From: Balneolaceae bacterium | Lineage (GTDB): Bacteria; Bacteroidota; Rhodothermia; Balneolales; Balneolaceae | DNA: 64,000 nucleotides | Reading direction: 5' to 3' | Assembly: GCA_007693745.1 (NCBI GenBank) | Contig: REDA01000054.1 | Location: 1 to 64,000 of the forward strand | In this document: one piece after another, positions 1 through 64,000 of the stretch | How positions within the stretch are numbered: position 1 is the first letter of the stretch | Layout of the letters: each line of letters starts with the position of its first letter | Program-made: the position numbers and the translations under genes | Notes under the pieces: generated by a model | Seen by the model: only the letters and a program-made list of their open reading frames with translations | Databases searched by the model: none | What the model was told of the DNA's origin: nothing

Positions 1-54
1 AACCGACGACCGGCTGTTTACAAAACAGCTGCTCTACCCCTGAGCTACACTGGC
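1..54 (-). tRNA. tRNA-Thr (TGT anticodon), 3' part cut off by window edge
   Basis: Read on the minus strand, the sequence folds as the first two-thirds of a tRNA. It shows a 7-nt acceptor strand GCCAGTG, TA at positions 8-9, a D-arm GCTC/GAGC, an anticodon stem GCTGT/ACAGC with loop TTTGTAA, and the start of the T-arm. The anticodon is TGT, which reads threonine ACA codons. The 3' end lies outside the window. It follows dedA on the same strand at about 120 bases. Confidence 0.9.
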
Positions 55-176
55 GATCAATATGTCAAATGTTCCGCCCGGCCTTTTGAGACAGACGGTT
101 CTTCCCCACAAATGAAAGACCTGAAATCTAAAAAGATCCTGATTATTAATCAACCTCTAACTGAATAAAAAAAATA

Positions 177-806
177 TTAAATCTTTTCTGACTTTCTCTT
201 CCGGTTGTAGAAGAAACGAATGGTAACTAAAACAATAAGGACCGAGACAATTACCCACCCGTAAACATTTAAATAGTGACCAATTGTCATCCAGTTCTCA
301 TTCACAATCCATCCAAACCCGATCAGCAGTGTGTTCCAGAGCAGCGAACTGATAAATGAACTGACAACGGTTTTGTTCACATTGGTTCTGCTGATTCCCG
401 CAGCGATGGAAATCACCGATCGTGTTCCGGCTAAAAAACGATTGGATAGGATAACACCCTGTCCCCACCGGCTCATCCACCGGTTTACCCTGTCAAAATA
501 TTTGATGTCCAGAAAGCGCATGAGCCAGAACCGCTTGCGCTGGCGATCAATTTTTTCTCCAAAATAGGCTCCGAACGCATACATTGTCATGAAGCCGAAT
601 ACCGAAAATATTGTCGTATAAAGCAACAGCGGAGTAAAACCGATGATCTGTTCAGCTGCAAGATAACCGCCGAAGGCAACCAGCAGATCCCCCGGGATGG
701 GTGGCAATACATTTTCAAGGTATGCTACAACGGCAAAAATCAGATAGATACTGAGTGGATTCAGCTCTGCGATCCACTCGATTAAATTTTGAAGTGTACT
801 CTCCAT
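177..806 (-). CDS. DedA family membrane protein
   Basis: A 209-residue integral membrane protein of the DedA (SNARE-associated/VTT) family. Members are linked to membrane homeostasis and lipid-carrier flipping. Visible family marks are the re-entrant motif YLENVLPPIPGD at residues 29-40, with the acidic E31 and the P-x-P-G-D stretch, and the second motif NRFLAGTRSVISIAAG at 122-137 with conserved arginines 123 and 129. Hydrophobic segments lie near 17-35, 55-80, 140-165 and 178-199. It starts 5 bases after ispF stops, so it is probably the last gene of a queA-ispD-ispF-dedA operon. The substrate cannot be told from the sequence. Confidence 0.85.
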   Translation of the reverse strand: MESTLQNLIEWIAELNPLSIYLIFAVVAYLENVLPPIPGDLLVAFGGYLAAEQIIGFTPLLLYTTIFSVFGFMTMYAFGAYFGEKIDRQRKRFWLMRFLDIKYFDRVNRWMSRWGQGVILSNRFLAGTRSVISIAAGISRTNVNKTVVSSFISSLLWNTLLIGFGWIVNENWMTIGHYLNVYGWVIVSVLIVLVTIRFFYNRKRKSEKI

Positions 807-811
807 TCTCC

Positions 812-1288
812 TTATCCGGCCTCTTTAATCAGAACTACAGCGTGAACAGCAACACCCTCTTCACGTCCGATAAAACCCATTTTTTCACTCGTTGTCGCCT
901 TGACTGAAATCCGGGAACACTCACAATGCAGCAGTTGTGCAATCCTCTCACGGATCGCTGCAATATGGGGTTGTAATTTTGGCCGCTCGGCCACTACTGT
1001 GATGTCTGCATTGCTGATTTCATACCCTCTGTCGATGATCTCACCGTAGCATTCGGCTAAAAGCTTTGCACTGTCCGCATTTTTGTACTCAGGATCGGTA
1101 TCCGGAAAGTGAGAACCAATATCACCAAGTGCCAGGGCGCCATAAAGAGCATCCGTGAGTGCATGCAGAAGGACGTCGGCATCGGAATGCCCCTTCAGTC
1201 CTTTGAAGCCGTGGATTTCAATTCCGCCAAGCATCAGCCTTCGGCCACTTTCAAAGGGATGCACATCATATCCAAAGCCAATTCTCAT
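812..1288 (-). CDS. ispF: 2-C-methyl-D-erythritol 2,4-cyclodiphosphate synthase
   Basis: 158 residues, the usual IspF length. The enzyme cyclises CDP-methylerythritol 2-phosphate, releasing CMP, in the non-mevalonate isoprenoid pathway in the cytoplasm. The zinc ligands are visible at the expected places: D8 and H10 in GYDVHPF, and H42 in the segment GHSDADVLLHALTDA. The C-terminal KATTSEKMGFIGREEGVA stretch, which lines the cytidine site, is also present. The start codon overlaps the ispD stop by four bases (ATGA), so the two pathway enzymes are translationally coupled. Confidence 0.97.
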   Translation of the reverse strand: MRIGFGYDVHPFESGRRLMLGGIEIHGFKGLKGHSDADVLLHALTDALYGALALGDIGSHFPDTDPEYKNADSAKLLAECYGEIIDRGYEISNADITVVAERPKLQPHIAAIRERIAQLLHCECSRISVKATTSEKMGFIGREEGVAVHAVVLIKEAG

Positions 1289-1998
1289 TCCTGTGAATCC
1301 TCTTTTTGAATAAGGAATTCCGCGATTTGCAAATCCATCGGATAGGTGAGTTTAAAATTTGAAGCAGATCCCTCAACAAGCACCACCTTTCCTCCAATCG
1401 CCTCAACAAGTGAAGAATCATCGGAACCGGAAATGTTATACTCGGCAGCATTCGCATAGGCCTCACGCAGAAGCGCCGCCCAAAAAACCTGTGGTGTCTG
1501 CGCATGCCACAGGGAGTCTCTTTTGGGAGTGCTCACAATTTCCTGTTCAGATCCGGCTACCTTAATCGTGTCGCGAACCGGCACAGCAAGTACAGCCCCT
1601 CCCCATTTGGTAGCCTCGGATACACACTTTTCAATATCCTGAAAGCTGACAAACGGCCGCACTGCATCATGAACTGCGATCAGTCCGCTTTTTTCCGAAA
1701 CGTTTTTCAGCGCATTCCGGATGGAATCCTGCCGTTCGGCGCCCCCCCGCACAACACTGTGCCGGAGGTGGCCAAAAAGACGCGATAAGAGCTCTTCTGT
1801 CTCATCATGAAACTCAGGGGATGTGGAAATTATTACCTCACCCAACCTCTTCAAACCCGTAAATGCACTCAGTGTATGCTCAAGAACAGATTTACCATCC
1901 AGCTTCAGATAAGGTTTCGGTACAGTCTTCCCCATCCTTTCACCGGATCCGGCAGCCGGAATAATAAGAGAGATTTGCTGGTCTGCCACAACAGTCAT
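1285..1998 (-). CDS. ispD: 2-C-methyl-D-erythritol 4-phosphate cytidylyltransferase
   Basis: 237 residues. It transfers CMP from CTP to methylerythritol 4-phosphate, two steps before IspF. The nucleotide-binding loop IIPAAGSGERMG (residues 12-23) followed by PKPYL, and the VHDAVRPF motif near residue 105, are diagnostic. A C-terminal LTYPMDLQIAE motif is also visible. It lies 7 bases after queA and overlaps ispF by four bases. IspD and IspF are separate adjacent genes here, not the IspDF fusion seen in some proteobacteria. Confidence 0.96.
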   Translation of the reverse strand: MTVVADQQISLIIPAAGSGERMGKTVPKPYLKLDGKSVLEHTLSAFTGLKRLGEVIISTSPEFHDETEELLSRLFGHLRHSVVRGGAERQDSIRNALKNVSEKSGLIAVHDAVRPFVSFQDIEKCVSEATKWGGAVLAVPVRDTIKVAGSEQEIVSTPKRDSLWHAQTPQVFWAALLREAYANAAEYNISGSDDSSLVEAIGGKVVLVEGSASNFKLTYPMDLQIAEFLIQKEDSQE

Positions 1999-2005
1999 TT
2001 TTAAA

Positions 2006-3058
2006 TTAAATGATCAGCATTGCATCGCCGAAGGAGAAAAACCTGTATTCCTTCTGAAGTGCTTCCTTGTAAGCCTCTTTAATAAACTCAAATCCCCCGA
2101 AGGCGGCAGAAAGCATTAACAGAGTGGACTCAGGGCGATGGAAGTTCGTAATCAACCCCTCCGTAATCTTGAAACTGTAATCAGGATAGATAAATTTGTC
2201 AGTCCAGCCGGTGCCCAGCTTCGACATACCACTGGCCATCACGCTTGTTTCAAGAACCCTGACTGCAGAGGTACCACAAGCTACAACTTTATGTCTCTTG
2301 CTTTTAAGTGCAACATTGATCCTGTCGGACGACTCCTTTGAGATATAATAATTTTCCGAGTCCATACGGTGTTTGGTAAGGTCTTCCACCTCTACCGGTC
2401 GAAACGTGCCCCAGCCAATGTGAAGAGTGACAGGGACAAAATCGACCCCTTTCTCCTTTAGCTTCTGAACAAGCTCTTCGGTAAAATGCATCCCGGCCGT
2501 CGGTGCAGCGACCGCGCCCCGCTCTTTTGCGAAAATGGTCTGATAGTTCTCCTTGTCTGATTCCCTGGGCTCTCTTTCTATATAGGGCGGAAGAGGCATG
2601 TCCCCGATTTTATCAAGCCGGCTGTAGAGTTCTTCATTAGGACCATCAAACAGAAAGCGGATGGTTCGGCCTCTGGAAGTGGTATTATCCACAACTTCTG
2701 CCGTCAGATCTTCACCAAAATAGAGCTTGTTTCCAATCCGGATTTTCCTGGCAGGCTCCACCAGTACATCCCACAACATATTTTCCGGCTGCAGTTCACG
2801 CAGCAGAAATACTTCGATATCAGCCTCTGTTTTCTCTTTTTTCCCTTTCAGCTTGGCCGGAAATACTTTTGTGTTATTGTAAACAACAACATCACCTTCA
2901 TTCAAGTATTTGTGAATATCGGTAAACTGTTCATGAGTTATACTTCTCTCCTCACGGTTGAGTACCATCAGTTTCGCGGAGTCGCGCGGACTGATTGGCT
3001 CATCTGGTACATTAAACTCTTCGATTTCAAATTTGAAATCTGTTAATTTCATTTTCAA
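2006..3058 (-). CDS. queA: S-adenosylmethionine:tRNA ribosyltransferase-isomerase
   Basis: 350 residues, the normal QueA length. It transfers and isomerises the ribose of SAM onto preQ1 in tRNA to make epoxyqueuosine at wobble position 34. Recognisable blocks include SPRDSAKLMVLNR near residue 23, VVVYNNTKVFPAKL near 57, APTAGMHFTEEL near 185, and GWGTFRPV and GLITNFHRPESTLLMLS toward the C-terminus. It is the first gene of the minus-strand queA-ispD-ispF-dedA run. An AT-rich 226-base divergent gap separates it from the next plus-strand gene and probably holds both promoters. Confidence 0.96.
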   Translation of the reverse strand: MKMKLTDFKFEIEEFNVPDEPISPRDSAKLMVLNREERSITHEQFTDIHKYLNEGDVVVYNNTKVFPAKLKGKKEKTEADIEVFLLRELQPENMLWDVLVEPARKIRIGNKLYFGEDLTAEVVDNTTSRGRTIRFLFDGPNEELYSRLDKIGDMPLPPYIEREPRESDKENYQTIFAKERGAVAAPTAGMHFTEELVQKLKEKGVDFVPVTLHIGWGTFRPVEVEDLTKHRMDSENYYISKESSDRINVALKSKRHKVVACGTSAVRVLETSVMASGMSKLGTGWTDKFIYPDYSFKITEGLITNFHRPESTLLMLSAAFGGFEFIKEAYKEALQKEYRFFSFGDAMLII

Positions 3059-3284
3059 AGCGCACAGGGGTTTTGTTCGGATTATTTACTGCTAAATAAA
3101 GCTAAGAAAAATAGCGAATAATACTTGATTTTGCAAAAAAAAGCTGTAAGGAGCCCGCTTCCCTATTGTGAACACTCTCACTTTCAAATAACCGAAAAGT
3201 TTCTTTCAGCAAACTTTATTTAATTGAGCTAATTATTTATAATTTAGTAGTCATTGAAACGTTACGGCTAAAAATATCTGTATT

Positions 3285-3785
3285 ATGAAATTTCTGATCT
3301 CCTCAATTCTGATCATACTTTTTTCAACAACTGTATCTGAAGCTCAGTTAAGAAGCGATCTCAATCAGCGAAATGATGATTTTACTGCCGCATATACCCA
3401 TCAGGGGAATGCTTCAGCTCCCGGAAGCTGGATGAATTTACTGAATATGTCGATGAGCCATTCCTATTCGATGACCTTCAATAATTTCGGAGGACAAATG
3501 AATAATCTCAACGCCTACACCAACCATATGCTGTTTGATATCAGTGACCGGTTAAATGCTCAGGTTGATGTATCGGTTCTGCATTCTCCGTTTGGAAACA
3601 GTTTTATGAACAACAACCAGCTTGGAACAAAAATTATACTGGATCAGGCGCGGCTGGATTACCGCCTCTCGCCCAATTCCTCAATCTCTGTACAGTTCTC
3701 ACAGCGACCCGCATATTACGGTTATAACCCTTTCGGACAGAGTTCATTTCATTCTCCGTACAACCGAATGCGCCCAGGGTTTTAA
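3285..3785 (+). CDS. Small exported protein, probably outer-membrane associated
   Basis: 166 residues, not recognised as a named family. The N-terminus is a clear Sec signal peptide, with a hydrophobic stretch at 4-18 and probable cleavage after SEA near residue 20. The mature part is rich in Asn, Ser, Met and Phe, with alternating hydrophobic residues (ITVQFSQ-like strands, SISVQFSQRPAYYGY). This would fit a short beta-structure. It opens a plus-strand operon with a LytR_C protein, rsfS and a large histidine kinase. The context suggests an envelope role, but no function is assigned. Confidence 0.7.
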   Translation: MKFLISSILIILFSTTVSEAQLRSDLNQRNDDFTAAYTHQGNASAPGSWMNLLNMSMSHSYSMTFNNFGGQMNNLNAYTNHMLFDISDRLNAQVDVSVLHSPFGNSFMNNNQLGTKIILDQARLDYRLSPNSSISVQFSQRPAYYGYNPFGQSSFHSPYNRMRPGF

Positions 3786-3791
3786 TTGCCG

Positions 3792-4247
3792 ATGCAAAAA
3801 AACAGATCGAGTGATCAAAACCGGCATCTTCTGCTCAATGCCCTGATCGGTTTCCTTGGAGTGTTACTGCTTCTGTTGCTTGTCGCACTTGCATCGCGCG
3901 TTCTGCATCCTAAAATCGTGACCGAGCGTGCCGACAACAACCCTTTTATGGTCAGTAATGTCATTCAACTTGAAGTGCTAAATGGCTGTGGCGTACCCGG
4001 TATCGCTACCCGTTTTACCGACACACTCAGGAGATTTGGGTTTGATGTGGTCGAAAGTGGCAATTTCGATCATTTTAACGTTGAAAAGAGTTTTATTATC
4101 TCAAGAAGCGGAACAATGGAGAACGCCAGACGCGTTGCAGCAGCTCTTGGAATCAGCGACGATCTTATTCTGAGAGAATCCTCACCCGATTTTTATCTTG
4201 ATGTCACACTTGTGATCGGACAGGACTTTGAATCATTGAATCTCTAA
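3792..4247 (+). CDS. Membrane-anchored LytR C-terminal domain protein
   Basis: About 151 residues from the ATG at 3792; a TTG two codons upstream is possible but less likely. A single transmembrane helix lies at about residues 15-35. It is followed by a LytR_C-type domain (family PF13399 by recognition) with the marker VIQLEVLNGCGVPGIATRFTD and the later VVESGNFDHF and VTLVIGQD stretches. The domain occurs at the C-terminus of LCP cell-wall ligases, but the catalytic LCP part is absent here. The gene starts 6 bases after the previous stop and ends 9 bases before rsfS. The stand-alone domain is common near rsfS in Bacteroidota relatives, as far as I recall; its role is unknown. Confidence 0.8.
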   Translation: MQKNRSSDQNRHLLLNALIGFLGVLLLLLLVALASRVLHPKIVTERADNNPFMVSNVIQLEVLNGCGVPGIATRFTDTLRRFGFDVVESGNFDHFNVEKSFIISRSGTMENARRVAAALGISDDLILRESSPDFYLDVTLVIGQDFESLNL

Positions 4248-4256
4248 CTAGCATAC

Positions 4257-4667
4257 ATGAACAAACCACTGGATAAAACAACAGGCCAATTTACAACCGA
4301 CCATCCTCAAAAAACACCGGATTCAGATAAACTGATACAGCATATATCTGATGGTCTGCTGGAAAAAAAAGCGAAAGAGATCAAAATTCTCAACGTGAGC
4401 AGTCTGACTACCCTTACCGATTTTTTTGTCGTTTGTCACGGCACATCCGACACTCAAATTCGTGCTCTGGCAAACAGTGTGATCGACAAAGTAAAAGAGA
4501 TGACCGGGGAAAACGCCTGGAAACAGGAGGGAATGGATACGAGAAACTGGATTATTATTGATTACGTAAACGTTGTTGTCCACATTTTTAATGAGGAAAA
4601 ACGAAATTACTACGGGATTGAAAGAATGTGGAATGATGCGATTGTGACGGACGTATCAGACAACTGA
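4257..4667 (+). CDS. rsfS: Ribosome silencing factor RsfS (Iojap/YbeB)
   Basis: 136 residues. RsfS binds ribosomal protein L14 and blocks subunit joining when nutrients are short. The DUF143 core is visible from about residue 25: LLEKKAKEIKILNVSSLTTL, then DFFVVCHGTSDTQIRALA and the C-terminal RNWIIIDYVNVVVHIFNEE plus YYGIERMWNDA. A 25-residue polar N-terminal extension precedes the core. It is tightly packed between the LytR_C gene (9 bases) and the histidine kinase (8 bases). Confidence 0.95.
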   Translation: MNKPLDKTTGQFTTDHPQKTPDSDKLIQHISDGLLEKKAKEIKILNVSSLTTLTDFFVVCHGTSDTQIRALANSVIDKVKEMTGENAWKQEGMDTRNWIIIDYVNVVVHIFNEEKRNYYGIERMWNDAIVTDVSDN

Positions 4668-4675
4668 GTTCCGCG

Positions 4676-7600
4676 TTGAAGCCGCGAAATAAATATCTGA
4701 GAGTTACTTTCTTACTGCTCATTCCGGCACTTCTCTTCCTGTGGCTTGAATTGAGCGGCTCTGATCAAAAATACGCTCATGATCAGCAATCTGACAGCGA
4801 AGCTCTCGAGCAGGCCGTCCAGTTCTTCGATGAACTCCTTTATTCTTTGAACTCAGCCTCCGAAGAAATTAAACTGCTGATCTCAGATCTTCATTACAGG
4901 GATGAAATACGGCCGGCTCTTCTCGGACAGGCAGGCACTGAACTGTTCTGGGGTTTGTCTCTTTTTAAAAATTCTGAAAGATGGTTTTGGGAGGGAAATG
5001 AACTAAACCTGCCCAGAACCGTGACCCACGGAAACAGTGAGCCACTGCTTACGATTACCGCCATCAACAATGTGATACTCTTACTGCGGTATCATCATTT
5101 TGACCTGAATGACGACTCCTACACACTGCTGACAGCCATGAGACTGCAGCAATCTGTTGATATTCCATTACTAAAAGACCTGGAATTTGATCTGACTGAT
5201 CATCCCTTATGGGAAGGGAATCCCCGTGTAGTCTTCCGCTTTTTTGAACCTGATCCAGCTCAGGTTGATTTCAGAACTCTCGAAATCCCGGGAAGCGGCA
5301 GAGTTGGAGTGGTCTATCTTCAAAACCTGAATTCCGATGCAGACTCTGCTGAATCGGCCCAAAAGCTTCACAGGATCATCTTTTTTGTTCTTTTTGGAAT
5401 CATCCTTTACATAGCCGGCGGATCACTGGACAAAAAAAGGATCCCTCTTACCCTCATAGCTTATCATTGCATCCGGCTGCTGTTCTTACTGCTGGTCTGG
5501 CTTCTCATTTACCTTTCTGAAGTACATTTAACACTTGCTGCATATGCCGCCACTGCCTGGGAACTCCATGACCATCACTCTGCTGAGCTGATCATTTTTT
5601 TTCTGCTTAACTCCCTTTTCATCTTCCTGATCTTCATCACTTCAGTACAGATTATCGATCAGGTAAACGTTTCCGGAAGGAACTGGTCACTCTCCTCAAT
5701 TTTTGGAAGTGCTTTCCTCTTTGGATTTCTCTCCCTGTTACTGATCCTTTTTTTTACCCAATCTGTGGATAATCTGCTGCTTGAAAGTACGATACCCCTG
5801 CTCTATCTCGACATTTCTCCCGATCCTCTCTCCTTTCTTTTTTATCTCTTCTCTTTGGTTATGTTCACTGGTTCATTCGGCATTATTTTTTCAGTTTCTC
5901 TATTTCTAAACAGGATCTATGATCAGAATGGAGTCATCATCCTTCTCTTTTCCTCTCTGGGTTTATTACTCTCAGCCCTGGCAACAGGTCATTTTTTTTC
6001 TATCAGCATCACATTCCAGAAGCTGATTTTCTACTATCTCTTATTTTTATCCGTGATTTCTTTATCCGGAACAGCGATTACTGATTGGACCAAGCTCTCA
6101 AGCCAATCCGGATTCAGAAAATTAACTCTCCTGGCTGTCTCTGCTTCCACTGTTACTTACCTGCTTATCTTTTCAGCCACAATGCACAGAGTGGATCGGG
6201 ATCTGCTGCAGGAAGTTTCCGGATTTACTGATGATGCCTCACCGGGAAGTTCTGAAATTTTGTTCGGCATGCTGCAATCACTTGAGAATTCCCTCTCCTA
6301 TTTTTCTGTTGATGATGTAGAGAATGAAAATCCGTTTTTAATCAGACAGTTTCAACGTACTGTTGCCGCACTTATCGAGGATGACCGGAGAGGTTACTCC
6401 TTCCACTTCCGGATTTTGAAGCCGAACGACATTGAACTTACCAGTTTTTCAACGTCTCTTGAACGGCCCGTATGGAGCTCATTCTTTAATACCAATCTGA
6501 TGAGAAGCTCCCACAGAGGTGAACAGCTTCGTTATGAAACAAACAGACCGATCATCTGGGGACGCCCTGCGAATCTGTCTGAACGCTACATCTCACTGGA
6601 CAGAGGCTGGATTCCCATTTTTGATCCTGATCAAACCTCCCGGATTATTGCATGGGTAGCAGGTGAAGTGTACCGGGAGCGGTTCGATTATCAAAGGCCT
6701 CTGCGCGCCATGCTGACTGCTGCCGAAGATTCAGGTTGGAGGCAGAGCATCTTTTTATCTGAATTTACAGGTGACAGGCTAACCCGTACAGCACTGAAAG
6801 GGATGTATCACAACCAGCCTCAATTCAATCGTCTTTCCTCTCAAAAAAGAGAGGCTGCCGCAATGGATTCGGTTCTGTTCATCACCAACCATACTGAATC
6901 AGGCCGCTTCAGGGAAATACTCGTAAATAGTGGTGAAAGACAAATTACCATCGCCAGTACTCCTTACCCGGGGATCAATCACCACCTTTTTTCTTATTTC
7001 AGACTGCAGATTGTGCTCATCTTCTTTTCTCTGTTTTCTTTCACGCTTATCTCCGCTCTCGGATTTCCTGGCTTTGCTCCCTTCGGACGCAATCACAGGT
7101 TTCGCGACCGGCTTGTAGATGGGCTTATCATGACCACTATCCTTTTTCTTACCGTTCTGATCTACGCAACCCAGTTTACCGTAGGTAAACAGAATGAGAG
7201 AAACGTGGAACGGGAACTCCTTGGGAATCTCTCTGTTGCCGCAGATATTCTCAGAGAAAAAGGGCCATTTTCTGACTCCACTGCAATGGATGATGTTCTG
7301 GGTGAGATCACCAAACCTCTTAATGCAGACCTTATTCTCTTTAGAGGAGCCCAACAGATATCATCAACAACTCCCCAGATCTTTTATCACTTTTTGATTC
7401 CGTCTGTAATGCCGTTTAATGTGTATAACCAGCTCTTCTATTCGGAAAGGAGTTTTTATCTTGACCGGAAGGTGATCGGAAGCCGGGAGATGCTGATCGG
7501 ATACAGATTACTGCCGGGCCCCTCCGGCGAGCCGGTTGGCGCAATCGCGATTCCTACATTTATTGAGTCTCCTGTTTATGAGGAGCAGCTGCTCTCCACA

Positions 7601-8539
7601 ACCAGTACGCTGTTTGTGATGTACCTGATAATTTTCTCTCTCTTCATCGCCGGAACCATGTTTCTTTCGGGACAGCTGACCAAACCTTTGCGTTCTATTC
7701 AGACCGGTCTGAACAAAATTTCCGGCGGAGATCTCAAGGCCAGAGTGGCAGTTACCAGTAATGACGAAATCGGTTCTCTTGCTGAAGCATACAATGAAAT
7801 GGTTCAAAAACTGGATGTTACTCAGCAGGAGTTGATGAGAGCGGAGCGTGAGGCCGCCTGGAAGGAGATGGCTCAGCAGGTTGCCCATGAAATAAAAAAC
7901 CCGTTGACACCTATGAAACTCAGCCTTCAGCATCTCCAGCGGCAACTCGAAGCCAGCCCGGAAAAGGTTGCTGAACTGAAACCCGTCATTGAACGAACAG
8001 CCGCCAACATCATTGAGCAGATTGAATCCCTGAATAAAATTGCCTCAGACTTCTCAGCTTTTGCCCGGCCTGTAAGAGATCCCTTCCGGCTCTTTTCTCT
8101 GCCAGACTTGATCCACGCTCTGGTTACACTCTTCAGTCACCATGATCAAATCAGTTTTGTGAAAAACATTCCTGAAAAAGATTTTCTTGTCGAAGGAGCT
8201 GAAGAAGATCTGCGACGTGCATTCATTAACGTCTTGAAAAATGCTGTTGAATCTCTTCGTAAAACGGATTCAGAAATCACCATTACGTTAACACGGCAGA
8301 AAGACCGGGCTGTAGTAAGTATCAAAGATAACGGTTCAGGAATCGAAGAAGGCGACAGGGAAAAGATCTTCATGCCAAAATTCTCTACAAAATCAAGCGG
8401 AACAGGTCTTGGGCTTGCAATCACCAGGCAGATTATTGAAGCTCACAAGGGTGATATCCGGTTTGAATCTGAAACGGGGCACGGTACGGAATTCATCATT
8501 ACTCTTCCCCTTCTCCAGAAGAATACTGATCTGTTTTAG
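4676..8539 (+). CDS. Very large multi-pass membrane sensor histidine kinase (NtrY-like)
   Basis: 1287 residues with a TTG start 8 bases after rsfS. The first helix (about 8-25) is followed by an extracytoplasmic region. Next comes a block of roughly seven to eight hydrophobic helices (about 230-515), a second large loop to about 780, and three more helices (near 785-805, 820-840 and 975-1000). A HAMP domain follows (LTKPLRSIQTGLNKISGGDL). The kinase core is complete: H-box HEIKNPLTP with phosphoacceptor H1071, N-box NVLKNAVES near 1188, and G-boxes DNGSGIEE and GTGLGLAI near 1243. The kinase part resembles NtrY. The long multi-pass front part is unusual and its signal is unknown. No response regulator is encoded next to it. 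Confidence 0.88.
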   Translation: MKPRNKYLRVTFLLLIPALLFLWLELSGSDQKYAHDQQSDSEALEQAVQFFDELLYSLNSASEEIKLLISDLHYRDEIRPALLGQAGTELFWGLSLFKNSERWFWEGNELNLPRTVTHGNSEPLLTITAINNVILLLRYHHFDLNDDSYTLLTAMRLQQSVDIPLLKDLEFDLTDHPLWEGNPRVVFRFFEPDPAQVDFRTLEIPGSGRVGVVYLQNLNSDADSAESAQKLHRIIFFVLFGIILYIAGGSLDKKRIPLTLIAYHCIRLLFLLLVWLLIYLSEVHLTLAAYAATAWELHDHHSAELIIFFLLNSLFIFLIFITSVQIIDQVNVSGRNWSLSSIFGSAFLFGFLSLLLILFFTQSVDNLLLESTIPLLYLDISPDPLSFLFYLFSLVMFTGSFGIIFSVSLFLNRIYDQNGVIILLFSSLGLLLSALATGHFFSISITFQKLIFYYLLFLSVISLSGTAITDWTKLSSQSGFRKLTLLAVSASTVTYLLIFSATMHRVDRDLLQEVSGFTDDASPGSSEILFGMLQSLENSLSYFSVDDVENENPFLIRQFQRTVAALIEDDRRGYSFHFRILKPNDIELTSFSTSLERPVWSSFFNTNLMRSSHRGEQLRYETNRPIIWGRPANLSERYISLDRGWIPIFDPDQTSRIIAWVAGEVYRERFDYQRPLRAMLTAAEDSGWRQSIFLSEFTGDRLTRTALKGMYHNQPQFNRLSSQKREAAAMDSVLFITNHTESGRFREILVNSGERQITIASTPYPGINHHLFSYFRLQIVLIFFSLFSFTLISALGFPGFAPFGRNHRFRDRLVDGLIMTTILFLTVLIYATQFTVGKQNERNVERELLGNLSVAADILREKGPFSDSTAMDDVLGEITKPLNADLILFRGAQQISSTTPQIFYHFLIPSVMPFNVYNQLFYSERSFYLDRKVIGSREMLIGYRLLPGPSGEPVGAIAIPTFIESPVYEEQLLSTTSTLFVMYLIIFSLFIAGTMFLSGQLTKPLRSIQTGLNKISGGDLKARVAVTSNDEIGSLAEAYNEMVQKLDVTQQELMRAEREAAWKEMAQQVAHEIKNPLTPMKLSLQHLQRQLEASPEKVAELKPVIERTAANIIEQIESLNKIASDFSAFARPVRDPFRLFSLPDLIHALVTLFSHHDQISFVKNIPEKDFLVEGAEEDLRRAFINVLKNAVESLRKTDSEITITLTRQKDRAVVSIKDNGSGIEEGDREKIFMPKFSTKSSGTGLGLAITRQIIEAHKGDIRFESETGHGTEFIITLPLLQKNTDLF

Positions 8540-8780
8540 TAAAAGGATTCTGACTGCTTTTCTCTTTTTCTCCGGGAAACTGAAGGACTCTTTGAAAGCA
8601 GTGCACATGTACCCCTCCTTTCCACTGTTACAAAGCTTTATTTTTGATCTTCCACGAGATTCACGGAATTGCAGCCCCCCTTTTTTATAATAATTCTCAA
8701 CAAAAGATCACTGTTTTTCAATACAGGCACCTCCTTTCTCCGATCTTTTTATTCGTTTTTTTCGTACCATCAGCGCTTAC

Positions 8781-10127
8781 ATGGATGATTCGAACACCAC
8801 GCTCTCTCACAAAATTAAAATTGAATCAGGTATTCTCTTAAAAATTGGTGTACCTGTTATCCTGGCGCAGCTGCTTCAAATGAGCATGAGTTTTGTGGAT
8901 ACGGTGATGGCTGGCCGCCTCTCTGCGGAAGATCTCGCCGCTGTGGCGGTGGGTTCCAGTATACTGATGCCGTTTATCGTACTCTGCCTGGGCTGTATGA
9001 TGGCTGTTACACCCATTGTTGCACAAAACATCGGTGGCAGAAAGCTGGAGGTCATCGGAAAAAACGCGCGCCAGGTTTTGTGGCTCAGCGTTATTCTTGC
9101 TATTCCAAGTTTTTTCATTTTACGGAACCTGGACATGGCTTTCAGGCTTATCGGTGTAACTGAGGATATCATACCGATAGCATCAGGTTACCTCAAAGCC
9201 ATTTCCTGGGGGATCTTTCCTGCCTATGCCTATGGTGCGCTTCGCTACTTCTCGGAGGGGTTGAGTGTGACGCGACCTGCCATGTTTGTTGCTCTTATCG
9301 GCACAATCATTAACATCCCCGCCAACTACATTCTGATGTTTGGCAAACTTGGATTCCCTCAGCTGGGGGCCGTTGGAACGGGCTATGCCTCTTCAATCGT
9401 CTATACTTCGATGTTCATTGGGATGCTGGTATTCACCTGGACGCACAAACCCTACAGCCGATTTAAAATTTTCCGCAGGGTGCGCCTGCCCGAATGGACT
9501 TATCTCAAGGAATTACTGACTGTAGGTGTTCCAATAGGAATCAGTTCTGCAATGGAGGTAACGATGTTTGCTGCAGTGAGTCTTATGGTAAGCACCATCA
9601 GCACACTCGCGGTTGCCGGTCATCAGGTGGCAATCAACTTTGCAGCCATGATGTTCATGATTCCATTTGGCCTCTCTGTCGCCATATCGGCCAGAGTCGG
9701 GAATGCTGCCGGAAGAAACAAGCCTGCAGAAGCGCGATTCAGAGGATTCGTGGGTGTGGGCGTCGCAAGTCTGATCATGCTTTTTACCGCAACTGTTATT
9801 CTCCTTTTTCCCTATCAGATTGTCTCAATCTATACATCCGATTCTGATGTTACTGCAGTTGCTGTCCAACTCCTTTTTATGGCTGCGGTCTTCCAGCTTT
9901 CTGACGGCCTGCAGGTCAGCGGATTTGGAGCACTCAGAGGATTAAAGGATACAACTGTTCCCATGATTGTGAATCTGATTGCTTACTGGCTCATCGGGAT
10001 ACCCGTGGCGTACTATCTTGGGTTTGGCCTGGGTTTTGGCGCACCCGGACTCTGGGGTGGTCTCATTGCCGGCCTCACTGTTGCCGGAATCCTCCATAAT
10101 CTCAGGTTTTACAAAAAGACAGCCTGA
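8781..10127 (+). CDS. MATE family cation/drug efflux pump
   Basis: 448 residues with twelve evident hydrophobic helices in two homologous halves, as expected for NorM-like MATE exporters. These expel cationic compounds in exchange for Na+ or H+. Typical stretches are VPVILAQLLQMSMSFVDTVM (helix 1, conserved Asp), PIVAQNIGGRK between helices 2 and 3, and LPLGLS-like IPFGLSVAISARVGNAAG in the second half. The 241-base gap upstream contains no visible gene. The gene stands alone before the polyketide operon, and the exported compound cannot be deduced. Confidence 0.9.
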   Translation: MDDSNTTLSHKIKIESGILLKIGVPVILAQLLQMSMSFVDTVMAGRLSAEDLAAVAVGSSILMPFIVLCLGCMMAVTPIVAQNIGGRKLEVIGKNARQVLWLSVILAIPSFFILRNLDMAFRLIGVTEDIIPIASGYLKAISWGIFPAYAYGALRYFSEGLSVTRPAMFVALIGTIINIPANYILMFGKLGFPQLGAVGTGYASSIVYTSMFIGMLVFTWTHKPYSRFKIFRRVRLPEWTYLKELLTVGVPIGISSAMEVTMFAAVSLMVSTISTLAVAGHQVAINFAAMMFMIPFGLSVAISARVGNAAGRNKPAEARFRGFVGVGVASLIMLFTATVILLFPYQIVSIYTSDSDVTAVAVQLLFMAAVFQLSDGLQVSGFGALRGLKDTTVPMIVNLIAYWLIGIPVAYYLGFGLGFGAPGLWGGLIAGLTVAGILHNLRFYKKTA

Positions 10128-10206
10128 TTTAAAAGCTTCTGTGAACAGATCTGGCAGAATGAATCCACCGGGCGCTCTATAAAGCAACGAACGATTTTCA
10201 AGTAGT

Positions 10207-10239
10207 AACCATTGATAAAATGAACAACAAAATGGTTAT
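10207..10239. promoter_or_regulatory. 8-bp inverted repeat upstream of the type III PKS operon
   Basis: TAACCATT at 10207-10214 is repeated in inverted form as AATGGTTA at 10232-10239, separated by a 17-base AT-rich spacer. The right arm lies 22 bases before the ATG of the polyketide synthase. The centre-to-centre spacing is about 25 bases. It could be a dimeric repressor site or a hairpin in the 5' leader. No DNA-binding protein is encoded nearby. Confidence 0.4.
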
Positions 10240-10261
10240 CATTCTCTCCAGTTAATCTCTT

Positions 10262-11353
10262 ATGCCTTCAATTATTCATCACATAGAAACAGCTGTGCCC
10301 GAACACACATACAGTCAGAGTGAGTTGCGGGACCGTATGAAGGAAATTGTAGATGGCGGGGAGAAGGATCGCAGGATTATTCACTACCTCTACGCCAGAT
10401 CCGGAATAGAGACCCGTCATTCAGTGGTGGCAGATTTTCATGAAAAGAGCAAAAAAACGCTCTTCTTTAACGGCCAGGGATCAAACCCGGGAACTGCCAG
10501 CCGTAATGACACCTACATCCTGAAGGGACGGGAACTTTTTGTGAAGGTGGCACAAAAACTGATTGACGGTTCAGATTTTGAAGCAGGCGATATTACCCAT
10601 CTGATCACGATTTCATGTACCGGCTTCTATGCACCGGGTCCGGATTTCGACATACAGCAGGCTCTCTGCCTGAACCCCGGCCTGGAGCGGTATCACCTCG
10701 GTTTTATGGGATGCTATGCCGCTATTCCCGGGCTTAAGCTTGCGGATCAGATATGCCGTGCCAATCCGGAAGCAAATGTCATGGTTGTCTCAGCAGAACT
10801 CTGTACCATCCACTTTCAGGCAGTACCGGTTATGGATGACCTTCTTTCCGCATCTGTATTCGCGGACGGAGCTGCCGGTGCAATTGTGAGCAATCGAACT
10901 CCAAAAAACCGTTCCTTCCGCATCGACGGTTTTGAATCACAAATTCTCAGCCAGGGGAAAAACGATATGGCCTGGTCCATCGGAGATCAGGGCTTCAATA
11001 TGGTTCTTTCCAGCTACATTCCTGATCTTCTGGGCGAAGGTCTGGAACAATTTCTTGACAGGCTATTAACAAAACTCGATATCCGCAGAGAAGAAATCGG
11101 CTATTGGGGGATTCACCCCGGAGGAAGGGCAATACTGGACAAGAGCGAACAGGTGCTGCATCTGGATCCCGGAGATCTCTCCGCTTCCCGGGCTGTTCTG
11201 GCCCGTTATGGAAACATGAGCAGTGCTACAGTACTGTTTGTCCTTAAAGAACTCCTCAATATACAGCATCCCGAAAAGAGCAGGGGAATCGCTATGGCCT
11301 TTGGCCCGGGTCTGACACTGGAATCTGCTCTGCTGAGCGTTATCGGCGTTTAA
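10262..11353 (+). CDS. Type III polyketide synthase (chalcone synthase-like)
   Basis: 363 residues. Type III PKSs condense an acyl-CoA starter with malonyl-CoA units to give alkylresorcinols, alkylpyrones or similar rings. The thiolase-fold catalytic triad is visible: C151 in HLGFMGCYAAIPGLK, H285 in WGIHPGGRAILD and N318 in RYGNMSSATVLF. Other family marks are SCTGFYAPGPD (119-129) and a C-terminal GPGLTLES. The next two genes encode a SAM methyltransferase (1-base gap) and a FAD monooxygenase (4-base overlap). This is the same trio as the Streptomyces srsABC phenolic-lipid genes, so a methylated, hydroxylated alkylresorcinol or quinone is the likely product (inference). A KAS III is excluded by the GFMGC and GPG signatures. 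Confidence 0.9.
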   Translation: MPSIIHHIETAVPEHTYSQSELRDRMKEIVDGGEKDRRIIHYLYARSGIETRHSVVADFHEKSKKTLFFNGQGSNPGTASRNDTYILKGRELFVKVAQKLIDGSDFEAGDITHLITISCTGFYAPGPDFDIQQALCLNPGLERYHLGFMGCYAAIPGLKLADQICRANPEANVMVVSAELCTIHFQAVPVMDDLLSASVFADGAAGAIVSNRTPKNRSFRIDGFESQILSQGKNDMAWSIGDQGFNMVLSSYIPDLLGEGLEQFLDRLLTKLDIRREEIGYWGIHPGGRAILDKSEQVLHLDPGDLSASRAVLARYGNMSSATVLFVLKELLNIQHPEKSRGIAMAFGPGLTLESALLSVIGV

Positions 11354-11354
11354 A

Positions 11355-12056
11355 ATGGATTTCAGACTCATGGAAAGGAATTCAGCACTGGTTGAGTGGA
11401 TGGACAAACCCGATTGCGATCCTGATCTGCTTGTTAACACTTACAGGCAGTTTACTATGATCAATAAACTGCTTTCCGGATGGGGCGGTATCTACCGTAA
11501 AATAATCAGGCCTCTTCTTCTTTCCTGCAGTACTACCCCATCCATACTGGACATCGGTTGCGGGGGTGGCGATATCCTCCGTTATCTTAAACAACGATGT
11601 GAGGCTGATGGAATCGAGGCAAGATTCACCGGTATCGATCCGGACAGCCGGTCGATGGACTATTTATCCGGTCTTCCGCCAGACCCGGCGATTCATTACA
11701 GGAATATCACATCCTCCGAACTTCTGAGCGAAGGATCAAAGTTTGATCTGGTTCTCTCAAACCATTTGATGCACCATCTCACCGATAGCGGACTTTTACA
11801 GCTTTTGAAGGAGTCTGATTTACTATCAAAAAAAATGGTTTTATTTAGTGATATTGAAAGAAACAGAATGGGATATTCACTTTTCCGGATGTTTGCACCT
11901 CTTCTTTTCAGAAATAGCTACATTGTTGAAGATGGATTGATCTCCATACAAAAAAGCTACAAAAAGAAGGAATTGAGTTCGCTGATTCCGGAGGAGTTTG
12001 GCGTTGAAAGAAAATTCCCGTTTCGGATTCTTCTAATAAAGGATAAGACAGTATGA
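11355..12056 (+). CDS. Class I SAM-dependent methyltransferase of the PKS operon
   Basis: 233 residues with a Rossmann-fold methyltransferase core. Motif I LDIGCGGGDILRYL lies at 65-78, and an acidic motif II follows around the ribose-binding GIDPDS. Motif IV-like DLVLSNHLMHHL lies near residue 130. The family resemblance is to UbiE/ubiquinone-type C- or O-methyltransferases. It begins one base after the PKS stop and overlaps the FAD monooxygenase by four bases, so it almost certainly methylates the polyketide product. Which atom is methylated cannot be told. Confidence 0.87.
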   Translation: MDFRLMERNSALVEWMDKPDCDPDLLVNTYRQFTMINKLLSGWGGIYRKIIRPLLLSCSTTPSILDIGCGGGDILRYLKQRCEADGIEARFTGIDPDSRSMDYLSGLPPDPAIHYRNITSSELLSEGSKFDLVLSNHLMHHLTDSGLLQLLKESDLLSKKMVLFSDIERNRMGYSLFRMFAPLLFRNSYIVEDGLISIQKSYKKKELSSLIPEEFGVERKFPFRILLIKDKTV

Positions 12057-13204
12057 GTGCGATTGCCAAAGATATTGTTATTGCCGGCGGAGGAGCCACA
12101 GGTCTCTATCTTGCTGGCCGACTGCTGCAGCTTGGTTTTTCCTGCAGGGTACTGGAAGCCAGAGAGGCCGTTGTTTCACATTCCCGATCGCTTGGAATAC
12201 ATCCCGTTTCACTGGAATTGTTTCGGAAAGCGGGAATTGAAGACCGCTTTCTCCAGGAGGGAATCCCGATCCGGAAAGGGCACGCTTTCTGGGATAACGA
12301 AAAGCTGGGTGAGGTCAGTTTTGAGGAGTGCCCCGCACCCTTCAACTTTATACTGGCTCTGCCTCAATGGAAAACTGAAAAGATACTGGAAGAGTGGGTG
12401 CAATCAATTGATGAAAATGCCATTGTCCGGAATGCAGTTGTAAGTGGCCTCAATGATGACGGACAGGCGGTCACCACCTCTTACACCAGGGACGGTATTC
12501 AAGGAGAGATTCGATCGCGTTTCTTGATCGGATGCGATGGGAAAAAAAGCACGGTCAGGCAGCTGTTAAAGATCCCCTTCTCCGGAAGCCCCTATCCGGA
12601 TTATTATATCATGGGGGATTTTACGGATAACACCGGTTTTGGTGAAGATGCTGCTGTTTACCTGCACTCCGATGGGCTTGTGGAATCATTTCCTCTGCCC
12701 GGCGGGATGCGGCGATGGGTTGTCAAGACCCAAAACCGTATTGAAAGTCCTTCACTCTCTCTTCTCACAGACCCTGTTGAAAGGAGAACCGGATTCAGGC
12801 TTCATGGAACAGAAAATAGCATGCTGAGCAGTTTTGGTGTGGAGCACTATCTTGCTGATATTCTGTATAAAGGCAATTCACTGCTGGCAGGTGATGCTGC
12901 CCATGTCGTCAGCCCCATTGGCGGACAGGGAATGAATCTCGGCTGGCTGGATGCTGAGGCTTGTGTTGGGGTGGTGAAAAAAGCCTTTAAAAAACCCCGT
13001 AAAAAAAATAAACTTTTCAAAGCCTACAGCTCCACCCGCAGAAAAAAAGCCCGTATCGTTGCCAGAAGAGCGGCCATGAATATGTGGCTGGGCAGAAGCG
13101 AAAATTCCGGCATCTTTATAAAACAGTTGATGATCCTTGTCTTGCGTACAAGACTATCTGTTCACTTCGCCAGAATGTTTACAATGCGTGGGGTTGAAAA
13201 GTGA
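12053..13204 (+). CDS. FAD-dependent monooxygenase of the PKS operon
   Basis: 383 residues, a PHBH-type aromatic hydroxylase family member. It shows the dinucleotide-binding motif VIAGGGATGLYLAGRL (residues 9-24), the DG motif LIGCDGKKSTVR (158-169) and the GD motif LLAGDAAHVVSPIGGQGMNLG (from 278). These are the three hallmarks of class A flavoprotein monooxygenases. It ends the three-gene operon and would hydroxylate the polyketide ring, giving a hydroquinone or quinone, as SrsC does in Streptomyces (inference by analogy). The C-terminus is basic (KKAFKKPRKKNK near 320). Confidence 0.9.
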   Translation: MSAIAKDIVIAGGGATGLYLAGRLLQLGFSCRVLEAREAVVSHSRSLGIHPVSLELFRKAGIEDRFLQEGIPIRKGHAFWDNEKLGEVSFEECPAPFNFILALPQWKTEKILEEWVQSIDENAIVRNAVVSGLNDDGQAVTTSYTRDGIQGEIRSRFLIGCDGKKSTVRQLLKIPFSGSPYPDYYIMGDFTDNTGFGEDAAVYLHSDGLVESFPLPGGMRRWVVKTQNRIESPSLSLLTDPVERRTGFRLHGTENSMLSSFGVEHYLADILYKGNSLLAGDAAHVVSPIGGQGMNLGWLDAEACVGVVKKAFKKPRKKNKLFKAYSSTRRKKARIVARRAAMNMWLGRSENSGIFIKQLMILVLRTRLSVHFARMFTMRGVEK

Positions 13205-13237
13205 TGGCATCCTGCATCTGATTTCCATGGCAAAAGC

Positions 13238-13257
13238 CCGGGGCATTGAAGCCCCGG
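13238..13257. terminator. Bidirectional terminator-like hairpin
   Basis: CCGGGGC / GCCCCGG forms a perfect 7-bp GC stem with a 6-base loop ATTGAA, flanked by AAAA on the left and TTT on the right. It sits between two convergent units, the PKS operon on plus and acnA on minus. A second compound hairpin (CATGAG/CTCATG with an inner CCGGA/TCCGG stem, 13285-13316, then GTTTTG) follows and may serve the same purpose. Confidence 0.7.
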
Positions 13258-13331
13258 TTTCTGCCTTCAGAAGCTGGAATCAGACATGAGCTGACCGGAG
13301 ATGAATCCGGCTCATGGTTTTGCACCGATGC

Positions 13332-16043
13332 TTATCTTTTTTGCTCTTCTACAAAGTCACGCAGTACTTTATGCAATATTCCGCCATTGCGATAGTAGTC
13401 GATTTCAATCGGAGTATCGATTCTGCAGATGGTATCAAATTTCACCACAGTCCCATCCATTTTTAAAGCCTCTGCTTTCACGATCTGTCTCGGTTTGAGG
13501 TTATCATCCACATGAATTGTAAATGATTCTGTTCCGTCAAAACCCAGACTCTCATGTGTTTGGCCATCGGCAAACTGAAGGGGTAGTACACCCATACCCA
13601 CCAGATTGGATCGGTGTATTCTTTCATAGGAAGCTGCAATCACGGCTTTCACTCCCAGCAGAATCGTCCCTTTGGCGGCCCAGTCTCTGGAAGATCCGGT
13701 ACCGTACTCTTCACCGACAAGTGCTATCAGCGAAGTCCCATCTGCCTGATATCTCTGGGACGCCTCATAGATAGAGGTGACTTCCCCTGTTGGATGATAG
13801 GTTGTGTAGCCGCCTTCGGTACCGGGAGCAAGCTGGTTCTTAAACCGGACATTTGCAAACGTCCCCCTGGTCATCACCCGGTCATTGCCGCGACGGGAAC
13901 CATAAGAGTTGAAATCATGAACCTCCACACCCTGTTCGGTCAGAAATTTTCCTGCCGGACTATCCGCTTTGATATTTCCCGCCGGAGAGATATGGTCTGT
14001 GGTGATAGAGTTGCCCACTTTTACCAGTACCCTTGCTCCCTGAATGGGGGTAATCGGTGCCGAACGATCACTCATACCCTGGAAAAACGGGGGCTCTTGT
14101 ATGTAGGTGGACTCCTCTTTCCAGTCGTAGAGTTCACCTTCACTTACAGGGATCAGCTCCCAGGCTTCAGATTCGAAAATATCACTGTACATTTTATCGA
14201 ACAGTTCCGGCCGAATCGCCTCATCGAGGAACTGGGTGATCTCAGCTGTTGTAGGCCAGATCTCCCTCAGATAGACATCATTGCCTTCCTTGTCTGTTCC
14301 TATCGGTTCTGTAGCAAGATCGATATCCACGGTTCCTGCCAGTGCATAGGCAACCACGAGTGGCGGGGACGCCAGGTAATTGGCTTTTACATAGGGGTGA
14401 ATACGCCCCTCGAAATTCCTGTTGCCGGAGAGAACACCCGCCACTACCAGATCCCCCTCTTTGATCGCGGCTTCAACAGCTTCCGGCAGCGGACCGGAGT
14501 TTCCGATACAAGTGGTACAGCCATACCCTACAAGGTTGAATCCAAGCTGATCCATATAGGAGGTCAGGCCGGCTTCATTGAGATACTCAGTAACCACCCG
14601 GGATCCGGGCGCCAGTGAAGTCTTTACATAGGGGGGTACTTTCATTCCTCTTTCAACTGCTTTTTTGGCTACAATTCCTGCACCCAGCATAACACTTGGA
14701 TTTGAGGTGTTTGTGCAGCTTGTGATCGCCGCAATCACAACATCCCCATGCTTCATCTCCACACTCTGACCGTTTTTAAAAAGGCCGGTACTGGTCAGCT
14801 TTTCCGCGGCAAGGTTGAATCCCATTGTTGGATCATTGCTTATAAGCGAGGCCTCAAATGTCTTTTTCATGTTTGGAAGACTGATTCGGTCCTGCGGCCT
14901 TTTTGGGCCGGCAAGCGAGGTTTCCACATCCCCCAGGTCCAGTTCCAGTACCTCGGTAAAAACGGGGTCCGGTGTATCATCTGTACGGAAAAGTCCCTGC
15001 TCCTTCATGTAGTGCTCCACCAGCAGAACCTGTTCTTCAGACCGGCCGGTTCTCCGCATGTAGCGAAGTGCTTCGTCATCAATTGGGAAAAAGCCCATGG
15101 TGGCACCATATTCGGGCGACATATTGGCAATCGTTGCACGGTCGGGCAGGCTCATATTGCTGAGGCCGGTTCCGAAAAACTCCACAAATTTACTCACAAC
15201 TCCATGGCGGCGAAGCATCTCCGTTACGGTGAGTGTAAGGTCTGTAGCGGTAATTCCCTCCCGGAGTCTCCCTGTCAGCTTCACCCCCACCACCTCGGGT
15301 ACAAGCATATAGATGGGCTGCCCCAGCATTGCGGCTTCCGCCTCGATACCTCCCACACCCCAGCCAAGAATCCCAAGGCCGTTGATCATTGTTGTATGGG
15401 AGTCGGTACCCACCAGCGTGTCGGGATAGGCCACTTCCGTGCCATCGCTCTCTCTGCGGGTAAACACCCCTTTTGCCAGATACTCAAGGTTTACCTGGTG
15501 TACAATCCCTCTGCCGGGTGGAACCACACGGAAATTGTCAAATGCCTTCTGCCCCCACTTTAAAAACTCATAGCGCTCCCGGTTGCGCTCCATCTCACGT
15601 TCTACGTTAAACATAAAAGCGTACTCCTGACCAAACATATCCACCTGGACCGAGTGATCGATTACAAGATCCACCGGTACCCGAGGGTTTATGGATTGGG
15701 GATCCCCGCCCATTTTCTTCATTGCAGACCTCAGGGCGGCCAGATCGACTACCGCAGGAACCCCGGTAAAGTCCTGCAGTACCACACGGGATGGCTTAAA
15801 AGGTATCTCTCCGGCAGGCTCAGATGCATTGTATGCTGCCAGTAACTTAACATCCTCTTCTGTCACAGAGTACCCGTCACATTCCCGCAGGGCCGCCTCA
15901 AGAAGTATTTTTATGCTGAACGGTAATGTGTCAACTGCTCCGTAACCCATCTCTTCAAGCATCCTGATGCTGTAGAGGTTAGCAGTGCCGGTTCCAGTAT
16001 TAAAAGATTTTTTAGCTGCGATCAGCGGATTGGTAGTCGTCAT
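13332..16043 (-). CDS. acnA: Aconitate hydratase A
   Basis: 903 residues from the ATG at 16043; a TTG six codons further upstream is also open, but the ATG has a GAAAGAAG purine tract at a good distance. It interconverts citrate and isocitrate through cis-aconitate in the TCA cycle using a [4Fe-4S] cluster. Cluster ligands are visible in [12 protein letters not shown] and [14 protein letters not shown]. Other marks are [19 protein letters not shown] in domain 1 and [16 protein letters not shown] in the C-terminal swivelling domain. The length matches the AcnA/IRP group, not AcnB. It is a single gene, convergent with the PKS operon. Confidence 0.97.
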
Positions 16044-16339
16044 AAGTTTGTCTTCTTTCAATTGAAATCACTGTTTTAAAACGATCGGGCATGCGCAGAC
16101 AGAATGTCCCCCGGTTCTCTGTATGTAACCCCTGCAGCAGAGCAGTTTCAAGAATTACCAACTCCTTTAACCTGACTCTGAGAGACCCTTTCAGCGCAAA
16201 ATTTATCAGAATTACAAAGTACGTATTTTTCATTTAAACTTCCTCAGAAGCAAATGATCTGTCAAAAACAGCGCTGAATTCATTCACTAATGTGACTTCG
16301 GCCGACATGCGCACTCTGTTTTTTTATACCTAATTAGTA

Positions 16340-16368
16340 TTGCAATCTTTAGGATTAACTCTTAATTT
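16340..16368 (+). promoter_or_regulatory. Probable housekeeping promoter of rplM-rpsI
   Basis: TTGCAA (16340-16345) and TAATTT (16363-16368) are separated by exactly 17 bases, close to a sigma-70 consensus pair. They lie about 38 bases before the GTG start of rplM. The placement fits a short 5' leader of about 30 bases. This is a visual match only. Confidence 0.4.
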
Positions 16369-16393
16369 TACCAACTTATCAATTTTGTAATAC

Positions 16394-16400
16394 AAAGGAG
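16394..16400 (+). promoter_or_regulatory. Ribosome-binding site deciding the rplM GTG start
   Basis: AAAGGAG lies 6 bases upstream of GTG at 16407. It is a strong Shine-Dalgarno for this window, where many genes have weak ones, and supports GTG over any later ATG. Confidence 0.65.
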
Positions 16401-16406
16401 AACATT

Positions 16407-16853
16407 GTGAACACCATCAGTAACAAGACATATAGTGCAAAATCTTCAACCGTAGAGAAGAAATGGGTGCTGGTTGATGCTGAAGAGAAGCCTTTGGGAC
16501 GACTAGCCAGTGAAGTGGCATCTGTTCTGAGAGGAAAGAACAAAGCAGAATTTACTCCACATGTGGACACCGGCGATAATGTGATTGTGATTAACGCGGA
16601 AAAAGTAAAACTGACCGGAAAGAAAATGACCGATAAGCTCTACTTCCGCCACACCGGATATCCCGGTGGAGAAAAGTTTACACCGGCCTATAAAATAATG
16701 GAGAAAGATCCGACTCTGCTTGTAACCAAAGCTGTAAAAGGGATGTTGCCCCGGAACAGGCTGGGCAGAAAACTTCTTACGAATCTCAGAGTTTATGCAG
16801 GCCCTGTACATCCGCACACTGCGCAGCAACCGGAAATTAAAGTGATCAAATAA
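16407..16853 (+). CDS. rplM: 50S ribosomal protein L13
   Basis: 148 residues with a GTG start. L13 is an early-assembly protein of the large subunit. The family core is clear: [20 protein letters not shown], then [19 protein letters not shown], the [10 protein letters not shown] motif and [16 protein letters not shown] with the C-terminal [11 protein letters not shown]. It is cotranscribed with rpsI (5-base gap), the widely conserved L13-S9 pair. Confidence 0.98.
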
Positions 16854-16858
16854 CTATT

Positions 16859-17245
16859 ATGGCTCAGGAAAATTTTATTGGCCGTCGGAAAACTTCAACC
16901 GCCAGACTTTATATCAAAAACGGAAGCGGGGTGTTTCAGGTAAACGGAATGCCCATTGAAGAATATTTCAATGTAAAAGCCAGGTTAAACATTGCCAAAC
17001 TTCCACTGACAGTCACGGAGCTCGATGGCAAATATGATATTAAAGTTACGGTTAAGGGTGGCGGCACTACAGGTCAGGCCGGAGCCGTGTCTCTTGCACT
17101 TGCCCGCGCACTTGACAACCTTAATGAAGACGTACACACAGTACTGAAGGCAAACGGGCTTCTTACGAGAGACGACCGCATGGTTGAGCGTAAAAAATAC
17201 GGACAGCCCAAAGCGAGAAAGAGATTCCAGTTTTCCAAGCGGTAA
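16859..17245 (+). CDS. rpsI: 30S ribosomal protein S9
   Basis: 128 residues, typical for S9. The N-terminal GRRKTSTARLYIKNGSG motif and the C-terminal RDDRMVERKKYGQPKARKR tail, which ends in the conserved basic FSKR reaching the P-site tRNA, are both present. The gene is 5 bases downstream of rplM and is followed by a strong terminator. Confidence 0.98.
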   Translation: MAQENFIGRRKTSTARLYIKNGSGVFQVNGMPIEEYFNVKARLNIAKLPLTVTELDGKYDIKVTVKGGGTTGQAGAVSLALARALDNLNEDVHTVLKANGLLTRDDRMVERKKYGQPKARKRFQFSKR

Positions 17246-17262
17246 GCGATTACTGCGATACA

Positions 17263-17297
17263 ATGCTGATCTTCGGATCTGCATCTGCATTTTTTTA
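17263..17297 (+). terminator. Rho-independent terminator after rpsI
   Basis: ATGC-T-GATC-TTCG-GATC-T-GCAT forms a stem with a single T-T mismatch, capped by a TTCG tetraloop. It is followed by CTGCA and a run of seven T. It closes the rplM-rpsI unit and separates it from the rpsB leader. Confidence 0.8.
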
Positions 17298-17306
17298 AAT
17301 CACACA

Positions 17307-17373
17307 TACACAGTGACCCTGAGTCGGGTGTTTCGTCAACGTGGCGAAATTGGCAACGGGACTGACCTGTGTA
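17307..17373 (+). promoter_or_regulatory. Candidate structured leader RNA of rpsB
   Basis: Between the rpsI terminator and rpsB a 67-base segment is bounded by a perfect 7-bp inverted repeat, TACACAG (17307-17313) and CTGTGTA (17367-17373). Inside are a nested AGTC/GACT pair and a TTTCG/CGAAA pair around a 9-base loop. This suggests a multi-stem leader 30 bases before rpsB. Autogenous S2 leaders are known in other bacteria; I do not recognise this one as a named motif. Confidence 0.45.
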
Positions 17374-17403
17374 GAGGATAAACTCAAAACATATACCTAA
17401 TCT

Positions 17404-18300
17404 ATGGCAACATCAGCCTCTATTGAAGAACTCCTGAAGTCGGGTGCACACTTTGGTCACTTAACCCGGCGATGGAATCCGAAGATGAAGGAATTCATCT
17501 TTATGTCGAGAAACGGAATTCACATTATCGACCTGAAAAAAACAGAAGCCTATCTCAAGGAAGCCCTGAAAGAGGTTGTTGAGCTGGCACGCGCCGGAAA
17601 GACAATCCTTTTTGTAGGTACGAAGAAGCAGGCTCAGGAGATTGTAAAAACTGAAGCGATCCGCTGCGGTATGCCTTTTATCACACACAGGTGGCTCGGC
17701 GGCATGCTCACTAATTTCAGTACTGTCCGAAAAAGTATCTCCCGCATGGAAGAGATCGAGAAAATGAAGACGGATGGAACATTTGAAGAGATTACCAAGA
17801 AGGAAGGTCTGATGCTCGACAGAGAGCGTGAAAAACTTGAGCAGACTCTTGGGGGTATTGCCAATATGAACCGGCTGCCCGGTGCAATTTTTGTGATTGA
17901 CACCATTAAGGAGCACATCGCGATTAATGAAGCTGTTAAACTGAATATTCCAATCATTGCGCTGGTCGATACAAATTCTGATCCCGATATTCCGGACTAT
18001 ATCATCCCCGCAAATGATGATTCAGCCAGAACAATCCAGCTCCTGACCTCCCTGGTTGCGGATGCAATCATTGAGGGGAATGCCGAAAGAGAAGTAATGC
18101 GCGAAGAAGAGCTGATGGAGCAGGCCGTTGCTGAAGCTACTATCACCCCTGAAACTGATGAAGAGACAACGTCAGTAGCAGATGATGTGAAGGTGAAGAG
18201 AAGAAAGAGAAGAAAAAAGGCAGGTGAAAGCGAGAGCGCCGGAGAAAGTACCGAAAGCGCCCCTGCTGAAGATGAAGAAGAACCAGCAGAAAATAGCTAA
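17404..18300 (+). CDS. rpsB: 30S ribosomal protein S2, with long C-terminal tail
   Basis: 298 residues, longer than the roughly 240-260 of most S2 proteins. The core shows [19 protein letters not shown] at the N-terminus, [28 protein letters not shown] and the [18 protein letters not shown] block. After about residue 235 the tail is acidic, interrupted by a strongly basic patch [12 protein letters not shown], then acidic to the end. It is followed by tsf after 51 bases, the common rpsB-tsf pair, and probably has its own leader for autoregulation. Confidence 0.98.
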
Positions 18301-18351
18301 AACAGTATCAGCATTATCAATTTCATTCAATAAAAATATAATTACTGAGTC

Positions 18352-19182
18352 ATGAGTATTAGCGCCAAAGATGTAATGAAGTTACGGGAGTCCACCGGGG
18401 CAGGTATGATGGACTGTAAAAAAGCCCTGACAGAAACCGATGGAGATTTCGACAAAGCTGTTGAGTATCTCAGGAAAAAAGGACAGCAGGTTTCCGAAAA
18501 ACGGGCTGACAGAGAAGCGAACCAGGGGTTGGTTTTAATCCATATGAATGCAGACAAAAAATCAGCTTCCGCCATTGAACTCAATTGCGAAACAGACTTT
18601 GTTGCCAGAAATGAAGATTTTCAGGCTCAGGGAGAAGCGTTTCTGAAAGCTGCATATGAAAATAAGACAAACGATATCGACTCTCTGCTCTCCAGGGAAG
18701 TAAACGGAATGACCATCGAAAAACATCTTGATGGAATGGTTGGGAAAATTGGAGAGAAGATTGAAATCAGTAAGGTCGTTTATGTTGAAACAAGCGGATC
18801 CCTGGTAGAATATATCCATCCGGGCAATCAACTCGGGGTACTGGTTGAGTTCGACGGAGAACTTAAGGATGAAGAGACAGGGAAGGATGTGGCAATGCAG
18901 ATTGCTGCGATGAACCCAATTGCAGTAACCCGTGATGAAGTGGATGCTTCTGTCGTGGAAAAAGAACTGGAGATTGCGAAGGAGCAGCTGATCAATGAAG
19001 GAAAACCTGCGGAAATCGCTGAAAAAGCAGCTCAGGGTAAACTACGCCGCTTCTATGAGGAAAGAGTGCTCCTCGAACAAAAATTTGTGAAGGATAACGG
19101 AGTGAGTATCAGTGAGTTTCTGAAACAGCAGGATGCCCCACTGGTTCTCTCATTTCACCGGATACAGTTGGGTCAATCATAA
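18352..19182 (+). CDS. tsf: Elongation factor Ts
   Basis: 276 residues. EF-Ts exchanges GDP for GTP on EF-Tu. The N-terminal UBA-like part MKLRESTGAGMMDCKKALTE is followed by the TDFVARN motif (ELNCETDFVARNEDF), which contacts EF-Tu, and the dimerisation region with AAMNPIAVTRDEV. The C-terminal FVKDNGVSISEFLKQ is typical. A strong terminator follows. Confidence 0.98.
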   Translation: MSISAKDVMKLRESTGAGMMDCKKALTETDGDFDKAVEYLRKKGQQVSEKRADREANQGLVLIHMNADKKSASAIELNCETDFVARNEDFQAQGEAFLKAAYENKTNDIDSLLSREVNGMTIEKHLDGMVGKIGEKIEISKVVYVETSGSLVEYIHPGNQLGVLVEFDGELKDEETGKDVAMQIAAMNPIAVTRDEVDASVVEKELEIAKEQLINEGKPAEIAEKAAQGKLRRFYEERVLLEQKFVKDNGVSISEFLKQQDAPLVLSFHRIQLGQS

Positions 19183-19190
19183 TTTTTAAA

Positions 19191-19218
19191 AAGCTGCCTT
19201 CCAGGTGGCTTTTTTTTT
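19191..19218 (+). terminator. Rho-independent terminator after tsf
   Basis: AAGCTGCC and GGTGGCTT form an 8-bp stem with two G-T wobbles and a 5-base loop TTCCA, followed directly by a tract of T to about 19218. It lies 9 bases after the tsf stop. Confidence 0.85.
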
Positions 19219-19316
19219 ATCCCTCTTTTTCACAATTTTTAATTTCAGCTTCAGAATTCAGCCTGAACTGCTCCCATCTGCCATCGTAAACATATAAAAA
19301 GATCCGAATAGCTTTG

Positions 19317-20036
19317 ATGAAACCATACAAACGAATACTGCTTAAACTCAGTGGCGAAGCTCTGCTGGGAGAACAGGGACACGGGATCGATGCCGAAATG
19401 CTCGCTCATTATGCCGAGGAAATTAAATCCGTTCAAGCCGAAGGCTTTGAAATGTCTGTCGTGATTGGCGGCGGGAATATTTTCAGGGGGGTGAGGGGTG
19501 CTACTGAAGGAATGGATCGTGTCCAGGGTGATTACATGGGTATGCTTGCGACGATGATCAACAGTATGGCACTTCAGGACGCACTTGAACGAAAGGGAGT
19601 TCATACAAGACTCATGAGTGCGATCCGTATGGAAGAGATAGCAGAACCCTTTATCAGAAGAAGGGCCATACGGCATCTTGAAAAAGGTCGTGTCATTATT
19701 TTCGGCGCCGGTACCGGAAATCCCTATTTTACGACGGATACAGCCGCTTCACTGCGGGCAATTGAGATCGAAGCAGATGTGATTCTAAAAGGAACAAGAG
19801 TCGACGGTATTTATGACTCGGATCCTGAAAAAAACAGCACTGCCAAAAAATTTGATGTAATTGCAGGTGACGAGGTTTTAAACCGCCGCCTGAGCGTGAT
19901 GGATTTAACCGCATTTACCCTCTGCCGTGATAACAAAACCCCGATCATTGTTTTCAATGTCAATCAGAAAGGAAATCTGAAGAAAGTTATTGAAAAGGAG
20001 CCCGGTATCGGAACTACTGTTATTTGGGATAAGTAG
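19317..20036 (+). CDS. pyrH: UMP kinase
   Basis: About 239 residues from the ATG at 19317; a TTG codon directly before it is an alternative. It phosphorylates UMP to UDP in pyrimidine synthesis. The amino-acid-kinase fold is marked by [14 protein letters not shown] at the N-terminus, [10 protein letters not shown], then [18 protein letters not shown] and the [19 protein letters not shown] segment. It lies between the tsf terminator and frr, which starts 110 bases later, the common bacterial order tsf-pyrH-frr. Confidence 0.97.
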
Positions 20037-20146
20037 CATATTTCTTACATTTCATTTTTGCTGCGGTTAAATTTTACCGGCTTTAATCCCGGGAAACAAT
20101 CTCTGTTGCAGCTATGCGATCCGAAACGAAATTTAATTTTTAAGCT

Positions 20147-20716
20147 ATGATACCCGAAGAACTCATGATTATTATCGATTCAGCCAAAGAAAAAATGGCG
20201 GAAGCGGTCAGCTTTTGTAAGAATGAATTTACAAACATCAGAGCGGGCAAGTCCAATCCCGCCCTGCTGAACAGTATCAAGGTTGATTATTACGGCACAC
20301 AGACTCCTCTGAATCAGCTTGCAACGATTTCAGCACCGGAACCGCGGCTTCTCACTGTTCAGCCATACGACAGAAATGTGATTGCGGATATCGAGAAGGC
20401 GATTATGACTTCTCCGCTCGGTCTGAATCCGAATAACGATGGCACGCTCATCAGAATACCGATCCCCATGCTCTCCGAAGAACGGCGGGTTGAACTGGTG
20501 AAAAATGCCAAGGATGTAGCTGAGCAAGCAAAGATCAGCATCAGAAATTCGCGAAGGGATGCGAATGATGAAGTAAAAAAAACAGTGCAGAGTGAATCAC
20601 TTCCCGAAGACAGCCGTTTTGAAAGTGAAGAGGAAATACAGAAACTCACCAATAAGTATATCAGTGACATTGATGAGATCCTTGAAGTAAAGGAATCTGA
20701 AATCATGACTGTTTGA
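20147..20716 (+). CDS. frr: Ribosome recycling factor
   Basis: 189 residues. RRF works with EF-G to split post-termination ribosomes. The family pattern is clear: FTNIRAGKSNPALLNSIKVD, YYGTQTPLNQLATISAPEPR, IEKAIMTSPLGLNPNNDG, and the C-terminal RRDANDEVKK with EIQKLTNKYISDIDEIL. A start at an ATG six codons later is possible. Confidence 0.97.
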   Translation: MIPEELMIIIDSAKEKMAEAVSFCKNEFTNIRAGKSNPALLNSIKVDYYGTQTPLNQLATISAPEPRLLTVQPYDRNVIADIEKAIMTSPLGLNPNNDGTLIRIPIPMLSEERRVELVKNAKDVAEQAKISIRNSRRDANDEVKKTVQSESLPEDSRFESEEEIQKLTNKYISDIDEILEVKESEIMTV

Positions 20717-20760
20717 ACTGACAAATTTCAGAGTTTTCTATCTGCTTACCACGGTTTCAT

Positions 20761-20797
20761 AACTCCAGCGGGCAGTAACTCCGCTGCCTTTGGAGTT
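20761..20797. other. Strong two-part hairpin between frr and smc
   Basis: AACTCCA (20761-20767) pairs perfectly with TGGAGTT (20791-20797). Inside, GGCAG (20771-20775) pairs with CTGCC (20784-20788). No T-tract follows immediately; TTTTT occurs only about 10 bases later. It may be a weak terminator for frr or a 5' leader structure of smc. Confidence 0.45.
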
Positions 20798-20839
20798 GCA
20801 ACAGAGTTTTTCTGATTTACGTCATACCCGCGCCGATTC

Positions 20840-23800
20840 ATGTACATATCTGAACTCGAACTACACGGTTTCAAAAGTTTCGCCCACAAAACCCATGTCA
20901 AATTTGACAATGGCATCACTGCGATTGTGGGTCCGAACGGGTGCGGTAAATCCAATATTGTTGATGCATTGCGATGGGTTCTTGGTGAACAGCGACCTAC
21001 ACTGCTCCGATCCAGCTCCATGAGTAATGTGATCTTCAACGGAACAGCCAAAAAGAAAGCACTTGGCATGGCAGATGTTTCGCTCACATTCATCAACAAC
21101 AAGGGAATCCTTCCCGTTGAATACAGTGAACTTACAATTACAAGAAGACTCTACAGATCGGGCGAAAGTGAATATCTCATCAACGGTACCCCATGCCGTC
21201 TTAAGGATATCATGGACCTGTTTATGGACACCGGGATGAGTTCAGATGCCTACTCGGTAATTGAGCTGAAAATGGTCGAAGAGATTCTTAACGATCGGAA
21301 TAATGACCGAAGACGATTATTTGAGGAGGCCGCCGGGGTTACCCGATACAAGGAAAAAAGGAGACAGACACTCAGAAAACTCGATGAGACCCTGAAAGAC
21401 CTGCAGCGCCTGGAGGATATTCTCGTAGAAATCAGAAAAAAAGTTCGTTCTCTTGAACTTCAGGCTGAAAAAGCTGTAAAAGCAAAAAACTTCAAAAGTG
21501 AACTCGAACTGCTTGATAAGGCATATACTCTTTCTGAATATAAACTGATAAAGGGAGAACTGGATCCGCTTCAGAACCGCATCATCAATGCCGGAAAAGA
21601 AAAAACTGAACTTGCCGAAAGTGTTTCAAGGCTGGAAGCACAGGAGGAAACAGCCAGGGCAGAACTTATCGAGAAGGAACGAATTGAAGCTGAATACAAA
21701 AGAAAATCAACCCAACTGCACAGCTCTATCCGTGACCTGGAAACCACCCTCAGGATTCTGAAGGAGAAAATAGTCAATGAGGAGAGTGTCATAAAGCAAT
21801 ACACATCCGATATCGAACAGAGTCAACTCGACTTGCAGGAGCTTGAAGCGATAAAAATTGCAAATGAGACGGCCCTTGAAAAGCTGGTTGAGGAGATTCG
21901 GAAATCTGAAAAAAGCCTGAATCAATCCAAAGAGACCTTTTCTGAAGTACAGCAAAAATATGCGTCCAAGCGACACCAGCTTTATGAGCTGGAAATCACT
22001 GTCAGTGATCTGAATCAGAAACTGACCGGACTTCAGTCGAGCCGCATAAAACTGGAATCCCGGCTTGAAAACAGTGAGGATGACCATTCACGAATTGCAA
22101 AGGATATCCTCCTCTGCGAAACTCAAATCTCCGCCTCAAATGAGTCGATAATCCAACTGAAATCTGAATCAGAACTGCTAACCGCCCTGCTCGAAAAACA
22201 GGAGTCGGAGCTGAATGATGCAGTGAAGAGAAAATCGGAGCTTCGCGAAAAGAGAGAGAAAGTATTAGAGGAAATCCGCGCATTAAAGAGTCAGGCCGAA
22301 TCAGCTTCATCCGAGATTTCAATTTTAAACAGTATTGCCGATTCCAACGAAGCGACACCGGGATCTGTGACATACCTTCTGGAAGAGCACTCAGAAAAAT
22401 TCAACCTGCTGGCTCCGGCGGGGGATCTGATTCAGACTTCAGAAGAATTCGTTTTTGCACTTGAGGCCGCTCTCGGAGACACCATTAATTTTGTTGTTAC
22501 CGGCAATCTGGATGAGGCCAGACTGGCGGCATCCATCCTCAAGGAGAGCGGTAAAGGCAGAGCGACATTCATTCCGATGGAACAGTTACAGAGTTCATAC
22601 ACAATCGTCGGCAATTCAATTCTCGACCATGTCGATGTTCATCCTGAATTCCGCCCGCTCGCTGAACTTTTACTGGGTCAGATCCTGCTGGTCTCACACA
22701 TCGATGATGCTGTTGATCAGCTCTCAAAAAACAGGGATGCGATTGCAGCTGTCACCCCCGGTGGAGACCTGATTACCCATGATCTATTCCTGAGAGGTGG
22801 CAGCCAGAACCAGCAGGCAGTGTTGCGGCTCGGACTGAAGGACAAACTTGATAAACTTGGGTCGAAAAGAGATCTGCTGACCGATGAAAAGCATCTCAAG
22901 GAGAAACTGCTTGACGATCTGAATGATCAGATTGAGTCAATTCATCCGGAACTTCTGCGACAAGCCAACAGGCAGTCTCTGCAGGATTACCGTGAGATAG
23001 AGAAAAAAATGAACCGGTTTCAGTCCGAAATCGAGATCTATAAAAAAAACATTGATGATCTTGTCAAACGCCAATACGATCTGGCAGGAAGCAGGGATGC
23101 CGCCGCGGATGAATTGGAGGAACTTCAACCACGGCAGAAGGAACACCAGAAGAGAATCTCTCAGCTCTTTACTGAACAGGAACAGCTAAAGGAAGAACTG
23201 CAGTCACTGGAAGAGACCCGGGCCATTGCACAAAACAGGTATAATGACGCAAGACTGAAACACCAGGATCTGAGCAACAAAACTGACAACCTCCAAAAAG
23301 ACCTGGAGAGGGCAGTAAACGGTATTTCCGGTATCCGGGCAAGATTGGAATCCCGGACAAAACTTCAGAAGGAGAGCAGGGAGCGTATTCAGCAGCACAA
23401 CGAACAGATAGAAACCCATGAAACCAGATTGGAACAGACTCTGATTCAGAAGGAATCTGCCGATGAGCAGCTTCAGGCAGCGGAACAGAAAAGCAGCCGC
23501 CAGCGTGGCCTCATTCTTGAAATCGACAAGGAACTTAAAGAACTGCGTCGACGAAAAGAGGTGAACCTTGAGCTTGTGCATCATCTGTCGATGGCAAGGG
23601 AAAAATTTGAACTGCAGGCACAGAATCTGGCTGATCACATCTGGGAAACATATGAGGTACTGATCGGTCAGCTTACCGAAACACTCCCGGAAGAGATGGA
23701 ATTGCCGGAGGCTAAAGAGAGAATTTCAGCACTCCGGCAGCGCCTGCAGCGTATAGGTGAAGTGAATCCGCTCGCAATCCAGGAGTTTGATGAGGAGAAG

Positions 23801-24370
23801 GAACGGCTCGATTTTTATGAGAGCCAGACAGAGGATCTTCATAAAGCCGAAAGCGAGATGAGGGAGACGATCAACGAGATTAATCTGACTGCGACTGAGC
23901 GCTTTACTGAAACTTTTGAGAGTATCCGGCACAATTTTAAGTCTGTATTCAGCACTCTGTTTCATGAAGACGACTACTGCGATCTGTTAATTGATGAGAA
24001 TCCGGAAGATCCCCTGGAAGCTAAAATTGAGATCCGTGCAAACCCCAAGGGAAAACGGCCGTCCGGAATCAATCAGTTATCGGGTGGTGAAAAAACCTTA
24101 ACTGCCATCGCTCTTCTCTTTGCAATCTATCTTGTAAAACCCTCTCCTTTTTGTGTACTCGACGAGGTGGATGCTCCTTTGGATGATGCGAATATTGAAC
24201 GGTTTGCGCAGATGATCCGGAAATTCAGCGATGACACACAGTTCATCATCATCACCCATAACAAGAAAACCATGTCAAAAGCGGAGATGATGTATGGCGT
24301 AACGATGCCAGAGATCGGAGTCAGCCGACTTGTTGGCGTGAAACTGGATGAAGTTGCCGAAGCCGGGTAG
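20840..24370 (+). CDS. smc: Chromosome segregation protein SMC
   Basis: 1176 residues, the normal SMC length. It is the ATPase that, with ScpA and ScpB, organises and separates chromosomes. The N-terminal head has Walker A GPNGCGKS (31-38). Two long coiled coils flank a hinge at about 500-680, around TPGSVTYLLEEH and GGDLITHDLFLRGGS. The C-terminal head has the ABC signature QLSGGEKTL near 1079 and Walker B FCVLDEVDAPLDD near 1105. The full set of motifs excludes RecN or SbcC. Neither ScpA nor ScpB is encoded in this window. Confidence 0.97.
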   Translation: MYISELELHGFKSFAHKTHVKFDNGITAIVGPNGCGKSNIVDALRWVLGEQRPTLLRSSSMSNVIFNGTAKKKALGMADVSLTFINNKGILPVEYSELTITRRLYRSGESEYLINGTPCRLKDIMDLFMDTGMSSDAYSVIELKMVEEILNDRNNDRRRLFEEAAGVTRYKEKRRQTLRKLDETLKDLQRLEDILVEIRKKVRSLELQAEKAVKAKNFKSELELLDKAYTLSEYKLIKGELDPLQNRIINAGKEKTELAESVSRLEAQEETARAELIEKERIEAEYKRKSTQLHSSIRDLETTLRILKEKIVNEESVIKQYTSDIEQSQLDLQELEAIKIANETALEKLVEEIRKSEKSLNQSKETFSEVQQKYASKRHQLYELEITVSDLNQKLTGLQSSRIKLESRLENSEDDHSRIAKDILLCETQISASNESIIQLKSESELLTALLEKQESELNDAVKRKSELREKREKVLEEIRALKSQAESASSEISILNSIADSNEATPGSVTYLLEEHSEKFNLLAPAGDLIQTSEEFVFALEAALGDTINFVVTGNLDEARLAASILKESGKGRATFIPMEQLQSSYTIVGNSILDHVDVHPEFRPLAELLLGQILLVSHIDDAVDQLSKNRDAIAAVTPGGDLITHDLFLRGGSQNQQAVLRLGLKDKLDKLGSKRDLLTDEKHLKEKLLDDLNDQIESIHPELLRQANRQSLQDYREIEKKMNRFQSEIEIYKKNIDDLVKRQYDLAGSRDAAADELEELQPRQKEHQKRISQLFTEQEQLKEELQSLEETRAIAQNRYNDARLKHQDLSNKTDNLQKDLERAVNGISGIRARLESRTKLQKESRERIQQHNEQIETHETRLEQTLIQKESADEQLQAAEQKSSRQRGLILEIDKELKELRRRKEVNLELVHHLSMAREKFELQAQNLADHIWETYEVLIGQLTETLPEEMELPEAKERISALRQRLQRIGEVNPLAIQEFDEEKERLDFYESQTEDLHKAESEMRETINEINLTATERFTETFESIRHNFKSVFSTLFHEDDYCDLLIDENPEDPLEAKIEIRANPKGKRPSGINQLSGGEKTLTAIALLFAIYLVKPSPFCVLDEVDAPLDDANIERFAQMIRKFSDDTQFIIITHNKKTMSKAEMMYGVTMPEIGVSRLVGVKLDEVAEAG

Positions 24371-24403
24371 AGGGTTTGCCTTTTCCGGATTATACCCTTT
24401 CTC

Positions 24404-25351
24404 TTAACCCCTTATCCGGGCGATTTCAGCCTCGGCCGCGATATAACCAAAAGCGGGCCAGAAACCCTCTTTCACAATCTCTTCCCAGATCTTGAAGGCT
24501 CTCTCCTCTCGGCCGTTCATAAGGTGCCAGTTTCCCAATCCATATCCCAGTGTTGCATTCTGAACAGCATCCTCCTCCACTTCCATTAAATAATCTGAAT
24601 CGAATACACCTTTAAACACCAGAAGGAGATTCAGATAGGTTTGATTCTCAAACAGCTCAATCTCCTCACTCACTTCAGCAATCAGCCGACCGGCATCTGC
24701 ATCCATCCCCAGACGCTTTAGCGAAGAATAGTACCAGTAGAGAACCGCTATCCGCATATCATTTGTCAAGTCCAGCTCCAGTGCTTTTCTGTAACTTTCA
24801 ACTGCATTCTCAAAATCCCCTTTGAGATAATGAGCCAGCCCCATATGATACCACACATTCGATTTCAGTGTACTCTGAGGAACCCCGGCTGCATTGGGCA
24901 AACCGTCCGGTTCTGTCTGATCTTCAGATCCGCGCATCAAAATTTCAGCCATTTTAAAATCATCAATAGCCAGATCAAATTTTCTCAGGGTAAGATATCT
25001 GTGGCCTCTGTGCCTGTACAGCCTGGGATCTTCCGGCTTTTTGAAAATGCCCTCCGTGTAAATGCGTACCGCATCTCTGTAGAGACCCATATAGGCTGTG
25101 CGGCGCCCCAGCCAGATCAGTGCATCCATCTCTTCCGGATCCACTCTGTACTCCATCACAGCTTCCAGCAGGTTACGGTTATACTCATCAAACAGATCAG
25201 GAGAAAGGGAGGGGGTGCGAAGAGTATCCCCCAGCAGGGAAATGGCCTCGGCACCGGGTGGCAGTGCCGGCAACCGGGTGCTGTCTTCGCATGAGATGAG
25301 TGTAGCTGTAAAGACGATCAGCATCGAAAAAGCGACTATTTGATTCTTCAT
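24404..25351 (-). CDS. TPR-repeat lipoprotein
   Basis: 315 residues. The signal peptide ends in a lipobox LISC with the lipid cysteine near residue 21, so it is a lipoprotein. From about residue 65 there are several tetratricopeptide-like helices, for example VRIYTEGIFKKPEDPRLYRHRGHRYLTLRKF and NVWYHMGLAHYLKGDFENAVESYRKALELD. These repeats normally mediate protein contacts; the partner is unknown. It is convergent with smc (33-base gap). Confidence 0.82.
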   Translation of the reverse strand: MKNQIVAFSMLIVFTATLISCEDSTRLPALPPGAEAISLLGDTLRTPSLSPDLFDEYNRNLLEAVMEYRVDPEEMDALIWLGRRTAYMGLYRDAVRIYTEGIFKKPEDPRLYRHRGHRYLTLRKFDLAIDDFKMAEILMRGSEDQTEPDGLPNAAGVPQSTLKSNVWYHMGLAHYLKGDFENAVESYRKALELDLTNDMRIAVLYWYYSSLKRLGMDADAGRLIAEVSEEIELFENQTYLNLLLVFKGVFDSDYLMEVEEDAVQNATLGYGLGNWHLMNGREERAFKIWEEIVKEGFWPAFGYIAAEAEIARIRG

Positions 25352-25529
25352 AAATTTGAATGATGTTTTACCGGGTTTTGATTAAACAAAGAGAATTAAA
25401 CCACTGATTTCTTAAGATCCACACACTGTCTCTCTTGAATGTGCCACTGAGCTTCAAAGTGACTGACTTATGGGATGCTTTTTAAGAGATTCGGTGCGGA
25501 TCTGTGTATCATAACTACATCTGTTAAAA

Positions 25530-25669
25530 GGGGGCTTTGAAAAACCAGGAGTTTTGCTCAAGATCAAGGCGGAAGCAAATTTAAAACCGCAGCCTGTTTA
25601 CCAACCGTTAGGATTTTAAAGTTGCGACAACGAAGATATTGGGTAAAAGAACAGTTTTTCAAAGCCTCC
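25530..25669. mobile_element. MITE-like element, copy 1 (140 bp)
   Basis: The ends are 16-base terminal inverted repeats with one mismatch: GGGGGCTTTGAAAAAC (25530-25545) and GTTTTTCAAAGCCTCC (25654-25669). Both are flanked directly by the direct repeat TAAAA (25525-25529 and 25670-25674), which looks like a target duplication. No protein is encoded inside. A shorter copy in opposite orientation is at 60645-60727. The right end overlaps the TAG stop of the M28 peptidase gene. The rest of the gap back to 25352 holds no visible gene. Confidence 0.7.
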
Positions 25670-26913
25670 TAAAAGATAATGAAAAACTCTCTCTCTTCAC
25701 CTTCCCGAATTGCATAAAGCAGGATCTCATCCCCCGGTTCGAAATGTTGCAATGCCTCCATATAGGTGTATATATCCCTAATCTCCGTCTCATCCATTCT
25801 GATGATGATATCCCCCCTCATCATACCGGCAAGCTCCGCGGGCTGCCCCTCTCTCACTCCATCAATTCTGAAGCCGTTACCGCTGAAACTGTAGTCCGGC
25901 ATTACCCCAAGGGTTACACCTCCCGAACGCATGGACTGCGGACGCGGATCCGTGGATGGCCTGAATTCAATCTCGGACAGATCCATTTCATCAAGGTCCC
26001 CAATCAGCTCAGTAATGTGATTCAGAATCAGCTCCATTCCGTCGTAGTTGATCTTCTCTTCAAGGTCGGCCGGTGTGTGATAATCCTGATGTACTCCGGT
26101 GAAATAGTGCAGTACCGGAACCCCCGCATCATAAAACGATGCATGGTCACTGCTGCCGCTGCCTGTCTCAACCTTTGAGATCGTAAGTGAATCTGAGACG
26201 ATCTGCTCCAGAAGATGATCCCAGACATTGGATGTTCCGGTTCCGAAAAGGGTCAGATTCCCGTCTGTGAGACGTCCGATCATATCCAGATTGATCATCG
26301 CAAGCACCCGATCCAGGTTCTCCCTTTGAGATTCAACATAATAGCGTGATCCCAGAAGGCCCATCTCCTCTCCCGAAAAAGCTGCAAAAAGCAGGGTGTG
26401 ATCGGCAGGTGAGGCTGCAAAGTGGCGCGCAAGCCAGAGCAGTCCCGCTGTTCCGGATGCGTTGTCATCTGCTCCCGGATGGATCGCCGGCTCACCACCC
26501 AGATCCATGGAGATCTGTCCACCCATCCCCTGCCCGTCGTAGTGAGCTCCGATAATGATCTTTCGATCACTGTAGCGTTTCCCCGGTACAGCTGCGATCA
26601 CATTGCGCGAAATTCTCTCCTCAGCACCCAGCATAGAGGCTACAGGCCCCCTCAGCGTAAAGTGCTGAAAGAAAGTTTCATCCTCCCCGGCAGGCAGTAA
26701 CCCATACTTCTCAAACCGGCTGGCAATATAGACAGCCGCTTCCGCTTCTTCCGGAGAGCCGGCCAGCCTGCCACCCCGTTCCGGGTCTGAGAGCCAGGAA
26801 AGGTGCTCACTTAGAAATTCCTGATCCGAAAGACGGGGTTCATTATCCTGACAGGCTGTGAAAGTGAGCAGAAAAAACAGTGCTGTCAGTAAGAAAAAAT
26901 GACTTTTTACCAT
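25669..26913 (-). CDS. Zinc-dependent M28 family aminopeptidase with PDZ domain, lipoprotein
   Basis: 414 residues. A signal peptide with lipobox FTAC puts the lipid at C21, so the enzyme is envelope-anchored. The M28 co-catalytic zinc site is complete: H124 (GAHYDG), D149 (GADDNASGTAG), catalytic E182 and ligand E183 (FSGEEMGLLGS), D210 (NLDMIGR) and H279 (DYHTPAD). A PDZ domain follows from about residue 325 (GVTLGVMPDYSFSGNGFRIDGV, AGMMRGDIIIRMDE). It probably trims N-terminal residues from peptides outside the cytoplasm. Its stop codon lies at the junction with the MITE-like element. Confidence 0.92.
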   Translation of the reverse strand: MVKSHFFLLTALFFLLTFTACQDNEPRLSDQEFLSEHLSWLSDPERGGRLAGSPEEAEAAVYIASRFEKYGLLPAGEDETFFQHFTLRGPVASMLGAEERISRNVIAAVPGKRYSDRKIIIGAHYDGQGMGGQISMDLGGEPAIHPGADDNASGTAGLLWLARHFAASPADHTLLFAAFSGEEMGLLGSRYYVESQRENLDRVLAMINLDMIGRLTDGNLTLFGTGTSNVWDHLLEQIVSDSLTISKVETGSGSSDHASFYDAGVPVLHYFTGVHQDYHTPADLEEKINYDGMELILNHITELIGDLDEMDLSEIEFRPSTDPRPQSMRSGGVTLGVMPDYSFSGNGFRIDGVREGQPAELAGMMRGDIIIRMDETEIRDIYTYMEALQHFEPGDEILLYAIREGEEREFFIIF

Positions 26914-26987
26914 GATCGTTCAATTTGTGGATTCTTATCTTGAAGCATACACTTTTCCTGCCTATTTTTAAAGTCAAACCAATCCAA

Positions 26988-27068
26988 GGTTGGGGGTGTT
27001 CCGGAACGACCGGAACTGAGATCATACCCTGTGAACCTGATCCGGGTCATGCCGGCGTAGGGAAAACC
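26988..27068 (+). promoter_or_regulatory. TPP riboswitch (THI element)
   Basis: The thiamine pyrophosphate aptamer consensus is present in order: GGTT closing strand with GGGGGTG (26988-26998), CTGAGAT (27016-27022), ACCCT and GAACCTGATC (27026-27042), a variable P5 hairpin CCGG-GTCATG-CCGG, and GCGTAGGGAA (27055-27064), followed by the AACC closing strand. It lies 72 bases upstream of a TonB-dependent receptor and predicts repression when cellular TPP is high. Confidence 0.93.
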
Positions 27069-27109
27069 GATCTGAAACAGATTGCCTGTTTGCGCATCCT
27101 GTTTTACCC

Positions 27110-27135
27110 CCTCCTTCAATCCATATTGACGGAGG
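27110..27135 (+). promoter_or_regulatory. Possible Shine-Dalgarno sequestering hairpin below the riboswitch
   Basis: GGAGG (27131-27135) is the ribosome-binding site of the TonB receptor, 4 bases before its ATG. CCTCC at 27110-27114 is its exact complement, 16 bases upstream. Pairing would hide the site. No T-tract terminator is visible, so translational control through this pairing is a reasonable expression platform (inference). Confidence 0.5.
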
Positions 27136-27139
27136 CACC

Positions 27140-29608
27140 ATGCTTTACAGACTCTCTTTTCTCATCTTTCTGATATACTTCACCCTCTTCACTGCCAATG
27201 AGGCTTTTTCTCAGATGGCTGAGGGGAGAATAACCGATGCTGCAACCACAATTCCCCTCGAGGGAGCCACCATATTCGACATTTCAACACAAACCGGCAC
27301 TGCTTCAGACGCGGATGGGCACTTCCGGCTGAACCTGAGTGAACGGCCGGCTCTGCTTCGAATCAGTTTTGTAGGATACCGAACCGTAACGATTGAGGCT
27401 GACGGTTCCCGGTTTCTGGAAATAGAACTCCAGCCATCACTCTTCATCAGCAGTGATGTTTTTGTGAATGCCCTGAGAGCGGATGACTCCACACCCATGG
27501 CCTATACCAATATCAGCCGTGCCGAAATTGAAAACACACACTTCGGGCAGGATATTCCCTATCTTGTTCGAAATTCGCCTTCAGTCGTTTCTTCATCCGA
27601 TGCCGGCACCGGCATCGGCTACACCGGTTTTCGTATCCGGGGTGTGGATCCCGGCCGGATTAATGTAACCCTGAATGGGATTCCTCTGAATGATGCCGAA
27701 TCCCACGGGGTTTTCTGGGTGAATATGCCCGATATCGCCTCCTCCACACAATCAATTCAGCTGCAGAGAGGTGTCGGAACCTCAACTCACGGAGCAGGCG
27801 CATTTGGTGCTACGATGAACCTGCAGACCGGTCTTCAGCGGCAGGAATCGTTTGGAGAGATCCGCACCGGTGCCGGAGCATTTGGAACACGTACTGCAAC
27901 CGTACATCTGGGATCGGGACTGCTGGACAGCGGCTGGCAATTCGAGGGGCGCCTGTCCAAAATAGAATCGGACGGTTACATCAACAGAGCCAGCTCGGAT
28001 CTGAGATCTTTTTACCTATCAGGCTCGAGAACCGGTAACAGAAGTCTGCTTAAAGCAGATATTTTCTCAGGTCAGGAAGTCACCTACCAGGCCTGGAACG
28101 GCGTCCCAGAACCAATTCTGAGAAATGACGCCGCTCAGCTCGATTCCTACATAGCCAATCTGTTCCTCGGACCGGAAGATTCCGCCCACTGGAGAAATAA
28201 CATTGGTAACCGCAGATTCAATGAATTCACCTATTCCAATCAGGTGGATAACTATCAGCAGGACCATTATCAGCTCCACTACTCCTACCGTCTTACCGAC
28301 CTGTGGCTCGCTCACACTTCTCTGCACTACACCTATGGAAGAGGCTATTTTGAGCAGTTCAGGAGAAATGACCGTCTTAGTACCTACAATATAGCACCCA
28401 TCACCATCGGAGATGAAACCGTCTCCCGCAGCGACCTTGTGAGACGACGATGGCTCGACAACCATTTCTACGGAATCATTTTTTCTGCTCAGGCAGATCT
28501 TCCGGATGAGTGGAGCCTCACGATTGGAGGTGGGTACAATGAGTATGAAGGGGATCATTTTGGTGAAGTCATCTGGGCCCGGTTTGCAGGTGCGAGCAAC
28601 CTGGGTGACCGTTATTATGACAACAGCGGCTTCAAGACCGATTTCAATCTCTACGGAAAACTGAACTATTATCTCTCACCTTCTTTCAACACCTACATCG
28701 ATCTGCAGTACCGCAGTGTCACATACCGGTTTCTGGGGTTACGCATTGATGGTGTTACAGGAGAGGTGAGTGACCTGACACAAAGAGACCAGATTGGCTT
28801 TTTTAATCCAAAGGCTGGTGTGGTCTATCGCCTGAACCACCAGCAGAGAGTATTTATATCATTCAGCGTTGGAGGTAAAGAGCCCACCCGCCGTGATTAC
28901 ATCGAATCGACTGAACTGAGCCGTCCAAAACCGGAAAGGCTCTACAACACAGAAGCCGGCTACAGTGCAGATTTCGGAAAATTCACGGCAGGGCTCAATC
29001 TCTACCACATGCTCTATCGTGATCAGCTGATTAATACCGGTGAGGTGAACGATGTGGGAAATATCGTTCGGGAGAATGTGCCAGACAGCTACCGTATGGG
29101 AGTTGAACTCTCATTGGCTGCCCGGGTCTCCAGTCAGTTGAACTGGAGTGGTCATGCCACTTTCAGCCGAAATAAAATTTCGGAATATGTGCGCTTTCTG
29201 GATGATTTTGATCAGGGGGGACAGCGGCGCGAAAGCTACAGTAATGTGGATATTGCATTTTCTCCATCTGTCATTGCCGGGTCAACACTCTCCTGGAACC
29301 AGAGATTTTTTATGGCCGAACTCAGCAGCCAGTATGTCTCCCGCCAGTTTCTGGATAATACAGCAAACAGTGCACGGTCTCTGGATGCCTATCTTCGGCA
29401 CGATCTGCGCGCCTCCTGGAGCGGGCTTTCACTTCCGGGGGTAAGCAAAACGGAAATCTCCCTTCAGGTCAGTAACCTGCTCAATACGACCTATGCATCC
29501 AATGGCTACACCTTTGGATGGATATCAGGAGGGGAAGAACGCTTTTTCAATTACTACTTCCCTCAGGCTGAAAGACATCTGATGGCACGCCTCTCATTTC
29601 AGTTCTGA
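27140..29608 (+). CDS. TonB-dependent outer-membrane receptor, probably for thiamine
   Basis: 822 residues. A signal peptide (cleavage after AFSQ near 25) is followed by a carboxypeptidase-regulatory-like domain (about 27-105: GRITDAATTIPLEGATIFD). Then comes a plug domain (about 125-230: FRIRGVDPGRINVTLNGIPLNDAESHG) and a 22-strand-type barrel ending in the terminal aromatic SFQF. The upstream TPP riboswitch makes thiamine or a derivative the likely substrate, as for the thiamine outer-membrane receptors described in Bacteroidetes. No thiamine biosynthesis or inner-membrane transport gene is adjacent. Confidence 0.9.
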   Translation: MLYRLSFLIFLIYFTLFTANEAFSQMAEGRITDAATTIPLEGATIFDISTQTGTASDADGHFRLNLSERPALLRISFVGYRTVTIEADGSRFLEIELQPSLFISSDVFVNALRADDSTPMAYTNISRAEIENTHFGQDIPYLVRNSPSVVSSSDAGTGIGYTGFRIRGVDPGRINVTLNGIPLNDAESHGVFWVNMPDIASSTQSIQLQRGVGTSTHGAGAFGATMNLQTGLQRQESFGEIRTGAGAFGTRTATVHLGSGLLDSGWQFEGRLSKIESDGYINRASSDLRSFYLSGSRTGNRSLLKADIFSGQEVTYQAWNGVPEPILRNDAAQLDSYIANLFLGPEDSAHWRNNIGNRRFNEFTYSNQVDNYQQDHYQLHYSYRLTDLWLAHTSLHYTYGRGYFEQFRRNDRLSTYNIAPITIGDETVSRSDLVRRRWLDNHFYGIIFSAQADLPDEWSLTIGGGYNEYEGDHFGEVIWARFAGASNLGDRYYDNSGFKTDFNLYGKLNYYLSPSFNTYIDLQYRSVTYRFLGLRIDGVTGEVSDLTQRDQIGFFNPKAGVVYRLNHQQRVFISFSVGGKEPTRRDYIESTELSRPKPERLYNTEAGYSADFGKFTAGLNLYHMLYRDQLINTGEVNDVGNIVRENVPDSYRMGVELSLAARVSSQLNWSGHATFSRNKISEYVRFLDDFDQGGQRRESYSNVDIAFSPSVIAGSTLSWNQRFFMAELSSQYVSRQFLDNTANSARSLDAYLRHDLRASWSGLSLPGVSKTEISLQVSNLLNTTYASNGYTFGWISGGEERFFNYYFPQAERHLMARLSFQF

Positions 29609-29631
29609 CACCGCCTTTCGATAAAATATCT

Positions 29632-29667
29632 AAACCGCAGAGCCTCTTCCTCTGCGGTTTTATTTTA
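29632..29667 (+). terminator. Rho-independent terminator after the TonB receptor
   Basis: AAACCGCAGAG (29632-29642) pairs perfectly over 11 bp with CTCTGCGGTTT (29650-29660) around a 7-base loop. A T-rich TATTTTAT tail follows. Confidence 0.88.
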
Positions 29668-29722
29668 TCCGGATTAGGGTTAATATCAGGGAAATTGCAC
29701 ATCTCCTGATCCAATCCTCAAA

Positions 29723-30625
29723 ATGACAAAAACACTCCTTTTCCTCCTGCAACCGCTGTTCCTCACTTTCGTTTTTCAGCATTCTGTACTGCACGCTCAA
29801 CACAGTGAAACCGATCTGCACTCCTACATCGGCAAAAACGTGGTTATAATCCTGGAGGACGATTCCCGATTTGCGGGTGAAGTTTTATCCGTGGGGAATA
29901 ATGAGCTTGAAATCAGGACTGAAGCAGGCCGGGTGTTTATTGATCTCGACAGAATCCGATCCATTCGTGAAGCAGACCTGAGCAGAAAGGATACCCTTTG
30001 GTTTGAAGATCCGAACCGAAGCAGACTCTTTTTTGCCCCTACCGCAGTCCCTCTTGAGAAAGGGAGGGGATATTATCAGAACATCTACATCTTCTTTAAC
30101 AATGCGGCTTATGCTGTCACTGATCAGGTAGCTCTTACAGCCGGATTCAGCCTCTTTCCCTTTTTATCACTCAATGATCAACTCTTCTATTTTTCGGGCA
30201 AGTATGGAAGGGAAGTCTCATCAAATCACTATCTCGCAGCCGGCCTCGGAATCGGTGGTGCCGACTCTTTCCGGAGCCATCTGCTAACCGGGTATGCCAT
30301 CTACACACGTACATTCAGCCGGGCAGGTTTAAGTGGCGGCGGATTACTGTTCCGTACTCACAGCGGGAATGTTGATTTCGCATTGAATACGGGTGGTCAC
30401 TACAGAGTCCGGGAGAGAATATCCCTTGTCACTGAGAATTATTTCTATACCGAAAGGCATCTCGGCAGTACGGTTGTGTCATCCTACGGAATCCGGTTCA
30501 TGGGCCAGAGAATTAGTGCTGATCTCGCATTTATCCGGCCGCTCTATGAAGGAGGAAGCGACGATCTATTTGATCTCAGCTGGGGTCTTGGCATCCCTTA
30601 TATCGATTTCGTATTCAGTTTCTGA
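29723..30625 (+). CDS. Exported protein with N-terminal SH3/Sm-like segment and barrel-like C-terminus
   Basis: 300 residues. The Sec signal peptide is cleaved near LHAQ (about residue 26). Residues 35-80 (IGKNVVIILEDDSRFAGEVLSV, then VFIDLDRIRSI) have the beta pattern of a small Sm/SH3-like barrel. From about 110 on, alternating hydrophobic strands with Gly and aromatic residues end in FVFSF, which resembles an outer-membrane barrel with a terminal Phe. I do not recognise a named family. It is a single gene between a terminator and a convergent DUF2911 gene. Confidence 0.65.
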   Translation: MTKTLLFLLQPLFLTFVFQHSVLHAQHSETDLHSYIGKNVVIILEDDSRFAGEVLSVGNNELEIRTEAGRVFIDLDRIRSIREADLSRKDTLWFEDPNRSRLFFAPTAVPLEKGRGYYQNIYIFFNNAAYAVTDQVALTAGFSLFPFLSLNDQLFYFSGKYGREVSSNHYLAAGLGIGGADSFRSHLLTGYAIYTRTFSRAGLSGGGLLFRTHSGNVDFALNTGGHYRVRERISLVTENYFYTERHLGSTVVSSYGIRFMGQRISADLAFIRPLYEGGSDDLFDLSWGLGIPYIDFVFSF

Positions 30626-30631
30626 GCCGTA

Positions 30632-31195
30632 TCACTCCGGAACCCGATCCGGAGCGATGGATACCGCAATACGCGTGGTTGCCCAGTGCAGAACCAGATC
30701 GGCGCTTTCTGTGGTCACATTTTCAAAATAGAACATCATCTGCTCCATATGTGAGGAAGCCTCCGGTGCCACTGTGAACCGTAAAACATCCTCATCTGCA
30801 TCATATGCCGTCCCCCAGGATAATTTTCCATTGAGAATTACCGTCCACTCCTCCTCACCGGGGATGGTATAGAGCGAGTAGGTTCCGGCAGTTACATGGT
30901 TGCCACCAAAATAGACGTCATCAGGGAAAACAATGGCGGTTGACTCATTGGCACCGGTTCTCCAGACTTGTCCAAACGGAGCCAGCCCGTCAGCCGCAAA
31001 CACCACCCGGTCACGCACAGATGGTCTGCCATAGGTGAGATGGATCTCAGTAAGCCCTATCGTTTGAGAAACCGCTGCATTCGGGCTTTGCCAGACCCTC
31101 TCGGTATTGCGTTCCTGCGCGTTGAGAGTTGATGAAAGCGAGAGGAAAAATGTGATGGAAAGAAAAAGCGAGAGTAAGATGGTTTTGTTGATCAT
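30632..31195 (-). CDS. DUF2911 domain exported protein
   Basis: 187 residues. A signal peptide (to LNAQ, about 26) precedes a DUF2911 domain. Its typical blocks are visible: RVWQSPNAAVSQTIGLTEI, VTYGRPSVRDR-like LTYGRPSVRDRVVF, PFGQVWRTGANESTAIVF and TAGTYSLYTIPGEEEWTVIL. The biochemical role of the family is unknown. It is downstream of msrA on the same strand (122-base gap). Confidence 0.88.
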   Translation of the reverse strand: MINKTILLSLFLSITFFLSLSSTLNAQERNTERVWQSPNAAVSQTIGLTEIHLTYGRPSVRDRVVFAADGLAPFGQVWRTGANESTAIVFPDDVYFGGNHVTAGTYSLYTIPGEEEWTVILNGKLSWGTAYDADEDVLRFTVAPEASSHMEQMMFYFENVTTESADLVLHWATTRIAVSIAPDRVPE

Positions 31196-31317
31196 ATTCA
31201 GTTCAAATTTAATTTGGATGTGTAAATTATGTCTCAGTAATGGGGTTTTAGCCGGCAGTGCGGTTCAGCCCGGCAAGGTCTGGAATAAAGTTCTGTTCTG
31301 ATCTCAATACCATCGGG

Positions 31318-31926
31318 TCAAAGCGACTCCTGCAGCAGATGCGGGAAATCACGCTTGAACTTTGCCAGTTTGGGAGCGATGACTACAGAGCAGTAACCGG
31401 CATTGGGGTTATTGTTGAAGTAATTTTGATGATAGTCTTCAGCCGTGCTGTAATTCACCAGCGGCGTCACTTCTGTCACGATCGGATCCCGCCACAGATC
31501 AGAGTCATTGGTTTTTCTTAGAGATGCCAGGGCTGTGTCTCTCTGCTCTTCTGTCAGGTAGAAAATTGCCGAACGGTACTGGGTTCCCACATCCGCACCC
31601 TGCCTGTTCAGGGTTGTCGGATCGTGTGTGTGCCAGAAGACCTCCAGAAGCTCCCGGTAGCTGATCACAGATGGATCATACTCCAGCCGGATCACTTCTG
31701 CATGCCCTGTTCTTCCGGTGATCACCTGCTGGTAGGTCGGATTTTCCACATGGCCTCCGGCATAGCCCGATTCAACGGCAGACACACCGTTTACCCGCTG
31801 ATAGATCGCTTCCACGCACCAAAAGCAACCCGCGCCAAACACAGCCACTTCTGTCCGGTTATTATTATCTGTTTCAATCATAAGAGAAGAATAGAAAAGT
31901 GTTGAGAGTAGTAAGATCAGTTTCAT
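31318..31926 (-). CDS. msrA: Peptide-methionine (S)-S-oxide reductase
   Basis: 202 residues. It reduces S-methionine sulfoxide in oxidised proteins. The catalytic motif GAGCFWCVEA places the nucleophilic cysteine at residue 34. ESGYAGGHVENPTYQQV and the DPTTLNRQGADVGTQYRS block are diagnostic. A hydrophobic first 16 residues could be a signal or anchor, which suggests envelope repair, but no clear cleavage site is seen. It could be read through from the upstream MFS gene. Confidence 0.95.
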   Translation of the reverse strand: MKLILLLSTLFYSSLMIETDNNNRTEVAVFGAGCFWCVEAIYQRVNGVSAVESGYAGGHVENPTYQQVITGRTGHAEVIRLEYDPSVISYRELLEVFWHTHDPTTLNRQGADVGTQYRSAIFYLTEEQRDTALASLRKTNDSDLWRDPIVTEVTPLVNYSTAEDYHQNYFNNNPNAGYCSVVIAPKLAKFKRDFPHLLQESL

Positions 31927-32003
31927 ACCAGTTGCCGCACAATTTTTGAATTAAACGAAAAACCCCGGGATGTCGTGCCCCAATCATTCAAATAATTACT
32001 GCA

Positions 32004-33224
32004 TCAGATGGAGGCAGCCCTGTTAAAAACCGGATGGATTCTTGCCGAGAGTAATATAGAGAGTACTGTAGTAATCAATGCGGTTAAAAGTACAGTTTTC
32101 ATCCCATACCCTGCATCCAGCATCCATCCCACCAGAAATGGGCTGGCAGCTGTACTAAACACCATGATCGTTGAAAACAGGCTCTGAACAGTCCCGATGA
32201 TTTTCGTTCCGAAAAGTTCTGCCCAGAGAGCCGATTTCACCGTACTTCCCAGCCCCATGGTAACTCCGATCAGTCCCAGGTAGAGAAAAGCAGCCCAATT
32301 TTGGGGAAAATAATATCCGATCAGCAATCCGGCAAGCATCGGTAACAGATAAAAGGGAAAAATTGACTGCGCAGAAAAACGGTCGGTCAGCGGACCTGCA
32401 ATCAGGCCGGACACAATCCTTGCCAGGGCAAATGCTGTAAATGCCGAGGCGATGACCCCAACACTCCAGCCAAGAGATTCCGCTGCTGCAATCTGATAGA
32501 GAAAGAGTCCGGTAACCCAAAATGGTGGAATCAAAACAGCAAGAAGCAGAAACCAGGTTCGTCTGTCGGTTAAAATTTCCACGTAGTTTTTCCGCACGGG
32601 TACTTTCACCGGCTTTTCTGATTTTGCAATCAGAATACGTTCATTCCTTCGAATCAAAAGCTGCGAAAGCGGAATAAAGACCAGAAAAAGAAGCAGCGCG
32701 ATCAAGCTCCATATTGTCCTCCAGTGCATCCAGGCCAGCAGGGATGTGATCACAATCGGGAAGATTGCCTCCCCAAGAGGATACCCAAGAGCCGATACAC
32801 TCAGAGCCTTACCTCTTTGCTGGTGGTTGTAGTACCGCGCCATCGATGCCTGTGCGGTATGACTGCAGAGGCCCTGACCGGTAAGGCGTACCAGAATCAG
32901 CGCTGCAAAAAGCATATAGATATGCCATGAAAAAATCATCAGCAGTGCAGCCGCCAGCAGGCCCAGGCTCACCATCAATGCGTATCGCTCAAGTGGAATA
33001 CGGTCGATCCACTGCCCAATCCATGGGAGCATAAAGGCACCTGTGAGTGTTGCCAGGGAGTAGAGTGTTCCGAATGCAGCATTCGAGAGATCGAAAGCCG
33101 TCAGAAAATCGGGTACAAACAGCGATATGAAAAAGGTCTGCCCCACACTCGAGAAAAAGGCGAAAAGCAAGGCGAAAGAAAGGAGTTGTTTCTCCGTTCT
33201 GACAAATGTCAGATAATTCAGCAT
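32004..33224 (-). CDS. MFS transporter
   Basis: 406 residues with twelve hydrophobic helices in two halves. The MFS motif A loop after helix 2 appears as WIGQWIDRIPLERY, and the equivalent in the second half as GPLTDRFSAQSIFP. This is the pattern of a secondary transporter of small solutes. The long arginine-containing central loop (LLIRRNERILIAKSEKPVKV) is cytoplasmic. The substrate cannot be inferred. It follows the small zinc-ribbon gene at 33 bases on the same strand. Confidence 0.87.
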   Translation of the reverse strand: MLNYLTFVRTEKQLLSFALLFAFFSSVGQTFFISLFVPDFLTAFDLSNAAFGTLYSLATLTGAFMLPWIGQWIDRIPLERYALMVSLGLLAAALLMIFSWHIYMLFAALILVRLTGQGLCSHTAQASMARYYNHQQRGKALSVSALGYPLGEAIFPIVITSLLAWMHWRTIWSLIALLLFLVFIPLSQLLIRRNERILIAKSEKPVKVPVRKNYVEILTDRRTWFLLLAVLIPPFWVTGLFLYQIAAAESLGWSVGVIASAFTAFALARIVSGLIAGPLTDRFSAQSIFPFYLLPMLAGLLIGYYFPQNWAAFLYLGLIGVTMGLGSTVKSALWAELFGTKIIGTVQSLFSTIMVFSTAASPFLVGWMLDAGYGMKTVLLTALITTVLSILLSARIHPVFNRAASI

Positions 33225-33257
33225 CCGGTTCTGCAGTGAATTGAGAATATCATAAGA

Positions 33258-33416
33258 CTAAAATAAAATCCAAAGCAGGATAAGAGCGACAAATAGCCAG
33301 ACGACGATCTTCATGGTTAACGGCTGTTTTGGCAGATCATAGCCACAAATCGGACACTCGTCAGAGTCGGCATCTATCTCCATAGCGCAACCGGGACATT
33401 CCGTTTTTCTGCTCAT
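33258..33416 (-). CDS. Small zinc-ribbon membrane protein (52 aa)
   Basis: A 52-residue open frame from ATG (33416) to TAG (33258). The N-terminal 26 residues carry two Cys pairs, ECPGC (C7, C10) and ECPICGY (C21, C24), the standard spacing of a zinc ribbon. From about residue 36 a single hydrophobic helix (IVVWLFVALILLWILF) reaches the C-terminus. It is therefore probably a tail-anchored small protein with a cytoplasmic metal site. It lies directly upstream of the MFS gene and may share its transcript. The function is unknown. Confidence 0.75.
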   Translation of the reverse strand: MSRKTECPGCAMEIDADSDECPICGYDLPKQPLTMKIVVWLFVALILLWILF

Positions 33417-33698
33417 TGTTCTAAAATTTTATCCCTTGAGGCTTCATGTAAATTCAGGGGATCTCTTACTGAATTCAGTCTGACTCCTTCACCAGCCCAT
33501 ACAGAGAAAGAAGGCAACCGAAATTCATATTCACATGAAAGCCTCTTCAAAGAAAACCTTTTCCGAACGAGCATAAAGATAGCAACCCTCCCTTAAAATC
33601 CCTATCCGGCTTCCTTTCGAATCCGGGCTCAGAGATTCGGGTAATCCTTAAATTTTACGTATTTTTAACCTGTGAAAATTTAAGAAAACCCCGGTTCA

Positions 33699-36425
33699 AT
33701 GCCTTCAAAACTGATCAAATTTTTTCTCCTGGTTGCTGTCCCCCTTATCCTCCTCTCTATCTCTTCCAGCTGGATCTTCGAGTGGCTGTGGCTGGACGAA
33801 CTGGGATATTCGAGAGTCTTCTGGGTAGTTCGCGGAACACAGCTGTCGCTGATTGCCGGGGCATTCCTGATTGCTGCTCTCTATTTTACGTTCAATTTCA
33901 GATACCTTGCCGATCAGCTGAAATTTGCAAACCTGCACGGCTCACCTCTTCAGGGAGTTGAGTTTGATTTAAGTTCCATGGTGTCCGGAAAGCGGCCAAA
34001 ACAATTTTTTACGATGGCAGCGCTCTTTATGGCACTTATCTTTGCGCTTAGTTTTTTCATTCGATGGGATGAGTCACTGCGTTTTATCAGCGGGGTTGAA
34101 TTCGGAGAAACTGACCCCCTGTTTGGACACGATCTCGGGTTTTATCTCTTTCAGCTTCCATTTCTCAATCTTCTTCAGGGTTCATTCCTCTCCATCGCAT
34201 TTCTGACGCTGGCCATCCTTGTCCTGGTCTATATTTTTTCCGGTCTTCTGAGCGTTCAGTCGGTCACCTCATTCAAGGCGAGACCCTCTGTTCTGCATCA
34301 TCTGACACTGAACATAGGACTCTGGCTCTTATTTCTTGCCTGGGGTTTCTATCTGGATCGCTACCAGTTGATGTTCAAAACCGACGGACTCTTTTTCGGT
34401 GCAGGTTACACGGATGTTGTATTCCATCTGCCGGCCTTATGGATCGCACTGATCGTCACAGGCGTTCTCTCTATCCTGTTTCTTCTCTACCGCTGGGTAA
34501 AGATCCCGAAATCTATTCCTCTGCTGGGTGGTCTTCTGGTTGTGGTACTGGTTGGGGGACGATTCCTGCTGCCATCTGTGGTACAACAGTTCAGCGTGGA
34601 ACCCAACGAACTCCAGCTCGAATCCCCCTATCTGGAGAAGAATATTGCCATGACCCGGCTTGCCTACAATCTTCATAATGTGAGAGAAGTGGACTATATG
34701 GCGGATGATACACTCACTATTGCAGACATCCGCAACAATCAGGATGCGATTGATAATATTCGCCTGTGGGATCCGAGACTGCTGATCGGCACCTTCAAAC
34801 AGCTGCAGGAAATCCGCTCCTATTATGAGTTCTACTCCGTTGATAACGACCGCTATATGGTTGACGGTCAGGTGACTCAGATGATGCTTGCAGCAAGGGA
34901 GATCGCCCGGACACTTCCGAGTCAGTCAGATACCTGGGTGAACCGCCATATGCAGTACACACATGGATACGGACTTGTGATGAATCCGGTTACCGAGGCA
35001 AACCGGCAGGGCGAACCCCGGCTCATTATCCGGAATATTCCTCCTGTGACCGACAGTCCCGATCTGGTCATTGATAATGCAGCGATCTATTACGGGGAAA
35101 ACAGTAGAGGTTATTACATCGTAAATACCGGTGTGCCTGAACTGCACTATCCGATGGGCGATGAAAATGTGTATATCCACTATGACGGAGAAGGCGGAAT
35201 TGCCTTCAGTAATTTATTCAGAAAACTGCTGTTTGCATGGGAACTTGGCGACATCAATATTTTGCTGTCTGACTATATTCAGCCCGAAAGTCGTCTCCAG
35301 ATCTGGAGAAGCGTACAGCAGAGGATCAACAAGATCACGCCCTTTCTGCAGCTCGATAGTGATCCCTATCTGGTACTGAATGACGGCAGGCTCTTCTGGA
35401 TACAGGATGCCTACACCACTTCGTCCCACTTCCCCTACTCACAGAGATACCGCAATCAGTTTAATTACATACGGAATTCGGTAAAAATCGTAGTGGATGC
35501 TTATCACGGCACTGTGGATTATTATGTGGTCGATGATCATGATCCCGTTCTGAATGTGTACCAGAACCTTTTCCCGGATCTTTTTAAGCCGGTTGATGAA
35601 ATTCCCGGCGGACTCGAGGCTCATTTCCGGTATCCTCAGGATCTGTTTGAAGTGCAGCTTGAAACGTTTGCCCGCTATCACATGACGCGTCCGCAGGTAT
35701 TCTATAACCAGGAAGATTTATGGGCTCGTCCCAACGAAAAGTACGGGGGGCGACAAATTCAAATGGAGCCCTATTACGTACTGGCCAAACTACCGGGCGA
35801 AGAAACGCTGGAGTTTATGCTGATCAGCCCGCTGACACCGGAGAATCGAGACAATATGATCTCCTGGATGGCTGCCAAATCGGATCCGGGATCCTATGGC
35901 GAACTGATCGTGTACAGGCTCCCGAAAGAGAGATTGATCTATGGACCGGCTCAGATCGAAGCCAGAATAGATCAGGATCCTGAAATTTCGACGCAGATAG
36001 CCCTGTGGGATCAAAGAGGGTCGAGGGTAATACGCGGAAATCTGATGGTGATACCGATTGAGAATTCATTTCTCTACGTAGAACCGGTTTTCCTTCTTGC
36101 GGATGGAGTTGAAATTCCACAGCTGCAGCGTGTGATCGTTGCGATTGGAGATTACATTGCGATGCAGCCTACCATTGAACAGGCAATTATCGAAATTTTC
36201 GGAACTGAAACGGCTGCAGAGCTCTTGCAGCGGACAAGCGATGCCAGGGCGGATCTTTCCCTCACACCGCTGTCTGAACAGCCTCAGATCACGGATCTGT
36301 CAGCCGAGCAGCTTAATGAGATCCGGTCTGTCTGGAATGAGCTTGTGAGAGCTCTTGAACAGGGGAACTGGACAAGGTACGGAGAGTTGCTGCGGGAACT
36401 CGATGAGAAGATTAATGAAGAGTGA
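33699..36425 (+). CDS. UPF0182 family large membrane protein
   Basis: 908 residues. About seven hydrophobic helices occupy the first 310 residues, beginning FFLLVAVPLILLSISSSW. A large extracytoplasmic domain follows to the end. Family signatures include WLWLDELGYSRVFW at the start, VQQFSVEPNELQLESPYLEKNI, MTRLAYNL near residue 315, and later FAWELGDINILLSDYI and YMVDGQVTQMMLAARE. The last 100 residues are acidic and helical, ending in ELDEKINEE. The family is widespread and of unknown function. The gene is convergent with the DAO-type flavoenzyme at 38 bases. Confidence 0.9.
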   Translation: MPSKLIKFFLLVAVPLILLSISSSWIFEWLWLDELGYSRVFWVVRGTQLSLIAGAFLIAALYFTFNFRYLADQLKFANLHGSPLQGVEFDLSSMVSGKRPKQFFTMAALFMALIFALSFFIRWDESLRFISGVEFGETDPLFGHDLGFYLFQLPFLNLLQGSFLSIAFLTLAILVLVYIFSGLLSVQSVTSFKARPSVLHHLTLNIGLWLLFLAWGFYLDRYQLMFKTDGLFFGAGYTDVVFHLPALWIALIVTGVLSILFLLYRWVKIPKSIPLLGGLLVVVLVGGRFLLPSVVQQFSVEPNELQLESPYLEKNIAMTRLAYNLHNVREVDYMADDTLTIADIRNNQDAIDNIRLWDPRLLIGTFKQLQEIRSYYEFYSVDNDRYMVDGQVTQMMLAAREIARTLPSQSDTWVNRHMQYTHGYGLVMNPVTEANRQGEPRLIIRNIPPVTDSPDLVIDNAAIYYGENSRGYYIVNTGVPELHYPMGDENVYIHYDGEGGIAFSNLFRKLLFAWELGDINILLSDYIQPESRLQIWRSVQQRINKITPFLQLDSDPYLVLNDGRLFWIQDAYTTSSHFPYSQRYRNQFNYIRNSVKIVVDAYHGTVDYYVVDDHDPVLNVYQNLFPDLFKPVDEIPGGLEAHFRYPQDLFEVQLETFARYHMTRPQVFYNQEDLWARPNEKYGGRQIQMEPYYVLAKLPGEETLEFMLISPLTPENRDNMISWMAAKSDPGSYGELIVYRLPKERLIYGPAQIEARIDQDPEISTQIALWDQRGSRVIRGNLMVIPIENSFLYVEPVFLLADGVEIPQLQRVIVAIGDYIAMQPTIEQAIIEIFGTETAAELLQRTSDARADLSLTPLSEQPQITDLSAEQLNEIRSVWNELVRALEQGNWTRYGELLRELDEKINEE

Positions 36426-36463
36426 TATGGACTTGGGGAGCTGATCTTTCGGCGCAGCCGTCA

Positions 36464-37552
36464 CTACCTCCCCAGCTTCTCAACAACCTCCCGGGCTACC
36501 TGCATGCCAATGGCAATGCCCATGCCGCTGAGTCCGGCAACGCTCCATACCGTTTCACCTTGCCGGACGATTGCAGGCTCTTTATCCGGAGCCATGCCCA
36601 TGATGCCACTCCACTCTGTCTCAATCTCCCATCCGGCAGGCAGCTTCAGAACCTCATCGGCAAAATGAAGCAGATAATTTTTTATTACAGGATTCACACC
36701 AAACTCAGATGTGGTTTCCGCTTCACGGGATGCACTTCGTCCGCCTCCCAAAAGCAGCCGGTCACCAATATTACGGAAATAGACATAGCCTTCATTGAAG
36801 CTGAATGTCCCGTTCCAGGATAGTGATGGAATCTCTTTAGTCACAAAAACATACCCGCGCGCCGGTTTAACCTCCGTTTTCACCAGATCCGATAAAAACC
36901 CGTTGACAGCAATAACGGTTTTGTGCGGATTCAGGTTGAGACCGCCCCGAAATCTTACCTCGCCGGAAGAAACCGATTCCACCTCAGCACCCCAGAGTGT
37001 TCGCACTCCGGACTGCTGACACCGGTTGTGCAGAGATGCCATCAGTTTTCCGCTGTGCAATGCACCCTCAACTTTATTGAATATCGCCGGCAACTGTTCA
37101 TATGCTCCCTTACTGTACACATCCGGGATTCCCGTTATCTTTCCAAGATACTCATTCATTTCGGGCAGCGCGGAGCAACACCGTTCATAGAGTTCGGGAT
37201 CCGTGAAGATCTCCACTCCGCCGGTGTGCCGGTATCCTATTTCCTCATCCCCCATGGTATTCCGGAGAAGTTTCAGCCCCTCCCATCTGCGGGCAATCCT
37301 CCCCTGTACAGTCACTTTACCGGCTGTCTCCATGTCAGCCAGATGCTCAGAGACAGAGCCGATACAGGCAAACCCCGCATTTCGGGTACTGGCACCGTAA
37401 GGGCTGATCTGCCCCCGCTCAGCAATCCATACCGATTGATCCGGATACCGTTGTTTATAACATAAGGCCGTGGATGCACCAACGATCCCGCCCCCCACCA
37501 CCAGCAGATCCGGGGGTTGCAACCAGGATTCTTTTTCCCAGTGAGATTTCAT
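36464..37552 (-). CDS. DAO-family FAD-dependent oxidoreductase
   Basis: 362 residues. The Rossmann motif LLVVGGGIVGASTAL (17-31), then a NAGFACIG segment and a C-terminal GLSGMGIAIGMQVAREV, are typical of the D-amino-acid oxidase / glycine oxidase family. These oxidise amines or hydroxyacids with FAD. The exact substrate is unknown. There is no signal peptide, so it is cytoplasmic. Its ATG follows directly on a CCTCAA hexamer repeat that replaces a normal ribosome-binding site, which may affect its expression. Confidence 0.85.
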   Translation of the reverse strand: MKSHWEKESWLQPPDLLVVGGGIVGASTALCYKQRYPDQSVWIAERGQISPYGASTRNAGFACIGSVSEHLADMETAGKVTVQGRIARRWEGLKLLRNTMGDEEIGYRHTGGVEIFTDPELYERCCSALPEMNEYLGKITGIPDVYSKGAYEQLPAIFNKVEGALHSGKLMASLHNRCQQSGVRTLWGAEVESVSSGEVRFRGGLNLNPHKTVIAVNGFLSDLVKTEVKPARGYVFVTKEIPSLSWNGTFSFNEGYVYFRNIGDRLLLGGGRSASREAETTSEFGVNPVIKNYLLHFADEVLKLPAGWEIETEWSGIMGMAPDKEPAIVRQGETVWSVAGLSGMGIAIGMQVAREVVEKLGR

Positions 37553-37556
37553 GGTG

Positions 37557-37604
37557 TTGAGGTTAAGATTGAGGTTGAGGTTGAGGTTGAGGTTGAGGTT
37601 GAGG
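37557..37604. repeat. Hexanucleotide tandem repeat (TTGAGG)8 before a start codon
   Basis: Eight 6-base units: one perfect, one degenerate (TTAAGA), then six perfect TTGAGG in a row (37569-37604). Read on the transcribed minus strand it is CCTCAA repeated, ending 4 bases before the ATG of the DAO-family gene. The frame upstream is closed by a TAG with no start codon in between, so the repeat is 5' untranslated. Copy-number change would alter the leader, not the reading frame. Confidence 0.9.
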
Positions 37605-37651
37605 CCGCATTCACTCTGCTACGCTGCATGGGAATCGCTTCGCTCGGTGCA

Positions 37652-37671
37652 TCCCGACAGGTTTGTCGGGA
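37652..37671. other. Perfect 8-bp hairpin in gap between Gfo gene and DAO gene
   Basis: TCCCGACA (37652-37659), loop GGTT, TGTCGGGA (37664-37671). It has no T-tract on either side and sits in the 291-base repeat-rich gap. It could terminate the upstream Gfo/Idh gene weakly or mark an intergenic repeat. Confidence 0.6.
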
Positions 37672-37701
37672 CTTTCGCTGCGCTCCAGCTTTTGCGTTTT
37701 G

Positions 37702-37816
37702 CTGCGTGCAGTTCGCAGTCCCGAACCCTCGGGTCGATTTGCTGTGTTGATGCCAAAAAATGGTTGACGTTTTTAGTCACCTCCACTGCGTGCATTTCGC
37801 AGCCCAGAGCCTTCGG
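37702..37816. repeat. Imperfect 31-base direct duplication
   Basis: The segment at 37702-37732 begins CTGCGTGCAGTTCGCAG and ends CCTCGG. It recurs at 37786-37816 beginning CTGCGTGCATTTCGCAG and ending CTTCGG, with about six differences. Both units contain the short palindrome TGCG-N-CGCA. They are separated by 53 unrelated bases. This looks like decayed intergenic repeat material. Confidence 0.65.
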
Positions 37817-37843
37817 TGCAGCCGTCCCGTCACTTTGGAAACC

Positions 37844-39160
37844 TCAAATCCTCGGCTCCCACCCGGGCTCATAGTCACGCCTCCACATGCTCATCGCCTC
37901 AGAGTCTCCAATGATCCTTCCGGTTGAGGGATCGAGATTCAGAGATCGTCCCACATACTGAGAGATATTTCCCAAATGAAGAGCCATTACACTCTTTTGC
38001 CCCTCTTCTATGGATGAGTTTAATGCGGTCTGCTCACGGATCGCTCCGGCAAAATTGTGCACATGCAGATCCGTAAGACCACCCCCGCCCACTGTATCCA
38101 GCGGGTCCGATTCGTCAGATCGCATTTTCCGGCGAATCTCCTCATTATCCAGATTCCATGCAACATACCCGCTCCTGTCAATCATCATAGTTCCGTTGGT
38201 GCCGTGGATCAGGGATCCTCTGCCACGGTTCCAGAACGGAAAGCCGTTACAGCTCCTCCCCTCCCACTGGATACTTTTGCCCTCTGCAAAATCAAAATTC
38301 ACGTTTTGCGTGTCATAAAACTCCCAGTCATCCCTGAAGTGAAAGCGTCCTCCGTTGGATGCGATTTTATTCGGCATACCTACATCCAATGCCCATCTGC
38401 AGATGTCATACTCATGAGTTCCGTTGTTTAGTATCTCACCGGTACCCCATTTCCAGAACCAGTGCCAGTTGTAGTGGATCAGATTGTCACGGTAGGGTGT
38501 GCGGGGAGCGGGTCCCTGCCAGAGTTCGTAATCAAGCCATTCCGGAACCGGGGCAATGGAGCCGTTCCCAATAGAACCCCGAGTGTTGGCATAAAAACAT
38601 TTCCCGTAATAAACATCCCCGATAAGACCGTTGCGGATCTCCTGAATCGCCTCCATGGATTCGGGTGCCGAGCGTTGCTGATTCCCCATCTGCACCAGTT
38701 TACCGTATCGTTGCTGCGCTCTCACGATCAGTTCAGCCTCATAGGGATTGTGACTTCCCGGTTTTTCCACATACACATGTTTTCCGGCCTGAAGTGCCAT
38801 GATCGCAGCAGGGGTGTGCCAGTGATCCGGAGCTCCGATCACCAGGGCATCGATATCCGGATCCTCGAGAGCTCTCCTGAAGTCCGTTCCAACTTCAGGT
38901 CTTTTCCCCTGAATCTCCTGCACACCGGAAGCAAGCTCTTCCAGGGGGCGGTAATCCACATCGAAAATGGATTTCACCTCCGTGGCGTGAACACGGGCAA
39001 AGACATTTGCAAGATGGCCTGCGCGCCCGCGCCCTCCCATTACAGCCACTACCACCTTTTCATTGGCGGAAACAGCCCCTCTGGATAGCGAAAATGGCCC
39101 GGATAACCCGATGGCTGCGGTTGTAAGTGCTGAAGATTTTAAAAAAGTTTTACGGTCCAT
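37844..39160 (-). CDS. Exported Gfo/Idh/MocA family oxidoreductase (RK-type Tat-like signal)
   Basis: 438 residues. The N-terminus MDRKTFLKSSALTTAAIG resembles a Tat signal but has RK in place of RR. The dinucleotide fold starts KVVVAVMGGRGRAG (35-48), and the family catalytic lysine is K133 in VYVEKPGSH. The C-terminal domain has HDICRWALDVG-like HEYDICRWALDVG. These enzymes oxidise or reduce sugars and sugar acids with NAD(P). An exported member would need tightly bound cofactor, as in Zymomonas glucose-fructose oxidoreductase. It neighbours three more exported relatives around uxuA. Confidence 0.88.
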   Translation of the reverse strand: MDRKTFLKSSALTTAAIGLSGPFSLSRGAVSANEKVVVAVMGGRGRAGHLANVFARVHATEVKSIFDVDYRPLEELASGVQEIQGKRPEVGTDFRRALEDPDIDALVIGAPDHWHTPAAIMALQAGKHVYVEKPGSHNPYEAELIVRAQQRYGKLVQMGNQQRSAPESMEAIQEIRNGLIGDVYYGKCFYANTRGSIGNGSIAPVPEWLDYELWQGPAPRTPYRDNLIHYNWHWFWKWGTGEILNNGTHEYDICRWALDVGMPNKIASNGGRFHFRDDWEFYDTQNVNFDFAEGKSIQWEGRSCNGFPFWNRGRGSLIHGTNGTMMIDRSGYVAWNLDNEEIRRKMRSDESDPLDTVGGGGLTDLHVHNFAGAIREQTALNSSIEEGQKSVMALHLGNISQYVGRSLNLDPSTGRIIGDSEAMSMWRRDYEPGWEPRI

Positions 39161-39328
39161 GGATCCCTGTTTTTATGGTTATGGATTTGCAATCAATCCG
39201 ATAAGCTTTTAATATCATGATGGATCACAGAAGCTCCCCGGCAGCAGCATGCTATCTGCTTAAGCTTTCTGAAGAAACATCCACATCAGAACGAACATAG
39301 ATAAAAGCTAACATACATTCAATCAATA

Positions 39329-40762
39329 ATGACTCTGCCACCCGGATCTCTTCTCTTTTTTACGATCATCTTTACATCTCTTCTCACTGTATCATTTTCC
39401 GGCTGTACCTCTTCAGAAGAGAGCAGTAACCAAATCTCAGATGGAGCGGGTGAGATTCGCCTGATGACCCTGAATCCCGGTCACTTTCATGCAGCGCTGG
39501 TGCAGAAAAACGAACTGGAAGGAGTAAGCAGCAGGGTTCATATCTATTCTCCGGGCGGGGAGGATCTGGCTTTGCACATGCAGCGAATCAACGGCTTCAA
39601 CCAGCGGAATGAGGATCCCACAGAGTGGGAATCTGTCATTTATGAAGGCCACGATTATTTCAAAAAAATGCTTGAGGAGCAGCCGGGCAATGTTATGATT
39701 GTGGCGGGCAATAACCGCCTTAAAACAGATTATATCCTTCAGGCCGTGGATGAAGGAATCCATGTACTTTCTGACAAACCGATGGCAATCGACTCCGGCA
39801 ACTGGATACGGCTACGTGATGCATTCCGGATTGCCGGGGAGAGAGGGGTGCTTCTGTATGATATCATGACCGAACGATATGAGGTCACCTCACGAATACA
39901 GAGGATACTGGCTCAAAACAGAGAACTGTTCGGAGAACTGCAGACCGGCACTCCTGATGAACCGGCCGTTGTGAAACAGAGTGTGCATCATCTTTACAAA
40001 ATGGTGGCCGGAGCTCCGCTCAGACGTCCACAGTGGTATTTTGACACCCTGCAGCAAGGTGAGGGGATCGTGGATGTGACCACACATCTGGTGGATCTCT
40101 CGCTCTGGGGTACATTCCCGGACGAAGCGATCAGCTATGAGTCTGATGTCGAACTGATCCATGCCCGAAGATGGCCAACCATGCTTACAGAAGAACAGTT
40201 TGGCAGAATCACCGGGGCTTCCGCATTTCCGGATTTTCTGCAGGAGCAGTTGCTGGCCGACGGACGGCTTCCCTACTACAGTAACGGGGAAATCGGGTTT
40301 ACACTCCGTGAACACCATGTGAATGTCTCCGTAGAGTGGGCTTATGAAGCGCCACCGGGTGGTAATGATACACACTACAGCCTGATGCGCGGCACGCATT
40401 CCAACCTGGTGATCCGGCAGGGAGCCGATCAGAATTTCAGAAGTACGCTTTTTGTGGAAATGGCGGAAGGTACGGATCCGGTAAATCTTGAAAGGGCACT
40501 TGAAGCTTCGGTTGAAGAGCTGAGCGGTGAATTTCCCGGACTCTCTTACCTCAAAAACGAGTATGGATTCGAACTCATCATACCTGATGAATACTATCTG
40601 GGACATGAAGCGCATTTCGGAAAAGTGGCAGAAGCCTATTTCGGATATCTCAAAGAGGGACGGCTGCCACACTGGGAAATACCGAACATGATCACGAAAT
40701 ATTATATTACAACACAGGCTAGGGAACTGGCGATGCGGGCCGATTCAGCTTCCGATCTGTAA
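39329..40762 (+). CDS. Gfo/Idh/MocA-like lipoprotein with degenerate nucleotide site
   Basis: 477 residues. A lipoprotein signal with lipobox FSGC places the lipid at C26. The Rossmann start is IRLMTLNPGHFHAAL (43-57), which lacks the usual GxGxxG. The EKP motif is HVLSDKPMAID with D149 and K150. The second half matches the putative-oxidoreductase C-terminal type, by recognition of VVKQSVHHLYKMVAGAPLRRPQWYFD and GIVDVTTHLVDLSLWG. Export by Sec as a lipoprotein makes a pre-bound cofactor unlikely, so it may bind sugars without redox chemistry. It lies 148 bases upstream of uxuA on the same strand. Confidence 0.82.
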   Translation: MTLPPGSLLFFTIIFTSLLTVSFSGCTSSEESSNQISDGAGEIRLMTLNPGHFHAALVQKNELEGVSSRVHIYSPGGEDLALHMQRINGFNQRNEDPTEWESVIYEGHDYFKKMLEEQPGNVMIVAGNNRLKTDYILQAVDEGIHVLSDKPMAIDSGNWIRLRDAFRIAGERGVLLYDIMTERYEVTSRIQRILAQNRELFGELQTGTPDEPAVVKQSVHHLYKMVAGAPLRRPQWYFDTLQQGEGIVDVTTHLVDLSLWGTFPDEAISYESDVELIHARRWPTMLTEEQFGRITGASAFPDFLQEQLLADGRLPYYSNGEIGFTLREHHVNVSVEWAYEAPPGGNDTHYSLMRGTHSNLVIRQGADQNFRSTLFVEMAEGTDPVNLERALEASVEELSGEFPGLSYLKNEYGFELIIPDEYYLGHEAHFGKVAEAYFGYLKEGRLPHWEIPNMITKYYITTQARELAMRADSASDL

Positions 40763-40910
40763 CCGTTTCGGAAGAAGCAGAAACAATATTTATAACCAAG
40801 AATACCAGCCAGGAATTGCCAGAACAGAGTCCTCACGTCAGGCCGCAGGCATTCTGCCAAAAATTTGCATCCAAGTTCACTCACACATTTAATCCGAATC
40901 CGCTGAAACG

Positions 40911-42122
40911 TTGAAACAGAACCCGATTCCTTATCTTGAAAAAACCTGGCGCTGGTTTGGCCCCTCCGACCCGGTCAGCCTCTCTGAAATCAGACAGACT
41001 GGTGCTACAGGCATCGTCACTGCACTACATCACATTCCCAACGGGGAGATCTGGGAATCTCACGAAATTGAGAAACGGAAAAGGGAGATAGAAGCTGCAG
41101 GACTCCGCTGGTCGGTCGTGGAAAGTGTGCCGGTGCATGAAGAGATAAAACGCCGTGCCGGCAGATTCAGAACCTATATCCAAAACTATCAGCAGACCCT
41201 CCGCAATCTTGCTGAATGCGATGTTCCTGTGGTCTGCTACAATTTCATGCCGGTGCTCGACTGGACCCGGACAGAACTTCATTTTCCGCTTGAAAGTGGT
41301 GCATCGGCACTGCGGTTTGATGAAATTGATCTGGCTCTTTTCGACCTGTTTTTGCTGAAACGAACTGGAGCTGAGACCGATTACAGTAACGATGTAATCT
41401 CTGCTGCTGAAGGAAAAAAGAGTCGGATCACAGATGAGGAGAAAGAGCAGCTCACCGCAACGATTCTGGCCGGACTTCCCGGAGCTGAAGAGGGATATAC
41501 CACCAATCAGTTCCTGCAGGCACTTTCTGAGTATGACGGGATTACCGATAATGACCTGCGAACCCATCTGAAGGAGTTCCTTTTGGAGATTGCACCAGTT
41601 GCTGAAGAGTGCGGAGTCAGGCTGGCGATTCATCCGGACGACCCACCCTTTCCGCTGTTTGGGCTTCCAAGGGTGGTGAGTACCGAATCAGATGCCAGAG
41701 AGCTTCTGGATTCGGTAAATCTTCAGGCCAACGGCCTCTGTTTCTGCAGCGGGTCTTATGGTGCCCGGCCGGATAATGATCTGCCGGGGATGATCCGGCG
41801 ACTTGGTGAACGTATTCACTTTATTCACCTCAGAAATGTACAGTTGGAAGAGGGTCGATCCTTTCATGAAGCTGCACATCTGGTAGGCAGTGTGGGGATG
41901 GCAGATGTGATGCAGGCCATTGTTACGGAGCAGAAGCGAAGGGTAGAATCGGGACGCAGTGACAGTGCCATTCCCATGAGGCCGGATCACGGCCACCGCA
42001 TGCTTGATGATTTCAGCAGAGAATCCAATCCCGGCTACTCCCTGATTGGCCGCATGCGGGGACTTGCAGAGTTAAGAGGCCTTGAGATGGGAATTAGGAG
42101 TCTAATGACAAATTCCCATTAG
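40911..42122 (+). CDS. uxuA: Mannonate dehydratase
   Basis: 403 residues with a TTG start. It dehydrates D-mannonate to 2-keto-3-deoxy-D-gluconate. The UxuA N-terminal pattern TWRWFGPSDPVSLSEIRQTG and ATGIVTALHHIPNGEIW is unmistakable. CYNFMPVLDWTRTEL, the metal-site LAIHPDDPPFPLFGLPR, FCSGSYGARPDNDL and the terminal MRPDHGHRMLDD are also present. It is the only plus-strand gene of the uronate pathway here, separated from the uxaC-kdgK-eda operon by the exported oxidoreductases. Confidence 0.97.
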   Translation: MKQNPIPYLEKTWRWFGPSDPVSLSEIRQTGATGIVTALHHIPNGEIWESHEIEKRKREIEAAGLRWSVVESVPVHEEIKRRAGRFRTYIQNYQQTLRNLAECDVPVVCYNFMPVLDWTRTELHFPLESGASALRFDEIDLALFDLFLLKRTGAETDYSNDVISAAEGKKSRITDEEKEQLTATILAGLPGAEEGYTTNQFLQALSEYDGITDNDLRTHLKEFLLEIAPVAEECGVRLAIHPDDPPFPLFGLPRVVSTESDARELLDSVNLQANGLCFCSGSYGARPDNDLPGMIRRLGERIHFIHLRNVQLEEGRSFHEAAHLVGSVGMADVMQAIVTEQKRRVESGRSDSAIPMRPDHGHRMLDDFSRESNPGYSLIGRMRGLAELRGLEMGIRSLMTNSH

Positions 42123-42187
42123 TGTTTTCAGGCGTTTGTCTGAGCTCAATTCACAGTAATATCCGCAGAGATCGTTTATGAGAAATT

Positions 42188-43561
42188 CTAAACTTCCAAA
42201 CCCCGGGCCGGATGAGGCTGTATCGTAGTCAGATCGCCAATGTTTACCGGTCGGTTACCGGAATCGATGCTCTTGCGTGCTGCAACACCCACCAGAATCG
42301 ACATTACTCCATCACGAACGCCCGCCTGCTGACGCAGCGGGTCGGGACGGTCCGGATCTCTGAAAAGCTGATCGGTCATGACCGGATCTCCACCCCAGTG
42401 GCCTCCGGAGCCGTGTTCTACAAAGAACTGCTCCTCCTCACGGTCTGAGTAGCGCCGGTTGGGCATGAAGGTGATCTCTTCACCAAACTTTCGCGGCCAG
42501 CCGCCTGCCCTCACTTCAAGGCGTCCCTCTGTACCGTTCACCACCAGTTTATACCCTTCAAACCCGGTATCAGCGGTAAGGCTGTAGGTCATGATCGCGC
42601 CATTGGCATATTTAACAACGGCCGTATGTTTTTCCCAGATATCGATCTCCTCACGGAATACGCAGTTATCGCGTATATAACCGTCGTACTGCTCATTATC
42701 TGTGTAAAGTGTGCGCAGATGCTCATTTTCAAGAATATTCCAGTGGTAGGGACACTGCGAGGTAAAGTTGCAGTCACGGCAGTTGTTTCCGCGAAACGGC
42801 CCCTTTCTCCCGAAACGCTCCAGAGCACCCCAGGCAGTCACCTCTTCCGGATCGGAGTTGATCCACCAGTTGGCCATGTCGAAATGGTGGGTTGATTTGT
42901 GTACCCAAAGCGATCCGCCATACTGCCGCTGTCCATGCCAGCGCTGCATGTAACGCATCAGATGGCTGTGCGAAATGTGGTAATGAAAATCGACGGAGCG
43001 GATATCACCCACATAACCCTCCATAATCAGCTCTTTGATTTTGGCCCGGTATGGGGGATAACGATAGTTGAAGGTGACGATCACCTTTCTGCCATACTCT
43101 TTTTCCGCATTGATTATCGCCTGAGCTTTCTGCTCATCAATCGTTAGCGGCTTCTCCGTGATGATGTCACAGCCATGCCGCATCCCTGTTATGATATGCT
43201 CATGATGCACATCATCGCGTGATGTCACAATCAGAACCTCCGGTTTTTGCGCGGCAAGCATCTCATCCAGATCCGTATAGGCAGGAAGGTTTCCTCCAAT
43301 ATACTCCCTTGCTACCTGCAGGCGGCCCGGATTGATATCACACAGTGAAACCAGCTCAACGGTGTCGGAATAGTTCGCACGCAGACTTCGCCCAAACATG
43401 CTGACTCCCCGAACTCCGGTACCCACCAGCGCCATTCTGCGCTTTTCCTTAAAAAATGACCCCGCACCGGCCAGGGCAGGCGCTGCCACGAGTGTTCCAC
43501 CGGCGGCTGCACCGGCCGTTTTAATAAATTCTCTTCGCGTGTAGAATGGTTTCGTTGTCAT
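42188..43561 (-). CDS. Tat-exported Gfo/Idh/MocA oxidoreductase with Cys cluster
   Basis: 457 residues. A classical Tat signal TRREFIKTAG (8-17) is followed by an Ala-rich hydrophobic stretch with cleavage near AGAG. The cofactor-binding loop ALVGTGVRG (44-52) and EKP motif with K137 are intact. The active-site helix is HKSTHHFDMANWW (221-233). Four cysteines, C261, C264, C270 (NCRDCNFTSQCPYHW) and C300, are spaced as a possible metal site. It probably folds with NAD(P) in the cytoplasm and is exported by Tat. Substrate unknown, presumably a sugar or uronic acid given the neighbours. Confidence 0.9.
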   Translation of the reverse strand: MTTKPFYTRREFIKTAGAAAGGTLVAAPALAGAGSFFKEKRRMALVGTGVRGVSMFGRSLRANYSDTVELVSLCDINPGRLQVAREYIGGNLPAYTDLDEMLAAQKPEVLIVTSRDDVHHEHIITGMRHGCDIITEKPLTIDEQKAQAIINAEKEYGRKVIVTFNYRYPPYRAKIKELIMEGYVGDIRSVDFHYHISHSHLMRYMQRWHGQRQYGGSLWVHKSTHHFDMANWWINSDPEEVTAWGALERFGRKGPFRGNNCRDCNFTSQCPYHWNILENEHLRTLYTDNEQYDGYIRDNCVFREEIDIWEKHTAVVKYANGAIMTYSLTADTGFEGYKLVVNGTEGRLEVRAGGWPRKFGEEITFMPNRRYSDREEEQFFVEHGSGGHWGGDPVMTDQLFRDPDRPDPLRQQAGVRDGVMSILVGVAARKSIDSGNRPVNIGDLTTIQPHPARGLEV

Positions 43562-43767
43562 GGCGTTTCACCTTTGGTCCGTTGGAAATAAAACTAAACT
43601 GTGATTCAGATCCGGTCATCTGATCCGTATGTCATCAATGCACATTCAAAAAATCATTGGGTCAATCCGCTATGATTTTCACCAATTTTTAGTAAAATCA
43701 GTGAATTTGTAAGGTAAATCCGACAGCGAGATCCCGCTTCCATTACTGCCTGGCGGGCAGAACCACT

Positions 43768-45045
43768 CTATCCGCTCACTCTGTACTTCTCCGGCAGGGT
43801 AACATCCCGTCCGGTTTTGGTCGCTTCTTCAGCCAGCAATGTCCAGGTCGATGCGTTGTACCCCTCCAGAGTCAGCTTTTCAGGCGCTGTCCCTTCACGT
43901 ATAAAATTGATAAAGCCTTCCATGTAGAGCAGGGTATCATTCAGCTCATAATCGGGAGAGATATATCTGCCCCCAAGGCGAATCGGGGCATCCGGGATCC
44001 ACGTGGCTCCTCCGATGGGGATGGTTTCATTGGCTCCTTCCTCTATATCCCGGATCAGACTCTGAACAGCAGGCGGATCGGCCGGAAACTCCTCGTACTG
44101 CATATTGGACTCCAGCTCGATGGTTCCGTCGTTCCCAAGAACCTGCACCTGCATGCCGTTATGCTTATTACTCGTAATGCAGTCGTAGCTGAAGTGAATA
44201 TCTTCCGGATATTTAAATACCAGTGAGAAGTTATCCCACACTTCCCTTCCGTCCTTGAAATGGTTGATGCTTCCGCTTCCCATAACGGAGAGTGGCTGAG
44301 AACCCAGAACCCAGTTCGCCACCTGGAAATGATGGGAGCCGAGCTCAGAGATCATCCCGGCCGAATAGTCATCGTAAAAACGCCAGTTTCGCTGCCGGTC
44401 GAGGGGTGTGCCTCTTCCGTCAGTATCTCTGTAGAACACCCAGTCTGTATTCCTGTGCCACCACCCCCTCATCATCGTTACCGGACCAATATCTCCTCTT
44501 TGAATCCGTTGCATCGACTCCAGATAGACCGGGTTGAACAGGCGCTGGTGACCAATCAGCATCACCTTTCCGCTCTCCTTCCATGCGTCGTACATCGCTT
44601 TTACTTCATCCAGGGTACGGGCCATTGCCTTTTCACAAAACACGTGAATTCCGGCCTGTAAGCAATCAATGGTTTGCTGCGCATGTTCATGAAGAGGTGT
44701 CGCAATCACAACACCATCCAGTTCCACATTCTCTATCATCTCCCTGTAGTCCAGGAAAGCCTCCGCTTCTCCTCCGGTCAGGTCGATCGCCCGCTCATAG
44801 TGAGGCAGATAGTTGTCACAAACTGCAACGATTTCAATGTTCATGTGCTGCTGCAATTCGCGCAGATTCCAGTAGAGAGCCCTCCCTCTTGATCCCACTC
44901 CGATCACCCCGATTCTGACGCGGTCGCCGGCCCCTTTGCCGAAAGATGCGGGCTGATTAAATACTGAAAACCAGGGCATGGTTGTGGTGAGAAGAGTCGT
45001 TCCCGCCAGCGATGCGGTCAGCTCAAGAAAATTCCTTCGGTTCAT
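43768..45045 (-). CDS. Tat-exported Gfo/Idh/MocA oxidoreductase
   Basis: 425 residues. The Tat signal NRRNFLELTASLAG (2-15) leads into a hydrophobic region to about residue 27. The Rossmann motif is VRIGVIGVGSRGRAL (43-57), and the EK pair (E138, K139) stands in HVFCEKAMART, with Ala replacing the usual Pro. The active-site region GMISELGSHHFQVANWVLG resembles sugar-dehydrogenase relatives. It is the third minus-strand exported member and is separated from the second by 206 bases that probably carry a promoter. Confidence 0.89.
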   Translation of the reverse strand: MNRRNFLELTASLAGTTLLTTTMPWFSVFNQPASFGKGAGDRVRIGVIGVGSRGRALYWNLRELQQHMNIEIVAVCDNYLPHYERAIDLTGGEAEAFLDYREMIENVELDGVVIATPLHEHAQQTIDCLQAGIHVFCEKAMARTLDEVKAMYDAWKESGKVMLIGHQRLFNPVYLESMQRIQRGDIGPVTMMRGWWHRNTDWVFYRDTDGRGTPLDRQRNWRFYDDYSAGMISELGSHHFQVANWVLGSQPLSVMGSGSINHFKDGREVWDNFSLVFKYPEDIHFSYDCITSNKHNGMQVQVLGNDGTIELESNMQYEEFPADPPAVQSLIRDIEEGANETIPIGGATWIPDAPIRLGGRYISPDYELNDTLLYMEGFINFIREGTAPEKLTLEGYNASTWTLLAEEATKTGRDVTLPEKYRVSG

Positions 45046-45168
45046 AATCTGATTGATAAAATTAAGCTATCTCTCAATCTACTGTGAGCTGACAAAAAAA
45101 ACCAATGAATCTGACAAAAATTACTAAATCAGAAAAGCGAAAATGGTCCGGGAGATGCACGTCATTTT

Positions 45169-46071
45169 TCAGTAAGATGTCACAACCACTTCCGGTGTCC
45201 AGTAATCTGCCCGGACAATATCAACCTCCGGGTACGCCTCTTTCAGCGAACGGATCTTTTCACTCTCCGAGACCAGACAAGCCGTTGAGAGCATCTCCGC
45301 AAGCAGGGGAGATTCGGCATGGACACTCACTGCAGACAGGTTTTCCCATGGTTTGCCGCTATGAGGGTCGATGATATGGCGGTGGTTGACCAGTCTGCCG
45401 CTGTCATTCACCCGGAAGTTGGAGGAGGTGGAGACCGAACCACCGCATAGGCGAAACTCATGCAGGGTTTTTCCGGGATCGAGATAGTTGTTCATTCCTA
45501 TCTTCCATGCACCCCCTGCCGGATGTTCACCTAAGGCCAGAACAGAGCTTTCACCGAAACTGATAAATGCTGATTTCGCTTCGGTGTTCAGTATCATCTC
45601 TTTGATTTTCTCCAGAGCGTACCCCTTCCCAAGGCCGCCAAAGTCAATCTCCATCCCGTTACGGGTAAATGCAGCCGTTCGCTGATCCGGATCGAGCAGC
45701 AGATGCTGAAACCCGCAGCGATCCTTCACCTGCTGAAAATCCTCATCCGCTTCACTCTCTTTATCTTTCCAGTACTCCATGAGCGGGCGGCAGGTGAGGT
45801 CGAAGGCTCCGTCTGTTTTCTCCCAGATATATCTGCACGCCTGCAGCAGATCAAACAGTTCTTCATCCGGCTCAACGGTTTCTCCTGCAGCTGCAGCATT
45901 AAGCCTGCTCACCTCACTCTCCGGCAGAAAACGGCTCATCTTCTGCTCAATCCTGTTCACTTCACCCCTGAGATGGTAAAAGAGCCGTTCCGCTTTTCCC
46001 TCTTCCAGATCCGGAAGAAGGGCGTAAAACCGGGTGCCCATCGCAAAAAAACGGTTTTGATACATATCCAT
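45169..46071 (-). CDS. apbE: FAD:protein FMN transferase (ApbE family)
   Basis: 300 residues. ApbE links FMN through a phosphoester to Ser/Thr of target proteins. Family motifs are GTRFYALL near residue 12, MSRFLPESEVSRLN, DFGGLGKGYALEKI near 148-161 and the magnesium/FAD segment HRHIIDPHSGKPWENL. No signal peptide or lipobox is visible, unlike most Gram-negative ApbE. It therefore appears cytoplasmic. No obvious flavinylated target such as RnfG or NqrC is encoded in the window. It lies 33 bases downstream of the DUF6807 gene on the same strand. Confidence 0.93.
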   Translation of the reverse strand: MDMYQNRFFAMGTRFYALLPDLEEGKAERLFYHLRGEVNRIEQKMSRFLPESEVSRLNAAAAGETVEPDEELFDLLQACRYIWEKTDGAFDLTCRPLMEYWKDKESEADEDFQQVKDRCGFQHLLLDPDQRTAAFTRNGMEIDFGGLGKGYALEKIKEMILNTEAKSAFISFGESSVLALGEHPAGGAWKIGMNNYLDPGKTLHEFRLCGGSVSTSSNFRVNDSGRLVNHRHIIDPHSGKPWENLSAVSVHAESPLLAEMLSTACLVSESEKIRSLKEAYPEVDIVRADYWTPEVVVTSY

Positions 46072-46104
46072 ACAATGCGGAGCAAACCCGGTCAGAGCTG
46101 GCAG

Positions 46105-47289
46105 TTATCTTGAGGCGTATTGCTGATACTTCGCTTCAATCTCCTCAACAGCGGGGGCTTCTCCCTCCACAATCCACAGCCTGTATCTTAGTACAAAAGG
46201 AGCTCCCTCAGAAAAATAGTGCGGAAAAAACTCCCCGAAACGACCATAGAGCCGCTCTGACATCTCAGCTACAGACCTCCCGGGATTGGCCGGATTTACC
46301 ATATAGACCACTGTGTACTCATTCTCACCGATTGTATAATTAAAGGCGTTCCAGGGTAATCCGATCCGGTCTTCCTCACCCAGTTCCACATCTCCCGGGA
46401 TGTCAGACAGGGCCTCCGGCCGGATAAAACGGCTTACTCCCGGATTATCAGCTACATACTGAGCAGCACGAAACTGCATCCCTGCATGCTGAAGATCACC
46501 GTCGAGATTCACCGGACCGGCAATGGCATACATATTGGTGTGAAAGTCGATCACCATACTGCCATCCGGCTCCCTGTAAACACGGATGTCCCGTTCCTCC
46601 TCTAGTATAATCCGGTCGTTGGGATCCTTCCAGTGAATCTCCGCCACATGACCACCAAAAACGGGTCCGCTGAATTCAGTAACAAAATCGATATGTTCTG
46701 TCCTTTCGCCATTATTGGCGTGCCACATATCATACACATCATCATAGATTTCCACCCGGCTGTAACCGTAGAAAATTCCTCGGTGGTGAGAGAAGAGTCC
46801 GCCTGCACCTTTTGTAATCAGTTCTCCGGAAGCAGGCCCAAATACATGATGAAACGGTTTTTTCGTCTCTTCTTTGTTTTCAGGATCAAAAACCGGGTAT
46901 TCGTACTGAATCAGCGGGTGGTCACCCAAAACAAGCTGAGCAGACTGATCTCCGGCACTCTGCCAGCTGTACACCTGCTCTGCGCAGGTCTGATCATGCA
47001 GCACACTGTATTGCACCGTCTCACCTTCAGCCTGTGTGGCAAACCACCAGATTCTGGCACGCGTCGGAGTGAGGGGTTCAGCCTGAGCCGGAATGCGAAC
47101 ATCCCCCGCCTCAAGACACAACCCTCCACTAAGGCCTGCAATCGGTACATTCACTGAAACAAGATCGTGGCTGAGGTTCCCGTTCCTTGCTGTAAATTCA
47201 AAGGTTTCATACTCAACTCCGGCACATCCGGCCGTGATGACAAGAATGAGAAAAAAAGAAGAAAGTGTTCTCATGATTAGATATTTCAT
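46105..47289 (-). CDS. DUF6807 family lipoprotein (so-called PmoA family)
   Basis: 394 residues. A signal peptide with lipobox ITAGC puts the lipid at C22. The family motif KGAGGLFSHHRGIFYGYS near residue 165 and HADNP-like ADNPGVSRF, plus GLPWNAFNYTIGENEYTVVYM, identify the DUF6807 group, often listed as methane oxygenase PmoA without good reason. The fold is probably a sugar-binding beta sandwich. It is frequently seen with Gfo/Idh/MocA proteins, as here. The 219-base gap to uxaC contains ACCCAT/ATGGGT (47369-47391), a weak minus-strand terminator candidate. Confidence 0.82.
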   Translation of the reverse strand: MKYLIMRTLSSFFLILVITAGCAGVEYETFEFTARNGNLSHDLVSVNVPIAGLSGGLCLEAGDVRIPAQAEPLTPTRARIWWFATQAEGETVQYSVLHDQTCAEQVYSWQSAGDQSAQLVLGDHPLIQYEYPVFDPENKEETKKPFHHVFGPASGELITKGAGGLFSHHRGIFYGYSRVEIYDDVYDMWHANNGERTEHIDFVTEFSGPVFGGHVAEIHWKDPNDRIILEEERDIRVYREPDGSMVIDFHTNMYAIAGPVNLDGDLQHAGMQFRAAQYVADNPGVSRFIRPEALSDIPGDVELGEEDRIGLPWNAFNYTIGENEYTVVYMVNPANPGRSVAEMSERLYGRFGEFFPHYFSEGAPFVLRYRLWIVEGEAPAVEEIEAKYQQYASR

Positions 47290-47508
47290 TAATTTTTTGG
47301 TTTATTTTTGCACTTCTGATGATAAGGAATATGATACAAGATCAATGCAGTTGCCAGTTTAAAACCGCACCCATGAACTATTCATATGGGTTTTGACCTA
47401 CAGGCAGCGATGATACTGGCAATGTACACTTTCAAAAAACCATCTTTGATAAGAAAAGATTTTTTTTCGAGAGATACATCTCTTTTATGTAAAAGCGGTT
47501 CAGATCAC

Positions 47509-48927
47509 TCAATGGTTTTGCGAATAGAGAAAATAGCCTTTTGCATTGCCATAGCATATGCTCTCCACCAGGTCTGAAATGAGTTCGGGTTCGTCAGGCA
47601 GCACCCCTCTATCCATATCCCGGCCAAGCAGGTTGCAGAGAATTCTGCGGAAGTAGTGATGACGGGAGAATGAAAGAAAGCTGCGCGAATCGGTGGTCAT
47701 GCCGATAAACCTGCTGAGTATTCCCATATTTGAAAGCGATTCGATCTGTTTTTCGATTCCATCTTTCTGATCGAGAAACCACCAGGGAGGCCCGTGCTGC
47801 AACTTGCCGGGAGTGGTTCCATCCTGAAAGTTACCGATCATCGTCCCGATCAGCTCATTGTCGCCGGGGTGGATATTGTAAAGCACTGTCTTCGGCAGGA
47901 TGTTGTCCCGGTCGAGCCGGTCGAGCAGGCGGGCAAGCGGCCGCGCGATCTCCCCGTCGCCCATGGAATCAAAACCGGCATCGGGACCCAGTTTTGCCAG
48001 CATCCGGCTGTTATTATTTCTCTGAGCGCCGATATGCAGCTGCAACACCCACCCCTTTTGATGGTTCATCACTCCGCAGCGGTACAAAAATGCCGATTTA
48101 AACCGGGCCGACTCTTTTCGGGTCAGTTTCTTTCCGCTTCGCGCTTTGTCAAATGTTTTTTCCACCTGCTGATCACTGTACGGTGCCGAATATGGCTCTT
48201 CGATTCCGTGGTCAGATGCCCTGCAACCCAGTTCATGAAATGCATCATGACGCTGCTGAAGTGCCTCCCAAAAGCTGTTCAGACTGCGTATTTCGACACC
48301 AGACACTTTCTCAAGTTTACTGACCCACTCGATAAACGCATCTCCTTTTTCGATATTCATACCTGTATCCGGACGGAAGGTGGGGACCATCCGTAACGGC
48401 GCGCTGCTTTCTCCGGAAAAAGCACGGTGGTGTTGCAGATCTGAAACGGGATCATCGGTCGTAGCCACTATTTCCACACGGTTTCTTTGCAACAGGGATC
48501 TGGCCGAAAAATCCTTGTCTTGCAGCATCTCATTGCATTCATCCCATATTCGGCCGGCTGTAACCCCGTTTAGCAGCCGGTCACTGATTCCAAAGGGATC
48601 TGCCAGCTCCATGTGAGTCCAGTGAAAAAGCGGATTCCGGAGTGTTTGGGGCACGGTTTCTGCCCAGGCCATAAATTTTTCCCGGTCGGATGCTTTTCCG
48701 GTAATCCGTTCTTCATCAATTCCGCAGGTACGCATGGCGCGCCACTTGTAATGGTCGCCCTTCAGCCAGATTTCGGTGAGGTTTTCAAATTTTTTATCTG
48801 CGGCAATCTCATCCGGTGGCAGGTGGTTGTGGTAGTCGATCACCGGAAGGTCTTTTGCCACGCTGTGGTAGAGCCGGCGGGCTTTATCTCCCTCCAGCAG
48901 AAAATCATCATGGATAAATGATTTCAT
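47509..48927 (-). CDS. uxaC: Uronate isomerase
   Basis: 472 residues, the typical length. It isomerises D-glucuronate to D-fructuronate and D-galacturonate to D-tagaturonate. The amidohydrolase-type metal start DYHNHLPPDEIAADKKFENL is followed by WLKGDHYKWRAMRTCGI, VEIVATTDDP, VLQLHIGAQRNNNSRM and the closing TTDSRSFLSFSRHHYFRRILC. It is the last gene of the minus-strand uronate operon and overlaps kdgK by four bases. Confidence 0.97.
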   Translation of the reverse strand: MKSFIHDDFLLEGDKARRLYHSVAKDLPVIDYHNHLPPDEIAADKKFENLTEIWLKGDHYKWRAMRTCGIDEERITGKASDREKFMAWAETVPQTLRNPLFHWTHMELADPFGISDRLLNGVTAGRIWDECNEMLQDKDFSARSLLQRNRVEIVATTDDPVSDLQHHRAFSGESSAPLRMVPTFRPDTGMNIEKGDAFIEWVSKLEKVSGVEIRSLNSFWEALQQRHDAFHELGCRASDHGIEEPYSAPYSDQQVEKTFDKARSGKKLTRKESARFKSAFLYRCGVMNHQKGWVLQLHIGAQRNNNSRMLAKLGPDAGFDSMGDGEIARPLARLLDRLDRDNILPKTVLYNIHPGDNELIGTMIGNFQDGTTPGKLQHGPPWWFLDQKDGIEKQIESLSNMGILSRFIGMTTDSRSFLSFSRHHYFRRILCNLLGRDMDRGVLPDEPELISDLVESICYGNAKGYFLYSQNH

Positions 48928-49955
48928 CGCTCCACCCTCCCCGATCCGCCACTCTTTATCAGTTTTTCCACCTCGCCTCTGCTTACAAGATTGAAATCGC
49001 CCGGAATGGAATGCTTCAGGCAGGATGCGGCTACAGCAAACTCCAGTGCATCACGGCTATGATCCATGCACAGAAGACCGTAGATCAGTCCGGCAGCGAA
49101 CGAATCGCCTCCCCCCACACGATCCACGATGTCGATCTCATATCTTCGCGAACGGAATGGGGTGCTGCAGGATTTGTCATCATGCAGCAAGGCACTCCAG
49201 CCGTTGCGGCTCGCTGAAAAACTTTCCCTGAGAGTGATCGCCACTGCCTTGAAATCATACTCCTTTTTCAATTCCATGGCGAGATGGGCATATCCTTTCT
49301 CATCCAGATGAGCGTCCTCCACATCTGTTGTACCGGCCGTAAATCCCAGACATTTTTCCGCATCTTCTTCGTTGGCGATACATACATCCACATAACTCAT
49401 CAACGGTTTCATCACCTTCCGGGCCTGCTCTTCGGTCCACAGTTTTGCCCGGAAATTAAGATCGCAGCTCACGGTAACTCCCGCCTTTTTGGCTGCCCGG
49501 CAGGCCTCCTCAAGAACAGCGGCGGGATCCGGACCCAGCGCGGGTGTTATTCCAGTCCAGTGGAACCACTCTTTTCCTTCAAATATGTTTTCCCAATCGA
49601 CCATACCACTTTTTATCTCTGTGACAGAAGAATCCGCACGGTCGTAAATAACCCTTGAAGGCCGCTGGCTGGCGCCGGTTTCCAGAAAGTAGATCCCCAG
49701 CCTGTCGCCACCCCTTACGATGTGTTCCGTATTTACCCCATACCGGCGAACCGACTGCAGGGCTGCCTCTCCGATTTCATGCTCCGGCAGCCGGGTGACA
49801 AACCAGCTGTTCAGCCCGTAACCGGCCAGGGAAACCGCTACATTTGCTTCTCCCCCACCGTAGCTCACATCGAATTGGGAAGCCTGCACAAACCGCTCAA
49901 AACCGGGTGTGGAAAGCCGCAACATAATTTCACCAAATGTGACAACATTTTTCAT
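48924..49955 (-). CDS. kdgK: 2-keto-3-deoxygluconate kinase (PfkB family)
   Basis: 343 residues. It phosphorylates KDG to KDPG. PfkB marks are FGEIMLRLSTPGFERFVQAS with YGGGEANVAVSLAGYG near residue 32, and the C-terminal catalytic loop DRVGGGDSFAAGLIYG with its Asp base. The KDG specificity is inferred from the neighbours eda and uxaC and from the KdgK-like N-terminus. It is 116 bases after eda and overlaps uxaC by four bases. Confidence 0.93.
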   Translation of the reverse strand: MKNVVTFGEIMLRLSTPGFERFVQASQFDVSYGGGEANVAVSLAGYGLNSWFVTRLPEHEIGEAALQSVRRYGVNTEHIVRGGDRLGIYFLETGASQRPSRVIYDRADSSVTEIKSGMVDWENIFEGKEWFHWTGITPALGPDPAAVLEEACRAAKKAGVTVSCDLNFRAKLWTEEQARKVMKPLMSYVDVCIANEEDAEKCLGFTAGTTDVEDAHLDEKGYAHLAMELKKEYDFKAVAITLRESFSASRNGWSALLHDDKSCSTPFRSRRYEIDIVDRVGGGDSFAAGLIYGLLCMDHSRDALEFAVAASCLKHSIPGDFNLVSRGEVEKLIKSGGSGRVER

Positions 49956-50071
49956 AATCAGAATTCTATTTTATCTCGATAATTTTCACCATTCAACTCA
50001 AAACCGGGCAGTAAATCAAAAACCCGTAACTCTCTTCGATCAGCGACTCCACCCGGTCCACTCTTGCCATT

Positions 50072-50707
50072 TTACCCCTTCAGTCCGCTCATCAATAGCC
50101 GCGCCTTTTTTTCGATCGCTTTATAATCCCTGTTCTTTAAGTCCTCTGCGGAAACGAGTGCGCTGCCCACTCCCACTGCACAGGCTCCGGCCCTGATCCA
50201 TTCCGCTCCATTGGTCAGGGTCACTCCGCCGGTTGGCATTAGTTTCAAATCGGGCATGGGTGCAAGCACAGCTTTAAAAAACTCCATCCCCGTAATATTG
50301 GCCGGAAACACCTTTACAATATCGGATCCCAGCTGCCGGGCATAGTCGATTTCGGTAGGGGTAAAGGCGCCCGCCATCATCACCTTGCTTTGCAATACCG
50401 TCTGGGCAATTACATCCGGTTTAATCACCGGACTTACTACAAATTCTGCGCCGGCACGAATAGCGGCAACAGCTGTCTTTGAATCCATCACAGAGCCGAC
50501 TCCGATGATCATCTCCTCAGGAAATGATTGGGATGCTTCCTTTATCAGATCGACAGCATTTGGAGTGGTCATGGTCAATTCCAAAACCATCACCCCTCCC
50601 TTGTAGAGAGCTTCTGCAACGGGGAAAAAGAGATCTGGATCCGGCAAGCGAAGAACAGCAATTGCCTTTTCGCGTTCAATTGCAGTTAAAATAGAGGTTC
50701 GGTTCAT
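50072..50707 (-). CDS. eda: 2-dehydro-3-deoxyphosphogluconate aldolase
   Basis: 211 residues. It cleaves KDPG to pyruvate and glyceraldehyde 3-phosphate and ends the uronate route. The Schiff-base lysine is in DIVKVFPANI and the catalytic glutamate in VLELTMTTPNA. IIGVGSVMDSKTA and LMPTGGVTLTNG phosphate-binding loops are also present. It starts 9 bases after the SDR gene. Confidence 0.96.
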   Translation of the reverse strand: MNRTSILTAIEREKAIAVLRLPDPDLFFPVAEALYKGGVMVLELTMTTPNAVDLIKEASQSFPEEMIIGVGSVMDSKTAVAAIRAGAEFVVSPVIKPDVIAQTVLQSKVMMAGAFTPTEIDYARQLGSDIVKVFPANITGMEFFKAVLAPMPDLKLMPTGGVTLTNGAEWIRAGACAVGVGSALVSAEDLKNRDYKAIEKKARLLMSGLKG

Positions 50708-50716
50708 GATTAATGA

Positions 50717-51499
50717 TCAGATTGTCATTGAAGTAAAGCCTCCGTCAACCGGGATAACGGCTCCGGTCACGAAAGAAGATGCGGCATTCGAGGCGAGCCA
50801 GATCAACGCTCCCGAAAGTTCTGAGGGCTCACCAAAACGTTGCATCGGTGTGTGCCGGAAGATGGATTCAGTGCGCTCCTGGGTCAGGATTTTCCTGTTC
50901 TGTTCAGCCGGAAAAAAACCGGGAAGCAGCGCATTGACACGAATCCCGTCCGGAGCAAATTCGCGCGCAAGAAAACGGGTCATATTGTTCACTCCCGCTT
51001 TGGAGATGCTGTAGGTGAATACTTTGGAAAGTGGTATTTCTGAAGAGGCGGAGGAGATATTGATAATGCTGCCCTTAATATTTTTTTCGATCATCATAGC
51101 TGCTGCGATTCTGCTGGCATAAAAGACTCCTTTCAGGTTGATATCCAGAATGCGGTCCCATTCCTCTTCATCAATTTCCATCACCGGTGTAACCGAGTTC
51201 ACTCCCGGGGCGTTGACCAGAATATCCACTCCGCCAAACTCCGATTCGATCTCTTCAAATGCTTTCTTCAGGGAGGTTTCGTCGCGGGTGTCGGCGTGAC
51301 ACACCAGTGAGCGCCTCCCCAGTTTTTCGACCTCTTTCTGCTGTGACTGTGCACCGCTCTGATTACTGCTGTAGAAAATGGCTACGTTGGCACCGGCAGC
51401 CGCAAGAGCTTTTACCATTTCACCACCCAGTACACCGCTGCCTCCGATTACTGCTGCCGTTTTACCCTTAAGTGAAAATAGATCCATTAACTGATTCAT
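50717..51499 (-). CDS. SDR oxidoreductase, probable D-fructuronate reductase (D-mannonate forming)
   Basis: 260 residues, classical short-chain dehydrogenase. The cofactor loop is AVIGGSGVLGGEM (16-28). NAPGVN replaces the usual NNAG, and the catalytic Ser plus YSISK set is in SSASSEIPLSKVFTYSISKAG. No UxuB-type mannitol-dehydrogenase-like enzyme is present in the locus, while this gene sits between uxaE and eda with a four-base overlap to uxaE. It therefore most likely performs the fructuronate to mannonate step (inference). A 2-keto-3-deoxygluconate or gluconate dehydrogenase is the alternative. Confidence 0.85.
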   Translation of the reverse strand: MNQLMDLFSLKGKTAAVIGGSGVLGGEMVKALAAAGANVAIFYSSNQSGAQSQQKEVEKLGRRSLVCHADTRDETSLKKAFEEIESEFGGVDILVNAPGVNSVTPVMEIDEEEWDRILDINLKGVFYASRIAAAMMIEKNIKGSIINISSASSEIPLSKVFTYSISKAGVNNMTRFLAREFAPDGIRVNALLPGFFPAEQNRKILTQERTESIFRHTPMQRFGEPSELSGALIWLASNAASSFVTGAVIPVDGGFTSMTI

Positions 51500-52995
51500 T
51501 CCTGTTGCTGTTCAAATGGTTTCAGGTGTTTCCCGAAATGGCGGAGAAGATAGTCCTCATAGAGCTCATGATGATCTATCAGGATGTTCATGAGCCGTTT
51601 TTTAAAAGAGCGGTTCTCTGATTCCGGCGAATGAAGTACCGAACCGTAGGTTACGTGCAGTACCTGTCGTGCGTCGTCCTGATTCAGAAGGGAAGGCCAT
51701 TCTGTTTCATTCAACTCAGTGAGTAATGGTACCTCTTCCACTCTGCCTGAAATGTGGTAGGTTTTGCGGTCAAGGTCAAACCTTGACTTTGAGAATTCAA
51801 GAATTTCAGCAAAAAAATCCGGGTCGGCATGTGCGGCTGTTCTCAGCGCCTCCAGATAGCTGGTTCCGGCAGTCTTCACGTGAACCGCTCCTTGATCCAG
51901 TGCCCCGATCGCTCTGTACACACCAAATTTATCACTTCCTGAATGGATGCTGAGCTTATAGTCACCGAAAATACGGGCGATGGCCAGATGACTTTTATAC
52001 TCCTCTGTAAAACGAGAGAGGTCGCCTCTGAAATCCACCCCTTTTTCGAACTCTCCGCTGAATCGTGGAGCCAGGCTCACCAGCTCCACGCCGAGGCGGT
52101 TCAGCTGGGATGCGATCAGCCAGTGTTCAAATAGCGTGGTGGGATGGTCCGTTTCATCCACAGAGAGCTCCAGTTCCGGATCCACCGCCGGATAATCTCT
52201 TCTTATGTAATCCGCCAGCATTTTCGTGTGGGCAATCACCTTTCCGTACTTGATGATGGCCGTCAGAATCTCTTCCTCTCCGGGCTCAAGGATCCATTCG
52301 GCAACAAGAGGAATCCTGATGCCATTCACTCTTCTCAGAAACGCCTCAGGTGTTTCCTCAAGCAGATCCCACGGCAGGTCAAACAGTGCTTTTTTTTGCT
52401 CATCGCGGTTCATCGAGGCTGCATCCCCCTGCACATACTCCCCCGGATCCAGGGTCAGCATCGTGTAACCTGCTTCGAGCATCCCGTCGATATCCTGTTC
52501 ATTTTTCAGGTGGTCGCCATCCGCTCCGAAACCCTCACTGTAGCCCGTCTCAAACACGGCCCAGGTGGCCGCATCCAGTACGTCGGAGGCTGTCCGACCG
52601 GTTCTCTGCAGTTCCCTTACGGATTGCTGAGCCAGTACCGGCCTGAAACCGGAGCCCCGGACGGCTTTCAGGTGAGCTGTACCTGCATTTCCAAGCCGGT
52701 CACCGAAACCGAATGAGTTTACTTTGCCAATCTTGACGGGTGCTGTATGTGGAAACCGCTCTCTGAGTGCAGCAGCATTGTGATGAGTGAGCGGACATTT
52801 AATGTAGTTTTTCCCATCCACCTCCAGCTCTTCCCCTTCAAAGAGGATAGAATCTTTCTCCTGATCCGATGGAGCAATCATCATAAAACGTTCAGTCGCT
52901 TCTCTGATCATGAAAAATTGTGAGCCCATATCACTCAGACAGGAATCAGCAATCATGGCTGAGTTGAAGTACCCGGATGTTAGATTTTCTGGCAT
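51496..52995 (-). CDS. uxaE: Tagaturonate epimerase
   Basis: 499 residues, matching the UxaE family, which epimerises D-tagaturonate to D-fructuronate. Recognised stretches are KIGKVNSFGFGDRLGNAGTAHL, ELSVDETDHPTTLFEHW and SLAPRFSGEFEKGVDFRG, with the metal-site-like SIHSGSDKFGVYRAIG in the second half. With UxaC it lets galacturonate join the glucuronate branch, so no separate altronate enzymes are needed; none are present. It overlaps the SDR gene by four bases and lies 24 bases after dctM. Confidence 0.92.
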   Translation of the reverse strand: MPENLTSGYFNSAMIADSCLSDMGSQFFMIREATERFMMIAPSDQEKDSILFEGEELEVDGKNYIKCPLTHHNAAALRERFPHTAPVKIGKVNSFGFGDRLGNAGTAHLKAVRGSGFRPVLAQQSVRELQRTGRTASDVLDAATWAVFETGYSEGFGADGDHLKNEQDIDGMLEAGYTMLTLDPGEYVQGDAASMNRDEQKKALFDLPWDLLEETPEAFLRRVNGIRIPLVAEWILEPGEEEILTAIIKYGKVIAHTKMLADYIRRDYPAVDPELELSVDETDHPTTLFEHWLIASQLNRLGVELVSLAPRFSGEFEKGVDFRGDLSRFTEEYKSHLAIARIFGDYKLSIHSGSDKFGVYRAIGALDQGAVHVKTAGTSYLEALRTAAHADPDFFAEILEFSKSRFDLDRKTYHISGRVEEVPLLTELNETEWPSLLNQDDARQVLHVTYGSVLHSPESENRSFKKRLMNILIDHHELYEDYLLRHFGKHLKPFEQQQE

Positions 52996-53019
52996 GGAAA
53001 AAGATAATTAGACATAAGA

Positions 53020-54318
53020 TCAGTACCCAAAGAGTCGGGGGAGAAACATGGTAAGCCCCTCAAAATAGGTGACCAGCAGCAGTGAAATCACCATAGCGAT
53101 GAATAGTGGTATCAGCGGGCGGATCACCTGCGTAATGGAAAGGTTGGCAATGCCGCAACCCACAAAAAGAACGCTGCCTACCGGTGGGGTACAGAGCCCG
53201 ACACTCAGATTCAGCACCATCACAATTCCGAAATGAACGGGATCCATCCCCAGTTCCACCACCAGAGGAAGGAAAATAGGGGTAAAGATCAGTACCGCCG
53301 GAGTGATATCCATAAAAATCCCGACGGTCAGCAGAATGACATTGATGATGATAAGAATCACGAACGGATTGTCACTCAGAGCGATCAGTGTTTCGGAGAT
53401 ATAGACCGGAATATTTTCGTACGACATGATCCAGGACATCGCCATGGAAGTGGCGATCAGCAGTGCAACGATTGCTGTCGTATTGCAACTGGTGAGAAAA
53501 ACCTGTTTGAGTTGTTTCAGGCTCATGCTTCTGTAGGCAACAGTGAGCAAAAGGGCATAGACAACCGCAATGGCGGAAGCTTCCGTAGCTGTAAAAATAC
53601 CCGCCACAATCCCGCCGATTACAAGGAAGATGAGAAAAAGGCTTGGAATGGCCTCAAGAAATTTCCGGATAGCGATGCGAAGAGGCACCCGTTCAGAGAC
53701 AGGATACTTTCGCTTGAAAGCCACATAACCGGAAACGGCCATCAGGGAGAAACCCACAAGAATTCCGGGAATATATCCGGCCAGAAACAGGGCAGCAATC
53801 GATGCCCCGCCACTCGCCAGAGAATAGACAATCAGAATATTGCTGGGCGGTATAATCAATCCGGTAGTTGAGGAGGTAATGTTCAAAGCCGCACTGAACT
53901 CTTTGTCGTACCCTTCCTTTTCCATTCGTGGCCCCATAAATCCGCCGATAGCCGAGGCTGTTGCCACTGCAGAACCGGAGATCGACCCAAACAGCATCGC
54001 CGCCACCACATGTACGTAGGCGAGTCCGCCGGGCAGCATACCCACAAGTGATTTGGCAAAATCAATAAGCCGTTTGGCAATCCCTCCCTGATTCATAATC
54101 TGACCGGCCAGTATGAAAAACGGGATTGCCAGCAGGGCGAAACTGTCGAGACCGGTGGCCATTCGCTGCGCCACGGTGGTCACAGCCGGATCAAACGGGA
54201 TACTCACCAGCATGGTGAGCAGGGTAGCCACACCGATGCAGAAGGCGATCGGTACACCGATCATCAGAAGGAAGAAAAAGCTAAGAACCAGTACCAGAAT
54301 ACCTGTTATTTCCATCAC
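53020..54318 (-). CDS. dctM: TRAP transporter large permease (DctM)
   Basis: 432 residues with about twelve hydrophobic helices. DctM is the Na+-coupled transport subunit of TRAP systems. Typical motifs are PIAFCIGVATLL, PFFILAGQIMNQGGIAKRLI and SGSAVATASAIGGFMGP, with FMDITPAVLIFTPIFLPL and VLNLSVGLCTPPVGSVLFVGCGIA near the C-terminus. It overlaps dctQ by four bases. Uronate as the substrate is inferred from the following catabolic genes. Confidence 0.95.
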   Translation of the reverse strand: MMEITGILVLVLSFFFLLMIGVPIAFCIGVATLLTMLVSIPFDPAVTTVAQRMATGLDSFALLAIPFFILAGQIMNQGGIAKRLIDFAKSLVGMLPGGLAYVHVVAAMLFGSISGSAVATASAIGGFMGPRMEKEGYDKEFSAALNITSSTTGLIIPPSNILIVYSLASGGASIAALFLAGYIPGILVGFSLMAVSGYVAFKRKYPVSERVPLRIAIRKFLEAIPSLFLIFLVIGGIVAGIFTATEASAIAVVYALLLTVAYRSMSLKQLKQVFLTSCNTTAIVALLIATSMAMSWIMSYENIPVYISETLIALSDNPFVILIIINVILLTVGIFMDITPAVLIFTPIFLPLVVELGMDPVHFGIVMVLNLSVGLCTPPVGSVLFVGCGIANLSITQVIRPLIPLFIAMVISLLLVTYFEGLTMFLPRLFGY

Positions 54319-54839
54319 ACTTCTCCGTTAGTTATCTCAACCGGCTCATTATTATCCTTATTATCCTTCTGATTCAGAAGGGCATCCCGGATGAAAAGCA
54401 CCGCGTAGAAAAGAATCAGAATTCCACTCAGGGGGAGCACACTGTAAACATATGCCAGTTTCACCTGCAGTGCTGCAGAGACCTGATTGAGTTCCCATGT
54501 GAGCTGAACCAGATAGGAGCCGCCAATCACCAGTACAAGCAGTGCGAAAAGGGCAATCAGCGAGTGTATAAAAAGCATCAGCCACACCCGGTTTCTTCCG
54601 GTTGCCCTTGAAGAGAAATAATCGAATGCCAGGTGCAGATTCATCCGGTATGCATATGCAGAGCCCAGAAGGCCGATCCAGATCAGCAGAAAGCGTGCGA
54701 GTTCCTCGGTGAAAGAACTTGCAGAACCCAGCAGGTATCGGGTGGCAACCTGCCAAACCACATCCACAACCAGAATAACCATCAGTATGATCACGGTCCA
54801 GGAGAGTATCCGGTCAATCGATCGGGCCAGCTTATTCAT
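54315..54839 (-). CDS. dctQ: TRAP transporter small permease (DctQ)
   Basis: 174 residues from the ATG at 54839, giving MNKLARSIDRIL. A longer open frame upstream overlaps dctP deeply and adds a non-family, basic segment, so the later start is chosen. Four helices are visible (about 13-33, 48-66, 84-108 and 130-150). The family motif VATRYLLGSASSFTEELARFLLIWIGLLGSAYAYR and NLHLAFDYF are present. It overlaps the dctP stop by eight bases and dctM by four. Confidence 0.92.
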   Translation of the reverse strand: MNKLARSIDRILSWTVIILMVILVVDVVWQVATRYLLGSASSFTEELARFLLIWIGLLGSAYAYRMNLHLAFDYFSSRATGRNRVWLMLFIHSLIALFALLVLVIGGSYLVQLTWELNQVSAALQVKLAYVYSVLPLSGILILFYAVLFIRDALLNQKDNKDNNEPVEITNGEV

Positions 54840-55818
54840 GAGCAAGTCTTTGAATTCGTTCAATATACCCGGCCAGTTCATCCGACTCCGCCTTATACTC
54901 CTCATAGAGTGGTGCGAGCAGCTCAATAAAGGGGCCTTTATCAGGAATGATGATTTCGACACCAGCCTCACTCACTTCACTCAGCGCCCGTTCTGTGGCC
55001 TGTTGCCAAAGCACTCTCTGGTAAATTGCAGACTCCTCAGCAGCTCTTCTGAGAATCGCCTGCTGTTCATCTGTGAGGCGGTTCCAGGTACTGAGACTCG
55101 CGTAGAGAATATCCGGCACAGCGGTATGCTCATTGAGTGTGTAGTATCCTACAACCTCATAATGCCGTGAAAGGTGAAGACTCGGGGGGTTATTCTCTGC
55201 GCCATCCACGATTCCCTGCTGAAGCGATGTGTAGATCTCTCCCCAGGAGATGGGTGTGGCTGAACCTCCGAGAAGATTCACCATGCGGATACTTGCCGGA
55301 CTCTCCTGCACCCTGATCTTCAGCCCTTCCAGGTCGCGCGGGTGGTGAACAGCCCGGTCTTTGGTATAAAAACTGCGTGTCCCCGCATCGTAGTAGGTGA
55401 GCCCTACCAACCGGATCCGCTCTCCCTTATCCAGCAGGGACCGCCCCACTTCTCCATCCCACACCCGGTAGCGGTGTTCCTCATCTTCAAATAGAAAAGG
55501 TACGGAGAACACCTTGTAAATCGGATCAAAACCCTCGATCACACTGGAAGAGACTTTGGTGATATCCACACTTCCGATCTGGAGCAGCTCAAGAAGTTCC
55601 CGTTCGGTGCCAAGCTGCTGTGAGGGATAGACATCGATACGCATGGACCCCTCCGAATATTCGGCTGTCCTTTCCGCCATATAGCTCATGGCCAGATGAA
55701 CAGGATGTGAAACATCCAGTCCGTGACCCAGTTTCAGTACGGTTACATCACCACTCTCCCGGCAGGAGGCCAGAAATAACAGAAGCAAACTGAAAAGAGT
55801 ATATTTGATAAGTGTCAT
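54832..55818 (-). CDS. dctP: TRAP transporter substrate-binding lipoprotein (DctP)
   Basis: 328 residues. A lipobox LASC gives C19 as lipid anchor, unusual but not rare for a DctP. Core signatures are HPVHLAMSYMAERTAEYSEG, VYPSQQLGTERELLELLQIG, KVFSVPFLFEDEEHRYRV, and the carboxylate-binding arginine segment GLKIRVQESP followed by SWGEIYTSLQQGIVDGAENNP. This matches DctP proteins for sugar acids. It heads the transport and catabolism genes and lies 62 bases after the cupin gene. Confidence 0.94.
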   Translation of the reverse strand: MTLIKYTLFSLLLLFLASCRESGDVTVLKLGHGLDVSHPVHLAMSYMAERTAEYSEGSMRIDVYPSQQLGTERELLELLQIGSVDITKVSSSVIEGFDPIYKVFSVPFLFEDEEHRYRVWDGEVGRSLLDKGERIRLVGLTYYDAGTRSFYTKDRAVHHPRDLEGLKIRVQESPASIRMVNLLGGSATPISWGEIYTSLQQGIVDGAENNPPSLHLSRHYEVVGYYTLNEHTAVPDILYASLSTWNRLTDEQQAILRRAAEESAIYQRVLWQQATERALSEVSEAGVEIIIPDKGPFIELLAPLYEEYKAESDELAGYIERIQRLAHE

Positions 55819-55880
55819 ATGAGCCTTAAAATTTCTCCGTCTTTTCGACGGATGTAAAGTAATTCACTTCTCATGATTTC

Positions 55881-56390
55881 TCAAACAGATTTGACAGATC
55901 TGTTTCGTTCTTCCAGCCAGAGCTCTGCCTCCCGGCTGCCCTCCTGCGGCGACCATTCAGCAAACTCTTTGTCGGCAGCGGCATCATAGGGACCCTTTTT
56001 ACACTCAAAGAGAATGGTATCCGGTTCCCTGACCAGAAACGTATGCCACACACCGGGTTCAATATCGAGTACGCCCGGAAATGGTAAAGCGCTAAGTGGG
56101 TTTACTTCAAGCTGGCTGCCCGAATCATCAAACGTAATAAAAAGAATCGACCCGCGGATCATCACCAGCGATTCCGTAGCATGAGGCAAGGGATGGCGGT
56201 GCGGACGAATATAGGTTCCGGGCTGAAGGAAATTAATCATCCGCTGTACTTCGGCATCCTGCTTCCGGTGAAGGGGAAGGATCATCCGTTTCCTCGGACT
56301 ATTCAGAGAACCCAAAATCCCCTTCTCCAGCAGCTGACCGGTGAGCTGAAACAGGGAACCTTCCACATTGTCAAAAGCCAGCCTGTTCAT
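55881..56390 (-). CDS. WbuC-family cupin
   Basis: 169 residues. A small beta-barrel cupin with the metal motif YIRPHRHPLPHATESLVMI near residue 56 and the second motif VWHTFL near 114. FECKKGPYDAAADKEFAEWSP near the C-terminus is typical of the WbuC group, first named in O-antigen clusters. The catalytic role is not established. Its start overlaps the M20 amidohydrolase stop by four bases, so the two are coupled at the head of the uronate operon. Confidence 0.85.
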   Translation of the reverse strand: MNRLAFDNVEGSLFQLTGQLLEKGILGSLNSPRKRMILPLHRKQDAEVQRMINFLQPGTYIRPHRHPLPHATESLVMIRGSILFITFDDSGSQLEVNPLSALPFPGVLDIEPGVWHTFLVREPDTILFECKKGPYDAAADKEFAEWSPQEGSREAELWLEERNRSVKSV

Positions 56391-57571
56391 ATCGGACGAA
56401 TCAGAATGAGCCCGGCAAGCATGCAGGCTCCGGTAATCAGAGCTTTTTCATCCACATTGTACCGAGGGTGGTGCCAGCTCCAGCGGGAGTCGGCTTCATC
56501 ACTTCCACTTCCGAGAAAGAAAAATGCTCCCGGAAACTCCTGCTGATAGAAGGCGAAATCTTCCCCCGCCATCAGCGGATTTTTCATCGTAATGACCTGT
56601 TCCTCCCCCAGGAGTTCGTGTGCCACTTGAATCAGACGGGTTGTACAGTTCTCATCATTCACAACAGCCGGATATCCCTCATCGAAGTGAAAGGTATAGG
56701 AACCGCCTGCGGCCACGGCTACCCCCTCAAGTATCGCCTCCATTCTTTTTTTTATTTCCCTGGCGGTCTCCATGGAAAAAGCCCGGACTGTTCCCTTCAG
56801 TTTTACACGTTCGGGAATGATGTTGTGAGCCGAACCGCCTTCGATTTTACCGACGGTGAGTACTGCCGGTTCGTTTGGATCTGTGGATCGGCTCACCACC
56901 GTCTGGAATGCAGTCACAGCCTGTGCTGCCATCACAACCGGATCCACACTGTGATGCGGTGCGGCGGCATGCCCACCTTTCCCGATCAGTTCAGCCTCAA
57001 ATTCAACAGTACAGGCCATAAATGCCCCCGGTTTCACGGCTACCTCACCGGGTGTATAGCCGGGGCTGGTATGGAGACCGTAGATCTCATCCACTCCATA
57101 TTTCTGCAGGATCCCGCTCCGGGTGATCATCCGCGCTCCTCCCGGAAGTTTCTCCTCCGCCGGCTGGAAAACCAGAACCACCCGCCCTTCGATCTGATCC
57201 TTCAGGTCACAGAGTATTCGGGCCGCACCCAGCAGGTTGGCCGTATGCGCGTCATGACCGCAGCAGTGAGCAGCACCGGTTTTTTGAGAGGTGAACTCTG
57301 CTTTGATTTCACCCTCCTCTTCCATAGCCAGGGCATCGATATCCGCCCGAAGAGCGATTGTTTTCCCTTGTTTTGATCCCTCAATCAGCGCCACACAACC
57401 GGTTTCGAGCGGTCGCTCCGGCTTCAGACCCATTTTCTCCAGCTCTCTGCAGATAAACTCAGTGGTGTCAAATTCATAAAAACTCACCTCCGGGTTTCTG
57501 TGAAGATGACGACGGACACCGACCATGTAAGAGTGGTGTTCCATCGCTTTTGTTTTGATTGTTTCTATCAT
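56387..57571 (-). CDS. M20 family amidohydrolase (hippurate-hydrolase-like)
   Basis: 394 residues. It likely cleaves an N-acyl or amide bond using two metal ions. Family motifs are HRNPEVSFYEFDT near residue 24, ALRADIDALAMEE near 74, AAHCCGHDAHTANLLGAA with metal-binding Cys and His near 102, VLVFQPAEEKLPGGARMI and the final PLMAGEDFAFYQQEFPGAFFFLG. There is no signal peptide. It is the first gene of the unit leading into the TRAP genes. It might remove N-acyl groups from amino-uronates, but this is speculation. Confidence 0.92.
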   Translation of the reverse strand: MIETIKTKAMEHHSYMVGVRRHLHRNPEVSFYEFDTTEFICRELEKMGLKPERPLETGCVALIEGSKQGKTIALRADIDALAMEEEGEIKAEFTSQKTGAAHCCGHDAHTANLLGAARILCDLKDQIEGRVVLVFQPAEEKLPGGARMITRSGILQKYGVDEIYGLHTSPGYTPGEVAVKPGAFMACTVEFEAELIGKGGHAAAPHHSVDPVVMAAQAVTAFQTVVSRSTDPNEPAVLTVGKIEGGSAHNIIPERVKLKGTVRAFSMETAREIKKRMEAILEGVAVAAGGSYTFHFDEGYPAVVNDENCTTRLIQVAHELLGEEQVITMKNPLMAGEDFAFYQQEFPGAFFFLGSGSDEADSRWSWHHPRYNVDEKALITGACMLAGLILIRPI

Positions 57572-57601
57572 AGATCAGGAATATATCGGGCCGGAATCAG
57601 A

Positions 57602-57630
57602 TTGTTTGAGGTCTTTTTGTATCTTATAAA
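57602..57630 (+). promoter_or_regulatory. Probable promoter of the iron-dependent alcohol dehydrogenase
   Basis: TTGTTT (57602-57607) and TATAAA (57625-57630) are separated by 17 bases, close to a sigma-70 consensus. The start codon follows 31 bases later. The 89-base divergent gap to the M20 gene must also contain the promoter of the uronate operon on minus, which I could not place. Confidence 0.42.
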
Positions 57631-57660
57631 AGAACGAATAATAATCAAAAATCATGAGAC

Positions 57661-58878
57661 ATGAATAGTTTTGAAGTACACATTCCGACACACATCTTTT
57701 TTGGCAAAGAGAAAAAAGCTGCCTTTTTTGATGCAGTCAGCCTAAGGTCAAAACAGCTTTTGCTGGTTATTGGCGGCGGCAGTGTCAGTAAAACGGGGTA
57801 TCTGGATGAAGTGCTGGCTGAGCTGGCTGATCGGGATATCAAAGTGACGCTATTTGAAGGTATAGAGCCCAATCCTGTTGCCCTGACGATTGACAAGGCT
57901 GCTCAGCTTGGCCTGGAAAAAGGGGTGGACGCTGTGCTGGCATTTGGTGGTGGATCCGTGATGGATGCATCCAAGGCGATCGCCGGACTGATCCATGATC
58001 GTGAGAATGAGATATGGCCATTTGTTCTGGGTGAACCCAGGTATAAAACCATGCGGGGTGCTCTGCCCGTTGCAGCGATCCCCACCACAGCGGCTACTGC
58101 TTCTGAGGTGACACCCCATGCCGTGATTTCCAATCCCTCTGTGAAAGGGAAATCACCGGTCAGTTACCCTTTTTTCAAACCCTTTGCTTCCTGGCTGAAC
58201 CCCGCTTTTCACACATCCATTCCTGCAGAGACCACACGCGACGGAGCCTCTGATATTTTTAGTCATGTCATTGAAAACTACCTCCTTGGCGGAAACGACT
58301 CGCCTTTGGCCGACCGTTACAGTGAAGGGGTGATGGAGACCGTCATTGAAACCCTGCCTCTGGCCATTGCAGAGCCCGGGAATGAAGCATATCGCGGGCG
58401 GCTGCTCTGGGCTTCTACCATGGCTCTGAATACAATGCAGGTAGCAGGCAGAGTTCCATCGGTTTTTATCCTTCACAATCTCGAACACGCTTTGAGCGGC
58501 TACAATCATCAGCTGGCTCATGGCCGCGGTCTGGCCATACTCTATCCGGCTTACTTTAAATGGTTAATGGAACGGGACAGGGCGGTGGACCGGCTGGCGC
58601 TTCTGGGTGAAAGGCTGTTTGGCCTCGACCGGAAAAATGATGATGAGACCGCTGCAGAGTTTATTGCGATGTTTGAGCAGTGGCTGCAGGAGAACGGACT
58701 CTGCCATTCCCTGACAGATGTGGATATCCCCGAAGAGGCGTTTGATGAAATTGCAGCGTATGCGATCCGTGTTTATGGGGTCGGAAAACCCCTGAATGCC
58801 TGCGGAGAGATGACTGCGAGCGATATCACAGAGATCTTCAGAATGACACTCAGCCAGGGCCAAGGCGAGCCGGACTAA
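57661..58878 (+). CDS. Iron-containing alcohol dehydrogenase
   Basis: 405 residues, group III ADH of the BDH/YqhD type. NAD(P) binding is marked by GGGSVMDASKAIAG near residue 100. Metal ligands fall in DGASDIFSHVIENYL (Asp, His) and in LHNLEHALSGYNHQLAHGRG (two His). The N-terminal NSFEVHIPTHIFFGKEKK is BDH-like. It reduces aldehydes or oxidises alcohols; the substrate is unknown. It is divergent from the uronate operon across an 89-base gap and could handle a product of it. Confidence 0.92.
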   Translation: MNSFEVHIPTHIFFGKEKKAAFFDAVSLRSKQLLLVIGGGSVSKTGYLDEVLAELADRDIKVTLFEGIEPNPVALTIDKAAQLGLEKGVDAVLAFGGGSVMDASKAIAGLIHDRENEIWPFVLGEPRYKTMRGALPVAAIPTTAATASEVTPHAVISNPSVKGKSPVSYPFFKPFASWLNPAFHTSIPAETTRDGASDIFSHVIENYLLGGNDSPLADRYSEGVMETVIETLPLAIAEPGNEAYRGRLLWASTMALNTMQVAGRVPSVFILHNLEHALSGYNHQLAHGRGLAILYPAYFKWLMERDRAVDRLALLGERLFGLDRKNDDETAAEFIAMFEQWLQENGLCHSLTDVDIPEEAFDEIAAYAIRVYGVGKPLNACGEMTASDITEIFRMTLSQGQGEPD

Positions 58879-59335
58879 GCCTCACCTGAGAGATGTTCAT
58901 TTGCCAGCAGGGCTCAGCCGATGGAAGGGGTATCGTTTTCTGCTGCGGTAAAAGCAACAGGTTTACTGCTTATACACGTGAAGCAGCCACCCGGAGATCC
59001 GATAACCCGGGTGGTTCTTTCCCCTACCTGCCTATCAGGGAGTTGCTTAATCCGCTCTTCACAATTAGGGTATACATTGCGGATTAGGGATGAAAAACAT
59101 CTGCAGATTAGTGCACCATATCCCTCTGTTTCAGAGAGAGACTGATCCAAAATAGATATCCTCCCGATAACCATAGAATCATAACCAAGGGGAGTTTTAA
59201 CAGCCCATGAATCCGGCCCGGATCAAGACCTGGCTCTTTCAGACTTTACTGCTACTTAAAGCCGTTGGGAGAAATACCAAATCATGAGAAAAGAGCTGGC
59301 AAAAGCGGGCAATATACACTCCTGAAACGATCAAG
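58879..59335. other. Intergenic region after the alcohol dehydrogenase
   Basis: 457 bases without a credible gene. The first part holds a terminator-like hairpin (58987-59014, listed separately). Short open frames on both strands here overlap that hairpin and each other and show no family resemblance. The right part must contain the promoter of the porin gene, but no clear consensus was found. Confidence 0.65.
58987..59020 (+). terminator. Terminator-like hairpin after the alcohol dehydrogenase
   Basis: CCACCCGG (58987-58994) pairs perfectly with CCGGGTGG (59007-59014) around a 12-base loop, followed by TTCTTT. It lies about 110 bases after the dehydrogenase stop. Confidence 0.65.
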
Positions 59336-60469
59336 ATGACAATGAAAAAACAATTGCGATATTTCATTCTATTTTTTCTTCTTTCATTCACTGCCCATTC
59401 CGCTGCACTGGCACAAATAAAACTGGACGTTGGCGGTTATATGCAAAACTGGTATATCGCCAACCAGAGCGTCGATGCAGTGGATGCCGTTATTAGTGAC
59501 ATGAATTATACGACCAGGTCGCTCGACACGCAGGGCTTTCGGATCCGAAGAGCCAGGATGACTGCACGGGGCCGGATTGGTGAAAATTTCAGTGCTACCA
59601 CCTGGATTGAGTTAGCCGGAACTACACCATCCCTGCTCGATTTCCATATCGATGCCCATATCAAACCCTGGTTCAACATCCGTATGGGTCAGTTTATGAT
59701 GCCCGGTCAGTCTTATGACACCTCCAGGCTGGTCTCATCCCGATTGATATTTTACGAACGGGCACCTATTACCACACGTTTCTCAAATGTGATGGGATAC
59801 TCGGCATTCCGGGATGTTGGTGCCATGATCTATGGTCAGCATGGCAGACTTTGGTATGGTGTGCATGCCGGAAACGGCGCCGGACGGTTTAATCATGCCG
59901 GTTCTGTGATCACCGAACGAAAAGCCGGGGGCGGACTCTACGGCGCCAGATTCGACCTTGAAGCCATCGATGGCTTCACTATTGGAGCACATGTTGCCAC
60001 CAACCAGCAGAGAGATGTGGTTCAGGCGGGAAGCGGACCCTTTGATATCAACCGCAAATCCTACTCCCTGAGAGCCGCCACCAATGATCTCGGAATCGAG
60101 GGCCTCTTTTCTCAGATTGAATATATGTACCTGACAGCGAATGACGACCGCAGTGGTTTTATCGCTATTGACAGCGGAAAGTATAAACTGCACGGGTTTT
60201 ATGCTGAGCTCGGATACAAACTTACAAGAGAATGGCACATACAGGGCCGGCTTGATGAGATGGTGGAGAAACCAACACAGCTTCACCCAAACCTGATTGC
60301 CACCCGAACACAGATGAACAATTACACCCTGGGGCTCTCCCGATACATATTTATGGACAACCAGGAAATTGTACGCATTCACCTGAATTACTCCTTCGGC
60401 GAGACAGGTCCGGCAGATCTGAACAATTCCATACTCGTGATGGTCTTTCAGCTCAGGTTTATTCCCTGA
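59336..60469 (+). CDS. Phosphate-selective-porin-like outer-membrane protein
   Basis: 377 residues. The signal peptide is cleaved near ALAQ (about residue 26). The mature protein begins VGGYMQNWYI and shows FRIRRARMTARGRIGENFSATTWIELAG, the OprO/OprP-like opening of a 16-strand porin. INPWFNIRMGQFMMP-like FNIRMGQFMMPGQSY and a terminal LRFIP support the barrel. The substrate is not shown; the family name does not prove phosphate. ATG at 59342 is an alternative start. A strong terminator follows. Confidence 0.83.
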   Translation: MTMKKQLRYFILFFLLSFTAHSAALAQIKLDVGGYMQNWYIANQSVDAVDAVISDMNYTTRSLDTQGFRIRRARMTARGRIGENFSATTWIELAGTTPSLLDFHIDAHIKPWFNIRMGQFMMPGQSYDTSRLVSSRLIFYERAPITTRFSNVMGYSAFRDVGAMIYGQHGRLWYGVHAGNGAGRFNHAGSVITERKAGGGLYGARFDLEAIDGFTIGAHVATNQQRDVVQAGSGPFDINRKSYSLRAATNDLGIEGLFSQIEYMYLTANDDRSGFIAIDSGKYKLHGFYAELGYKLTREWHIQGRLDEMVEKPTQLHPNLIATRTQMNNYTLGLSRYIFMDNQEIVRIHLNYSFGETGPADLNNSILVMVFQLRFIP

Positions 60470-60495
60470 AAGACCCTCACTTTTCCCTGATTTTG

Positions 60496-60534
60496 GTGCT
60501 GCCGGCTGTCTCCTGACCGGCAGCACTTTTTTTT
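60496..60534 (+). terminator. Rho-independent terminator after the porin gene
   Basis: GTGCTGCCGG (60496-60505) pairs perfectly over 10 bp with CCGGCAGCAC (60517-60526), followed by eight T. It is 27 bases after the porin stop and is one of the strongest terminators in the window. Confidence 0.93.
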
Positions 60535-60644
60535 GCCCGGGCAAAACGCATTGCACCTCAGCGTAACTTTTCCATCCTGTTCATTCCCTCTTTTTCCGGA
60601 TAAACCGGCCTGCAGAGAGTATCTCGGGAAAAATTACATTTTTA

Positions 60645-60727
60645 GTGGGTTTTTAAAGACTTTTTTTGTCCAACATCTTCGTTTCCGCCTTGATCCTGAA
60701 CAAAATCCCTGGTTTTTCAAAGCTCCC
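60645..60727 (-). mobile_element. MITE-like element, copy 2 (83 bp, internal deletion)
   Basis: Read on minus, it starts GGGAGCTTTGAAAAAC and ends GTCTTTAAAAACCCAC, matching the 16-base ends of copy 1 (25530-25669). The first 45 or so bases match copy 1 closely through ATCAAGGCGGAA. About 50 internal bases are then missing, and the end ACGAAGATGTTGG matches again. TTTTA on both sides (60640-60644 and 60728-60732) repeats the TAAAA flank of copy 1. Confidence 0.65.
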
Positions 60728-60773
60728 TTTTAGTATCTTGAATACGAGTCAGAATTAACTGAAATCATAGACT

Positions 60774-61073
60774 ATGCACTATCTTCTTATATACGATCTT
60801 TCGCCCGACTATCTGGAACGGCGCGGGGAGTTCAGAAACGAACATCTTAAACTTGCCTGGGAAGCCTGTGAAAAGGGAGACCTCGTTCTCGGCGGCGCGC
60901 TACAGGAGCCCGCTGACCAGGCGTATCTGCTCTTCAAGGGGGATACCCCCGAAGCTGCCGAAGCCTTTGCAAAAGCAGACCCCTATGTTGAAAACGGGCT
61001 TATTGTAAACTGGCGGGTCAGGCCTTGGATGACCGTAGTCGGTGAGCTGGCCGAGTCGCCTGTTAAGATCTGA
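60774..61073 (+). CDS. YciI family protein
   Basis: 99 residues. A single YciI-like dimeric alpha-beta domain is visible: MHYLLIYDLSPDYLERRGEFR at the start, HLKLAWEACEKGDLVLGGAL in the middle, and DPYVENGLIVNWRVRPWMTV at the end. The His and Asp positions around D9 and H25 match the proposed catalytic pair of the family. The function is generally unknown. It is a single gene downstream of the second MITE-like element. Confidence 0.88.
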   Translation: MHYLLIYDLSPDYLERRGEFRNEHLKLAWEACEKGDLVLGGALQEPADQAYLLFKGDTPEAAEAFAKADPYVENGLIVNWRVRPWMTVVGELAESPVKI

Positions 61074-61229
61074 AAGAGAGTACATCTCGTTCAGAGTGAC
61101 AGATGGGAGCGGGTTCAAAGCAACAGCAAATTTGCTATCCATAAGGTTTTTTAATTTACGGGAACATAAGTGTTGTGAGAAAAAGCTTGCAATACCCGCT
61201 TCTAAGTACCAGCTGAATAATCATCGCCA

Positions 61230-62012
61230 ATGAAGTCAGTCTCTCCTGAAATACGAACGACCGGAGATGGGTCAACTACACTCTTTTCTGAGCAATTCAG
61301 TCAGCACTATCACAACCCGAATGGTGCTGTGGCTGAAAGTCTGCATCTCTTCTTTGAGACAACGGGCATGATCACAGATATTCAGAACCAGAAGCCCCTG
61401 AGACTCTTTGAAACCGGTTTCGGAACCGGATTGAATCTGCTGCTCTTTGTAAACCTGCTTGAGATCTATGGATATCGCAGCAATGCCCAGTTATACTCAA
61501 TAGAAGCCTGGCCTGTTACTTCAAAAACTGCCCGTCAATTTTCATTTGGGAAACATGAATCCCTGAATCGGTTCAAACCGGTACTAAATAATATTTTTTC
61601 AACGGTCTCGTCTGGCTGGAATCGATTTGAGGTAACTGCAAACTGCACTTTGAATCTTTACATAGGAACACTGGCTGATTTTTTCCTGGATGAAACAGAG
61701 ATCGGGCTCGTCGATTACTTTCTGCACGATCCCTTCTCGCCTGAAGTGAATGCGGAGCTCTGGCAGGCGGAGGTGTTCCGGGAATTTCATTCGATGGCAT
61801 CTTCCCGTGCCGTACTGGGCACATACTGCGCAGCTTCTTCAGCCCGGGCAGCCATGGCTTCAGCCGGTTGGTTTGTAGCCAGGGCACCCGGAGCATTGGG
61901 AAAGAGAGAAATGACACTGGCATCAACCGACCCAAAAAAATTAGATCCCTGGAAAAGAGTGGATGAAAAGAGACTCAGCGAGCGCCTTCTGAGGGGAGAT
62001 TTTAACAGATAG
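61230..62012 (+). CDS. mnmD: tRNA (5-methylaminomethyl-2-thiouridine) methyltransferase MnmD
   Basis: 260 residues. This is the stand-alone version of the N-terminal domain of MnmC, which methylates the wobble uridine intermediate with SAM. Family marks are FSEQFSQHYHNPNGAVAES near residue 20, the SAM loop LFETGFGTGLNLLLFVNL near 60, and DYFLHDPFSPEVNAELWQAEVF near 165. GAVLGTYCAAS-like RAVLGTYCAASSARAAMASAG and KREM complete the pattern. The FAD oxidase half of MnmC is absent, as in many bacteria. Confidence 0.93.
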   Translation: MKSVSPEIRTTGDGSTTLFSEQFSQHYHNPNGAVAESLHLFFETTGMITDIQNQKPLRLFETGFGTGLNLLLFVNLLEIYGYRSNAQLYSIEAWPVTSKTARQFSFGKHESLNRFKPVLNNIFSTVSSGWNRFEVTANCTLNLYIGTLADFFLDETEIGLVDYFLHDPFSPEVNAELWQAEVFREFHSMASSRAVLGTYCAASSARAAMASAGWFVARAPGALGKREMTLASTDPKKLDPWKRVDEKRLSERLLRGDFNR

Positions 62013-62085
62013 AATTCATGACAAACTACAAATGGCTCCGGGAATCTTTTACGGGCGATTCCCTGTTTACATACTGAAAACAAAT

Positions 62086-62119
62086 AACTGTCAGAAGGGC
62101 AGATGGTCTTCTGACAGTT
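62086..62119. other. 12-bp perfect hairpin upstream of the PLP enzyme
   Basis: AACTGTCAGAAG (62086-62097) pairs perfectly with CTTCTGACAGTT (62108-62119) around a 10-base loop. There is no T-tract on the plus side; the minus side is followed by ATTTGTTTT. It lies about 75 bases after mnmD. It may be a terminator for minus-strand readthrough, or a protein-binding palindrome. Confidence 0.55.
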
Positions 62120-62252
62120 CATAAACTTACAGCAGCTGTATATCGTTTGAATTGACCGGAAGAGAACAGTGCTGCCGAATCCTTTCAACACTGTTTTTGA
62201 AACAGAAAACATTAATTCAAATGGTATATTCCATAAAATCATCAGGCAAACC

Positions 62253-63461
62253 ATGGAAGAATTTGACAAGTTAGCACAACATTTGCAGCCATTTTACTCC
62301 AGGTTTCAGGTGGACAAAAGACTTCTTTTCACCGGACACTCCCATCAGGCCTGGCCGGATGCAGCGTTTAGTGGTATGGATGAATATGCAGAGATGACGG
62401 TTCGGCAGATTGATAAAAAATGGGCATATGCATTTGAAAAGACAGAAAAACTTAGAAACTACCTCAGAACATTCTATGATGATCCCGGTGGACTCTACTG
62501 CCGCGAGCAGAATACGCATGTACTGCTGGTATCCTGGTTATCTTCACTCAATCTCAGGGAAAAACCAAAGATAATCACTACAACGGGTGAATTTCACTCC
62601 ATGTACCGGCAGCTCAAGCGCCTTGAGGAAGAGGGACTGGAGATTGTGTATCTGCCCCATGAAGACGACCGGAAACTGCTGGATCTGATGCGGGATGAGA
62701 TCGACGACCGAACTGCTGCAGTGATGCTGTCAAGAATATATTTCATGACATCAGAGGTGAATACCCTGCTCCCGGAAGCGGCAAAACTCACCCATGAAGC
62801 CGGCGTGCCGCTCATGGTTGATGACTATCACGGTACCAATGTGATCCCGCTTTCGCTGCGGGATGAAGGCATGGAGCACGTCTATCTTCTTATCGGCGGC
62901 TATAAATATCTTCAGTGGGGTGAATCGAACTGTTTTTTAAGGTTTCCAAAAGATTGTCCGCTAAGACCCGCGGTAACAGGATGGTTTTCGGCATTCGGAC
63001 AACTTGACAAACCCAGGAGTACTGAAATTGTTGAGTTTGATGAAGGCGACCAGAAATTTGCGACCGGCACCTACGATCCGGTTTCACAATACAGGGCTGC
63101 TGCCGTTTGTGATTTTTTCATGCAGGAAGGGCTGACCCCCTCTGTTCTGCAGCAGCAGTATCGTACTCAGGTCGGCTACCTTAGAGTACTTTTTGACGGG
63201 AATAATCATGACGGCTCCGGAATTGAGCATGCGAATCACAGGGAAATGGATCAAACGGGTGGTTTTATGGCTCTCAGATCACGACATGCCAGAGAATTGC
63301 GGGCTTCACTGTTAAAGGAGGGAATCTTCACCGATGCACGGGATCAGATCATACGGATTGGTCCGGCGCCCTACACAACATCGCAGCAGTGCCAAGAGGT
63401 AATCCTGGCTCTGTTTAATCATCTGGATGCCCTTCAAAAAACGGAAAAGGTACCCCTTTGA
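62253..63461 (+). CDS. PLP-dependent aminotransferase class V-like protein (kynureninase-like)
   Basis: About 402 residues from the ATG at 62253; a GTG 84 bases earlier adds a tail that does not look like the family. The fold-type I pattern shows a substrate-side GHSHQAWPDAA near residue 27, MVDDYHGTNVIPLSL with the PLP-ring Asp, and the Schiff-base lysine in LLIGGYKYLQWGESNCFLR. It resembles kynureninase, but no other kynurenine-pathway gene is nearby. The substrate is uncertain. It is the last complete gene before recA. Confidence 0.82.
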   Translation: MEEFDKLAQHLQPFYSRFQVDKRLLFTGHSHQAWPDAAFSGMDEYAEMTVRQIDKKWAYAFEKTEKLRNYLRTFYDDPGGLYCREQNTHVLLVSWLSSLNLREKPKIITTTGEFHSMYRQLKRLEEEGLEIVYLPHEDDRKLLDLMRDEIDDRTAAVMLSRIYFMTSEVNTLLPEAAKLTHEAGVPLMVDDYHGTNVIPLSLRDEGMEHVYLLIGGYKYLQWGESNCFLRFPKDCPLRPAVTGWFSAFGQLDKPRSTEIVEFDEGDQKFATGTYDPVSQYRAAAVCDFFMQEGLTPSVLQQQYRTQVGYLRVLFDGNNHDGSGIEHANHREMDQTGGFMALRSRHARELRASLLKEGIFTDARDQIIRIGPAPYTTSQQCQEVILALFNHLDALQKTEKVPL

Positions 63462-63596
63462 TCAACAGATTCTACTCATTTGTTCTGCAGATATTTCCCT
63501 GTAATTATTTCACAGAAAGTGGAACAAAAGGGCGTAACTGAAATTCTGAAGCTGTAAAGATCATTTTTTTTGTAAGGAGTGAAGCAGATTTGGTTC

Positions 63597-63615
63597 ATAC
63601 ATATGTTATACATAT
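63597..63615. promoter_or_regulatory. Direct repeat / palindrome upstream of recA
   Basis: ATACATAT occurs twice, at 63597-63604 and 63608-63615, an 11-base period of one helical turn. The overlapping ATATG-TTATA-CATAT (63601-63615) is also a palindrome. It lies about 140 bases before the recA start inside a 292-base gap with no gene. It could be an operator, for example an SOS-type site of this lineage, but no such consensus is known to me. Confidence 0.35.
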
Positions 63616-63753
63616 ATTCGGGCAGGTCGATGCACCCGGGTTCCCCTTCTGATCCGCTTAAATCAGAAAAAACCGAAACAGGGTGACAGGATGGTGTCAT
63701 TATCTGCTTTTATATTGACCTAAATCATTTTAAAAAATAAAAACAACAGACTT

Positions 63754-64000
63754 ATGGCAGCTTCAAAAGATGAAAGAAGAAAAGCAATTGATATTGCAAT
63801 CGGGCAGATAGAAAAACAGCATGGCAAAGGTACAGTAATGCGGCTGGGGGATCATGCCGCAACTGAAATTGCAACCATATCCACCGGTTCCATCATGGTG
63901 GATTATGCTCTTGGAGTGAATGGTATCCCAAGAGGAAGGATTACTGAAATCTACGGCCCGGAAGCCAGTGGGAAAACCACACTTGCACTGCAGATCATAG
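63754..64000 (+). CDS. recA: Recombinase RecA, 5' part cut off by window edge
   Basis: The first 82 residues, reading to the last base. RecA forms ATP-dependent filaments for homologous recombination and SOS induction. [20 protein letters not shown] at the start is typical. It is followed by [20 protein letters not shown] and the Walker A GPEASGKT (68-75), where Ala replaces the more usual Ser of GPESSGKT. The start ATG is supported by alignment to the normal RecA N-terminus. No gene lies in the 292 bases upstream. Confidence 0.96.

Follow-up and report, generated by a model that had tools for sequence, protein, structure and literature searches.

Gene content of the locus

The window, i.e. 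the whole stretch of DNA analysed here, comprises 64,000 nucleotides of a Balneolaceae contig. ORF and Pfam analysis of positions 36464-47289 agrees with the original prediction that four Gfo/Idh/MocA genes, here called GfoA to GfoD, lie together with genes for an ApbE, a DUF6807 protein, a DAO enzyme and UxuA. Four Gfo genes within 7 kb constitute a real cluster, because the genome holds only 22 Gfo-type genes in 2.87 Mb. A DAO-type FAD oxidoreductase (36464..37552, minus strand; PF01266), which is syntenic in the genus, is followed by GfoA (37844..39160, minus strand; PF01408 with a PF19051 C-terminus), GfoB (39329..40762, plus strand; PF01408 and the oxidoreductase C-terminal domain PF16490) and the mannonate dehydratase UxuA (40911..42122, plus strand). 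The last of these scores above the cut-off for TIGR00695/PRK03906 (544 bits against 199.55 for TIGR00695 in the profile search). GfoC (42188..43561, minus strand) and GfoD (43768..45045, minus strand) were both assigned by Pfam, GfoD also by ortholog alignment; GfoC is a conserved neighbour, present in part of the genus, but dispensable. Beyond GfoD lie an ApbE-family flavin transferase (45169..46071, minus strand) and the DUF6807 protein (46105..47289, minus strand).

As had also been proposed, the cluster borders a hexuronate operon (47509..55818, minus strand; NCBIfam and Pfam assignments) consisting of uxaC, kdgK, eda, uxaE (PF16257, 510 bits in the profile search) and the TRAP transporter genes dctM-dctQ-dctP, with a mannonate oxidoreductase-like SDR between eda and uxaE. 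The window ORFs that were read included no lyase or hydrolase. DUF1080 was likewise not observed in the window, which has DUF6807 instead. The DUF6807 protein (PF14100, 123 bits against a gathering score of 27) has a galactose-mutarotase-like supersandwich fold in its AF2 model (pLDDT 87). Its best structural match is a PL26 rhamnogalacturonan lyase (Z 18.0 over 305 residues at 7% identity), a shared fold that shows no function.

Reading of the N-termini indicates Tat-type signals in GfoC (TRREFIK), GfoD (NRRNFLE) and GfoA (DRKTFLK here, DRR in relatives). GfoB has the lipobox SFSGC of a Sec-type lipoprotein, the DUF6807 protein is likewise a lipoprotein (ITAGC), and the ApbE of the locus has no signal peptide in its sequence. 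Free NAD(P) is not available outside the cytoplasm, and Tat-exported Gfo proteins had been expected to carry bound cofactor. This expectation is inapplicable to GfoB, because GfoB is a Sec-type lipoprotein without GxGxxG. Direct reading of its sequence gives LNPGHFHAA in place of that motif, its PF01408 match is partial (from residue 111), and the protein looks cofactor-free.

ApbE and GfoD form a conserved pair

Amongst GfoD relatives with at least 900 nt of upstream sequence, 53 of 57 GfoD-type genes have a signal-less ApbE directly upstream on the same strand, and the other four have no adjoining ApbE. The pair is found in Balneolaceae, Rhodothermia, Bacteroidia, Sphingomonas, Planctomycetota and Omnitrophota; an isolate, Rhodohalobacter sulfatireducens WB101, is among its carriers. 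It persists at sites that have lost GfoA-C, DUF6807 and uxuA (loci L057-L059). In the present genome, only one of the 22 Gfo genes adjoins an ApbE.

A GfoA-like gene usually adjoins the pair, and often a gene for a DUF1080 3-keto-glycoside hydrolase does too. GfoA is 43-48% identical to several Gfo1 proteins that adjoin ApbE, Gfo2 and DUF1080 genes, and judging from its sequence it corresponds to the Gfo1 partner gene of these related modules. The original prediction centred on four equivalent NAD(P)-bound enzymes, which does not fit the apparent lack of cofactor in GfoB. What is conserved is instead ApbE-GfoD (with GfoA), a unit suggestive of a covalently bound flavin and of electrons being exported.

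The Thr348 loop of GfoD and its sister clade

GfoD is a clear member of its family, scoring 77 bits for PF01408 against a cut-off of 24, with PF22725 and PF02894 also above cut-off; its AF2 model matches Gfo structures. Residues G49, G51 and G54 of GxGxxG, E138-K139 and H238 are invariant in an alignment of 12 orthologs. Near-invariant across the GfoD subfamily is a loop, I342-W349 (IPIGGATW; codons at 43999..44022, minus strand), which is disordered in the AF2 model (pLDDT <50) and contains the predicted flavin attachment site T348 (44002-44004). The flavinylation motif of ApbE targets is D-x-x-[ST]-G-A-[ST] (PMC12052999). GfoD lacks the full motif: G-A-T is retained, there is no Asp, and Gly takes the place of Ser/Thr.

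The exact motif occurs in 15 of the 198 Gfo-type ORFs scanned, all of them in a sister clade of GfoD, and in none of those scanned outside this clade. In all 15 it falls at the T348 column, DGV[ST]GA[ST] aligning with the GfoD loop, an equivalence that crosses an indel and rests on alignment, two MAFFT runs being in agreement. A Gfo of Spirosoma oryzicola, paired with an ApbE, is also canonical (DGVTGAT), beyond the 15 exact matches, and the sixteenth sister-clade member has DGVAGAT. The sister clade is monophyletic in the tree (100/100), and the 15 motifs do not represent 15 independent events, because all belong to this one clade.

ApbE is present in all 16 genomes of the canonical-motif Gfos, and the ApbEs of these genomes are without exception of the canonical G-G[DE]/TSG type (25/25, against 0/25 of the SS type). 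Three of the canonical-loop Gfos adjoin an ApbE, in each case a signal-bearing one. Degenerate Gfo loops accompany diverged SS-type, mostly signal-less ApbEs, a combination that Persicobacter and Bacteroides finegoldii show as well.

The analysis shows gene association, loop conservation, the canonical motif of the sister clade and the match of loop type with ApbE type; the modification itself, its chemistry, the electron flow and the substrate are inferred. That GfoD bears a covalent flavin appears likely. The Ser/Thr loop might instead be a substrate-binding or subunit-contact element, since Gfo loops at this position can take part in binding the substrate and that of GfoD departs from the canonical motif. 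The ApbE would then serve another flavoprotein, and the Gfo proteins would be redox-neutral with tightly held NAD(P), as originally predicted, in the manner of Zymomonas GFOR, a Tat-exported, NADP-retaining family member with weak sequence similarity here (43 bits). We regard this as unlikely, given that, among the ORFs scanned, the exact motif is confined to the T348 column of the sister clade, that ApbE adjoins GfoD so consistently in several phyla, and that loop type and ApbE type match.

Other candidate sites and targets were rejected. TGSS/TGAT of the Rhodothermia Gfo1 (VTGSSVNEQGL) lacks an Asp upstream and does not recur in other Gfo1 proteins. Some loci retain ApbE-GfoD without the DUF6807 protein, and some without a cytoplasmic Gfo (c2); the DAO enzyme adjoins GfoD, not ApbE, and was seen in only part of the loci. 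Outside the sister clade, none of the scanned Gfo-type ORFs has the motif.

A diverged type of ApbE

The ApbE of the locus scores 185 bits for PF02424 against a cut-off of 25.6, and solved ApbEs match it at E-values down to 1.8e-25. The catalytic residues of Vibrio cholerae ApbE are Asp285, Ser241 and His257 (PMC12052999). Sequence comparison shows that His232 and a Ser within an STSS segment are present in the locus ApbE and that Glu259 replaces the catalytic Asp, a residue also missing from some ordinary Bacteroidota ApbEs. In addition, GESS replaces G-GD, and the Tyr of TSGxY is missing. Similar changes are seen in the Gfo-associated ApbEs at large, where G[ETDN]S[ST] replaces G-GD, the TSGxY feature is gone, and most members retain the catalytic His and Ser; in ApbEs of the GfoD clade, the metal-site Asp has become Glu. 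The present genome encodes a second ApbE (C3:10493), an ordinary one that is not paired with GfoD. On the tree, the Gfo-paired ApbEs require 2 changes, and a single origin appears in 14% of bootstraps; it is not claimed here, since they form no one supported clade.

Because the GD and Tyr features are lost and Glu stands in for the catalytic Asp, the donor of this ApbE could differ from that of FMN transfer. The diverged enzyme might attach another nucleotide to GfoD (e.g. NMN from NAD, or another flavin), or have no role beyond that of a chaperone or cofactor-loading factor, and its partner is indeed an NAD(P)-binding protein. Set against this are the retention of the catalytic His and Ser in most of these ApbEs and the parsimonious ancestral state, which is FMN, because the sister proteins with the ordinary motif live with ordinary ApbEs. 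Such a role is improbable in our view, and slightly more so in its specific form, in which a changed donor places a non-FMN nucleotide such as NMN from NAD on Thr348 and GfoD would be an exported dehydrogenase with a covalent nicotinamide or other cofactor.

Genomic context and the link to uronates

The ApbE-GfoD pair occurs in uronate, fucose, GH92, GH115/GH43 and hexosamine contexts. It is very improbable that operon history brought the two genes together by accident in an ordinary uronate locus with generic oxidoreductases, as the number of Gfo genes in the genome and the local synteny common to close relatives might suggest, because the pair recurs in different contexts and phyla and outlives the loss of other genes.

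The uronate link of GfoD itself is real. Co-occurrence of GfoD with UxuA amounts to 17/19 against 20/73 genomes in the family (p=1.1e-6) and to 16/18 against 1/10 within the genus (p=7e-5). Together with the distant kinship of GfoA, as judged from sequence, to glycoside 3-dehydrogenase-type enzymes, this supports the proposal of extracytoplasmic oxidoreductases tied to uronate catabolism. The module as such is not specific for uronates, since its relatives adjoin and serve fucose, mannan, hexosamine and xylan loci.

Proposed function and comparison with known systems

GfoD probably receives FMN at Thr348 prior to its export by Tat, and the flavin would re-oxidise bound NAD(P)H. GfoD would bind NAD(P) through the Rossmann domain and carry covalent FMN on Thr348, within a mobile loop of the C-terminal domain. 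Attachment of this FMN, with FAD as donor, would be the work of the diverged cytoplasmic ApbE whose gene lies immediately upstream, and would precede the departure of the folded GfoD via Tat. In the periplasm, GfoD and its partner GfoA might oxidise a uronate-containing glycoside, a substrate that we assign to GfoD only tentatively. The tethered FMN would re-oxidise the trapped NAD(P)H and pass the electrons to a putative membrane acceptor. DUF6807 may process an oxidised or unsaturated product, and the freed uronate would be imported by TRAP and enter the UxaC-UxaE-SDR-UxuA-KdgK-Eda route. A covalent flavin would explain how an NAD-type dehydrogenase passes electrons outside the cytoplasm without free NAD.

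In Bacteroidota, Planctomycetota and their relatives, glycan breakdown involves many exported Gfo/Idh/MocA dehydrogenases. If the proposal is correct, a covalent flavin acquired before Tat export would equip one large Gfo subfamily with its own exit for electrons, and oxidative cleavage of glycans would be coupled to respiration. Such Gfo proteins would form a new class of ApbE targets, and the ApbEs concerned a new subfamily with another kind of target loop, of use in the flavin-tagging of proteins. No report of a Gfo protein as ApbE target, or of an ApbE-Gfo link, was found in the open-access papers searched. The main flavinylation survey removed ApbEs without a signal peptide (PMC8238504), which explains how a flavinylated Gfo could have been missed.

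Known ApbE targets are NqrB/NqrC, RnfG, FMN-binding domains, DUF2271 and DUF3570. The present system shares with these the ApbE fold and, of the catalytic residues, His and apparently Ser, the predicted transfer to a Ser/Thr of an exported redox protein encoded next door, and, in the sister Gfo clade, the exact motif. What sets it apart is a predicted target among the Gfo/Idh/MocA NAD(P)-dehydrogenases and an ApbE that has no signal, departs from the family at otherwise conserved positions and is paired with a degenerate target motif. Like Zymomonas GFOR, GfoD is a Tat-exported member of the Gfo family expected to keep a bound dinucleotide; GFOR, however, is redox-neutral and has, to our knowledge, neither an ApbE partner nor a flavinylation loop. 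In Klebsiella, a cytoplasmic ApbE acts on a soluble fumarate reductase (PMC12052999). Here too a signal-less ApbE appears dedicated to one enzyme, but the Klebsiella product stays in the cytoplasm, whereas modification of GfoD would precede export because this substrate has a Tat signal.

The BT2156-BT2160-type 3-keto-glycoside pathway combines the glycoside 3-dehydrogenase BT_2158 with a DUF1080 3-keto-glycoside hydrolase. Common to both systems are exported Gfo proteins, a distant relationship of GfoA/Gfo1 to the BT_2158 family, and DUF1080, which related modules frequently include in their operon and which is encoded next to GfoA relatives elsewhere. GfoA nevertheless falls far below the cut-off of the BT_2158 model (NF058561, 124 bits against 750), a predicted flavinylated Gfo2 and an ApbE are extra, and the window has DUF6807, not DUF1080. 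The metagenomic glucuronide-3-dehydrogenase P2B11 (PDB 8tdi), which has a Gfo fold and a uronate-glycoside substrate, is a structural match to the GfoD model at ~19% sequence identity.

Locus content

The eight genes of the original prediction were all found at the coordinates it had given (8/8), and the hexuronate operon described there is likewise present, with UxaC, KdgK, Eda, an SDR akin to mannonate oxidoreductases, UxaE and a TRAP transporter. Tat-type signals were recognized, judging by eye and from hydropathy, on three of the Gfo/Idh/MocA proteins, GfoA (37844-39160, - strand; RK here, RR in relatives), GfoC (42188-43561, -) and GfoD (43768-45045, -), while the predicted flavin transferase ApbE (45169-46071, -) has no signal peptide. 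GfoB (39329-40762, +) is a lipoprotein with PF16490 that lacks the glycine-rich NAD loop, possibly a degenerate Gfo with a non-redox use. The whole genome, a Balneolaceae one, encodes 22 Gfo-type genes, seven DUF1080 3-keto-glycoside hydrolases, all of them outside the locus, and two ApbEs. The second ApbE (contig C3, G000:C3:10493-11344) belongs to the ordinary type (GGD/TSGD); a Gfo lies some 2 kb from it, encoded on the other strand.

Conservation of the ApbE-GfoD pair

Loci of GfoD orthologs were compared, the relatives of this genome being mainly Balneolaceae MAGs plus the isolate Rhodohalobacter sulfatireducens. Within the genus, GfoA, GfoB, GfoC, DUF6807, uxuA and the uronate operon are variably present and the ApbE-GfoD pair is constant; three genomes (L057-L059) retain nothing between the flanking genes except a cytoplasmic Gfo ("c2"), ApbE and GfoD. 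The orthologous loci L046-L060 have c2 ahead of ApbE, and also a further, distant DUF6807 ("c9"); the window has neither. Among GfoD-type genes whose upstream sequence was long enough, 53 of 57 have ApbE directly upstream on the same strand.

Beyond the genus the pair is kept, frequently joined by a GfoA-like gene, as in Sphingomonas xinjiangensis (GfoA-ApbE-GfoD at 42/34/41% identity, uxuA nearby) and in Rhodothermia, where the GfoA-type (Gfo1) and GfoD-type (Gfo2) genes are arranged Gfo1-ApbE-Gfo2. ApbE-Gfo pairs also occur in Planctomycetota and Omnitrophota, and named plasmid records carry the same gene set. These records have DUF1080-Gfo1-ApbE-Gfo2-GH92 in Persicobacter psychrovividus, GH43-Gfo2-hypothetical-Gfo1-DUF1080-ApbE-GH115 in Bacteroides finegoldii and Gfo2-ApbE in Spirosoma oryzicola. 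GfoA shares 43-48% identity with Gfo1 of several modules that include DUF1080; thus, judged by sequence, GfoA and GfoD together make up the Gfo1/Gfo2 module.

ApbE type and the predicted target loop

Gfo-associated ApbEs differ from ordinary ones in that G[ETDN]S[ST] replaces G-GD, the Tyr after TSG is lost, and nearly all lack a signal. Most retain the catalytic His and the Ser-containing segment; those of the GfoD clade have Glu in place of Asp at the metal site. Paired and unpaired ApbEs cluster strongly in the tree (2 changes versus 16 in shuffles), a pattern that does not prove a single origin. In L157 and L161 an ApbE of the diverged (SS) type adjoins a gene with a PMT_2 domain (mannosyltransferase-like), and Gfo genes lie roughly 5 kb off, which may be a further setting for ApbEs of this type.

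In the alignment, the GfoD loop I342-PIGGAT-W349 is close to invariant, and its pLDDT is below 50, versus 83 overall, in an otherwise good AlphaFold model. In a wider alignment, the column of Thr348, the predicted attachment site, carries Ser or Thr in almost every ApbE-paired sequence (IPIGGAT/S, GGST, ANAT, ADAT, AGPS, AGTS, GGSS; SGKT in deep branches, where alignment is less certain), column identity across an indel being alignment-dependent.

The GfoD loop itself departs from the published flavinylation motif, D-x-x-[S/T]-G-A-[S/T] (PMC12052999). A monophyletic, fully supported sister clade (Bacteroidia and other Balneolaceae) has this motif exactly, as D-G-V-[ST]-G-A-[ST], at the same position. 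It occurs in 15 of 198 non-redundant Gfo-type ORFs, all 15 in this clade and at the loop column, although sequences inside each clade are related and not independent. Sister-clade members mostly lack an adjacent ApbE. ApbE is encoded in all 16 of their genomes; the 25 ApbEs are without exception ordinary, and in no genome do all of them lack a signal-like N-terminus. Where a canonical-loop Gfo does adjoin an ApbE (n=3; loci L210 and L213, and Spirosoma), that ApbE is ordinary and signal-bearing. Since canonical loops go with ordinary ApbEs, adjacent ones included, the type of loop and the type of ApbE vary in step, from which we infer that the loop Ser/Thr is probably the ApbE-modified residue.

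Proposed electron route

GfoD has intact NAD-binding and catalytic residues. Within the cytoplasm, ApbE would move FMN from FAD onto Thr348 of GfoD that has already folded, and the loaded protein would be exported by Tat. In the periplasm, the tethered FMN would re-oxidize the trapped NAD(P)H and pass electrons to the membrane. Six Rhodothermia genomes (L130-L134, L138) encode a membrane protein of about 675 residues directly downstream of Gfo1-ApbE-Gfo2, on the strand of Gfo2; its 4Fe-4S and CCG (HdrD-like) domains, from a Pfam run on one member, fit coupling to the quinone pool. The window yielded no equivalent. Gfo2 proteins of that Rhodothermia branch have often lost the EK motif's catalytic Lys, so members need not all work alike.

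ApbE, Gfo proteins and DUF1080 pathways are already known; no report of a flavinylated Gfo was found in the open literature searched. The largest flavinylation survey dropped ApbEs for which no signal was predicted (PMC8238504).

Substrate

GfoD and UxuA tend to be found in the same genomes (p=1.1e-6 in the family, p=7e-5 in the genus). GH115, a family known for alpha-glucuronidases, adjoins the B. finegoldii module. DUF1080 in sister modules points to 3-keto-glycoside chemistry, BT2157 being a 3-ketotrehalose hydrolase (cited in PMC9007349). In the window, DUF6807 (46105-47289, -) stands where those modules have DUF1080. In its model the fold is a galactose-mutarotase-like supersandwich, with PL26 rhamnogalacturonan lyase as the nearest match (Z 18.0, 305 residues); the protein may therefore act on uronate glycosides. 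Other modules neighbour fucose catabolism (L063, L064), GH92, hexosaminidase or sulfatases; uronate use is therefore a local specialization.

In L063 and L064, of the same genus, the pair concerned is a second, distant one, beside an apparent L-fucose set (transporter, mutarotase, fuconate dehydratase-like, amidohydrolase and SDR, from translations read by eye). In L062, from a different genus, GfoD lies between KdgK/Eda/UxuA/TRAP uronate genes and a cluster of sulfatase/FGE-sulfatase genes, an arrangement that hints at sulfated glycans containing uronate.

Other features of the window

A TPP riboswitch (26982-27081, +; 68 bits) directly precedes the gene of a TonB-dependent receptor (27140-29608), which may therefore be an outer membrane transporter controlled by thiamine. 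At 8781-13204 (+), translations read by eye indicate, in a row, a MATE-type exporter, a type III polyketide synthase-like gene, a methyltransferase and a UbiH-like FAD monooxygenase, a possible alkylresorcinol/quinone-type biosynthetic cluster.
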